DNA from: Paracoccaceae bacterium
Lineage (GTDB): Bacteria > Pseudomonadota > Alphaproteobacteria > Rhodobacterales > Rhodobacteraceae
Assembly: GCA_007116575.1 (NCBI GenBank)
Contig: SKIF01000130.1
Coordinates: 1 to 41,947 of the forward strand
Direction: 5' to 3'
DNA: 41,947 nt
Shown here: positions 1 through 41,947 of the stretch, piece after piece
Layout of the letters: every line of letters begins with the position of its first letter
How positions within the stretch are numbered: position 1 is the stretch's first letter
The notes under the pieces: generated by a model
What the model was told of the DNA's origin: nothing
Databases searched by the model: none
The model's input: the letters and a program-made list of their open reading frames with translations, nothing else
Translations under genes and position numbers: made by a program

Positions 1-1
1 A

Positions 2-163
2 CACGACATCACGCATCCGGGCGAGGTCGAGGCGACGATCAAGACCTTCTCGGCGGCGGGCCTGCGCCTGTCCGGAGCGGTCCTGAACGGCTTCGATCCG
101 CGAAAGGCGCGCGGGCGGTATGGGTATGGGTATCGCTACGATTACAAGCAGCGAAAGCAATAG
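2..163 (+). CDS. C-terminal end of Wzc/ExoP-type polysaccharide tyrosine kinase (partial)
   Basis: Open from the left edge and ending at TAG 161-163; only the last 53 residues are present. The segment reads through a GLRLSGAVLNGFDPRKA-like stretch, matching the end of the Walker-type kinase domain of bacterial tyrosine autokinases, where 'GVVLNxxDPRR' precedes the tail. It ends in a short tyrosine-rich tail (RYGYGYRYDYKQRKQ) with five Tyr in ten residues. In the Wzc/ExoP family such a C-terminal Tyr cluster is autophosphorylated and controls exopolysaccharide chain length at the inner membrane. The exopolysaccharide locus presumably continues left of the window. The family call rests on these two features only, as the catalytic part is not visible. 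Confidence 0.7.
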   Translation, partial: HDITHPGEVEATIKTFSAAGLRLSGAVLNGFDPRKARGRYGYGYRYDYKQRKQ

Positions 164-246
164 GTTTTCATACGTTTGTGCGACATAGTCTGCCCAATGA
201 TGGGCGGACTTTTCGGCCATGACCATGCTTGCACGATGAGCGTGGA

Positions 247-336
247 AGCGAGGGCATTGCCCAGAGCCTGTATTTCAACTGGTCGAAACAGTTTCTTGAG
301 GTTGGGAAGAAACGCTTGGTCGGGGGAATATCAAGA
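247..336 (+). pseudogene. Remnant of an IS3-family transposase OrfA
   Basis: A short in-frame stretch reads SEGIAQSLYFNWSKQFLEVG followed by KKRLVGGISR. This resembles the 'EGI..SLYY.WSKEFLEAGK.RLAGDT.R' segment of IS3-family OrfA proteins, just after the helix-turn-helix. Nothing recognisable as the OrfA N-terminus, OrfB or inverted repeats surrounds it, so it is a decayed fragment of about 30 codons. The rest of the 221-bp gap between the kinase tail and the response regulator (164-384) shows nothing else I recognise. Confidence 0.55.
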
Positions 337-384
337 GGCCCTGAACCGAAGGTCAATCACGCGGCGCAAGCAATGCGTCACGGC

Positions 385-753
385 TTAGACATATCGCTTT
401 ACGACATCCAAAAAGTAAGCCGCCTGAACTGGCTTGTATAGAAACTCTGACGCGCCGCGCATTTCTGCCAATGCGGTAGAGGTTTCCAGCGCCACCTCCT
501 CGTTGCCACCTGACAGGAACAGGACAGGCACCGCAGGATGGACCTGTTGAAGATCTGCCATCACCTCGAGTCCGGTATCGTCACCGACCCAGAAATCCAG
601 GATGAAGAGCGAGAAACCCTGCTGGGCCTTGAGAATGGCGACCGCGTCCTCCCGGGTCGCCGCGGTCACGACAGAGTAACCATTGGCCTGGAGCAAATGG
701 GACAGTACACGCCGGATTGACGCATCATCGTCAACAAGCAAGATCTTCTTCAC
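385..753 (-). CDS. Single-domain response regulator (CheY-like receiver)
   Basis: A 122-residue protein made of one receiver domain and no output domain. The acidic pocket is D8-D9-D10, the phosphoacceptor is D53 in FILDFW, the conserved Ser/Thr position is S81 in FLSGG, and the switch lysine is K107 in YKP. The loop after D53 reads FWVGDDTG and lacks the usual 'MPxxxG' proline. It starts 4 bp after the MarR stop (758), so the two are co-transcribed. The large hybrid kinase diverges upstream and is the obvious candidate phosphodonor, though that pairing is inferred from position. Without an output domain it probably acts by protein-protein contact or as a phosphorelay or phosphate-sink element. 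Confidence 0.85.
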   Translation of the reverse strand: MKKILLVDDDASIRRVLSHLLQANGYSVVTAATREDAVAILKAQQGFSLFILDFWVGDDTGLEVMADLQQVHPAVPVLFLSGGNEEVALETSTALAEMRGASEFLYKPVQAAYFLDVVKRYV

Positions 754-757
754 AACG

Positions 758-1183
758 CTACTCTATGGTGATGCCTCCTACGAAAAGTTGCTGCAGGACG
801 CGCCGGAACTCAACCCTTTTGTCCGGTTCCAGACGATCAAGGCGTCTGCTGATGACGAGGATCGGATCCCTTTTCAGCAACTCATAACCTGTCGGCGTCA
901 ACTCCACGATCATTTGCCGCCCGTCATTCTCATCGCGGCGCAGCGATACAGCGCCATGCCGTTCCAGCGCTTTGATCGCGCGATTGACCGGGGCGGCTGT
1001 GACGCCCACAAAGCGGGAGATCCAGCCTTGGGTGCACGGATCTGCCTTGGCACGGAGGATCGCCCGAAGGATAGCCCATTGCAGCGGTGTCACCGACCCT
1101 GGTGCCCGGTCTGCATAGGCGTCGCGAACCAGACGTTCGATAAGCAGCGCGGTTGCGAGATTGATACGGTCACTCTCGCTCAT
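758..1183 (-). CDS. MarR-family transcriptional regulator
   Basis: A 141-residue winged-helix protein of typical MarR length. It contains a TPLQWAILRAI segment, a recognition region around WISRFVGVTAAPVNRAIKAL, and the wing with D-E-N-D-G-R-Q followed by LTPTGYELL. The 'D.R...V.LT..G' signature is the strongest support. The start ATG at 1183 has an AGGA upstream at about 10 nt. It is first in a two-gene unit with the response regulator and divergent from the hybrid kinase gene, with 218 bp between. MarR proteins usually control the divergent gene and themselves; the ligand cannot be predicted. I saw no convincing palindrome in the shared intergenic region. Confidence 0.85.
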   Translation of the reverse strand: MSESDRINLATALLIERLVRDAYADRAPGSVTPLQWAILRAILRAKADPCTQGWISRFVGVTAAPVNRAIKALERHGAVSLRRDENDGRQMIVELTPTGYELLKRDPILVISRRLDRLEPDKRVEFRRVLQQLFVGGITIE

Positions 1184-1401
1184 AGTGTATTATTCCTGAT
1201 TTCTTTGGAGCACATTATGTACTCTTGCGCGCCTCTGACAAGCCCTTGCTACCAGCATGTTATCACTCAAAGAGTGTTCGCTCAATCTAACGGTAAACTT
1301 CGGCGTGCGTGATTGCGACATTGCCCCGACCTGCGGCATTGGGCTAGACTTGGATACAGTTTGCCTGATTTCATGAGTTTTTCCAGTGCCTTGGGGGTCT
1401 G

Positions 1402-4400
1402 ATGATGCAGTTTTCAGAGGGTGCCGCAGTTCTTTCCAGGGTTGCCGATCTTGCGCAGGTCGTAATCCTTCGCCTGAACCGGGAGACAGGTCAGGCCTGG
1501 TGCAGCGAGTCGGCGCGGGCCGTGCTCGCGCTGGAGCCCGACCAGATGGACGCGGATTGGGCCGGAGAGCTTGAAACAGTCTGCGAACAGGACAGGGCAC
1601 GGATCGCCCGGGCTCTCGCCGAGGCCGACGCCGAGAAGGTTCAGGTGGTGTTCGGGATGATCGCCGGCGACGGGGTGGTGCGGCAAGTCGAGGCGACCAT
1701 CAGTTGCGTCTCCGGGCAGGTCGAAGGCGGCGCGCAGGTTCTGGTAGTGCTGCGTCATTTGACAGAGGAAGATTTTGGCCGCCAGGGACAGGCTGTCTAC
1801 AACAAGCTCAGCCGCGAGGCCCGCTTCGTCACTTGCCGCCGCACCAATACTGTCCGGTTCGACAATGGCCTTAAGCGCGTATTCGGGATTGACCTGAGCG
1901 GCACGCATCCGGTGCCGACCCCCTATGTCGACCATATCCATCCCGATGACCGCGCTCATGCCTATACCGGGTATTTCAATCTGATCGAGGAGACGCCAAA
2001 GCGTGGAGAGCTTGAATTCAGGCTACGGCGTGGGGATGGCAATTATGCTCAGGTCCGCGAGGAGTTTCTGGTCGAGCGGGATGGTTCGGGTAAGGTGCAA
2101 TCCGTATACTCGACCGTCACTGATATCTCGGATTGGCATGAGGAACGTAAGCGGCGGGAGTTGCTGGCAAGGGCCAGTGGGCGGGTCGTGATCGACTACG
2201 ACCCTCGTGTCAACAAACTGCGATTCAGCGGCGCGACCGAAGGACGCCTTGGGATCGCAGTGGATGCCATGCCAGAACGCGTTGAGGACTACCATGCGAT
2301 GCTGCATCCCGATGACCGGCCGGTTCTGCAACATGCCGTGGCTGCGCTGCGTGCAGGCAAGGTCTGGAGCACACCTTTGGAGCTCAGCTACCGGCTGCGG
2401 CATAAGGATGGACATTATGTGCCATTTCTGGACCGCTCGCTCACGATTCTGGATCCCGACGGGAAAGCTTCGGGCGTGATCGCAGTGTTGACTGATGTTT
2501 CCAGTGTCCTGCAGAAGCAGGAAGAGTTGCGCATCAGCCATGAACGGCTTCGCGCACTCGCTGATCTTTCCGGTCAGGTCGTGGCAGAGTATGATATCGC
2601 GCACGGCACTTTTACCTGGAGCGGCGCTGTCGAGGCTCAGTTCGGCCTCTCGGCTGAACAGATGCCCACCGAGCCATCGGCAGTCTTCGATTTGATCCAC
2701 CCTGATGACCGCGCCGTTCATGAGGCAGCTTTGCAGCGCGTGATCGCGGGCGATGTCTGGACCGAGCCACTGGAACTGTCGTTTCGCACGCGTCACCGCG
2801 ATGGGCATTGCCGGCACATTCTCGACCGCTCGATCTGCATGTTGGACAAGGACGGTAAGGCCGAAAGCGTGCTGGTCTTCCTGAACGACGTGAGCAGCCT
2901 TTTGCAGAAACAGGGGCAACTTGTCGCCCTCTCCGAGATCGCATCGGATGCAACCTACGAATACTTCCACGACGAGGGCCGGATTGTCTGCAATCAGGGT
3001 TTCAGGACGTCGTTCGGCCATGACTGGGTCGGCGAGCACCGCTTTCCCTCACCTTGGTCCGAATACGTCCATCCGGAAGACCTTGACCGGGTAAGCGGCG
3101 CTTTTTTGGAATTCGTTGACAGCAAACGCGCCCGGTTCGTCTGTGAGTACCGTTTCCGCCGTGGGGACGGAAGCTGGGCAATCGTGACCGAAAAGGTTGC
3201 GGCGTTGCGCGACGCGGATGGCCAAGCGACCCAGATCATCGGCTCTCTGGATGATTTCACCGAAGAGCGTCGGGCCACTGAGCGGTTGCGTGAGGCCGTC
3301 GAGGCGCTGGACAGTGGGTTCGCGCTCTACGACGCGGATCAGCGGCTTGTGCTGCACAATCGTCGCATGGTCGAGCTGAACCCGGGGCTCGACGATCTGA
3401 TTCGTCCTGGTGTGGAGCGTGATACACTGCTGGCCGCCATGACGACCCGCAAGCTGTTGCTGGCTCCCGAGAAGGCCGCCTTCTCGCAGACCCCGCAGGG
3501 CCGCAATGCAGTCAATACGGATGTCACACAGGCTGACGGGCGTCTGTTCAAGGTGCGATTCAACCCGACCCAAAGCGGGGACTGGGTTTCGCTGATCACT
3601 GATGTCACGGAAGTCGTGCAGGATCAGAAGAAACTGCGCGCGATGTTCGAAGTTACGGCGGACGCCGTTTTCGAATATGATTTCGCAAGCGGCAAGATCA
3701 GGTTTGACAGCGGCTTCAAGACGCATTTCGGCTATGACTGGAGCGAAGAATACGACGTTCCCTCACCCTGGTCCGCGATTGTCCATCCGGAGGATCGCGC
3801 AGCGCTGACCGAGCGGTTCCGCGACTTCATCACGTCCCGTCAGTCGCTCTTTGTTGCTGAATTCCGGATGCAGCGCGCAGACGGAAGCTGGGCGCATGTT
3901 CAGGAGCGCGCAGTCGCCTTGCGCAACGAGAGGGGAAGGGTCGTGCTCGTCATCGGCACTGTTGCCGACCAGACCGAACAGCGGATGCTGGAAGATCAAT
4001 TGCGCAAAGCCCAGAAGATGGAGGCCATAGGCCGTATCTCGGGTGGAATTGCCCATGATTTCAACAATCTTCTGGCCGTAATCATGGGAAATGCGGAACT
4101 GATGGGTATGGTTTCGAAAGACCCAGATCAGAAGGAGTCGATTGACGAGATCGTCGATGCCGCGAGGCGCGGCGCGGAACTCACCCGGAGGCTTTTGAGT
4201 TTTGCCCGGCGCGCGCGACTGGAACCGCAAGTGGTCGATATCAACGAGCTTGTTTCAGGAATGGGGCAACTGATCGCGCGGGTTCTGCCTGCGACCATCA
4301 GCCTTCAGACCAGCTTGCAGGCGGGTTTGTGGAGGACGCGAGTGGATCCGGCCTTTCTGGAAAGCGCTTTGCTCAATCTGGTCATAAACGCGCGTGACGC

Positions 4401-5157
4401 GATGCCCAAGGGCGGAGTGCTGACCATCGAGACCTGCAATATGCGCGTGAACGAGGATTACGGCATCGAGCGGACCGAGACCATAACTCCGGGCCGCTTC
4501 GTGATGCTGGCGGTCACCGACACTGGCCATGGTATCGCGCCCGATATCCTGCCGCGCGTGGTCGAACCCTTCTTTTCGACCAAAAGCCAGCAGCTCGGCT
4601 CTGGTCTTGGTCTGTCGATGGTGGATGGTTTCGTGCGCCAGTCGGGCGGGACGCTGCGGATCTACAGTGAAGAAGAGGTCGGCACTACACTCAAGCTGCT
4701 CTTGCCAGCGGCCCCGGCTGATGCTGCTTCGGTGCGTCCCGCAGCGCCCCCGCAAAGGGTGGAAAAGCCGTCCCAGCGCAAGCGTATACTCATGGTCGAG
4801 GATGAGCCCAAGGTCCGCAAGGTCGTCATGCGGATGCTGGAAGAGTTCGGACTTGATGTGATCGCAGCCAATTCGGGGGACGCGGCTTTGGCCCTCTACC
4901 AGACGATGCAGCCTCGCCCGGATATTCTGCTGACCGATGTGGTCATGCCCGGTGAGGTGCAGGGACCGGCGCTTGCACGCAAGCTCAAGGCCCTGCAGCC
5001 TGATCTCTTCATCATCTTCATGTCAGGCTATGCCAACGAGGCCGCCATCAATGGCAATGGCCTGCGGCCCGATGATATCTTTCTGATGAAGCCGATCCAG
5101 CGCCAGAAACTGTGGGAGACATTGGCGCAGCTCTCGTCCGGAGCCTCGCGAACCTGA
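1402..5157 (+). CDS. Multi-PAS hybrid histidine kinase (CckA-like core with C-terminal receiver)
   Basis: 1251 residues. About seven PAS units occupy roughly residues 10-125, 131-252, 253-378, 379-508, 509-631, 632-745 (PAS_7-like, with SGFALYDADQRLVLHN) and 746-865. Most carry the HPDD/HPED and 'R..DG' PAS/PAC signatures. A HisKA domain with phosphoacceptor H885 in IAHDFNNLLAVIMGN follows, then a HATPase domain (LVINARDAM N-box; DTGHGIAPDI; GSGLGLSMVDG) and a receiver with D1179 in LLTDVVMPG and K in LMKP. No transmembrane segment or signal peptide is evident, so it should be a cytoplasmic sensor. The HDFNNLL H-box and receiver resemble CckA-type kinases. Tandem ATGs at 1402 and 1405 follow a G-rich stretch, and the earlier one was taken. 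Confidence 0.93.
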   Translation: MMQFSEGAAVLSRVADLAQVVILRLNRETGQAWCSESARAVLALEPDQMDADWAGELETVCEQDRARIARALAEADAEKVQVVFGMIAGDGVVRQVEATISCVSGQVEGGAQVLVVLRHLTEEDFGRQGQAVYNKLSREARFVTCRRTNTVRFDNGLKRVFGIDLSGTHPVPTPYVDHIHPDDRAHAYTGYFNLIEETPKRGELEFRLRRGDGNYAQVREEFLVERDGSGKVQSVYSTVTDISDWHEERKRRELLARASGRVVIDYDPRVNKLRFSGATEGRLGIAVDAMPERVEDYHAMLHPDDRPVLQHAVAALRAGKVWSTPLELSYRLRHKDGHYVPFLDRSLTILDPDGKASGVIAVLTDVSSVLQKQEELRISHERLRALADLSGQVVAEYDIAHGTFTWSGAVEAQFGLSAEQMPTEPSAVFDLIHPDDRAVHEAALQRVIAGDVWTEPLELSFRTRHRDGHCRHILDRSICMLDKDGKAESVLVFLNDVSSLLQKQGQLVALSEIASDATYEYFHDEGRIVCNQGFRTSFGHDWVGEHRFPSPWSEYVHPEDLDRVSGAFLEFVDSKRARFVCEYRFRRGDGSWAIVTEKVAALRDADGQATQIIGSLDDFTEERRATERLREAVEALDSGFALYDADQRLVLHNRRMVELNPGLDDLIRPGVERDTLLAAMTTRKLLLAPEKAAFSQTPQGRNAVNTDVTQADGRLFKVRFNPTQSGDWVSLITDVTEVVQDQKKLRAMFEVTADAVFEYDFASGKIRFDSGFKTHFGYDWSEEYDVPSPWSAIVHPEDRAALTERFRDFITSRQSLFVAEFRMQRADGSWAHVQERAVALRNERGRVVLVIGTVADQTEQRMLEDQLRKAQKMEAIGRISGGIAHDFNNLLAVIMGNAELMGMVSKDPDQKESIDEIVDAARRGAELTRRLLSFARRARLEPQVVDINELVSGMGQLIARVLPATISLQTSLQAGLWRTRVDPAFLESALLNLVINARDAMPKGGVLTIETCNMRVNEDYGIERTETITPGRFVMLAVTDTGHGIAPDILPRVVEPFFSTKSQQLGSGLGLSMVDGFVRQSGGTLRIYSEEEVGTTLKLLLPAAPADAASVRPAAPPQRVEKPSQRKRILMVEDEPKVRKVVMRMLEEFGLDVIAANSGDAALALYQTMQPRPDILLTDVVMPGEVQGPALARKLKALQPDLFIIFMSGYANEAAINGNGLRPDDIFLMKPIQRQKLWETLAQLSSGASRT

Positions 5158-5173
5158 TCGCTGCACGGCGCGC

Positions 5174-7081
5174 TTATGTGGTTGTCTGCCAGACAACACC
5201 AGCGGGCGGGATTGTCAGCCCGTCCCAGATTATCGGCTCGGTGCCGTGATTGAACCAGAAACGTCGCTGCCCTGACTCGCGCGTTCGCAGGGCCGCTGGC
5301 AGATGTAGCGTCTCAATTCCCCGCGCCGCGCACAGGCCGCGCAGAAGCTCCTGCAGGCTGGCCGCGTCCGGCCACCCGGCCAGATAGGCCAGCCGGTCGT
5401 CGCCCACCATTGCCGGTTGACCATCGGCGCGGCGCAGGATGACTGGTGCCGTGGTCTCAAGGTCTTCGGCCCAGTGCAGGAAATGCCCGCCCCCTTCCAG
5501 CGCCACGCGTGCCCCCGGCGGCAGACTTTCCACCCGCGTCACCCGTGCATCAAGCCCTGGCAGATCAGGCGGAAGCTGCGCGGGGATCGCGAAACCCGGG
5601 GTCTTGGAATTGCTGCGCGGGCCTAGCAGTATCGTTCCCGGGCAGGTGGCCAGCGCCGCGCGCAACTTCGGCGAGAGCGAGAACAGCCCCGGCATGAGCA
5701 CGATCTGCCATGCCGAGAGGTCGATCGCATCGGGCGGCAGGATGTCGATATTCAGGCCCAGATGACGCAGCGCGCGATACCATTCAAAGACCAGCCGGAA
5801 ATAGTCGAAATCCGCCCCTTGCGGCTGTGTCTCCCAGGCCCAGGCGCTTTCATAGTCGAAAACCAGTGCCACATCACCGGGGCGGCTGGCCACCTCCGCC
5901 GCCTCGGGTAATTCGCGCGCGACGGCGGCGGCCTCGGCCAGTCCCGGGGCGGGCGCGCTGTCGGGGCGCAACAGGCCTGCGTGCATCTGTTCCTGCGCGA
6001 AAGGGGCCTGCCGCCAGCGGAAATAGCACACGGCCTCGGCCCCGTGGGCAAAGGCTTCCCATGTCCAGAACCGTACCATACCTGGCAGAGGTGCCGGGTT
6101 GAATGGCGCCCAGTTCACCGGCCCCGGCTGCTGTTCCATCACCCACCAGCGCCCCCGACCGACAGCACGATAGAGGTCATGGTGAAAGGCCTGAAAATCC
6201 GGATCGCCCTGCCGCAGGAACGCGGCCTTGTGCGCCGCGCTGGCCTCTAGGCGGTCGGAGAGGAAACCCAGCGGGTAGCTGTCCCAGCTTGCGATATCCA
6301 GATCAGCCCCGACCTTGTAGTGGTCAAACTCGGTGATCCGGCCCATGTAGTTATGCGCAATCGGCGCGTGCGAATGGCGGCGGATGATCTCGACCTGCGC
6401 GCGGTTGAATGCCACCACCTGTTCGCTGGCAAAGCGCCGGAAATCCATGACATGCGCCGGATTGGGTTCGGTCACGGTCAGGTTGGGCAGGTCGATCTCG
6501 TCGAAACTGGCATAATCCATCGACCAGAAGACATTGCCCCAGGCGCGGTTGAGCGCGTCAGGGCTCTGGTATTTCTGCGCAAGCCAGTCGCGAAAGGCAT
6601 CCCGCGCGGCCTCGGAATAGCTCAGGATCGTGTCATGGCAGCCATATTCATTATCGGTCTGCCATGCGGCAATATGGGGGTTCTGCCCGTAGCGCTTCGC
6701 CAGCAGAGTGACGATGCGACGGCACTCATCCAGATAGCCGCGATGGCTGAAGCAGTAATGCCTGCGCGAGCCGAACCCGCGCTGACGGCCAAGGGCATCG
6801 ACCGCCAGCATGTCGGGGTGGCGCTTGATCATCCAGCGCGGTGGCGTGGCCGTGGGCGTGCCGAGCACCACCTTCAGTCCCGCGCGCCCCAGCACCTTGA
6901 TCGCGCGGTCGAGCCAGTCGAACTCCAGCCTGTCGGGGGCAGGTTCCAGCCGCGACCATGCAAACTCGCCGATCCGCACCCATGACAGCCCCGCTTCGAC
7001 CATGCGGGCGGCATCCTCGGGCCAGATTTCCTCGGGCCAGTGTTCGGGATAGTAGCAGACCCCCAGACCGCGCTGCATCAC
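5174..7081 (-). CDS. GH42 beta-galactosidase
   Basis: 635 residues, normal for GH42. The N-terminal TIM barrel opens with GVCYYPEHWPEEIW. The acid/base is E145 in QTDNEYGCHD and the nucleophile E316 in WWVMEQQPGPVNW, followed by a trimerisation domain (VALVFDYESAW) and a C-terminal beta domain. It has no signal peptide, so it is cytoplasmic and acts on imported beta-galactosides such as lactose or galacto-oligosaccharides to release galactose. It is the last gene of the minus-strand galactoside operon; its start (7081) overlaps the lactonase stop by 4 bp (ATGA). The gene converges with the hybrid kinase with only 16 bp between the ends. Exact substrate within GH42 is not decidable by eye. Confidence 0.93.
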   Translation of the reverse strand: MMQRGLGVCYYPEHWPEEIWPEDAARMVEAGLSWVRIGEFAWSRLEPAPDRLEFDWLDRAIKVLGRAGLKVVLGTPTATPPRWMIKRHPDMLAVDALGRQRGFGSRRHYCFSHRGYLDECRRIVTLLAKRYGQNPHIAAWQTDNEYGCHDTILSYSEAARDAFRDWLAQKYQSPDALNRAWGNVFWSMDYASFDEIDLPNLTVTEPNPAHVMDFRRFASEQVVAFNRAQVEIIRRHSHAPIAHNYMGRITEFDHYKVGADLDIASWDSYPLGFLSDRLEASAAHKAAFLRQGDPDFQAFHHDLYRAVGRGRWWVMEQQPGPVNWAPFNPAPLPGMVRFWTWEAFAHGAEAVCYFRWRQAPFAQEQMHAGLLRPDSAPAPGLAEAAAVARELPEAAEVASRPGDVALVFDYESAWAWETQPQGADFDYFRLVFEWYRALRHLGLNIDILPPDAIDLSAWQIVLMPGLFSLSPKLRAALATCPGTILLGPRSNSKTPGFAIPAQLPPDLPGLDARVTRVESLPPGARVALEGGGHFLHWAEDLETTAPVILRRADGQPAMVGDDRLAYLAGWPDAASLQELLRGLCAARGIETLHLPAALRTRESGQRRFWFNHGTEPIIWDGLTIPPAGVVWQTTT

Positions 7082-7914
7082 GCCTCCATAATGACCCGGT
7101 GCTCGGGTTGCCCCTTACCGATGCCCACGGCGCGGAAGGTGGCCCCGTCCAGATCATGCGGGTTCTGGCGACCTTCGCGCGCCGTGGTGCAATAGAGATC
7201 GCCCAGAGCCGCGCCGCCGAATGCCGGGCAAGAGGTATGCGGCGCGGGAAAACCCACCGCGCGCAGAAATTGCCCGTCCGGGGCGTAGGCGCCAACCCGC
7301 CCGGCCCCCCATTGCGCGACCCAGAACATGCCGCTCGCATCGAACACCGCCCCGTCAGGGTTCAGCTCGTCCGCTGTCAGATCGAGCCAGCATTCGGGGG
7401 TGCCCTGCGGCCAGCCCTCGGAATCAAGCGCCACGCGCATCACTTGGCGCGTGGTTGTGTCGGTGAAACAGGCCGTGCGGCCATCGGGCGGGAATGAAAT
7501 CGCATTGGGAATGGTGATGCCCGCAATCAACCGCCGCAACTCGCCCTTGTACCAGCGCCAGATCGCGCCCGCGCCCTTTTCGGCCCGTTTGCCCATGGTC
7601 GAGATCCAGAACCCGCCCTGCGGGTCGGCGCGCCCGTCATTCGAGCGGGTTGCGGCATTCTCGGCCTCGAGCGGGCAGAGCGTGCGCAGGCTGCCGGTCT
7701 CGAGATTGAAGACCGCAAGCCGCGTCTCGGTCGCCATCAGCACATGGTCATGGTCCAGCCAGCCCATGGCCGAGGTCATCTCGTCCAGCGCCCAGCTTCG
7801 CGCCAGCCCGTGCAGCTTGCGCCCCGTTATGTCGAACCAGAAGATCTCGCCGCGCTCCGGGTGCCAGAACGACCCTTCGCCAAGCTCGCAGCGGATATCG
7901 TTGAGCGGTGTCAT
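7078..7914 (-). CDS. SMP-30/gluconolactonase-family sugar lactonase
   Basis: 278 residues from the ATG at 7914, which overlaps the aldolase stop (7911-7913) as ATGA. The frame is open further upstream to 8082, but those 56 codons are Arg/Gly-rich, overlap the aldolase gene and are not family-like. The beta-propeller metal and substrate residues match the SMP-30 pattern: E13 in ELGEGSFW, N92-D93 in RSNDGRADPQGGFW, N137 in IPNAISF and D187 in NPDGAVFD. In this operon it would hydrolyse D-galactono-lactone, made by the sugar dehydrogenase, to galactonate in the cytoplasm. The galactono assignment comes from context; the family also hydrolyses glucono-, xylono- and arabinono-lactones. Confidence 0.88.
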   Translation of the reverse strand: MTPLNDIRCELGEGSFWHPERGEIFWFDITGRKLHGLARSWALDEMTSAMGWLDHDHVLMATETRLAVFNLETGSLRTLCPLEAENAATRSNDGRADPQGGFWISTMGKRAEKGAGAIWRWYKGELRRLIAGITIPNAISFPPDGRTACFTDTTTRQVMRVALDSEGWPQGTPECWLDLTADELNPDGAVFDASGMFWVAQWGAGRVGAYAPDGQFLRAVGFPAPHTSCPAFGGAALGDLYCTTAREGRQNPHDLDGATFRAVGIGKGQPEHRVIMEA

Positions 7915-8510
7915 GCGCAGGCATCCCATGCGGCCACCGCCGCGCGGGCGCGGTCGCGGACCTCTGCCGCGGCCATGCCCGGCCGGTAAAGCGCCGTGCC
8001 AAGGCCAAAACCCGTGGCCCCGGCCTCGCGCCATTGTGCAAAATCGGCCGGCCCGACCCCGCCCACGGCAAAGACTGCGCAATCCGGGGGCAGAACGGCG
8101 CGGATCGCCTTCAACCCGTCCGTACCCAGCTTGAAGGCCGGGAAAAGCTTCAGACCCGTTGCCCCCGCCCGGATTGCAGCAAACGCCTCAGTCGGGGTGA
8201 AGACACCGGGGAAACTGTCCAGCCCCGCTGCGCGACTGGCGGCGATCACCTGCGGGTTGCAATCGGGCGAGACGATCAGCCGCGCGCCCGTGGCCGCAAC
8301 CTGCGCCACCTGCGCGGGCTCCAGCACAGTGCCCGCTCCGATCTGCGCCTGCGCCCCATACTCCGCAACCATCGCCGCGATGCTCTCCAGCGGGTCGGGC
8401 GAATTGAGCGGCACCTCGATCCTTGTGATCCCTGCCTCGATCAGTGCTGCGGTGATGGCAGGGGCCTCGGTCGGTGTGATCCCGCGCAGGATGGCGATCA
8501 GTTCACGCAT
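7911..8510 (-). CDS. dgoA: 2-dehydro-3-deoxy-6-phosphogalactonate aldolase
   Basis: 199 residues, a class I KDPG/KDPGal aldolase barrel. The Schiff-base lysine is K121 in ATGLKLFPA and the catalytic glutamate is E32 in RIEVPLNSP; GAGTVL and VGGVGP are further family signatures. The IEVPLNSPDPLESI stretch and 'KLFPA' resemble DgoA-type (galacto) rather than Eda-type enzymes, and the neighbouring kinase fits. It cleaves KDPGal to pyruvate and glyceraldehyde-3-phosphate. Its start lies within the end of dgoK (overlap 8498-8510), suggesting translational coupling. Confidence 0.92.
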   Translation of the reverse strand: MRELIAILRGITPTEAPAITAALIEAGITRIEVPLNSPDPLESIAAMVAEYGAQAQIGAGTVLEPAQVAQVAATGARLIVSPDCNPQVIAASRAAGLDSFPGVFTPTEAFAAIRAGATGLKLFPAFKLGTDGLKAIRAVLPPDCAVFAVGGVGPADFAQWREAGATGFGLGTALYRPGMAAAEVRDRARAAVAAWDACA

Positions 8511-9424
8511 GGCCGCTCCGCTTCCGGCAACAGGGCGCGCGCGCGGGTCAGCCCGGCCAGGGTCATTTCGGTCGCGTCATGCAAGGTGACCGGAACCGAC
8601 AGGGTCTTGAGCGCATCCGCATAGGCACGCGCGACACCCTCGGCCCCGATAATGGCCACGCGCTGGCCCAGCCAATAGGGTTTGGCCGCGGCCAGTTCGG
8701 CCCCGATCAACAGGCCGGATAGGCGCGCACGGGCCGCACCGGCTTCAAGCCCGTGCAGCAGGCTTTCGGCGCGGATCGCGAAGAGGCGCGCCATCAGCCG
8801 CTCGGGGCGCTCCATGCCCAGCGCCACGCCCTCTGCAAAGCCTGCCGCCTCCCACCCGCTGACCGAATGCCGCAGCACCGAAGTCTCCGATAGCAGCGCA
8901 AACATCTCGCCCGTCAGGAAAGTCTGGAAACTGACCACCTCACCCGCGCTGAGATGCGCCCATTTGCTATGCGTGCCGGGCAGGCAGATGACGCCGTCCC
9001 AGCCCGGATGCGCGGCGAGATAGCCCGCGATCTGGGTTTCCTCGCCGCGCATCACGTCGGCAGGCCGGGGTTGCTTGAGCCCCGGCACAACATGTACCGA
9101 GAGCCGCAAATCACGGCAGGGAGCTTGCGCCAGCGGCCCGCCCAGTGGCGCGCAGGGCACCGCGCTGTAGGGGGCCTCGACCCAGCCCTGACGGGAGCCC
9201 ACCATACCACAGGCGAGAACCGGCGTGACCTGCCCCTCGGGCAGCCAGTCCCGCACCATTGCCAGCAGCGCAGGCTCGAACCCGTCACGCTCCAGCACGC
9301 CCATACCCTGATCGGACTGCGCCGCGTGGATCACCCGGTCGCCCGACAGTCCCCAGACGCGCAGATGCGACGTGCCCCAGTCAGCAGCGATCCAGAAGCC
9401 TTGTGTTGGGGCGGGCTCGCTCAT
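8498..9424 (-). CDS. dgoK: 2-dehydro-3-deoxygalactonokinase
   Basis: 308 residues with the DgoK family opening WIAADWGTSHLRVWGL (phosphate-binding loop of the sugar-kinase fold). Later come ACGMVGSRQGWVEAPY, a CLPGTHSKWAHL motif and FLTGEMFALLSE, all hallmarks of the family. It phosphorylates 2-keto-3-deoxygalactonate to the 6-phosphate used by DgoA. The start ATG (9422-9424) overlaps the stop of the SDR gene (9421-9423), and its own end overlaps the aldolase start by 13 bp. The substrate it needs must come from a galactonate dehydratase, which is not in this window. Confidence 0.93.
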   Translation of the reverse strand: MSEPAPTQGFWIAADWGTSHLRVWGLSGDRVIHAAQSDQGMGVLERDGFEPALLAMVRDWLPEGQVTPVLACGMVGSRQGWVEAPYSAVPCAPLGGPLAQAPCRDLRLSVHVVPGLKQPRPADVMRGEETQIAGYLAAHPGWDGVICLPGTHSKWAHLSAGEVVSFQTFLTGEMFALLSETSVLRHSVSGWEAAGFAEGVALGMERPERLMARLFAIRAESLLHGLEAGAARARLSGLLIGAELAAAKPYWLGQRVAIIGAEGVARAYADALKTLSVPVTLHDATEMTLAGLTRARALLPEAERPCVN

Positions 9425-10185
9425 CCGGTCACCACCACGCCGCCATCGATCACCAGTGCCTGACCTGTCATCGCGCGGCTGGCCTCCGACGCAAGGTACA
9501 GCACACCCCCCGCGATATCCTGGGGCGAGAGCGTGTCAGGCAGGCATTGGCGCTTCATATGCTCGGCCAGCCCCTCTGGCGTGACCCATTGGTCCAGTTG
9601 CTTCGGCGTCATAACCCAGCCAGGTGCCAGTGCATTGACGCGGATACGGTGCGGCCCCAGCTCGCGCGCGAGGCTGCGCGTCAGCCCGTTGAGCGCCGAA
9701 TTGGCCGCCGTATAGATCGGGTAGCCCGCATTGCCCATCATGTAACTGATCGAGGTGATGTTGATGATCGACCCGCCGCTCATATCGCGCATCGCAGGGA
9801 CCACGGCCTGCGCGGCATGGACATAGCATTTGAAGTTGATCGCGAGCGCCCAGTCAAGAAACTCATCGGTCACATCGTCCAGCGTGTGGCGCTGGTCATT
9901 GGCGGCATTATTGATCAGAACCCGGATCGGGCCATGCGCCTCGGCAGCTTGCGCAATCGCGTCTTCCAGCGCGCGCGCATCGGTGATGTCGCAGGCAATG
10001 AAAAGCGGTCGGTTGCCAGTGGCCTGTTCCATCGCATCGCAGAAACCTGTCGCATCCGAGCGCTGCACGAAAGCGACCCTCGCGCCCTGACGCAGGAACG
10101 CCTCGGTCAGCCCGGCACCAATGCCTGATCCTCCACCCGTGATAAAGACCGAGGCCGCGTTCAGATCGGAGTAGAGTGCAGTCAT
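9421..10185 (-). CDS. SDR-family sugar dehydrogenase, probable D-galactose 1-dehydrogenase, with Lys-to-Asn active-site change
   Basis: 254 residues from the ATG at 10185; an upstream in-frame extension to 10284 runs through non-family sequence and was dropped. The nucleotide-binding motif TGGGSGIG spans residues 16-23. NNAA is at 92-95, N117 in the LAINFK segment, catalytic S145 and Y158. The classical YxxxK is Y158-T-A-A-N162, so the catalytic lysine is replaced by asparagine. Position in a galactosidase/DgoK/DgoA/lactonase operon argues for oxidation of D-galactose to galactono-lactone with NAD(P), the first De Ley-Doudoroff step. The galactose assignment is inferred from neighbours; arabinose or fucose dehydrogenase activity is possible. 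Whether the Asn variant is active is open. Confidence 0.8.
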   Translation of the reverse strand: MTALYSDLNAASVFITGGGSGIGAGLTEAFLRQGARVAFVQRSDATGFCDAMEQATGNRPLFIACDITDARALEDAIAQAAEAHGPIRVLINNAANDQRHTLDDVTDEFLDWALAINFKCYVHAAQAVVPAMRDMSGGSIINITSISYMMGNAGYPIYTAANSALNGLTRSLARELGPHRIRVNALAPGWVMTPKQLDQWVTPEGLAEHMKRQCLPDTLSPQDIAGGVLYLASEASRAMTGQALVIDGGVVVTG

Positions 10186-10213
10186 GCGGGGTTCCGGGGG
10201 TGAGGGTGGGTTT

Positions 10214-10236
10214 GAGTATTTGTTGGCAAGATGAAG
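10214..10236. repeat. Short intergenic motif of a type I associate with Rhodobacterales genomes
   Basis: The 51-bp gap between the SDR and GH4 genes contains GAGTATTT followed shortly by GGCAAGATGAAG. From memory, a motif of the form GAGTATTT-n-GATGAAG recurs at gene ends in Rhodobacteraceae. Only this copy was noticed in the window, so calling it a repeat relies on general knowledge rather than on the sequence. Confidence 0.3.
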
Positions 10237-10237
10237 A

Positions 10238-11590
10238 TCAGGCGGCCTTGCGGGGGCGGCACCAGTCGGGCAGCCAGTCGGCATGGGCGGTCAGCAGATC
10301 ATCGACCAGCGCGCGGATCTGGCGCAGGTCTAGTTCAGCGGCGGTGTGGGGGTCAAGCATGGCAGCGTGATAGATGTGGTCGCTATTCTCGGTGAGCAGC
10401 GCCTGCACGGTCAGTTCCTGCACGTTCAGGTTGGTGCGCATGAGCGCGATGAGATGTGGCGGCAGGTCCGGCACGACCGTCGGCTGCAAGCCATTGGCAT
10501 CGACCAGTGTTGGAACCTCGACTGCAGCCCCTTCGGGCAGTTGCGGGATAAATCCGTGATTGGCGTGGTTGCCATAGATCACCGAGGGCGTGCCGGTCGT
10601 GAGGCTGTCCATGATGGTCGCGGCGTATTCGTGCGTTTCCAAGTGCTCGATCATCGGCGCGGTTTTCAGCGCCTCGGCCTGCGCGCTCCAGGCCGCAATC
10701 TGTTCTTCGCAGCGTTTTGGGTATTCGTCCAGCGGGATGCGGAGACGCTCGATCAGGTCGGGGCGGTGGGACTTGATGAACCAAGGCACATATTCGGCGA
10801 AGTGCTCGGAAGATTCTGTGACGAAATACCCGAGATGCTCCATCACCTCGTAGCGCACGAGGTTGGGGCAGCGGGGGTTCCAGTGGGATTCCAGCGGGAT
10901 GCGCCCAGCGCGGTATCCCTCGCGCAGGGCCGGGTAGAGGTCGCGCCAACCGCTGCAATCGCGGGCCTCGAGCGAGAGGTAAAAGGCCATGTGATTGATA
11001 CCCGCCGCACGGTAACGCAGATCGGCCACGTCAAGGCCAAGATCGCGAGTGAGCTCCTCAGCCGTGCCCTGCACGGAATGGCACAGGCCCACTTGCCGGA
11101 TGTCGGGGTAGCGGGCGGTCAGCGCCCATGTGTTGATCGCCATCGGGTTGACATAGTTGAGCATCAGCGCATTCGGGCAGAGCGCGCGCATGTCCTCGGC
11201 CAGAGCCCACAGATGCGGCACTGTCCGCAGCCCGCGCATGATACCACCCACGCCCAGCGTGTCGGCAATGGTCTGGCGCAACCCGTAAGCCTTGGGGATT
11301 TCGAAATCCGTGACCGTGCACGGCTTGTAGCCGCCGATCTGGAAGGCCACGATGACAAAATCCGCACCATCAAGCGCAGTACGGCGGTCGGTGGTCGCCG
11401 TCACGCGCGCCCCGGCCCCGAGCGAGGCGGCCAGTTTGCGCGCCACCAGCGCAGAGTCCTCCAGCCGCGCCGCGTCGATATCCATCAGCGCGATATGGGC
11501 GTCCGACAGGGCCGGGCGCAGCAGTGCGTCGCCGATCAGGTTTTTCATGAAGACCGTGGATCCGGCCCCGATGAAGGCAATTTTCGTCAT
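10238..11590 (-). CDS. melA: GH4 alpha-galactosidase (MelA-type, NAD+/Mn2+ dependent)
   Basis: 450 residues, standard for GH4. The N-terminal Rossmann motif is KIAFIGAGST. The Mn2+ ligands are C170 in GLCHSVQG and H200 in AAGINHMAFYL. LNYVNPMAINTWAL and DTLGVGGIMRGLRT are further GH4 signatures. Cytoplasmic hydrolysis of imported alpha-galactosides (for example melibiose) by the redox-elimination mechanism of this family would feed galactose to the oxidative genes downstream. Its ATG (11588-11590) overlaps the stop of the upstream permease by 4 bp. GH4 also includes alpha-glucosidases and alpha-galacturonidases; alpha-galactosidase is preferred because of the GH42 and dgo neighbours. Confidence 0.88.
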   Translation of the reverse strand: MTKIAFIGAGSTVFMKNLIGDALLRPALSDAHIALMDIDAARLEDSALVARKLAASLGAGARVTATTDRRTALDGADFVIVAFQIGGYKPCTVTDFEIPKAYGLRQTIADTLGVGGIMRGLRTVPHLWALAEDMRALCPNALMLNYVNPMAINTWALTARYPDIRQVGLCHSVQGTAEELTRDLGLDVADLRYRAAGINHMAFYLSLEARDCSGWRDLYPALREGYRAGRIPLESHWNPRCPNLVRYEVMEHLGYFVTESSEHFAEYVPWFIKSHRPDLIERLRIPLDEYPKRCEEQIAAWSAQAEALKTAPMIEHLETHEYAATIMDSLTTGTPSVIYGNHANHGFIPQLPEGAAVEVPTLVDANGLQPTVVPDLPPHLIALMRTNLNVQELTVQALLTENSDHIYHAAMLDPHTAAELDLRQIRALVDDLLTAHADWLPDWCRPRKAA

Positions 11591-12435
11591 TTTACAGCTC
11601 CGAGAGTGAGTCCCGCGATGAAGTGTTTCTGCATCAGGAAGAACATCATCACAGGCGGCAGGGCAGCGATGATCGAGCCTGCGCTCATCATGTGATAGGC
11701 AGCACGGAACTGGCTGTTGAAGGCGGTAATCCCGGCAGTGACGGGTTGGCTTTCGACCCCCTGGGTCAGCACAACGGCCCAGAAGTAATCGTTCCAGATA
11801 AAGGTGAAGATCAGCACGCTCAGCGCCGCGATGGCCGGGCGCATCAGCGGCAGTACGACATACCAGAAGATGCGGATCTCGCTGACACCTTCGACGCGGG
11901 CGGCCTCGATCAGCTCGCGCGGTAGCGCGCGGATGAAATTGCGCATGAAGAGCGTGCAGAACCCGGTCTGGAAGGCGACATGGAACAACACCAGCCCCAT
12001 GCGCGTGTCATAAAGCCCCATATTCACGGTCAGGTCGCGCACTGGCACCATCAGGATCTGGAAGGGCACGAAATTGCCCGCCACGAACATGAAGAAGATC
12101 CAGATATTGCCCTTGAAGCGGTAAACGCCCAGCGCGAAGCCTGTCATGCACGAAAGCGCCACTGCTCCGATGACTGTCGGTACGGTGATGAAGATCGAGT
12201 TGATCAGGTAACGCGGCATGGCGCTGTCGGTGAAGACGCGCGTGTAATTTTCGAACCCTGCAAAGCTTGAGGGCAGCCCCCAGAGGTTGCCTTGCGTGAA
12301 GTCAGCGTCAGGCTTGATCGAGAACAGCGCCACCATCAGCAAGGGCAGCAGCCACATCATGAGGGCGATTGGCAGCAGCGCCTTGTAGCTGGCCTGTATA
12401 GCTGCAGAGCGGCGCTCGACTGGGGTGGGAAACAT
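11587..12435 (-). CDS. Carbohydrate ABC transporter permease (LacG/MalG type)
   Basis: 282 residues with about six membrane segments. The cytoplasmic EAA loop reads ELIEAARVEGVSEIRIFWYV, the contact site for the ATPase, in the expected place before the last two helices. It is the second permease of a CUT1-type importer. It starts 1 bp after the stop of the first permease gene and overlaps the alpha-galactosidase start at its end. The N-terminus (MFPTPVERRSAAIQ) is short and cytoplasmic, followed by a hydrophobic helix with LLPLLMVALFSIKP. Likely substrates are alpha- and beta-galactosides, inferred from the operon. Confidence 0.92.
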   Translation of the reverse strand: MFPTPVERRSAAIQASYKALLPIALMMWLLPLLMVALFSIKPDADFTQGNLWGLPSSFAGFENYTRVFTDSAMPRYLINSIFITVPTVIGAVALSCMTGFALGVYRFKGNIWIFFMFVAGNFVPFQILMVPVRDLTVNMGLYDTRMGLVLFHVAFQTGFCTLFMRNFIRALPRELIEAARVEGVSEIRIFWYVVLPLMRPAIAALSVLIFTFIWNDYFWAVVLTQGVESQPVTAGITAFNSQFRAAYHMMSAGSIIAALPPVMMFFLMQKHFIAGLTLGAVK

Positions 12436-12436
12436 C

Positions 12437-13363
12437 TCAATACCCCCGCTCTTCGCGCCACATGCGCCACAGGAAGAAGGCGATATAGACCATCATGATC
12501 AGGAACAGTACAACAGCGATGGCCGCGCCATACCCCATGCGGAAGCCAAACTCCGAAAGTGAGACCTCGAACATGTAATAGGCCAGCACGCGGCTGGACC
12601 CGAACGGCCCGCCATTGGTCATGACCGAGACCATGTCGAAGCTGCGCAGTGCGCCGATGACTGTGACCACCACGGCGATAAAGGTGGCGGGGCGCAGTTG
12701 CGGCAGGATCACATACCACAGCATTTTCCAGCCCTTCGCACCATCAAGCCGCGCGGCCTCGACCTGTTCCGGATCGACTGCGTTCAGGCCGGTCAGATAC
12801 AGGATCATGCAATAGGCAACCTGCGGCCAAAGCCCCGCCGCGATGATGCCATAGGTCACCGTGTTTGGGTTGCCGAGGATATTCACAGGGCCTGCGCCGA
12901 ATAGACCCAGAATAGGGTTCAGAAGCCCGATGGATGGATTGTAAAACCAGGCAAAAACCAGCCCGACAACGACCTGAGAGATCACGAAGGGAAAAAAGAA
13001 CAGCGACTTGTAGAGCCGGATACCGCGCACCTGCTGGTTCAGAAATAGCGCGATGAACAAGCCGCCGGGAATCGCGAGCAGATACAATACCAGCCAGCGA
13101 AGATTGTTCCAAAGCGATGTGTAGAAGGCCGGGTCATCCAAGAGCCGTTCATAGTTCTGCAACCCGATATATCGTGCTTCGCCCAGACCGTCCCAGCGAT
13201 AAAGGCTGATATGGAAGCTCTGGAAGATCGGCAGAACCACATAGATTGCGAAGAACACCATCCCCGGCGCCAGGAACAGCCATGGTGCGATCCTCATCTG
13301 GTTGCTGCGCCAGTAACCGCGTGCGGGTGGCGGGGCGGGTTCGGAGGTGATCGGTGCAGCCAT
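12437..13363 (-). CDS. Carbohydrate ABC transporter permease (LacF/MalF type)
   Basis: 308 residues with about six membrane helices after a 25-30-residue cytoplasmic N-terminus. The first helix contains APWLFLAPGMVFFAIYVVLP. The EAA loop is EQVEAARLDGAKGWKMLWYV, matching CUT1 permeases. It pairs with the LacG-type permease immediately downstream. The gene lies 69 bp downstream of the binding-protein gene, a gap that contains a strong GC-rich hairpin. Confidence 0.92.
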   Translation of the reverse strand: MAAPITSEPAPPPARGYWRSNQMRIAPWLFLAPGMVFFAIYVVLPIFQSFHISLYRWDGLGEARYIGLQNYERLLDDPAFYTSLWNNLRWLVLYLLAIPGGLFIALFLNQQVRGIRLYKSLFFFPFVISQVVVGLVFAWFYNPSIGLLNPILGLFGAGPVNILGNPNTVTYGIIAAGLWPQVAYCMILYLTGLNAVDPEQVEAARLDGAKGWKMLWYVILPQLRPATFIAVVVTVIGALRSFDMVSVMTNGGPFGSSRVLAYYMFEVSLSEFGFRMGYGAAIAVVLFLIMMVYIAFFLWRMWREERGY

Positions 13364-13386
13364 GACACAGCCCGTCTTGTGAAGTA

Positions 13387-13420
13387 GCCGCCGGGACAGC
13401 CCAAGGGCCGCCCCGGCGGC
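13387..13420 (-). promoter_or_regulatory. GC-rich hairpin between binding-protein and permease genes
   Basis: A perfect 9-bp inverted repeat, GCCGCCGGG (13387-13395) and CCCGGCGGC (13412-13420), encloses a 16-nt loop that itself holds GCCC-AA-GGGC. It sits just after the binding-protein stop codon and before the permease gene. No T-run follows on the transcribed strand, so it is not a canonical terminator. In sugar ABC operons such hairpins typically stabilise the upstream mRNA or cause partial termination, giving more binding protein than permease; that role is inferred here. Confidence 0.6.
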
Positions 13421-13432
13421 GGGAGGAACCTA

Positions 13433-14680
13433 TCAGTCTTCCAGCATCCGCTGCCGCACGCTTTCAAGACGGTTCAGGATAGCGTCCAGATTGTCGGGCA
13501 TGACCATGAATTCCTGAAAGCCCTCCATTGCGGCTGAGGCCATCTCGGCATCCGCGTCGCGGTCGAAGAATTGGGCAATGCCGCCCGTCGCATTCGACAG
13601 CATCTCGAAGCCCGCCTGAATGAACTTGTCATCGGCGACTTCGGCGTTGCTGTTCACCGGCAACTGTCCCAGAACCTCATTGGCGATGGTCTGGTTCTCG
13701 GCGCTGGCGACATAGAGCAGAAATTCGCGCGCGGCTTCCTTGTTCTGGGCCTGTGCGGGGATGTGTAGTGTGTCAGTTGGCGCATCTTCGGCCATAGGAA
13801 TGCCGGGCGTGATTTCGGGGAACTGGTAGAAGCCCAGTTGATCGTCCGTCATGCCCGCATCGCGCAGCGGCTCGACCAGAAAGTTGCCCATCAGGTAAGC
13901 AGCGGCCTGACCATTCACCAGATAGGGCTGCGCTTCTTGCCAAGTATAGGCGGTGTGGTTGTCGATGAAGGCACCCATGTCGATCAGCGTCCGCCAGTTG
14001 GCGAAGGTTTCGCGCACGCGGTCATCGGTCCACGGGATCTCGTTCGCAGTCAGGGCCATATGGAAGTCATAGCCATGGGTCCGCAGGTTCAGGTAGTCGA
14101 ACCAGCCGCCCGCCGTCCACAGAAAGCGCGTGCCGATGGTGTAGCACTTGCGCCCGGAATCGAGGATCGCCTGACAGTTGGAAATCTCTTCCTCCCATGT
14201 CGTCGCCGGGGTCAGGCCGAGTTCCTCGTAGATATCCGAGCGGTAGTAGATGCCCCACTGGTAATAGGTATAGGGCACGCCCCATTGTTTGCCGTCCAGC
14301 GTGAGCGCGGGCCTGGTCGAGGCAAGCTCTTCACCCATCGGACCGTCCCAGAGGTCTGAGACATCCTCGAACAGCCCCGCATTGACATAAGGCCGCATCC
14401 GGTTGCCCGCATACCAGCCGTTCACGTCCGGCGCATTCGCGGTCAGGTAGTTGCGGATCTGGGTCTTGTTTGCCTCACGGTCGATCAGGGTCAGTTCGAT
14501 GTTCAGCTCGGGGTGCATCTCCTGAAAGCGCTCGACCATGCCCTCCATCGCTGCGCGCGGCGCAGGGTTCTGGTCGTTGAAGAAGATGCGCAGATCGCCG
14601 GTCAGTTCGGCGCTGGCAGGCGCGGCAAGCGCCGTCGTCATGGCCAGAGCGGCAGCCGCGCTCTTGAGTGTGAACCGCAT
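13433..14680 (-). CDS. Extracellular (periplasmic) sugar-binding protein of the ABC importer
   Basis: 415 residues from the ATG at 14680. A GTG eight codons upstream (14704) is possible, but GGGAGG lies 5-6 nt before the 14680 ATG and within that extension, so the later start is chosen. The signal peptide is clear: MRFTLKSAAAALAMTTALAAPASA, cleaved before ELTGDLRIFF. The mature protein has the SBP family 1 pattern, including a YLTANAPDVNGWYAGNRM segment, WGVPYTYYQWGIYYRSD and a C-terminal NQTIANEVLGQLPVN region. It captures the galactoside in the periplasm for the two downstream permeases. It is the first gene of the minus-strand operon, divergent from the IclR gene. Confidence 0.92.
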   Translation of the reverse strand: MRFTLKSAAAALAMTTALAAPASAELTGDLRIFFNDQNPAPRAAMEGMVERFQEMHPELNIELTLIDREANKTQIRNYLTANAPDVNGWYAGNRMRPYVNAGLFEDVSDLWDGPMGEELASTRPALTLDGKQWGVPYTYYQWGIYYRSDIYEELGLTPATTWEEEISNCQAILDSGRKCYTIGTRFLWTAGGWFDYLNLRTHGYDFHMALTANEIPWTDDRVRETFANWRTLIDMGAFIDNHTAYTWQEAQPYLVNGQAAAYLMGNFLVEPLRDAGMTDDQLGFYQFPEITPGIPMAEDAPTDTLHIPAQAQNKEAAREFLLYVASAENQTIANEVLGQLPVNSNAEVADDKFIQAGFEMLSNATGGIAQFFDRDADAEMASAAMEGFQEFMVMPDNLDAILNRLESVRQRMLED

Positions 14681-14697
14681 GATTTCCTCCCTTGCAG

Positions 14698-14756
14698 GTT
14701 TCACTATTTGAAACTAGTTTTTATATATTGAAAACGATGCGGCGAATCGCTATGTT
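14698..14756. promoter_or_regulatory. Operator-like palindromes and IclR-gene promoter in the divergent region
   Basis: The gap between the binding-protein and IclR genes is AT-rich. It holds GTTTCA-N5-TGAAAC (14698-14714) overlapping the perfect palindrome AAACTAGTTT (14711-14720). On the plus strand, TTGAAA (14728-14733), a 17-bp spacer and TATGTT (14751-14756) make a plausible promoter for the IclR gene. IclR-family regulators commonly bind such short dyads between divergent genes. Binding by the neighbouring regulator is inferred. I found no equally good promoter on the minus strand. Confidence 0.5.
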
Positions 14757-14789
14757 TTGTCAAGACGTTGTTTCGGGCTTGGAGAGGTC

Positions 14790-15596
14790 ATGACCGCATC
14801 GCCAGCTGACGGCACAGTTGCCAAGGCGCTTGAAGTGCTGGACCTTGTCGCCACGCATGACACGCCGATGCGGTTTTCCGATCTTCTGGGCCAAAGCCCG
14901 TATCCCAAGGCAACGCTATACCGCTTGCTGCAAACGCTGGTCAGCCAGGGTATGCTGGCGTACGATCCGGAGCGCGCCACCTACAGCATGGGAATACGGC
15001 TGGTTCGGCTGGCGCATATCGCCTGGCAGCAAAGCTCGCTAGCCCCTATAGCGCGCCCATATCTCGATGATCTGTCAAGCAAAGTTGGCGAGACAGTGCA
15101 TCTGGCGCAGATGGACAATGCGCAAGTGCTCTATGTGGACAAGCGCAATGCCCGTGCTCCTGTGCGCATGTATTCTCAAGCGGGCAAAGTTGGGCCTGCC
15201 TATTGCACGGGCGTGGGAAAGGCCATGCTGGCCTTCGTGCCGGAAGCGCAGCTGCCGGCGTTGCTGACGCAGCAAAGCTGGCACAGATTTACAGACAACA
15301 CGCTGACTGCCCCCGATGCGTTGCGGGCCGAGTTGGACCTGATCCGCGCCCGCGGTTTTGCTTTCGACAACGAAGAGCATGAACCGGGCATCATCTGCGT
15401 TGCCATGCCAATTCTGACTTCGGGCGGAGGGGTCCTTGGGGCGCTTTCTGTCACATCAACCACGACGCGCATGACGCTTGCTGAGCTGGAAGGGTTGGTG
15501 CCCATGATCCGTGACATTGCCAATACCATCGCGGATGCGGCCGAGGACTGGCGTTTTCCCGAAGACAACACACTCCCCACCCGCAAGAGGGCCTGA
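14790..15596 (+). CDS. IclR-family transcriptional regulator of the galactoside cluster
   Basis: 268 residues from the ATG at 14790, preceded by GGAGAGG (14781-14787). A TTG 33 nt upstream keeps the frame open but lacks such a site. The N-terminal winged helix (TVAKALEVLDLVA through YPKATLYRLLQTLVSQGML) is followed by the IclR effector domain with GETVHLAQMD, YCTGVGKAMLAF, an RARGFAFDNEEHEPGIICVA segment and GALSVTSTTTRM. It diverges from the transporter/galactosidase operon and is followed after 3 bp by the ATPase gene. It is therefore the likely local repressor or activator, with a galactose-derived effector as an inference. Confidence 0.92.
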   Translation: MTASPADGTVAKALEVLDLVATHDTPMRFSDLLGQSPYPKATLYRLLQTLVSQGMLAYDPERATYSMGIRLVRLAHIAWQQSSLAPIARPYLDDLSSKVGETVHLAQMDNAQVLYVDKRNARAPVRMYSQAGKVGPAYCTGVGKAMLAFVPEAQLPALLTQQSWHRFTDNTLTAPDALRAELDLIRARGFAFDNEEHEPGIICVAMPILTSGGGVLGALSVTSTTTRMTLAELEGLVPMIRDIANTIADAAEDWRFPEDNTLPTRKRA

Positions 15597-15599
15597 ATC

Positions 15600-16652
15600 A
15601 TGTCCGGTGTGAATCTGAACTCTGTCGTCAAGAAGTACGGCGAAACACAGGTTATCCACGGCGTTGACCTGAACATAGAGCCTGGCGAGTTTTGTGTTTT
15701 TGTCGGCCCCTCGGGCTGCGGGAAGTCAACGCTTTTGCGCATGATCGCAGGGTTGGAGGAAACCACCAGCGGCAAGATTCACATCGGCGCGCGCGATGTC
15801 ACGCGGCTGGACCCCGCCCAGCGCGGTGTGGCAATGGTCTTCCAGACTTATGCGCTCTACCCGCATATGAGCGTGGCCGAGAATATGGGCTTCGGGCTCA
15901 AGATGACTGGTCATCCCAAGGCCGAGATCCGCGAGAAAGTGGCCAAGGCCGCAGAGATTCTGCGCCTGAACGAGTATCTGACCCGCAAGCCCAAGGCGCT
16001 TTCAGGCGGGCAACGCCAGCGCGTGGCGATTGGCCGGGCCATCGTGCGCGGGCCGGAAGTGTTCCTGTTCGACGAACCGCTTTCCAATCTCGACGCCGAG
16101 TTGCGCGTCGAGATGCGCGTGGAAATTGCTCGCCTGCACCGCGAGATCGGGGCCACGATGATCTATGTCACCCATGATCAGGTCGAGGCGATGACGCTCG
16201 CCGACAAGATCGTCGTGCTGCGCGGTGGCCGGGTCGAGCAGGTAGGCGCGCCACTCGATCTCTATCGCGACCCGGACAACCTGTTTGTTGCAGGCTTCAT
16301 CGGTTCACCGGCGATGAACCTCGTGGAGGCGAAACCCGTCGAGGGAGGTGTCGTTGCGCCCGCGCTGGGCGAAGCCGTGATCCCCTGCCGCGTGCCGTCG
16401 CATGCGCAGGATCTGGTCGTGGGGGTGCGTCCGCAGGATGTGCAGATAACCTCGGGCGATACCCACAGGGTCGAACTGACCGAGGCGCTGGGCGGGGTGT
16501 CCTTCATCCATTGCGCGCTAGGCGGCCAGCCGAAACTGATCATCGAGACCAAGGGCAGCCATGTCGAGGCGGCCGGCGCAACCATCGCATTGCAGGTCGA
16601 TCCGGACACGATTTTCCTGTTCGACAAGACCTCGGGGCACCGCTTGCGCTGA
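15600..16652 (+). CDS. ABC transporter ATP-binding protein (UgpC/MsmK/MalK type)
   Basis: 350 residues. Walker A GPSGCGKST is at 36-44, signature LSGGQ at 134-138, Walker B VFLFDEP around 154-160 and H192 in the switch. A C-terminal OB-type regulatory domain follows (VGVRPQDVQI; TIALQVDPDTIFLFD). This is the standard CUT1 sugar-importer ATPase. It would dimerise under the two permeases encoded on the opposite strand. It is co-transcribed with the IclR gene (3-bp gap) rather than with its permeases, so transporter subunits are split across both divergent transcripts. Confidence 0.95.
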   Translation: MSGVNLNSVVKKYGETQVIHGVDLNIEPGEFCVFVGPSGCGKSTLLRMIAGLEETTSGKIHIGARDVTRLDPAQRGVAMVFQTYALYPHMSVAENMGFGLKMTGHPKAEIREKVAKAAEILRLNEYLTRKPKALSGGQRQRVAIGRAIVRGPEVFLFDEPLSNLDAELRVEMRVEIARLHREIGATMIYVTHDQVEAMTLADKIVVLRGGRVEQVGAPLDLYRDPDNLFVAGFIGSPAMNLVEAKPVEGGVVAPALGEAVIPCRVPSHAQDLVVGVRPQDVQITSGDTHRVELTEALGGVSFIHCALGGQPKLIIETKGSHVEAAGATIALQVDPDTIFLFDKTSGHRLR

Positions 16653-16742
16653 ACGTCTGCGCCGAATTGTGGCTGGTGCAATCGGCGACTCTCTGCCTTG
16701 TGTTGGCTGCGTGAGCAGAACGGGTCTTTCGGAGCACTGAAA

Positions 16743-17366
16743 ATGCAGTATCTACACTGCATGAGCATGACCCGTCGATCCCTCCTCTTGGCGCTGCCCG
16801 CATTCGCGGTGGCACGACCCACTTTCGCGCAGGCGATTCCGCTGAGCGAGATTTCTCGCTATTTCAATAGCTTCACGACCGCCGAGGGCGAGTTCACGCA
16901 GATCAATCCGGATGGAACGCTCTCGACCGGGCGCATCTTCATTCGCCGCCCCGGGCGCGTGCGCTTCGAATATGACCCGCCCGAGCGGTCACTGGTTATG
17001 GCAGGCGGCGGGCAGGTCGCGATTTTTGACGGGCGCTCAAACACCGGGCCAAACCAGTATCCGCTGCGTCACACACCGCTGAATCTGATCCTTGAACGCG
17101 ACGTGGATTTCTCCAATCGGCAAATGGTGGTGGGTCATACCCATGACGAAACGACGACGACCGTCGTGGCACAGGACCCCGAGAATCCGCAGTACGGTTC
17201 CATCCGGCTGATCTTTTCTTCCGATCCTACCGAACTGCGCCAATGGGTTATTCGCGACGACACCGGCGCCGAGACAACCGTGATTCTTGGAAACATGCGT
17301 TTTGGTGGCGAGTTATCCGCGCGACTGTTCAACATTACCGCCGAAACGGAAGCGCGTCGACGTTAG
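16743..17366 (+). CDS. LolA-like outer-membrane lipoprotein carrier protein
   Basis: About 207 residues from the ATG at 16743, which has GGAG 8 nt upstream. In-frame ATGs at 16761 and 16767 are also possible. The signal peptide contains TRRSLLLALPAFAVARPTFAQA; two arginines followed by a hydrophobic stretch resemble a Tat signal, but a Sec signal is equally possible. The mature part has the LolA fold features: ISRYFNSFTTAEGEFTQINPDG, GRIFIRRPGRVRFEYDPPE and a C-terminal segment on oxidised or derived lipid-binding strands. LolA ferries lipoproteins across the periplasm to the outer membrane. No ftsK neighbour is seen, although lolA often follows ftsK in proteobacteria. Confidence 0.82.
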   Translation: MQYLHCMSMTRRSLLLALPAFAVARPTFAQAIPLSEISRYFNSFTTAEGEFTQINPDGTLSTGRIFIRRPGRVRFEYDPPERSLVMAGGGQVAIFDGRSNTGPNQYPLRHTPLNLILERDVDFSNRQMVVGHTHDETTTTVVAQDPENPQYGSIRLIFSSDPTELRQWVIRDDTGAETTVILGNMRFGGELSARLFNITAETEARRR

Positions 17367-17483
17367 GTACAGGCTCGGTTGCCTGCGGGCGTGCCCGCAC
17401 GGTGGCGGAATGCCCTCCTGCCGCACTTTTTAGGTGAACGCTCTGGCCTTGTCCGGCAGAAAGGGCTCGCTTATAGGGCAGAC

Positions 17484-19094
17484 ATGACTCACCCGCTTCG
17501 CAATCGCCCCAGCCTTCCGTCCGAAATCGCAAGGCGCAGAACCTTCGCGATCATCTCGCACCCCGATGCGGGCAAGACCACATTGACCGAGAAGTTCCTG
17601 CTGTTCGGCGGTGCCATCCAGATGGCGGGACAAGTGCGCGCGAAAGGTGAAGCGCGGCGCACGCGGTCCGATTTCATGCAGATGGAAAAGGATCGTGGCA
17701 TCTCGGTCTCGGCTTCGGCGATGAGTTTCGATTTCGGGCAGTGGCGGTTCAATCTGGTCGATACGCCGGGCCACTCGGATTTTTCGGAAGATACATACCG
17801 CACGCTCACGGCGGTTGATGCGGCAATCATGGTCATTGACGGGGCGAAAGGGGTCGAGAGCCAGACCCGCAAGCTCTTCGAGGTCTGCCGGTTGCGCGAC
17901 CTGCCGATCCTGACCTTCTGCAACAAGATGGATCGCGAAAGCCGCGAGACCTTTGATATCATCGACGAGATCCAGCAAAACCTGGCCATTGATGTGACGC
18001 CTGCAAGCTGGCCCATCGGGCAGGGGGCCGAGTTTCTGGGCTGCTATGATCTGCTGCGCAACCGGCTCGAACTGATGGACCGCGCCGACCGCAACAAGGT
18101 TGGCGAGAGCATCGTTCTTGAGGGGCTGGACGATCCCGCGATGGAGGCGCATGTGCCACCCGACCTGCTGGCGCAGTTGCGCGAAGAGGTCGAGATGGCC
18201 CGCGAGCTTTTGCCACCGCTTGATCCGCGCGCGGTGCAAGAGGGTCACTTGACCCCGATCTGGTTCGGCTCGGCGATTAATTCATTCGGGGTCAGAGAGT
18301 TGATGAGCGGCATCGCGACTTATGCCCCTGAACCACAGCCCCAACGCGCCGAGAGCCGTGAAGTCGCGCCCGAGGAGGACAAGGTCGCGGGCTTTGTCTT
18401 CAAGGTTCAGGCAAATATGGACCCCAAACACCGTGACCGCGTGGCATTCGTCCGGCTGGCTTCGGGGCATTTCGAACGCGGAATGAAGCTCACGCATGTG
18501 CGCAGCAAGAAGCAGATGACGGTCGCCTCGCCAGTGCTCTTTCTGGCCGCTGACCGGGAACTGGCCGAGGAAGCCTGGGCGGGCGACATCATCGGCATCC
18601 CCAACCATGGCCAGTTGCGCATCGGTGACGCACTGACCGAGGGCGAGGCGCTGCGCTTCACTGGCATCCCGAGTTTCGCGCCAGAGCTTTTGCAGGCATG
18701 CCGCGCGGGTGATCCGATGAAAGCGAAGCATCTCGACAAGGCGCTGACGCAATTCGCCGAAGAAGGCGCGGCCAAGGTTTTCAAACCGCAATTCGGTTCG
18801 GGCTTTGTAGTGGGTGTGGTCGGGCAGTTGCAGTTCGAGGTTCTGGCCAGCCGGATCGAGCTTGAATACGGGCTGCCCGTGCGGTTCGAGCCGACGCAAT
18901 TCACCTCTGCGCGCTGGGTGTCGGGCGACAAGGCCGCTGTCGAGGCTTTCGCTGCGGCCAACAAGCAGCATATGGCACTCGATTCAGATGGCGACCCGGT
19001 ATTCATGACGCGCCTGCAATGGGATATCGACCGCGTGGCGCGGGACTACCCCGAGGTGCGCCTGACTGCGACCAAGGAATTGCACGGCACCTGA
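17484..19094 (+). CDS. prfC: Peptide chain release factor 3
   Basis: 536 residues from the ATG at 17484, with AGGG 5 nt upstream. The frame is open from 17379, but the extra 35 codons have no family resemblance. GTPase motifs are SHPDAGKTT (G1), DTPGHSDFSEDTYR (G3) and NKMDRE (G4), followed by the RF3-type domains II and III (KVFKPQFGSGFVVGVVGQLQFEVL is characteristic). RF3 recycles RF1/RF2 from the ribosome after peptide release. It is an ordinary housekeeping gene and full length. Confidence 0.96.
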   Translation: MTHPLRNRPSLPSEIARRRTFAIISHPDAGKTTLTEKFLLFGGAIQMAGQVRAKGEARRTRSDFMQMEKDRGISVSASAMSFDFGQWRFNLVDTPGHSDFSEDTYRTLTAVDAAIMVIDGAKGVESQTRKLFEVCRLRDLPILTFCNKMDRESRETFDIIDEIQQNLAIDVTPASWPIGQGAEFLGCYDLLRNRLELMDRADRNKVGESIVLEGLDDPAMEAHVPPDLLAQLREEVEMARELLPPLDPRAVQEGHLTPIWFGSAINSFGVRELMSGIATYAPEPQPQRAESREVAPEEDKVAGFVFKVQANMDPKHRDRVAFVRLASGHFERGMKLTHVRSKKQMTVASPVLFLAADRELAEEAWAGDIIGIPNHGQLRIGDALTEGEALRFTGIPSFAPELLQACRAGDPMKAKHLDKALTQFAEEGAAKVFKPQFGSGFVVGVVGQLQFEVLASRIELEYGLPVRFEPTQFTSARWVSGDKAAVEAFAAANKQHMALDSDGDPVFMTRLQWDIDRVARDYPEVRLTATKELHGT

Positions 19095-19250
19095 AGGCTC
19101 TGCGGCCCGCGACGCGCCTTCCCAACTGGCTCAACATTTTCCGTAACAGGCGTCTGACATCTGTTATCTTGTGTTGCGGGTTGACTGCTCAGTCCAATCG
19201 CAACCGGTAGCGAGCCTCTTTACGGCAACAGAATTTCTCACTTTCTGCGC

Positions 19251-19281
19251 TTGACCTTCCCACGGCTGGAAGGACTATCTG
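19251..19281 (+). promoter_or_regulatory. CueR-type copper-responsive promoter of copA-cueR
   Basis: The -35 TTGACC (19251-19256) and -10 TATCTG (19276-19281) are separated by 19 bp, the over-long spacing used by MerR-family activators. Within the spacer is the dyad CCTTCC-N7-GGAAGG (19255-19260 and 19268-19273), the core of known CueR/HmrR operators. The start of transcription would fall roughly 30 nt before the copA ATG. The arrangement strongly supports Cu(I) activation by the CueR encoded at the end of this operon. Confidence 0.88.
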
Positions 19282-19316
19282 AAGCGTGATCCACTTCAGC
19301 ATCCTGGGAAAACACG

Positions 19317-21788
19317 ATGAATGCCCCGACCAGACCCGCCACTCAGTTTTCGTTGCCTGTCCAAGGCATGAGTTGCGCCTCTTGCGTGGGGCGGGTCGAA
19401 CGCGCCTTGCGCGCGGCTCCCGGTGTCCTCTTAGCGAATGTGAACCTTGCCACAGAGCGCGCGGATATCACTGCGAGCGACCTCACCGACCGTGCTGCAC
19501 TGATCGGGGTGATCGAGGCTGCGGGTTACGAGGTACGACCCGCGAAGCTGGAGCTTGCCATCGAAGGCATGAGCTGCGCCTCCTGCGTCGGTCGGGTGGA
19601 GGGTGCGCTGCGCCGCGTTCCCGGTGTGACCGAGGCGAATGTCAACCTTGCGACCGAACGTGCCAGCATCACAGGACATGCCGACACGGCGGCCCTCATC
19701 GCTGCTGTGGAGGCAAATGGCTTTGGCGCATCCGAACGCCGCATGGCCGCAGATGAAACGCCTGACGCCCGCCGGGATGCCGAGGCGCAGAGCTTGCGGC
19801 GAGACGCCTTTGTCGCGCTGGTTCTGACCCTGCCGGTTTTTGTGTTGGAAATGGGATCGCACATATTCCCGCCGCTGCACCATCTCATCATGTCCACCAT
19901 CGGACTGCAGACCAACTGGCTGATCCAGTTCGCGCTGACAACGCTGGTTCTGGCCTTTCCCGGCATCCGTTTCTACGCCCACGGATTCCCGGCGCTGGCC
20001 CGGGGCGCACCGGACATGAACAGCCTTGTCGCGGTCGGAACGATGGCGGCCTATCTCTATTCCATGGTGGCGACCTTCGCACCGGGGTGGCTGCCCGCAG
20101 GCACGGTCAATGTCTATTACGAGGCCGCCGCGGTCATCGTGACCCTGATTCTGGTCGGGCGCTATCTGGAAGCTCGCGCCAAAGGACGCAGTTCCGAGGC
20201 GATCCGGCGATTGATCGGATTGCAGGCAAGGTCGGCGCGCGTGCGCCGGGGCGGGGCTGTGCTGGATCTGTCGGTGGATGATGTGATTCCCGGCGATGTG
20301 ATCGAGTTGCGCCCCGGCGAGCGCGTGCCGGTGGATGGTGCGGTGATCGAGGGCGAGAGCTATGTCGATGAGTCGATGATCACCGGCGAGCCTGTGCCCG
20401 TCGCCAAGGAGAGCGGGGCGCAAATCATCAGTGGCACAGTCAACCAGACTGGCGCGCTGGTGTTTCGGGCGACAGCGGTCGGCAGTGACACGATGCTGGC
20501 GCAGATCATCCGCATGGTCGAGGCCGCACAAGGCTCCAAGTTGCCGATTCAGGCGCTGGTGGACCGCGTAACGCTGTGGTTCGTGCCCGCCGTGATCGTC
20601 GTCGCCATCTTGACCTTTGTCATCTGGGCCAGCTTCGGTCCGGCCCCGGCGCTGACCTTTGCACTGGTCAATTCGGTCGCGGTGCTGATCATCGCCTGTC
20701 CATGCGCGATGGGGCTGGCGACGCCGACATCCATCATGGTCGGGACGGGTCGCGGGGCCGAGATGGGTGTACTGTTCCGCAAGGGCGAAGCGCTGCAGCA
20801 ATTGCGCAATGCACAGGTCGTGGCCTTTGACAAGACTGGGACCCTGACCGAAGGACGCCCCCGCCTGACCGATCTGGAAGTAACGGAAGGCTTCAGCCGT
20901 GATGCTGTTCTGGCGCAGGTGGCGGCGGTGGAAGCGCGTTCGGAACACCCGATCGCGCAAGCGATTGTCGATGCTGCGGATGCCTTGCCCCTGCCAGATG
21001 TGTCGGGTTTCGAGAGCCTCACCGGGCTCGGGGTCACGGGGATGGTCGAGGGGCGACGCATCGCGGTCGGGGCCGACCGCTACATGGCGCGGCTCGGTCT
21101 TGACACTGGCACCTTCGAGCAAACCGCCAACCGTCTCGCGGGCGAAGGGAAAACCCCGCTCTATGCGGCGATTGACGGACAGCTTGCCGCGGTGCTTGCT
21201 GTGGCCGACCCGATCAAATCAACCACCCCGGACGCCATCGCTGCGCTGGGCGCAATGGGTTTGCGCGTGGTCATGGTGACTGGCGACAACCGGCACACGG
21301 CCAATGCCATTGCCCACAGGCTGGGCATTGACGAGGTCATGGCCGAAGTGCTGCCCGAGGGCAAGCTTGATGCGGTGCGCGAGTTGCAGTCCAAGCATGG
21401 CACGCTCGCATTCGTCGGTGACGGGATCAATGACGCCCCGGCGCTGGCACAGGCCGATATTGGCATTGCCATAGGCACCGGCACAGATGTCGCGATAGAG
21501 GCTGCCGATGTCGTGCTGATGTCGGGGTCGCTGCATGGTGTGCCGAACGCGATTGCGCTTTCCAAGGCCACGATCCGCAATATCCGGCAAAACCTGTTCT
21601 GGGCCTTTGCCTATAACACTGCGCTGATCCCGGTCGCCGCTGGCGTACTCTGGCCCGCTTTCGGCATCCTGCTCTCGCCGATCCTGGCGGCGGGCGCAAT
21701 GGCGCTGTCATCGGTTTTCGTGCTCAGTAATGCGCTGCGCCTGCGGGGCTGGACAGCCCCTCTTCGCGCGACGGAGGGCGGGGTATGA
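19317..21788 (+). CDS. copA: Copper-exporting P1B-type ATPase
   Basis: 823 residues. Two N-terminal heavy-metal-associated domains each carry GMSCASC (metal Cys 20/23 and 87/90). Eight membrane helices include the CPC motif C461-P-C463 in [15 protein letters not shown]. The phosphorylated aspartate is D505 in [14 protein letters not shown]-type ITGEPVP and [10 protein letters not shown] motifs and the SEHP nucleotide-binding motif are present. It exports Cu(I) from cytoplasm to periplasm. It sits directly behind a CueR-type promoter and overlaps cueR by 4 bp, so metal specificity is well supported. Length and motifs are normal. Confidence 0.97.
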
Positions 21789-22234
21789 ATATCGGTGAGG
21801 CGGCCAAATCCTCGGGCGTTTCGGCCAAGATGATCCGGTACTATGAGGAAACCGGGCTCATACCACCGGCTGCGCGCACCCAATCCGGCTATCGGGTCTA
21901 TGCAGAGGCGGATGTGCATAGGCTGCGCTTTATCCGGCGTGCGCGTGATCTGGGGTTTTCGCTGGTCGATATCGGTGAGTTACTCGGCCTTTGGCGTGAT
22001 CAGTCGCGCCAGAGTGCGGATGTCAAACAATTGGCGCTGGCCCATATCGCGGGGTTGCGGCGCAAGATCGTCGAATTGGAAGACATGGCGTCGACACTGG
22101 AAACACTTGCACAGGCTTGCCAGGGGAATGCCCGCCCCGATTGCCCGATCCTCTCGGAACTGGAAGGCCCCGCGCACCCATCTTTGCCGGACGCGGCCAG
22201 CGCCAGGGACAACGGGGTGCGGGGCAAGGGTTGA
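21785..22234 (+). CDS. cueR: CueR/HmrR copper-responsive MerR-family regulator
   Basis: 149 residues. The N-terminal MerR winged helix reads [25 protein letters not shown], followed by the long dimerisation helix. The Cu(I)-binding loop has C112 and C120 in [13 protein letters not shown], the same spacing and numbering as E. coli CueR, and lacks the extra cysteine of Hg- or Zn-type relatives. The start ATG overlaps the copA stop (21785-21788), so the activator is made from the same transcript it switches on. The C-terminal tail after residue 130 is longer than in E. coli CueR. Confidence 0.93.
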
Positions 22235-22267
22235 GTCTGTGCGTCGCCACTTTACGCCTGCTGCAGA

Positions 22268-22969
22268 TCAGGCGCGCGTGTGCAACCGGTAGCCGGCATG
22301 AAAGACAAGCCGGACAGAGGTAATCATCTGTCTGCCATTGCGCGTCGTGCGATCCAGAGCAAGCAATCCCGCGCCCGCTGAGCAGCCCAGAATGAACGCC
22401 TCCTGCGTGCTGGCAGAGATGGCAGAGAGGGCGAAATCACCGCCATCAAAGGCCACTTCGCGCACCAGCCATTCATTCGGGCTCATCGTGTCGAACCGGG
22501 CCTCTTGCGCGGCAGGCACCGCGCGCGTGTTGACCCAGCGCGTTTCGAAGACATAAGGCATGTGATTGGCCATGTAGAGGGTCTGCAGATAGAGGATCGG
22601 CGCATCCTCCCCGATTTGCAGCCTGGCCTGGATGTCGGGCGGCGGTGGTCGCATCTCGCGCGTCAGAATACGGAAATCGAACCGCTCCCCCCGGTTCTCG
22701 ATTTCCTCGCGGATCAGCGGGATGCTGAATTCGGCGCGTCGTATGGGGTTGAGCGCGACACGGGTGCCCGCCTTGCGCCGACGCTCCAGCAATCCGGCAT
22801 CGGCAAGCCCGCGCAGCGCGCGGTTCACGGTCGCACGCGCGCAGCCCAGTTCCTGCGCCAGGTCGGCCTCATGGGGGATCTGGTCGCCCGGTTTCCAGAT
22901 GCGCTGGCGGATCCGCTGGCGCACGATTTCCTGCACCGCCTGCCAGGAAAGGCGCGCATCGCCGGTCAC
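22268..22969 (-). CDS. hutC: GntR/HutC-family repressor of histidine utilisation
   Basis: 233 residues if started at the GTG at 22969, which overlaps the hutF stop as GTGA. The frame extends to 23071, but that part lies inside hutF and is not family-like. An N-terminal winged helix (VRQRIRQRIWKPGDQIPHEADLAQELGCARATVNRALRGL) is followed by the UTRA effector domain (ILYLQTLYMANHMPYVFETRWVN; SISASTQEA-like region). HutC family members bind urocanate and repress hut genes. Position directly behind hutF, and a GntR-type palindrome in the hutF-hutI gap, support the assignment. Confidence 0.9.
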   Translation of the reverse strand: MTGDARLSWQAVQEIVRQRIRQRIWKPGDQIPHEADLAQELGCARATVNRALRGLADAGLLERRRKAGTRVALNPIRRAEFSIPLIREEIENRGERFDFRILTREMRPPPPDIQARLQIGEDAPILYLQTLYMANHMPYVFETRWVNTRAVPAAQEARFDTMSPNEWLVREVAFDGGDFALSAISASTQEAFILGCSAGAGLLALDRTTRNGRQMITSVRLVFHAGYRLHTRA

Positions 22970-24327
22970 AAGACCTGCCCCAACTCGGCCATCACCTTGC
23001 GATAGGCCGCAACGATCTCGCCGCGGCGGATATGCTGCCCCTCCCTGACCACATGCCGCCCGGCGGACCACAGGTCCTGCACCATCCTGTCATCACCGGC
23101 AAAGATGTAGCTGTCCAGAAGCGTATCGCCCTGTCTGCCAGTCAGATCGATTGATGAATTGTCCAGCGTCATCAGATCTGCCCAGGCACCGGTTGCGATT
23201 CTGCCGCTGGCCCGCCCCGCAGCATGCGCCCCACCCCGCGCCGCCGCTTCGAACAGGTGGCGACCAGTTGACTGCGCCTGCGTAGCCAGCACGGCGCGCG
23301 ATTTGTCGCGCAGACGTTGCGAATATTCAAGCGTGCGCAATTCCTCGGCCAGCGCGATGCGGATATGCGAATCCGACCCGATGGCAATCTGTCCCCCGGC
23401 ATCGAACCACCGCACCGCGTCGAAAATGCCGTCCCCGAGGCTCGACTCGGTGATCGGGCAGAGACCGGCAATGGCCCCCGACCGCGCCAGCGCCTCGGTT
23501 TCGTGCGGCTGCATCTGGGTGCAGTGAATCAGGGTCACACGTGGCCCGAGCGCCATGTTTTCCAGCACCCATTCCACCGGGCGCTTGCCCAGTGCGGCGC
23601 GAACCTCATCTACCTCTGCCACCTGTTCGGCAAGGTGCATATGCACTGGCCCGTCGGTTAGCGCCGCGGTCCGGGCGAGGGATTCCGGGCTGACTGCGCG
23701 TAGGCTGTGGGGGGCCACGCCCAACTGGCAATCGGCGGGCAGGCCCGACACTGTGCTTTTGGCACCTTCATAGAGGCGCGCGAACCGGTCGGGGTCATTG
23801 CCGAAACGGATCTGACCGGGGTCGAGCGGACGGCCATCCAACCCGCCAAACTGGTAGTGCACAGGCAGAAGGGTCAGCCCGATCCCGCTTCGCGCCGCCG
23901 CCGCGCCGATGCGCAGGCTCATTTCAGCCAGATCGTCATAGGGCGCGCCGCCCGGCTGATGATGCAGGTAGTGAAACTCGACGCTGGCGGCATAGCCTGC
24001 CTCTAGCATCTCCATCTGTACAAGAGCGGCGATGGCCTCGACATGTTCGGGCGTCAGGTGGTCGAGAAAGCGGAACATCAGCTTGCGCCAGGTCCAGAAA
24101 CTGTCGCGCGGGTCGGGGCCGCGCCGCTCGGTCAGTCCGGCCATGGCGCGTTGAAACGCATGGCCATGTGCGTTGGCGGGCGCGGGCAGAAGAATGCCCA
24201 CCACATGCGCGCTTGATTTCGGTGCGTCGGGCTGCACATGCGCAATTCGCCCATCCGGCCCGACCGAGACCAGAACATCGCGGGCCCAGCCCGACTCAAT
24301 GAGTGCCTGTTCCGCCCAGATTTTCAT
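22966..24327 (-). CDS. hutF: Formimidoylglutamate deiminase
   Basis: 453 residues from the ATG at 24327 (MKIWAEQALIESGWARDV), with AGGA 5-6 nt upstream. The open frame to 24420 crosses the divergent promoter region and was rejected. The amidohydrolase fold shows AHGHAFQRAMAGL (metal histidines), SVEFHYLHHQPGG, HMHLAEQ, IHCTQM and GSDSHIRI, all HutF features. It converts N-formimino-L-glutamate to N-formyl-L-glutamate and ammonia. Together with HutG this defines the five-step hut route instead of the HutE/formiminoglutamase route. Confidence 0.95.
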   Translation of the reverse strand: MKIWAEQALIESGWARDVLVSVGPDGRIAHVQPDAPKSSAHVVGILLPAPANAHGHAFQRAMAGLTERRGPDPRDSFWTWRKLMFRFLDHLTPEHVEAIAALVQMEMLEAGYAASVEFHYLHHQPGGAPYDDLAEMSLRIGAAAARSGIGLTLLPVHYQFGGLDGRPLDPGQIRFGNDPDRFARLYEGAKSTVSGLPADCQLGVAPHSLRAVSPESLARTAALTDGPVHMHLAEQVAEVDEVRAALGKRPVEWVLENMALGPRVTLIHCTQMQPHETEALARSGAIAGLCPITESSLGDGIFDAVRWFDAGGQIAIGSDSHIRIALAEELRTLEYSQRLRDKSRAVLATQAQSTGRHLFEAAARGGAHAAGRASGRIATGAWADLMTLDNSSIDLTGRQGDTLLDSYIFAGDDRMVQDLWSAGRHVVREGQHIRRGEIVAAYRKVMAELGQVL

Positions 24328-24338
24328 GCTGATCCTGC

Positions 24339-24368
24339 TTGACTCATCATTATGTACATACTTATACG
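24339..24368 (+). promoter_or_regulatory. hutI promoter with HutC-type operator in the spacer
   Basis: TTGACT (24339-24344) and TATACG (24363-24368), 18 bp apart, form a plausible promoter reading into hutI. The spacer contains the perfect 10-bp palindrome TATGTACATA (24351-24360), of the TGTAtgTACA class known for HutC operators. A repressor there would occlude hutI transcription and, because the gap to hutF is only 70 bp, probably also hutF-hutC. Binding itself is inferred. Confidence 0.65.
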
Positions 24369-24397
24369 GATTAAACGCAATCTGTTCAAGGTGAATC

Positions 24398-25585
24398 ATG
24401 CGACTCGAAAATGCCACCATCGCGACAATGCATGGCCCCGGCCCCTATGAGCTGATCGCGGGCGGGGTTGTCGTGCTGCGCGGCGCGCTGGTCGCATGGG
24501 TTGGGCTTGCGCAAGACCTGCCCGAAGAGTTCCGCGCCGATGATGCGCTTGATCTGGAGGGTCGTCTGGTCACGCCCGGACTGATCGACTGCCATACCCA
24601 TGTCGTTCATGGCGGCAATCGTGCCCGCGAATTCGAGATGCGGCTTCAGGGGGCCAGTTATGAAGAGGTCGCGCGCGCGGGTGGTGGCATTGTCTCGACC
24701 GTGGCGCAGACGCGCGCCGCCTCGGAAGCAGAGCTTGTCGCCGCTGCCCTGCCGCGTGTCGATGCGCTGCTGGCCGAGGGCGTCACCACGCTGGAAATCA
24801 AGTCCGGCTATGGGCTGGACGTTGAGACCGAATTGCGGATGCTGCGCGCCGCGCGCTGCATCGCCGAATTGCGCCCGGTCGAGGTCAGGACAAGTTTTCT
24901 GGGCGCGCATGCTGTTCCTGCCGGAATCAGCGCCGATGCCTATATCGCCGACACCTGCCTGCCCGCGCTAGAGGCCGCCCATGCCGAGGGGCTGGTCGAT
25001 GCCGTGGACGGGTTCTGCGAGACCATCGCCTTCACGCCCGACCAGATCCGCCGCGTGTTCGAGCGCGCCCGCGCCCTTGGCCTGCCGGTCAAGCTGCACG
25101 CCGAGCAACTCTCGCATCTGGGCGGCGCACGGCTTGCGGCCGAATTCGGCGCGCTTTCGGCGGATCATCTGGAATATGCCGATGCGCAGGATGCCGCCGC
25201 GATGGCCAAGGCGGGCACGGTCGCGGTCATCCTGCCCGGCGCGTTTTATACCCTGCGCGAAACCCAGGCCCCGCCCATCGATGCCTTCCGCAAGCATGGC
25301 GTTGCCATGGCGCTGGCCACCGATTGCAACCCCGGCTCATCGCCGCTGACCTCGCTTCTGCTGACGATGAACATGGGCGCCACGCTGTTTCAAATGACCC
25401 CGGAAGAATGCCTCGCAGGCGTCACTCTGCACGCAGCCCGTGCGTTGGGACTGCGAGACAGGGGGGGCATCTGGCCGGGCGCGCGCGGCGATCTGGCGAT
25501 CTGGGACGTCGAACACCCGTCCGAGCTTTCCTATCGTATCGGTTTCAACCCGCTCTGGAAGCGGGTTCATGGAGGCATGCTGTGA
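24398..25585 (+). CDS. hutI: Imidazolonepropionase
   Basis: 395 residues, typical length, beginning [15 protein letters not shown] with AAGG upstream. The amidohydrolase metal motif is [24 protein letters not shown], a SADHLEYAD segment and [14 protein letters not shown] complete the HutI signature. It hydrolyses 4-imidazolone-5-propionate to formiminoglutamate, the third step. It is first gene of hutIHGU, and its stop overlaps the GTG start of hutH. Confidence 0.96.
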
Positions 25586-27120
25586 CCCTGATCCTGACAC
25601 CCGGCGCTGCCACGCTTGCGCAGCTTGAAGATATCTGGCGCAACGAAACACCCGCGCGCCTGAATGACAGCGCCCGCCCGGCCATCGAGGCCGCCGCGCG
25701 CATGGTGGCCGAGGCGGCGGCGGGCGATGTGGCGATCTACGGGGTCAATACCGGCTTTGGCAAGCTCGCATCGGTGCGGATCGCACCGGGCGATACGGCA
25801 CAACTGCAACGCAACCTGATCCTGAGCCATTGCTGCGGCCTTGGCGAAGCGCTGGACATTGCCACCACGCGGCTGATGATGGTGCTCAAGCTGCTCTCGG
25901 TCGGGCGCGGGGCGTCGGGGCTGCGCGGGGCGACGGTCACGCTGCTCGAGGAATTGCTGGCGCGCGGCGTGACCCCTGTCGTGCCGGTTCAGGGCTCGGT
26001 CGGGGCGTCGGGCGATCTGGCCCCGCTCGCGCATATGGCCGCGACGCTGATCGGCCACGGCGAGGCATTTCTGAATGGCGAAAGGCTGCCATCCTCGGTT
26101 GCGCTCGAGCGCGCGGGCCTCGCGCCAGTGGTGCTGGGACCCAAGGAAGGGCTGGGGCTGATCAATGGCACGCAATTCTCGACCGCCTGCGCGTTGGCGG
26201 GCTGGTTCGAGGCGATGCGCAATGCGCAGGGTGCGATAGCGGTCTCCTGCCTTTCGACCGATGCGATCATGGGCTCGACCGCGCCGCTGCAACCGGCGCT
26301 GCATGCGCTGCGCGGCCAGCGCGGGCAGATCGATGTCGCGCGGGCGATGCGCATGATCATGGACGGATCCGAGATCCGCGAAAGCCATCGCGACAGCGAT
26401 ACGCGCGTGCAGGACCCGTACTGCATCCGCTGCCAGCCGCAGGTGACCGGGGCGGCGCTGGACCTCTTGCGCTTTGCTGGCAGCACGCTCGAGGTCGAGG
26501 CGAACGCGGTCTCGGACAACCCGCTGGTTCTGGTCGAGGAAGGGCAGATCGTCTCGGGCGGGAATTTCCATGCCGAGCCGGTCGCTTTCGCCGCCGACCA
26601 GATCGCGCTTGCTCTGGCCGAAATCGGCGCTGTTGCGCAGCGCCGCGTGGCGCTGATGGTGGACCCCACGCTGAGCCATGACCTGCCCCCTTTCCTGACG
26701 CCCGAGCCGGGGCTGAATTCGGGGCTGATGATTGCCGAGGTGACCTCGGCCGCGCTCATGAGCGAGAACAAGCATCTGGCCAATCCCTGCTCGACCGATT
26801 CCACCCCGACCTCGGCCAATCAGGAAGACCATGTCTCGATGGCCGCGCATGGCGCGCGACGGCTGGCGCGGATGAATGCCAATCTCGGCGGTATCCTCGG
26901 CGTGGAACTGCTCTGCGCCGCGCAAGGCGTCGAATTCCGCGCACCGCTGGCAACTTCGCCCGCGCTGCAACGGCTGCTGGCCCTGACCCGCGCGGCGGTG
27001 CCCGCGCTGAGCGAGGATCGCTACATGGCCGATGACCTTGCCCGCTCAGGCGCCCTGATCCGTAACGGGCAGGTTGCGGCGGCCTGCGATGTGGCGGCGC
27101 TGCTGGAAGCCGCGCCATGA
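25582..27120 (+). CDS. hutH: Histidine ammonia-lyase
   Basis: 512 residues from the GTG at 25582, which overlaps the hutI stop as GTGA and has GGAGG (25571-25575) 6 nt upstream. The frame is open back to 25324, but those codons lie inside hutI. The autocatalytic MIO prosthetic group forms from A142-S143-G144 in [12 protein letters not shown], the same numbering as the Pseudomonas enzyme. [10 protein letters not shown] and the SDNPLV stretch are further signatures. It deaminates L-histidine to urocanate, the committing step. The tetrameric enzyme is cytoplasmic. Confidence 0.97.
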
Positions 27121-27911
27121 CCCCGGTGGAGGTGATCCGGGGCGACGGGCCGGTGGTGCTGGGCATGCCGCATACGGGCACATGGCTGCCCGAGGAGGTG
27201 TTTGCGCGCCTTACCCCGCGCGGGCAGTTGCTGGCCGATACCGACTGGCATATCGACCGGCTCTATGAGGGGCTGCTGCCCGGTGCAACGATAGTGCGCG
27301 CGCATTTCCACCGCTACCTGATCGACGCCAATCGCGACCCCTCGGGGGCAAGCCTCTATCCGGGGCAGAACACCACCGGGCTGGTGCCGCTGACCGATTT
27401 CGATGGCGAACCGATCTGGACCAGCCCGCCCGACGCAGATGAGAACGAGGCCCGCCGCGCAAGCTATCATGCGCCCTATCACGCGGCGCTGGCGGCCGAG
27501 CTGGAACGGGTGCGCGCGCAGCATGGGGTTGCGATCCTTTATGACTGCCATTCGATCCGCAGCCACATCCCGTTCCTGTTCGAGGGTCGTCTTCCGGATT
27601 TCAACATCGGGACCAATGGCGGCACGACCTGTGCGCCGCAGATTGAGGCCGCCGTGCAGGGTATCTGCGCGCAGGCAAAGGGCTTTACCTCGGTGCCCAA
27701 TGGCCGGTTCAAGGGCGGCTGGACAACGCGCCACTACGGAGAGCCCGGAAGCGGCATTCATGCAGTCCAGATGGAGCTTGCACAAAGCACGCATCTGGCC
27801 AGTGAAACGTCCCCCTTCGCCTATGACCCCGGAAAGGCAGACAGATTGCGCCCGATCCTGCGCGACATTCTCGAAACCCTCCAAACCCTCGCCCCAACGC
27901 TGAGAGGCTGA
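27117..27911 (+). CDS. hutG: N-formylglutamate deformylase
   Basis: 264 residues. Family features include [13 protein letters not shown] near the start, [58 protein letters not shown] and a [11 protein letters not shown] stretch. It hydrolyses N-formyl-L-glutamate to glutamate and formate, the last step. ATG overlaps the hutH stop by 4 bp; hutU starts 2 bp after its end. The family is COG3741-type (HutG of the formylglutamate branch), not the arginase-like formiminoglutamase. Confidence 0.95.
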
Positions 27912-27913
27912 TC

Positions 27914-29587
27914 ATGACCAACCCCCGCCACAACCTGCGCGACATCTACCCCCCCACTGGCCCCGAGATCACCGCGAAAAGCTGGCTGACCGAGGCCGCG
28001 ATGCGGATGCTGATGAACAACCTGCACCCCGACGTGGCCGAGAACCCGCATGACCTGGTGGTCTATGGGGGTATTGGCCGCGCGGCGCGCACATGGGATG
28101 ATTTCGACCGCATCGTGGCCGGGCTGAAGGATCTCGAGGCCGACGAGACGCTGATCGTGCAGTCGGGTAAGCCCATCGCAATCATTCGTACCCATGCGGA
28201 TGCCCCGCGCGTGCTGATCGCGAATTCGAACCTCGTGCCGCATTGGGCAACATGGGAGCATTTCAACGAACTCGACCGGCGTGGGCTGATGATGTATGGT
28301 CAGATGACTGCGGGAAGCTGGATCTATATCGGCACGCAGGGCATCGTGCAGGGCACCTACGAGACCTTCGCCGAGGCGGGCCGTCAGCACTATGAGGGCG
28401 ATCTGCGCGGGCGCTGGATTCTGACCGGGGGCCTTGGCGGCATGGGGGGGGCGCAGCCGCTGGCGGCTGTCATGGCCGGAGCCTGCTGTCTGGCCGTCGA
28501 ATGCGACGAGACCCGGGCCGATTTCCGCATCCGCACCCGCTATTGCGACGCCAAGACGCATGATCTGGACGAGGCGCTGGAAATGATCCAGCGCTGGACA
28601 GAGGCGGGCGAGGCCAAATCCGTGGCGCTTATCGGCAATGCCGCCGAGGTCTTCCCCGAAATCTACCGCCGCGGCGTCCGCCCCGATATCGTCACCGACC
28701 AGACCTCGGCGCATGACCCGGTGCATGGTTATCTGCCCACCGGCTGGACCGTCGCCGAGTGGCGCGAAAAGCAGGAAAGCGACCCGAAGGCCGTGGAACA
28801 GGCCGCGCGCGCAAGCATGAAAACTCATGTCGCGGCGATGGTGGATTTCTGGAATGCAGGCGTGCCGACGCTGGACTACGGCAATAACATCCGGCAGGTC
28901 GCGAAGGAGGAGGGTCTGGAAAACGCCTTTGCCTTTCCGGGTTTCGTGCCCGCCTATATCCGGCCGCTCTTCTGCAAGGGCATCGGCCCGTTCCGCTGGT
29001 GCGCGCTCTCGGGCGACCCGGAAGACATCTATAAGACTGATCAGGCCATGCGCAAGTTGTTCCCCGAGAACAACCACCTGCACCGCTGGCTCGACATGGC
29101 GCGCGAACGCATCGCCTTTCAGGGCCTGCCTGCCCGGATCTGCTGGCTGGGTTTGGGGGATCGGCATCGCGCTGGGCTCAGGCTGAATGAAATGGTGGCC
29201 GCGGGTGAATTGAAAGCCCCCATCGTCATCGGGCGTGACCATCTCGACAGCGGCTCGGTTGCCAGCCCCAATCGCGAAACCGAGGCGATGCGTGATGGAT
29301 CAGACGCGGTGTCGGACTGGCCACTGCTGAATGCGCTGATGAACACGGCCTCGGGCGCGACATGGGTCAGCCTGCATCATGGCGGCGGCGTCGGCATGGG
29401 CTTTTCGCAACATTCCGGCGTGGTGATCGTGGCCGATGGTACGCCGGAGGCTGCGAAGAGGCTGGAACGCGTGCTGTGGAACGACCCTGCCTCGGGCGTG
29501 TGGCGGCATGCCGATGCGGGCTATGAGGACGCGCTGCAATGCGCGCGCGATCATGGCCTGCGGTTGCCGGGGATCCTGGGCAACTGA
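27914..29587 (+). CDS. hutU: Urocanate hydratase
   Basis: 557 residues, normal length. Recognisable blocks are [49 protein letters not shown] (NAD+ binding), [19 protein letters not shown] and the C-terminal [19 protein letters not shown]. It adds water to urocanate using a tightly bound NAD+ as electrophile, giving imidazolonepropionate. It is the last gene of the hutIHGU operon. Confidence 0.97.
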
Positions 29588-29761
29588 GTCTGCGGGCGCC
29601 TTCATCTCTGCGAATGTGCCGGGACACGACCAGATATTCAAACAAGGCAGACAGAAAGCGCGCGTAATCGTAGCCCCCGACGCCCTTCATATGACGGCTG
29701 ACGGGGGCAACGGCTTTCAACTGTCCTCGAGGGCTATCGCGACAGTGCGCGTGGCCCGTCG

Positions 29762-30586
29762 CTACAGCGCGCTCGTAAGCATCCGCAGGGCCGTGATGCA
29801 AAGGAAGACCGCAAAGGCGCGTTTGATCCAGACGGGAGGCAGGGCATGCGCGATGCGCGTGCCCAAAGGTGCGCAATAGACCGAAAGCGGCAAGATCAGC
29901 ACAACGGCGATCAGATTGATGAAGCCCAGCGAGAAGGGCGGTCGCTCCTCGACGCCAAGGCCGAAGAGCGCCATTGCCAACGCCCCCGGCACGCCGATCA
30001 TCAGCCCCAGCGCGGCGGCCGTACCCACCGCCCGATGTACCGGCACCGAGAACGCAGACATCAGTGGTACGCCCAAAGTGCCCGACCCGATCCCCATCAT
30101 TGCCGAGATGAGCCCGACGCTGCCCGCCATCGCAGGCTGCACGCCGCGGCGCTCGGGCAGCGCGTCGGCAATCGTGAAGCCCTTCGCGCGCGCCATGTTC
30201 CACGCCACCAGCAGCGCCACGGTTCCGAACACCACCAGAAGCAGCGCCCCGTCGACAAGCCCTGCCACGCTGCCCCCGCCGAGCGCTCCCAGCACCATCC
30301 ATGGGGCCCAGCGGCGCAGGATGCCAATATCGACAGACCCACGACTGTGATGCGCGCGCGCGGAACTCAACGCCGTGACGGCCACGGTCACGAGCGAAGT
30401 ACCAACCGCCATCTGCATCCCCAGCTCCGGCGCGTAGCCCAGTGCCTTGAAGACCCAGAACAGGACCGGCACGACGACAATGCCGCCCCCCACCCCCAGC
30501 AGCCCCGACAGGATCCCGGCAGCCGCGCCGGTGAGCCCTAGCGCAAGCACGAAAGGCAAGACGGCTGCCAGCGACAGATCAGCCAT
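29762..30586 (-). CDS. TauE/SafE-family membrane transporter
   Basis: 274 residues from the ATG at 30586 (MADLSLAAVLPFVLAL). An in-frame start at 30646 would add a charged, non-hydrophobic leader and is disfavoured. It has about eight hydrophobic segments in two repeats, with the family motifs GILSGLLGVGGGIVVVPVL near residue 25 and SAMMGIGSGTLGVPLMSAF in the second half. TauE/SafE proteins export sulfite, sulfoacetate and other organosulfur anions, but many members are uncharacterised. Neighbours (hut genes, a long non-coding stretch) give no substrate clue. Confidence 0.88.
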   Translation of the reverse strand: MADLSLAAVLPFVLALGLTGAAAGILSGLLGVGGGIVVVPVLFWVFKALGYAPELGMQMAVGTSLVTVAVTALSSARAHHSRGSVDIGILRRWAPWMVLGALGGGSVAGLVDGALLLVVFGTVALLVAWNMARAKGFTIADALPERRGVQPAMAGSVGLISAMMGIGSGTLGVPLMSAFSVPVHRAVGTAAALGLMIGVPGALAMALFGLGVEERPPFSLGFINLIAVVLILPLSVYCAPLGTRIAHALPPVWIKRAFAVFLCITALRMLTSAL

Positions 30587-31106
30587 CCAACAACTCCCGT
30601 TGCCAGCCCGGCGCGACCTTGACGGAAACGCCGTTGCGGTCGCCACAGGGCAGAATGTGCCCCGGGCGCCCGGTCCTGGCCGAATGGTCCGGCTGTGTGG
30701 TCATTTGCATTGTTCTTTCCCGTCCATGGTGAATGTCCGCACCTGCGCGGCCCACCTGTCATGGGGCTGGTCGCGGCGTGACGTCCCTTCCCATGTGTTG
30801 TGGCTTCCGCGTCAGCATCATTTCGAAATCTTACATCGCGTCAACGGTGGTTCTCCGCGCTTCATCCGCAAGGACAGGTCTGTCATCGGCCAGACCTAAC
30901 AGGCTGCTGAAAAAACCGCCCGCCTCCAGATGTTTAGGCATTGGACCGGGAAACTGTTCCTTGGCACGCTCGTCACAAGCTCTGTCCCGAGCGACCAGCC
31001 CGGGCGCGTCCCTTCGCTCCGGGCCGCTGTCGTTGGGTCAGGGGGCAATCTTCCATGTTCACCAGTCGGCATTCGGATGATTGACCGATCCGGCCGTCAG
31101 GCCGAT
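30587..31106. other. 520-bp stretch without a recognisable gene
   Basis: No open frame here resembles a protein family on either strand. It contains AGGCTGCTGAAAAAA at about 30901, a sequence of the kind found at insertion-sequence ends. Close to the LysR stop is a weak hairpin, CGGCC-GTCA-GGCCG (31091-31104), without a T-run. The stretch may be decayed mobile DNA separating the TauE gene from the betaine cluster. Confidence 0.4.
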
Positions 31107-32024
31107 TCAGTCGATCGGCAGGGTATTCGCCTCAGCCGCAGTATTTGCTGTGCTTGCCAGCCAGTCATAGACCAGTCGCGCACGGGGCGATGTCTGGTTG
31201 TGTAGCGTGACATGGAACTCTTCGCGCGGAGCAACCTGATCGGGGTGAAGTGCGACCAGTTGGCCCTTGTCGACAAAGGGCCGCGCGAGCGCCACCCAGC
31301 CCAGCACAGCGCCCATGTCATCGCGGGCGGCCTGCAATGCGATCAAGTAGTTGTTGACCCGGTGGCTCTGTCTTATCGGCCCATGATACCCCAGCGCCCG
31401 GAACCAGCCTTGCCAGTCGGTCCATCCTGTCACGGGCGTATCGAAGTGAATGAGCGGCACAGACGCAAGATCGGCGAGGGTGGCGAACCGATGGCTGCGG
31501 AAAAACGCCGGACTGCCAAGCGCCATCAACTGATCACGAAACAAGACCCGGGTAGAAGCCCCGTCCCGCGGCAGGATGCCGTAGCGAATGCTCAGGTCGC
31601 ATTCGGTCGGCGTCTCGCCTGTATCGCTGACGATCTGTGCGACCGATACATCGCTGTGGGTCTTCCAGAATTCCGCCAGTCTTGGGGTCAGCCAGAGTGA
31701 ACTCACTGCTGTCGTGACCCCGATCGTGACCGAGGCCGTGCTCGCGCGGTGGCGCAACTGGGCGGTGGCATCGGCCATGCATTCGAACCCGCGTTGCAGC
31801 GCGACCAGTAAATAGGCGCCAGTTTCCGTTAGGGTGACGCCGCGGTGATGGCGTCGGAACAGGTTGCATTCCAGTTCAGCTTCCAGCGCCTTGACCTGAT
31901 GGCTGATCGCGGCAGGTGTGACGTTCAACTCCTGTGCGGCCTGCGTGAAGCTGACATGTCGCGCGGCAGTCTCGAAGGCGACCAAGGCGCTCATGGGCGG
32001 CAGATCATAAGGGCGCTTGGACAA
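31107..32024 (-). CDS. LysR-family regulator (GcvA-like), divergent from the betaine cluster
   Basis: 305 residues. The N-terminal HTH reads SALVAFETAARHVSFTQAAQ followed by ELNVTPAAISHQVKALEAEL, and the effector domain follows (VTIGVTTAVSSLWLTPRL; LSIRYG). The 'P-P-M-S-A-L-V-A-F-E-A-A-A-R' type opening and 'AISHQVK' are typical of the GcvA subgroup. It is divergent from the mttB-like operon with 179 bp between the start codons, so it is the probable activator of that operon. The inducer is unknown. Confidence 0.92.
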   Translation of the reverse strand: MSKRPYDLPPMSALVAFETAARHVSFTQAAQELNVTPAAISHQVKALEAELECNLFRRHHRGVTLTETGAYLLVALQRGFECMADATAQLRHRASTASVTIGVTTAVSSLWLTPRLAEFWKTHSDVSVAQIVSDTGETPTECDLSIRYGILPRDGASTRVLFRDQLMALGSPAFFRSHRFATLADLASVPLIHFDTPVTGWTDWQGWFRALGYHGPIRQSHRVNNYLIALQAARDDMGAVLGWVALARPFVDKGQLVALHPDQVAPREEFHVTLHNQTSPRARLVYDWLASTANTAAEANTLPID

Positions 32025-32203
32025 GGTGACTTCACTTCATGGCAGGAGGAGTGCCTCAGAATAACGTAATTCACAGGTTTTGCATAAGCTGAAATAAGCC
32101 AACATGAATATTTCCGTGATTGCTGCAAGCATCGCAATGCCGCAGGATTGTCATGCAGGGTCGGGCAAGGTCCTTCCTGCGTTGCTCTATCGGAGAACAT
32201 GAC

Positions 32204-33796
32204 ATGGTGATCGACTCGCTGATCCCCGACGAGGCCCCCCGTACAGGCGCTGAACGGCGCAGCCGCAAAGGGCGCGCGAGGCAATCACGCAATCCCGAGC
32301 CCGGGCAGAACCTGCATCTGCGCACACCCTTCATCACCCGGCGTATTCCGACCTATGACCTTCTGGGCGAGGAGGCTTTAGCGCGGATCGAGGCGACCGC
32401 CGAGCGGATACTCGCGGAAATCGGGATCGAGCTGCGCGACGATCCCGAGGCGATGGCGCTCTACAACCGAGCAGGCGCGCAGGTCAGCCATGTTTCGGGC
32501 GAGACATGGCGCATCCGGTTCGAGCCGGGGATGCTGCGCGAGGTGCTGCGCACGGCACCTGCGCGCTTCACCCAACACGCGCGCAACCCGGCCAACACGG
32601 TCGAGATCGGCGGCGATGCCATGGTCTTCGCGCCCGCCTATGGCTCTCCCTTCGTGATGGATCTGGATCAGGGTCGGCGCTACGGCACGATTGCCGATTT
32701 CGAGAACCTGATCCGGCTGGCGCAATCCTCACCCTGGCTGCATCATTCCGGCGGCACGATCTGCGAGCCGACCGACGTGGCCGTGAACAAGCGCCATCTG
32801 GACATGGTTCATGCACATATGCGGCTTTCGGACCGTGCCTTTCTGGGGTCGATCACCGCACCGGAGCGCGCCGCCGATTCTATCGAAATGTGCCGCATCC
32901 TGTTCGGCGCGGAGTTCGTGGACCGAAACTGCGTCATCATGGGCAATTTCAACACCACGTCGCCCTTGGTGCTGGACGGGGTGACGACGGCGGGTATCCG
33001 CACCTATGCGAGCGCCGGGCAGGGCTCGATCCATTTGCCATTTCTGCTGGGCGGGGCGGTTGCACCCCTGACAATGCCGGGAGCGTTGGCGCAATGCCTG
33101 GCGGAAACCATGGCGTCCAGCGCGCTGACACAGCTTGTCCGCCCCGGCGCGCCGGTGGTGCTGGGGGCGTTCCTGTCGTCGATGTCCTTGCGCACCGGCT
33201 CGCCCACTTTTGGCACGCCCGAGCCCGCGCTGGCCTCGCTGGTGATGGGCCAGCTTGCACGGCGGCTGAACCTGCCCTTGCGCTGTGCAGGCAATTTCGC
33301 CACCTCGAAAGCGCCCGACGGGCAGGCGATGCAGCAGGCGATGATGTCGATGATGTCGGCCATTCAGGGCGGTGCGAATTTCATCCTGCACGCGGCGGGT
33401 TTTGTCGACGGGCTGTTGTCGATGTCCTATGAGAAGATGATCATGGACATGGATATGTGCGGCGCGCTTCATGCCTATCTGGCAGGGCTGGACGTGACCG
33501 AAGAGACACTGGCCTTCGAGGCACTGGCGCAAAACGGCCCCGGCGAGCATCTGTTCGGCACTGACCACACGCTGCGTCATTATGAAACCGCCTATTGGGA
33601 CAGCGGCTTCAACGACGATCGCACCTATGAAACATGGTCCGAGTCGGGCAGTGTGGACGCCGCGCAGCGCGCCAACCAACGGTGGAAGGACATTCTGGCG
33701 CGCTATCAACCACCACCAATGGATGTGGGGGTGGCTGAGGCGCTGAAAGACTACGTCGCACGCCGGAAGGCCGAAATGCCCGATGCGTGGTATTGA
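32204..33796 (+). CDS. MttB-family (non-pyrrolysine) trimethylamine/betaine methyltransferase
   Basis: 530 residues from the ATG at 32204, preceded by GGAGA (32192-32196) at 7 nt; an open frame to 32120 lacks such a site. The C-terminal two thirds match the TIM-barrel MttB superfamily: IEATAERILAEIGIELRDDPEA, HHSGGTICEPTDVAVNKRHLDM, GNFNTTSPLVLDGV, RPGAPVVLGAFLSSMSLRTG, GANFILHAAGFVDG and a C-terminal WKDILARYQPPPMD segment. There is no in-frame amber codon, so it belongs to the pyrrolysine-free branch that includes glycine-betaine (MtgB) and proline-betaine (MtpB) methyltransferases. The true partner, a corrinoid protein or another acceptor, is not encoded nearby. Confidence 0.88.
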   Translation: MVIDSLIPDEAPRTGAERRSRKGRARQSRNPEPGQNLHLRTPFITRRIPTYDLLGEEALARIEATAERILAEIGIELRDDPEAMALYNRAGAQVSHVSGETWRIRFEPGMLREVLRTAPARFTQHARNPANTVEIGGDAMVFAPAYGSPFVMDLDQGRRYGTIADFENLIRLAQSSPWLHHSGGTICEPTDVAVNKRHLDMVHAHMRLSDRAFLGSITAPERAADSIEMCRILFGAEFVDRNCVIMGNFNTTSPLVLDGVTTAGIRTYASAGQGSIHLPFLLGGAVAPLTMPGALAQCLAETMASSALTQLVRPGAPVVLGAFLSSMSLRTGSPTFGTPEPALASLVMGQLARRLNLPLRCAGNFATSKAPDGQAMQQAMMSMMSAIQGGANFILHAAGFVDGLLSMSYEKMIMDMDMCGALHAYLAGLDVTEETLAFEALAQNGPGEHLFGTDHTLRHYETAYWDSGFNDDRTYETWSESGSVDAAQRANQRWKDILARYQPPPMDVGVAEALKDYVARRKAEMPDAWY

Positions 33797-33882
33797 CGCC
33801 TATTGGCGTTTTCCATTTTGTGTCGCAATTTCGAACCGAAAAAGTCAGGCAGCTTTTTCTGAAGTTGCTTTATGGAGGGACC

Positions 33883-35928
33883 ATGTCGAACGATCCGCTC
33901 TTGCAGCCATACCAGTTGAAGCACCTGACCCTGCGCAACCGGATCATGACCACCGCGCATGAGCCGGCATATCCTGAAGACGGCATGCCCAAGGCGCGCT
34001 ATGTCGCCTATCACACTGAGCGCGCGAAAGCAGGGGTGGCGCTGGCGATGACCGCAGGATCGGCGGCGGTGTCGCGCGACAGCCCGCCGGTCTTCAACAA
34101 TATCCTTGCCTGGAAAGACGAGGTCGTCCCCCATATCCGTGCGCTCACCGATGCCTGCCATGAGCATGGCTGCGCAGTGATGATCCAGTTGACGCATCTG
34201 GGGCGGCGCACGGGCTGGAACAAGGGCGACTGGCTGCCCTCGCTTTCGTCCAGCAAGCACCGCGAACCCGCGCACCGGGCCTTTCCGAAGCTGGCCGAGG
34301 ATTGGGATATCGAGCGGATCATCACAGATTTTGCCGATGCGACCGAGCGAATGCAAGCGGGCGGCATGGACGGGGTGGAGTTGCAAGTCTATGGCCATCT
34401 GCTCGATCAGTTCTGGTCACCCCTGACCAATGATCTCGACGGGCCCTATGGCGGCGAAAGCCTTGAGACGCGGATGCAGCTTCTCATGGATGTGCTGCGC
34501 GGTATCCGGGCGAGGGTCGGGGATGGGTTCATTGTGGGGGTGCGCTATACCGCCGATGAGGTGGCGAAAGGAGGGATCGACGCCGCCGAGGGGCTGGAGA
34601 TCTCCAAGCGCCTGGCCGATTGCGGGATGGTCGATTTCCTCAATGTCATTCGCGGGCGCATCCATACCGACCCCGCCATGACCGATGTCATCCCGGTGCA
34701 GGGCATGGCCTATGCCCCGCATCTGGATTTCGCGGGTGCCGTGCGCGCCGCGACCGGCATGCCCACCTTCCACGCAGCCCGCATCCCCGATGTGGCGACC
34801 GCGCGCCATGCGGTGGCATCGGGCCTCTTGGACATGGTCGGCATGACCCGCGCGCATATGGCCGACCCGCATATCGTGCAGAAGATCCGCGAGGGGCGCG
34901 AGGACGACATCCGCCCCTGTGTGGGGGCCACCTATTGTCTTGACCGCATCTATCAGGCAGGCGAGGCGCTGTGCATCCACAACGCCGCCACGGGGCGTGA
35001 GTTGTCCTTGCCGCATGAAGTCGCGCCTGCGGATGCGTGCAAACGGGTGGTGGTGGTCGGCGCCGGCCCCGCCGGGCTGGAAGCCGCGCGCGTCGCCGCC
35101 GAGCGCGGGCATGATGTGACCGTATTCGAGGCCCAGCCCGACCCCGGCGGCCAGATCCGCCTGACCGCGCAGAATCCCCGGCGGCGCGAGATGATCGGCA
35201 TCATCGACTGGCGCATGGCCCAATGCGCCGCGCGCGATGTCGCTTTCTATTTCAATACATTCGCCGAGGCCGAAGACGTGACCGCGCTGGAGCCGGATGT
35301 CGTGATCGTGGCTACGGGCGGTCTGCCCAACACTGAACTGTTCGAAACCGGCGCGGAGAACCCGCATGTCGTCAGCGCTTGGGACATCATCGCAGGCGAT
35401 GTGAAACCCGCCGCAAATGTGCTGGTCTATGACGAGGCGGGCGATCATCCCGGCCTGATGGCCGCCGAAGTGGCCACCAAGGCGGGCTCGCAGGTCGAGG
35501 TGATGACCCCCGACCGCAGCTTTGCGCCCGAGATCATGGGCATGAACCTTGTCCCTTACATGCGCGCGCTGCAGGACAAGGATGTCACTTTCACTGTCAC
35601 CCGCCGCCTGCTGGACGTGGCGCGCGACGGCAACCGGCTGTGCGCCACCATCGGCACCGATTACAGCGACCACACCACCACCCGGCATTATGATCAGGTG
35701 GTGGTGAATTACGGCACCATGCCGCTGGATGATCTGTATTATGCCCTCAAGCCGTTTTCGGTGAATATGGGTGCTGTCGATTACGACGCGCTGATTGCAG
35801 GCCGCCCTCAGCAGGTGATGCGTAACCCTGATGGCGGCTTTCAGCTTTTCCGCATTGGTGATGCCGTAAGCGCGCGAAACACCCACGCCGCGATCCATGA
35901 CGCGCTCAGGCTGATGAAGGATATCTGA
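33883..35928 (+). CDS. TMADH/dienoyl-CoA-reductase-like flavoenzyme with incomplete Fe-S cysteine set
   Basis: 681 residues from the ATG at 33883, which has GGAGGG (33874-33879) before it; the frame is open to 33787. The N-terminal FMN barrel (old-yellow-enzyme type) runs to about 330. The linker normally binds a [4Fe-4S] cluster, but here it reads C346-VG-A349-TY-C352-...-C364, so the second ligand is alanine. An FAD/NAD(P)-binding half follows ([21 protein letters not shown] at about 390). Relatives oxidatively demethylate trimethylamine, dimethylamine or N-methylproline (StcD type). Demethylation of an N-methylated amine released by the MttB step is the likely role. The stop overlaps the next gene by 1 bp (TGATG). 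Confidence 0.85.
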   Translation: MSNDPLLQPYQLKHLTLRNRIMTTAHEPAYPEDGMPKARYVAYHTERAKAGVALAMTAGSAAVSRDSPPVFNNILAWKDEVVPHIRALTDACHEHGCAVMIQLTHLGRRTGWNKGDWLPSLSSSKHREPAHRAFPKLAEDWDIERIITDFADATERMQAGGMDGVELQVYGHLLDQFWSPLTNDLDGPYGGESLETRMQLLMDVLRGIRARVGDGFIVGVRYTADEVAKGGIDAAEGLEISKRLADCGMVDFLNVIRGRIHTDPAMTDVIPVQGMAYAPHLDFAGAVRAATGMPTFHAARIPDVATARHAVASGLLDMVGMTRAHMADPHIVQKIREGREDDIRPCVGATYCLDRIYQAGEALCIHNAATGRELSLPHEVAPADACKRVVVVGAGPAGLEAARVAAERGHDVTVFEAQPDPGGQIRLTAQNPRRREMIGIIDWRMAQCAARDVAFYFNTFAEAEDVTALEPDVVIVATGGLPNTELFETGAENPHVVSAWDIIAGDVKPAANVLVYDEAGDHPGLMAAEVATKAGSQVEVMTPDRSFAPEIMGMNLVPYMRALQDKDVTFTVTRRLLDVARDGNRLCATIGTDYSDHTTTRHYDQVVVNYGTMPLDDLYYALKPFSVNMGAVDYDALIAGRPQQVMRNPDGGFQLFRIGDAVSARNTHAAIHDALRLMKDI

Positions 35929-36659
35929 TGCGCATCGGGGTGATTGGCACCGGTGTGATTGCAACCGCACTGGTGCGTGGGCTGGCGGGGCAGGGGCATG
36001 TCATCACCGTCTCGCAGCGCAGCGCCGCCAATTCCGCTACGCTGGCGCGCGACATCCCCGAGGTGTCGGTGGCTGAGAATCAGGCGGTTCTCGATGCCAG
36101 CGACGTGGTGTTTCTGGGGCTGATGGCCGAGGCCGCGCCGTCTGTTCTGGGCGCGCTGCAATTCCGGCCTGATCAGCAGGTGATTTCGCTGATGGCCGGG
36201 GCGACGCTGGCGCAGATCGCGCCCATGGTGGCTCCTGCCTGCGCCGTGGCACTGATGCTGCCTTATCCCGGTATCGCGCATGGCGGCTCGCCGGTTCTGG
36301 CGCTGGGCGATCCCGCGCTGATCGAAACCTTTTTCGCGCCGCGCAACCCGGTTTTCCGACTGAAGGACGAGGCCGAGCTTTCGGCCTATCTTTGCGCGCA
36401 GGCGGTGTTGTCGCCGGTGGCGCAGATGGTGGCCGATGCGTCGGACTGGCTGGGCCGACGCGCCGATGAGCCCGTTCAGGGCGAGGCGTTCCTGCGCGCG
36501 CTTGTGGCGTCGAATCTGTCGGTGGGGTCTGCCGGGGCACTGGTTGAGGCACTCAATACCGAAGGCGGCTACAATCAACGTCTGCGCGTGCATTTAGAAA
36601 GGGCCGGTCTCAGGGCCGCGCTGGCACAGGGGTTGGATAAGCTGGAGCGCCCGCAATGA
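35928..36659 (+). CDS. ProC-like NAD(P)-dependent reductase
   Basis: 243 residues, shorter than classical pyrroline-5-carboxylate reductase (about 270). The Rossmann motif MRIGVIGTGVIATALVRGL opens the protein, with VFLGLMAE and ISLMAGATLAQI where ProC has 'VVLAVKP' and 'ISIxAGV'. The C-terminal helical part is consistent with the ProC dimerisation domain but divergent. It overlaps both neighbours (1 bp and 4 bp), so it is fully coupled with the two flavoenzymes. It could reduce an imine such as pyrroline-carboxylate in this pathway, or oxidise an N-methylated amino acid; this is inferred. Confidence 0.75.
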   Translation: MRIGVIGTGVIATALVRGLAGQGHVITVSQRSAANSATLARDIPEVSVAENQAVLDASDVVFLGLMAEAAPSVLGALQFRPDQQVISLMAGATLAQIAPMVAPACAVALMLPYPGIAHGGSPVLALGDPALIETFFAPRNPVFRLKDEAELSAYLCAQAVLSPVAQMVADASDWLGRRADEPVQGEAFLRALVASNLSVGSAGALVEALNTEGGYNQRLRVHLERAGLRAALAQGLDKLERPQ

Positions 36660-38635
36660 GCTTAAAACACGTTTTCACGCCGATCACGCTGCGCAACAAG
36701 ACCCTGCGCAACCGAATCGTATTCGGCGCACATACCACCAACATGGCCGAGGGTGGCCTGCCTGGTGACCGGCATCTGGGCTATTATCTGGAACGCGCGC
36801 GCGGCGGTGCGGCCATGATCACGGTCGAGCCAATGCCGGTGCATCCCGCCGCTGTGCTGACGCGCGGCAATTTCCGCCCCGGCTGCGACAGCGTAATTGC
36901 GCCTTTCCAGCGCTTGACCGACGCCTGCAAGGCCGAAGGCGCGGTGATGATCCAGCAGCTTTACCATGTCGGCGCGCATGGCGACTGGGACAATAGCTGG
37001 CACGCGCACTGGTCGCCCTCGGGCGGGCCAAGCTATCACGACCATGATGGCAGCCACGCCATGACCGAGGCCGAGATCAGCGAGACCATCGACGGTTTCG
37101 TGCAGGCTGCGCTGCGCTGCCAGAAGGCAGGCTTTGACGGGGTCGAGGTCTGGGCGGCCTATCACAGCCTGCTTGACCAGTTCTGGACGCCCTTTTCCAA
37201 CCAGCGCGCGGACCAGTGGGGCGGGTCGCTGGAAAACCGCACGCGGCTGTCGCGCGAGATCCTGCGCCGCATCCGCGCGGCCTGTGGTGAAGATTTCATC
37301 ATCGGGTTGTCGGTCTCCGAGGATCTGGAAAGCGCGGTGCTGCCCGACCGCGACGAGATGCTGCGCATCATTGCTCTGCATGATGCCGAGGCGCTGATGG
37401 ATTATGTCACCGTCGGCGCGGGCAGTTACATTGCCTTTCAGAAGATCATCCCCAGTTTCCAGTTCGCCGAGAATCTGGGCGTCGATCTGGCGGCGGCGCT
37501 GAAAGCATCCGGGCTGAAGGCGCGCGTCATCGCTGAAGCGGGCATCCGGACGCCAGAGAATGCCAACACCGTGCTGGGCGCCGGTCAGGCCGATCTGGTG
37601 GCCATTGTGCGCGGCCAGATCGCTGACCCGCATCTGGTGGCCAAGGCGCAGGACGGCCGCCTTGAGGATATCCGCGGCTGCCTGTCCTGCAATCAGCAAT
37701 GCTGGGGGCGGCGCGGGCGCGACTATTACATCTCTTGCCTGATCAACCCGTCGGTCGGGCATGAACACCTATGGGGCGGGGGGCGGGTCTCTCCGACCAA
37801 AACCCCGCAGCGCGTGCTGGTGGTCGGTGGTGGCCCCGCCGGGCTGGAGGCTGCCCGTGTGGCCGCCGAGCGCGGCCATGACGTCATCCTCGCCGAGGCC
37901 GCGCCGCATCTGGGCGGGGCGCTCCGTCTGGCCGGGCTGCAACCGCGCCGCGCCCAGATCCTTGATCTGATCGACTGGTATGAACGCCAGTTGAACAAGC
38001 TCGGGGTCGATATCCGGCTGAACACCTTTATGGAGGCAGAGGAAATCGCTGCGATGGATGACGCGCGCGTGGTTCTGGCCACAGGTGCGCTGCCCGATGC
38101 CACTGGCTTTCAGAGAGCGTTGCCTCATATTGCCAGCCTGCCCGGTGCGGATCGCAGCAATGTGGCCACGGTCGAGGATGTGATGTCACGCGCCATGCGA
38201 CCCGGCAGCAATGTGGTTCTGCTGGATGAAGGCGGGCACTGGCGCGGGATCGGCACGGCCTGGCATCTGGCGGCAGCGGGCCATTGCGTCACTCTTGTTA
38301 CGCCCGATGCGATGGTCGCACAGGCGCTTGCGCGCATGGCCTCGGATGGAACAGCGCGGGCGGAACTTGCGCGGCTGGGGGTGCGTTTCGTCACCGAACA
38401 TGCGATAACCGAATGGACTGGCGAGGCCGCGCGCTGCTACTCGCTCCTTACAGGTGCCGAACAAGAGATCGCTGCAGACACGCTTGTTCTGGCGACCGGC
38501 AGCAGGACCGATGACATATTGGCCGATGAGTTGCGCGCGCTTGGCCTTGCGCCGCTGGTAATTGGCGATGCTTTGGCCCCCCGTCAGGCCGCGGCGTCCA
38601 TCCGTGACGGACTGTATTTGATGAAGGATATCTGA
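36656..38635 (+). CDS. TMADH/dienoyl-CoA-reductase-like flavoenzyme with intact Fe-S site
   Basis: 659 residues. The FMN barrel ([41 protein letters not shown]) is followed by C342-LS-C345-NQQ-C349-...-C361, the complete C-x2-C-x3-C-x11-C ligand set for a [4Fe-4S] cluster. The C-terminal FAD/NAD(P) half has [23 protein letters not shown]. It is clearly a paralogue of the enzyme two genes upstream, with the same domain order and the same C-terminal ending YLMKDI/RLMKDI. It starts inside the ProC-like gene (ATGA overlap) and ends 1 bp before the racemase-family gene. A second N-demethylation or an enoate reduction is the likely role. Confidence 0.86.
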
Positions 38636-38636
38636 G

Positions 38637-39668
38637 ATGCGCAGCAAGACCTGTATCCATGTAGTCTCGTGCCATGCCGAAGGGGAAGTGGGCGATGTCA
38701 TCGTGGGCGGGGTTGCCCCGCCACCGGGCAAGACGATCTGGGAACAGCGCAACTGGATCGCGCAGGACGACAGATTGCGCAACTTCATGTTGAACGAGCC
38801 GCGCGGCGGCGTGTTCCGGCATGTCAACCTGCTGGTCCCGCCGAAACACCCCGAGGCCGCTATGGGCTGGATCATCATGGAGCCCGAGGACACCCCGCCC
38901 ATGTCAGGCTCGAACTCGATTTGCGTGGCCACCGTGCTGCTGGAAACCGGAATCGTGCCGATGGTGGAGCCTGTGACCGAGTTGACACTGGAAGCCCCGG
39001 GCGGGCTGGTGCGGGTGCGCGCCGAGTGCCGCGACGGCAAGGTCAGCCGGGTCAGTGTCCAGAACCTCCCCTCATTCGCGCAGCATCTGGGCGCGACGCT
39101 TGAGGTTGCGGGGCTGGGCACCCTGCAGGTCGATACCGCTTTCGGGGGCGACAGCTTCGTGCTGGTGGATGCGTCTGCGCTGGGTTTTGAACTGCGCCCA
39201 GATGAAGCCGCCGAACTGGCCGGGCTGGGTGTGCGCATCACCAATGCTGCGACCGAGCAACTGGGATTCACTCACCCCAACAACCCCGACTGGCGGCATA
39301 TCAGCTTTTGCGGTTTCACTACCCCGGTCACGGATGGCCAGACCCGCCATGCCGTTGCCATTCAGCCCGGCAAGATCGACCGCTCGCCGACAGGCACTTG
39401 CGTTTCGGCGCGCCTCGCAGTGCTGGCAGCTCGCGGGCAGTTGGGGGTGGGCGACGGGTTGCTGTGCCGGTCAATCATCGGCAGCCGTTTTGACGGGCGC
39501 ATCGTACAGGAATGCGAGCTTGACGGTGTGCCTGCCATCATTCCCGAGATCAGCGGGCGAGCATGGATCACCGGGACGCATCAGCACATGCTGGACCCCG
39601 AAGATCCCTGGCCAGAGGGCTACCGTATCGGTGATACATGGCCGCAAAGTTGGAGTGCCCCCCTCTGA
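38637..39668 (+). CDS. Proline-racemase-family protein with Ser/Thr in place of the catalytic Cys pair
   Basis: 343 residues of the proline racemase / 4-hydroxyproline epimerase / trans-3-hydroxyproline dehydratase superfamily. The first catalytic motif, normally M-C-G-H-N-S-I, reads M-S90-G-S92-N-S-I. The second, normally D-R-S-P-C-G-T, reads D248-R-S-P-T252-G-T-C. Known activities use Cys/Cys (racemase, epimerase), Ser/Cys (some epimerases) or Cys/Thr (dehydratase); Ser/Thr matches none of these. It is the last gene of the LysR-flanked operon and starts 1 bp after the flavoenzyme stop. A dehydratase- or lyase-type reaction on a hydroxyproline-like amino acid is the most sensible guess. Confidence 0.85.
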
Positions 39669-39705
39669 AATGGCCCACCGGCTGGGATAGTATTGTCCCA
39701 TTTCA
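39666..39705. repeat. Imperfect inverted repeat at the end of the racemase-family gene
   Basis: TGAAATGG (39666-39673) and CCATTTCA (39698-39705) are perfect 8-bp complements around a 24-nt loop. The left arm begins with the racemase stop codon. The IS3-type OrfA remnant starts 12 bp after the right arm, so this may be the terminal region of that insertion sequence rather than a terminator; no T-run follows. Confidence 0.45.
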
Positions 39706-39717
39706 TCAGGGCCAGAG

Positions 39718-39855
39718 ATGGTCGGCAGGAGAGACAGGACCGAAAAGGTCGTGCTGACGCTGCGGCAGGTTGAAGTGTTGCGAGGTCAAGGCAAGTCAGT
39801 CGCAGAGGCTGATCGGCCTGCGCGGGCCGCCGGAATGAAGAAATTCCGACAATGA
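39718..39855 (+). pseudogene. Truncated IS3-family transposase OrfA
   Basis: 45 codons from ATG 39718 to TGA 39853-39855. The stretch EKVVLTLRQVEVLRGQGKSV matches the start of IS3-type OrfA proteins ('E.IV..LRQ.EVL..QGKSVA.A.RQIGVTE'), after which the frame loses resemblance and stops. Together with the OrfB-like fragment just downstream it is what remains of one element with its middle deleted. Confidence 0.6.
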
Positions 39856-39880
39856 CACAGAATCTCTCGCGACAACGGTG

Positions 39881-40000
39881 TGGGCTTGGATCGGAGCAGT
39901 CGGTGCCAAGACGGCTTTCATCGAATCAGGATCACCCTGAGAGAACGCCTCCCGTGAACGCTTCCATGCCGGGTTCCGTGACGATCATCTGCAACGTCTT
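39881..40000 (+). pseudogene. Fragment of IS3-family transposase OrfB (integrase end)
   Basis: In frame it reads WIGAVGAKTAFIESGSP, then a stop codon, then ENASRERFHAGFRDDHL. This aligns with the conserved OrfB stretch 'WI.AVGAKTAYI.PGSPWENG..ESFN...RDELL', the third catalytic-residue region of the DDE integrase. The conserved Trp position is a stop (TGA, one base from TGG). It lies in another frame 26 bp after the OrfA remnant, implying a large internal deletion. Confidence 0.6.
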
Positions 40001-40467
40001 GAAAGCGCCGTGCCGAAAGCACTGATGATCCGCTCGGCCCGCCCACGCTTGATCGCCAAGGTCAGCAGATGCGCCATGTGTCCGGCGGGGTGCGTAGATA
40101 TCGGCCGCCAGCAGCCGCCCGGCTCGTCCACGCCGCGCAGCAGTCGAGCGAGCAGGTCGGTGCCTGCATTGATACGCCGCTCCTCGTCCCCGACCAGGAT
40201 CAGGTCGTTTGGGATTGCGGAATTCTCGGCTTTGCGCCAAGTGGCGCAGAGGCGTTTGAGCGCAGCGTCAAGCCGGGTTTCACCCCGCTTCGCGATGATC
40301 GGATCATGGCACTGCGCAATCGGATCGAAGGCGGCACCATAGAACAGGGCTGCGCGCGGCAAGGTGTCTGTATTGCAGGCCAGAGGGAGCAGTCCGGCCT
40401 CAGTCGGCCATGCTGGCCACGATCTTGGCAATCTGATGCGCATCATGGGTCTTGGCATTGCGCGCAT
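39985..40467 (-). other. Unrecognised open frame in the remnant region
   Basis: An open frame of up to 160 codons with blocks such as AALKRLCATWRKAENSAIP and LVGDEERRINAGTDLLARLL that look protein-like rather than random. I do not recognise a family. Its 3' end overlaps the IS3 OrfB fragment and its 5' end overlaps the ParB-like fragment on the same strand in another frame, so it is more likely a decayed or frameshifted gene portion than an intact gene. Confidence 0.25.
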
Positions 40468-40528
40468 AGGGTTTGAGCCAATCCAGCGGCCAGAACGTGA
40501 TCTGGACTGTGCGCGGATGCATCGTCAT
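40400..40528 (-). pseudogene. N-terminal fragment of a ParB-like / DNA-methyltransferase protein
   Basis: About 42 codons from ATG 40528. The blocks VQITFWPLDWLKPYARNAKT and HDAHQIAKIVASMAD match the start of ParB-N domains found on phage- or plasmid-borne DNA modification methylases ('L.PYARNARTHS..QV..IA.SI..FG'). The frame then hits TGA where the family continues 'FGF..P', so only the first part remains. It is one of several fragments crowded between the racemase and DMT genes. Confidence 0.6.
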
Positions 40529-40577
40529 GCGGCGCAGGCGAGATACTGCGTCAGCGCGCTGGTGGTCGCATTTGCGC

Positions 40578-41459
40578 TTATCGCGCCCGCGGTGCCTCGC
40601 GCAGGATGATGATGATCCCGCTGATGACAATGATCGCGGCCCCCAGAATGGTCCAGAGCAGGGGCACATCGCCCCAGACCAGCCAGCCCAGACCTGTGGC
40701 CCAGATCAGCGCGGTATAGTCGAACGGGGCGACGATGGCGGCCGGGGCCATGCGAAACGCCTGACCGATCAGCGCAAGGCCAAGGCTGCCGCATATGGCG
40801 AGCCCCAGAAAGAGCAGCATATCGCCCCCTTGCACCGGCACCCAGTTCGCAACGGCGAAGGGCGCGGCATAGATCATCGGAAACAGCATCGCAAAAAGCA
40901 TCATCGTCCAAAGCCGCTCGCTGCGGTCGATCCAGCGCGCACTGATCATGAACAGCGCATAGCAAAGCGCCGTGCCCACGGGCAGAAGGGCTGCAAGCTG
41001 GAATGCCGCACTGCCGGGGCGCACAATGACCAGCACCCCTGCAAAGCCCAGAAGAACGGCCCCCCAGCGCCGCCAGCCGACATGCTCGCCCAGAAGCGGC
41101 ACCGACAGGGCTGTGATGAAGATCGGGGCCGAGAAGACGAGCGCTGTTGCCTCTGCCAGCGGCAGATAGATCAGCGCGGTGAAATAGAGCCAGGCACCGA
41201 GGGTCATCAACGCGCCGCGCATGGCGTGTAGCGAGAGATGCCGCGTGCGCAGACAGGCGGACCCGAAAGCCATGATGATCACGGTTGTGATGATCGGCAC
41301 CGCGATCAGATTGCGCAGGAACACGATCTGGATCGGCGTGTAGCGGTCCGTCAGCAGCTTGGCGATCGCGTCGTTGGCCACCAGAAATGCCACACCCGCG
41401 CAAATCGTGGCGATAGCGAGAGGTGTTTCGCGTGCATTGAGGGCAGCGAGACTGCGCAT
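40578..41459 (-). CDS. DMT-superfamily (EamA) membrane transporter
   Basis: 293 residues with about ten hydrophobic segments in two EamA repeats (PLAIATICAGVAFLVANDAI; LLPVGTALCYALFMISARW). Family landmarks include VFLRNLIAVP, a PLAEATALVFSAPIFITALSVPLLGE stretch and a C-terminal ILGAAIIVISGIIIILRE. GGAG lies 6 nt before the ATG. EamA exporters move amino acids, nucleosides or metabolites; the substrate cannot be named. The gene stands alone on the minus strand between the remnant region and a gene-free stretch. Confidence 0.9.
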   Translation of the reverse strand: MRSLAALNARETPLAIATICAGVAFLVANDAIAKLLTDRYTPIQIVFLRNLIAVPIITTVIIMAFGSACLRTRHLSLHAMRGALMTLGAWLYFTALIYLPLAEATALVFSAPIFITALSVPLLGEHVGWRRWGAVLLGFAGVLVIVRPGSAAFQLAALLPVGTALCYALFMISARWIDRSERLWTMMLFAMLFPMIYAAPFAVANWVPVQGGDMLLFLGLAICGSLGLALIGQAFRMAPAAIVAPFDYTALIWATGLGWLVWGDVPLLWTILGAAIIVISGIIIILREAPRAR

Positions 41460-41770
41460 TCCGGCTCCGGGTCAGGTGGTTTGACACCGACGCTATCAGA
41501 GCCCTGCGCGAGTTGCGAGACGGATGCCGGATCAAGCGATCTGCTGTTCGGCGTTCTGGACAGCGGACCTCTTGCCGGTGTCCGACAGAACAGCCTCCTC
41601 GCCGGTACTGTGGATTGGGCATATGAATGCGCGCCTCGGTGATTCGGAAGAAAGCCCTGACTTCTAACGTGCTGTTATTAATTAGGTAATTCAGGCCCGA
41701 ATTCCAGGGTGGGTCAATTACATGCGCACCGGAACCATAAGTATGCACACCCTTGTCACACCACGGAACG
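41460..41770. other. Gene-free stretch upstream of the DMT transporter
   Basis: About 310 bp with no frame resembling a known family. An AT-rich patch near 41670-41695 could contain the promoter of the DMT gene, but no clear -35/-10 pair is visible. Long open frames over this part are shadows of the DMT gene in another frame. Confidence 0.4.
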
Positions 41771-41794
41771 AAAAAGGCCCGCATGATGCGGGCC
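41771..41794 (-). terminator. Intrinsic terminator of the right-edge gene
   Basis: On the minus strand GGCCCGCA-TCA-TGCGGGCC is an 8-bp GC-rich stem with a 3-nt loop, immediately followed by TTTTT (41775-41771). It lies 25 bp after the TAA of the partial gene at the right edge and is the clearest intrinsic terminator in the window. Confidence 0.9.
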
Positions 41795-41819
41795 CTCGGT
41801 CTTCGCGATGATCGGTGGA

Positions 41820-41947
41820 TTACTTCCTTGAGGAGGCCTTCCGTCTCGGGGTGTTCTTCTTGCGTCCCTTCTCGATCACCTCCAACATCCTGCCCTGATC
41901 GAAGTGGTCCTGATAGTTCGGCATGGTGAACGGCGAATAGCCCTCCG
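41820..41947 (-). CDS. C-terminal end of an unidentified protein (partial)
   Basis: Forty-one residues open to the right edge, ending at TAA 41820-41822. The sequence has PFTMPNYQDHFDQGRMLEVI followed by a strongly basic tail rich in Lys and Arg (EKGRKKNTPRRKASSRK). I do not recognise the family. The clear downstream terminator and the good reading frame up to the edge support a real gene. The basic tail could contact nucleic acid or membranes, but nothing more can be said. Confidence 0.55.
   Translation of the reverse strand, partial: EGYSPFTMPNYQDHFDQGRMLEVIEKGRKKNTPRRKASSRK

Follow-up and report, generated by a model that had tools for sequence, protein, structure and literature searches.

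A LysR-flanked operon of a Rhodobacteraceae bacterium with a predicted role in the breakdown of a proline-type betaine

Introduction

What would a bacterium degrade with an operon that places an MttB-superfamily methyltransferase beside a predicted N-methylproline demethylase? Proline-type betaines are osmolytes whose aerobic breakdown, as known so far, begins with an oxygen-using Rieske enzyme; the stachydrine/hydroxyproline-betaine pathway comprises the Rieske enzyme Stc2/HpbB plus StcD/HpbA. The role of StcD is described in the consulted parts of PMC12239276, and hydroxyproline betaine is mentioned in those of PMC4113996.

The operon lies in the window, by which we mean the whole 41,947-nucleotide stretch analysed, one entire contig (C66) from a draft genome of 2.65 Mb that is 87% complete. 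The source bacterium shows kinship with soda-lake Rhodobacteraceae. From the predicted proteins and their relatives we argue that this is probably a catabolic operon under LysR control, directed at a proline-type betaine and most likely at a 3-hydroxylated one as well.

Results

Layout of the operon

The features are as follows.

31107–32024, minus strand: LysR-family regulator (GcvA-like; LysR_substrate/HTH_1, PF03466/PF00126), divergent from the operon
32025–32203, no strand: divergent intergenic region of 179 bp, likely operator/promoter (sequence script)
32204–33796, plus strand: MttB-superfamily methyltransferase (MttB; PF06253), predicted quaternary-amine:corrinoid type
33883–35928, plus strand: OYE1, predicted flavoenzyme, HpbA/StcD-type N-methylproline demethylase (72.5% identity to HpbA)
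35928–36659, plus strand: ProC-like predicted NAD(P)H imine reductase (P5CR fold, GG[YFL]N-type loop)
36656–38635, plus strand: OYE2, second Fe-S flavoenzyme (PF00724/PF07992, alignment to 1ps9)
38637–39668, plus strand: PF05544 dehydratase (T3HD; NF047722, PDB 4k7g, motif)

The sequence-only reading had described five genes on one strand, with tight coupling among the last four, and a LysR gene diverging from them; open reading frames, families and sequence confirm this. The likely starts of MttB and OYE1 are ATG 32204 and ATG 33883, each with an upstream GGAG, and their spacing is therefore 86 bp. Further downstream, the OYE1 stop and the ProC-like start have base 35928 in common, the ProC-like gene and OYE2 overlap by 4 bp (36656–36659), and a gap of 1 bp (38636) separates OYE2 from T3HD. 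All five plus-strand frames are open and full length, as judged by ORFs and profile matches. Within 32025–32203 a script found a single weak putative LysR-box-like T-N11-A, at 32124. LysR homologues with 57–90% identity occupy the same divergent position beside MttB in near kin; at other loci this position holds a TetR or a different LysR gene.

The methyltransferase and its corrinoid partners

MttB matches PF06253 at 721 bits (cut-off 25) and lies in a 558-aa open frame with zero internal stops and no in-frame amber/pyrrolysine codon. It scores under the TIGR02369 cut-off (242.5 against 525), and its relatives among PDB structures are 4yyc, 2qne and 9yce.

The sequence-only reading had suggested looking for a corrinoid protein elsewhere in the genome, and the search accounts for the partner missing from the window: an MtgC-like protein is encoded on C131, adjoining a homocysteine methyltransferase gene, and an MtgD-like protein on C50 (NF005719, 400 bits against 259). 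In the MtgC-like protein both Pfam B12-binding domains score above cut-off and every matched NCBIfam model below. The C131 gene rules out an organism without any corrinoid protein. The RamA-type activase model PF14574 gave 0 matches in the genome (87% complete), and a MetF-like gene beside MtgD was dropped as a candidate, with zero Pfam or NCBIfam matches.

The arrangement resembles MtgBCD of Ruegeria pomeroyi, where, in the consulted parts of PMC12478193, the methyltransferase is of the MttB family and MtgC and MtgD, which are encoded separately and also serve methionine synthesis, act in trans and are essential for glycine betaine demethylation. The substrate there is glycine betaine, whereas another is predicted for the window operon; those same parts take up to seven pfam06253 ORFs as a sign of further methylated substrates and do not name an operon of the window type. 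MtpB, the proline-betaine methyltransferase of Eubacterium limosum, is also a pyrrolysine-free MttB relative, and its corrinoid protein is likewise shared and encoded at a separate place (PMC8604678, consulted parts). We liken the two by description; MtpB belongs to a gut acetogen, whereas the window is from Pseudomonadota and its demethylated product is predicted to go on to a flavoenzyme.

The two flavoenzymes

OYE1 (Oxidored_FMN and Pyr_redox domains) is 72.5% identical, at 100% coverage, to a Paracoccus aestuarii protein annotated in its database record as HpbA (N-methyl-L-proline demethylase), and about 72% identical to proteins on Sinorhizobium pSymB-type replicons. The Cys motif C-x-G-[AT]-[TN]-[YF]-C is present in 76 of 76 sequences (the window protein and relatives with at least 60% identity and 80% coverage). 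OYE1 is thus probably an N-methylproline demethylase of the HpbA/StcD type. Two TMADH-like, N-demethylating flavoenzymes had been proposed; the likeness to HpbA upholds this for OYE1 but not for OYE2. The latter is also composed of Oxidored_FMN and Pyr_redox domains, and its Cys spacing, C-x2-C-x3-C-x11-C, matches 2,4-dienoyl-CoA reductase 1ps9 in alignment and is unlike what we take to be the TMADH-type Fe-S spacing.

OYE1 has a second kind of neighbour. In Roseivivax a Rieske oxygenase gene comes after it, and then a reductase gene; this Rieske protein matches 3vca/4qup, which we take to be the stachydrine demethylase Stc2, at 509 bits, and OYE1 lies nearby in 11 of the best 30 such Rieske loci. 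Found near Rieske loci and next to MttB, OYE1 therefore pairs, as judged by gene neighbourhood, with either. The same-genus genome G179 has the order TetR–OYE1–Rieske–reductase, and searches of it for the MttB clade (E 1e-200), the ProC-like protein (1e-10) and the dehydratase (1e-90) gave no match; the window genome has no such Stc2-like Rieske protein (1e-100). In a set of 394 genomes, MttB-clade and Rieske genes did not exclude one another (9 of 44 share, p = 1).

The window operon has in common with the stachydrine/hydroxyproline-betaine pathway a same-family N-methylproline demethylase and a downstream hydroxyproline branch. It is otherwise, as had been claimed, unlike that pathway: MttB stands where the known route has a Rieske oxygenase and reductase, and the operon holds a 3-hydroxyproline dehydratase, whereas the genome's 4-hydroxyproline epimerase cluster is in another place.

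A dehydratase and a divergent reductase

The last gene had been read as a racemase, an assignment that did not survive. The protein matches PF05544 at 446 bits and passes the curated model NF047722 (620.9 bits, cut-off 550), which puts it in the dehydratase subfamily; models for proline racemase (247.3 against 556) and 4-hydroxyproline epimerase (207.9 against 376) were below cut-off. T3HD is a close relative of PDB 4k7g, titled '3-hydroxyproline dehydratse', and carries MSGSNS and DRSPTGT, the defining motif according to the consulted parts of PMC4113996. Section 13 of that source describes dehydratase cluster 3, from which the Ser/Thr structure comes, as functionally mixed. The genome's other PF05544 protein, encoded on C111, does clear the cut-off for 4-hydroxyproline epimerase (599.6 against 376).

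The ProC-like protein has an F420_oxidored N-terminal domain and weak ProC-family matches. Its earlier description as a ProC-like reductase holds for the P5CR fold (Foldseek best matches 2ahr and PYCR1, E 2.2e-13, with an AlphaFold model of low confidence in its C-terminal part), and not for family membership or active site: it is below the cut-offs of all ProC/P5CR models matched (TIGR00112, 44.7 against 196.75; NF005063, 134 against 254), and its loop reads TEGGYN, in contrast to SPGGTT in L144, the ProC of the genome itself; we take this stretch to be the ProC active-site loop. The pattern [GD]G[YFL]N is present in all 54 ProC-like sequences. The usual pyrroline-2-carboxylate reductases belong to the ornithine-cyclodeaminase family (PMC4113996, consulted parts); the window genome also holds three PF02423 genes and one PF02615 gene. 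Compared with 3-hydroxyproline dehydratase pathways, the dehydratase family and the predicted end product are the same, whereas the window has a ProC-like protein instead of the OCD or MLD2 families and couples the branch to betaine demethylation.

A proposed pathway

We infer each reaction step from homology and gene neighbourhood. MttB would pass one N-methyl of the betaine to the Co(I) corrinoid protein MtgC, with no use of O2, and MtgD would hand it from MtgC to tetrahydrofolate. OYE1 would then oxidatively release the second N-methyl group as formaldehyde, which would yield proline or hydroxyproline. The dehydratase would convert trans-3-hydroxy-L-proline to pyrroline-2-carboxylate, a cyclic imine that the ProC-like protein would reduce to L-proline. 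OYE2 may act on the hydroxylated substrate as a second N-demethylase, or it may be a ring oxidase/ene-reductase partnering the ProC-like reductase. Relatives and neighbourhoods favour part of the betaine pathway first proposed, namely a proline-type substrate, MttB followed by an N-methylproline demethylase, and a (hydroxy)proline branch.

Conservation of the gene neighbourhood

The arrangement goes beyond chance, because in 42 of 80 loci MttB kin repeat the MttB–OYE1 order, with OYE1 as the first gene downstream; the sequence-only reading had looked to co-occurrence across genomes, and for this pair it is found. Of the remaining loci, 29 have no family gene within 1.5 kb, 5 are at contig ends and 4 have another family gene first. 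In the tree the pair spans Rhodobacterales, Kiloniellales and Gammaproteobacteria. A Kiloniella enolase between MttB and OYE1 was rejected as HpbD, its likeness to 2pmq and 4h2h (presumably HpbD structures) being too weak.

None of the loci examined had the exact five-gene order, for which the sequence-only reading had proposed a search; of 40 loci centred on ProC homologues, 2 hold the same five genes arranged differently. OYE1–T3HD–ProC, in an order differing from that of the window, is found on pSMR1-6 (near an ornithine-cyclodeaminase-family gene), on pSMR1-3 (followed by S-(hydroxymethyl)glutathione dehydrogenase) and at L099, L107 and L130, the last two with MttB and OYE2 in addition. 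A marine Ruegeria carries MttB–OYE1–ProC–OYE2. T3HD is contiguous with the ProC-like gene in only 6 of the 40 loci; among these, the L123 dehydratase is in two short pieces, apparently broken, and that of L130 has a Ser/Cys pair. Fifteen of the 40 have zero family genes within 400 bp.

These counts bear on a simpler account, in which the substrate is plain proline betaine and MttB and OYE1 suffice to yield proline. The ProC-like protein and OYE2 would be accessory, together forming a cyclic imine and reducing it again, for instance to turn D-proline or wrongly oxidised N-methylproline back into L-proline, and T3HD an occasional passenger for free 3-hydroxyproline. Consistent with this, MttB–OYE1 stands with no further family gene after it in 28 of 80 loci (at least 4 of which end at a contig edge), OYE2 lies immediately 3' of the ProC-like gene in 13 of 40, and OYE1–ProC is commoner without a dehydratase (19 of the 40) than with one (4 of the 40). 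The earlier idea that a freed (hydroxy)imino acid is rearranged and reduced keeps its (hydroxy)proline branch and is weakened by the frequent occurrence of the ProC-like gene without the dehydratase.

Genome-wide, ProC-like and dehydratase genes co-occur (18/36 against 96/358, p = 0.006). For this count, 36 of the 79 ProC-matching genomes were taken (roughly 190 bits and above), together with 114 of 124 dehydratase genomes (roughly 60% identity and above); three of the 10 weaker dehydratase genomes left out (G186, G200 and G208) have the ProC-like gene, and counting weaker homologues gives 21/36 against 103/358. We set this co-occurrence aside as support because the 19 OYE1–ProC genomes without an adjacent dehydratase show no significant excess of one elsewhere (6/19 against 96/358, p = 0.61; 8/19 against 103/358, p = 0.30, with weaker homologues), as plain proline betaine would have it. 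Genomes with a lone ProC-like gene have a dehydratase in 6 of 10 cases (p = 0.03). Against plain proline betaine, OYE1–T3HD–ProC recurs on several replicons and genomes amid differing genes, and T3HD of the window starts 1 bp past the OYE2 stop. We consider this account rather unlikely.

Less probable still is another quaternary amine (glycine betaine, pipecolate betaine or carnitine), with demethylases that merely resemble proline enzymes. The MttB superfamily covers many substrates (PMC8604678, consulted parts). In the consulted parts of PMC12478193, two R. pomeroyi pfam06253 proteins, which we do not equate with the window MttB, were more abundant on glycine betaine and related compounds. 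Such an amine is improbable in view of an OYE1 more than 70% identical to annotated HpbA, OYE1 homologues that pair elsewhere with a Rieske protein close to 3vca/4qup, and a dehydratase that is a hydroxyproline enzyme by family. That ProC–OYE2–T3HD is a decaying, non-functional tail, as near-kin remnants might suggest (L005, ProC gone and OYE2–T3HD fused and broken; L012, ProC only; L016, a 63-residue OYE2 match), is most improbable given five open, full-length window frames and the recurrence of the set in other genomes.

Discussion

Degradation of a proline-type betaine remains the reading we prefer, and on our best reading the first two steps would be a widely conserved core, while steps three and four together with OYE2 would be a dispensable module, gained and lost. 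Observations recorded against it are the unconserved five-gene order, the few loci with dehydratase beside ProC-like gene, the ProC-like genes with no family gene close by, the lack of a significant dehydratase excess in the 19 OYE1–ProC genomes, the pSMR1-6 ornithine-cyclodeaminase-family gene, the PF02423/PF02615 genes, the missing RamA, the L005 remnant, the mixed cluster 3, the coexistence of MttB and Rieske and the weak Kiloniella enolase likeness. More tentatively, the operon might encode a complete O2-independent route for trans-3-hydroxy-L-proline betaine in Alphaproteobacteria, with B12- and flavin-dependent demethylations, dehydration and a pyrroline-2-carboxylate reductase from a further ProC-fold family (GG[YFL]N), as an alternative to the Rieske route of the same-genus genome G179.

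The part types are known; their combination was not found described. A literature search, largely below full-text level, returned no description of MttB, an N-methylproline demethylase and a 3-hydroxyproline dehydratase joined. The operon points to a family of ProC-like reductases whose active-site loop is altered. Marine and soda-lake bacteria carry many pfam06253 genes, and for one of these a proline-type betaine becomes a candidate substrate. If true, a B12-dependent first step would tie betaine turnover to the metabolism of cobalamin, folate and methionine, and could run at low oxygen.

Operon layout

The window is a single contig (C66) from a draft genome of 2.65 Mb and 87% completeness. 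Open reading frames and profile scans confirm the arrangement proposed from the sequence alone, a LysR gene divergent from five same-strand genes.

Genes of the operon, from open reading frames and profile scans
31107-32024, minus strand: LysR gene, divergent from MttB
likely start ATG 32204, plus strand: MttB
likely start ATG 33883, plus strand: OYE1, the first flavoenzyme
between OYE1 and OYE2, plus strand: ProC-like reductase
between the ProC-like gene and T3HD, plus strand: OYE2, the second flavoenzyme
ends 39668, plus strand: T3HD, proline-racemase-family protein (the dehydratase, PF05544)

The four genes from OYE1 to T3HD are coupled: the first two share one base, the next pair overlaps by 4 bp, and 1 bp separates the last pair. 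Histidine-utilisation genes occupy 22966-29587: HutF/HutI-like amidohydrolases, N-formylglutamate amidohydrolase, urocanase and, by eye, a HutH-like ORF.

MttB and a predicted N-methylproline demethylase

A translated search of plasmids matched OYE1 to 'N-methyl-L-proline N-demethylase HpbA' of Paracoccus aestuarii (72.5% identity, 100% coverage) and, at about 72% identity, to Sinorhizobium pSymB-type replicons. The stcD gene on S. meliloti pSymB is described as an N-methylproline demethylase (PMC12239276). No feature is listed under the Sinorhizobium matches, which we infer to be StcD itself. The operon had been read as encoding two TMADH-like flavoenzymes; the identity to HpbA supports OYE1 as HpbA/StcD-type. 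The motif common to all 76 OYE1 sequences (the window and relatives of at least 60% identity) is without one cysteine expected of what we take to be the TMADH-type 4Fe-4S pattern.

Among the best 80 of 151 loci of MttB relatives, OYE1 is the next same-strand downstream family gene within 1.5 kb in 42. As to the remaining 38, 29 have no family gene within 1.5 kb, five end too soon, and another family gene comes first in the rest (OYE2 in two, ProC in one, another MttB in one); a few of the 29 have OYE1 placed otherwise, on the opposite strand (L028), upstream (L032) or 1.6 kb downstream (L058). On the tree, MttB–OYE1 pairs fall in Rhodobacterales, Kiloniellales and Gammaproteobacteria, and are absent from one clade of 28 rows (25 with OYE1 not next, three at contig ends). 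Members of this clade, which lies within L040-L082, are close MttB homologues from genera including Defluviimonas, Gemmobacter and Tabrizicola; in most, the divergent LysR is a different one (about 31%) and OYE1 is not the immediate neighbour. In three Kiloniella loci (L036, L039, L046) a 1.4-kb gap separates MttB from OYE1; the gap in L036, the only one of them scanned, contains an enolase-superfamily gene (11564-12748), perhaps a betaine epimerase.

The methyl acceptor of MttB-family enzymes is a corrinoid protein, one of which serves several such enzymes in E. limosum (PMC8604678); the MtgC and MtgD proteins of R. pomeroyi are reported to function in methionine synthesis as well (PMC12478193). 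A corrinoid protein was sought elsewhere in the window genome and found, an MtgC-like protein encoded beside a homocysteine methyltransferase; the genome also encodes an MtgD-like protein and two further MttB genes. No PF14574 activase was found in this 87%-complete draft.

A Rieske alternative to MttB

On a Roseivivax plasmid, genes for a Rieske oxygenase and then a reductase come after an OYE1 homologue. Compared with the PDB, this Rieske protein scores 509 bits with 3vca and 4qup, which we take to be Stc2, and matches 3n0q best (556.5). Rieske matches occur in 85 of 394 genomes of the family, and 11 of the best 30 Rieske loci, each with about 1.5 kb of flank, carry an OYE1 homologue of more than 55% identity. 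Apart from the window genome, only G179 in the sample belongs to this genus; it has the order TetR–OYE1–Rieske–reductase, with the MttB clade, ProC-like gene and dehydratase all unmatched at the limits used. The window genome lacks such a Rieske match. The OYE1 of G179 is 70% identical to that of the window, below the 73-95% of MttB-linked OYE1s, which suggests that entire cassettes were exchanged rather than individual genes. The MttB clade (at least 68% identity, 44 genomes) and the Rieske protein co-occur in nine of the 394 genomes, the chance expectation.

The ProC-like reductase, OYE2 and the dehydratase

Forty ProC-like regions were compared (the best 39 of 84 places outside the window, plus one weaker), genes less than 400 bp apart being counted as one chain. 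The ProC-like gene is chained with OYE1 in 23 and with the dehydratase in six (of these, one looks broken and another has a Ser/Cys pair), is followed directly 3' by OYE2 in 13, and stands alone in 15. All five genes occur in two regions, in the order MttB–OYE1–T3HD–ProC–OYE2; the window's own order, whose conservation the sequence-only reading had proposed as a check, was not seen in any locus compared. A single Pseudosulfitobacter strain has OYE1–T3HD–ProC on two of its plasmids, followed 3' by OYE2 on one and by S-(hydroxymethyl)glutathione dehydrogenase on the other, the latter fitting formaldehyde release. Two of the 15 lone regions have a more distant ProC-like gene (41-43%) near a PF05544-family gene, with a DapA-like gene also nearby in the one checked. 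The operon tail decays in close kin: L012 retains ProC only and L016 a stub of OYE2, while in L005 (4802-6531) ProC is missing and the N-part of OYE2 is fused to the C-part of T3HD, a broken remnant interrupted by stops in each of the three forward frames.

Nineteen genomes have OYE1–ProC and no clustered dehydratase. At about 60% identity, six of them encode a dehydratase elsewhere (background 96/358, p = 0.61); including weaker homologues raises this to eight (p = 0.30). Given the absence of a significant excess, the ProC-like enzyme probably either draws its imine from a different source or serves a different function. The protein has the P5CR fold; as a true ProC it was rejected, failing the ProC models and having the loop TEGGYN where the genome's own ProC has SPGGTT. 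The cysteine spacing of OYE2 is that of 2,4-dienoyl-CoA reductase, and its scores lie below every NCBIfam cut-off shown (best 25 versus 57).

In PMC4113996, cluster 3, from which the Ser/Thr structure of that study comes, is described as functionally mixed. A T3HD homologue in L130 (8752-9765), 77% identical to that of the window, has Ser/Cys in place of the Ser/Thr pair and may therefore catalyse epimerisation. A separate 4-hydroxyproline cluster lies on C111 of the window genome (L150:382-4925), with 4-hydroxyproline epimerase, D-amino-acid-dehydrogenase-like and DapA-like genes.

A probable pathway for a proline-type betaine

Catabolism of a proline-type betaine, as first proposed, is the predicted role of the core: relatives and neighbourhood give good support to a predicted pairing of MttB with an HpbA/StcD-type demethylase. 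The 3-hydroxyproline branch is likely present in this operon and does not extend to a general feature. Searches of open-licence papers, whose coverage of proline betaine is incomplete, yielded no description of this gene combination. The parts of the operon are of known kinds; their combination makes it a new variant.
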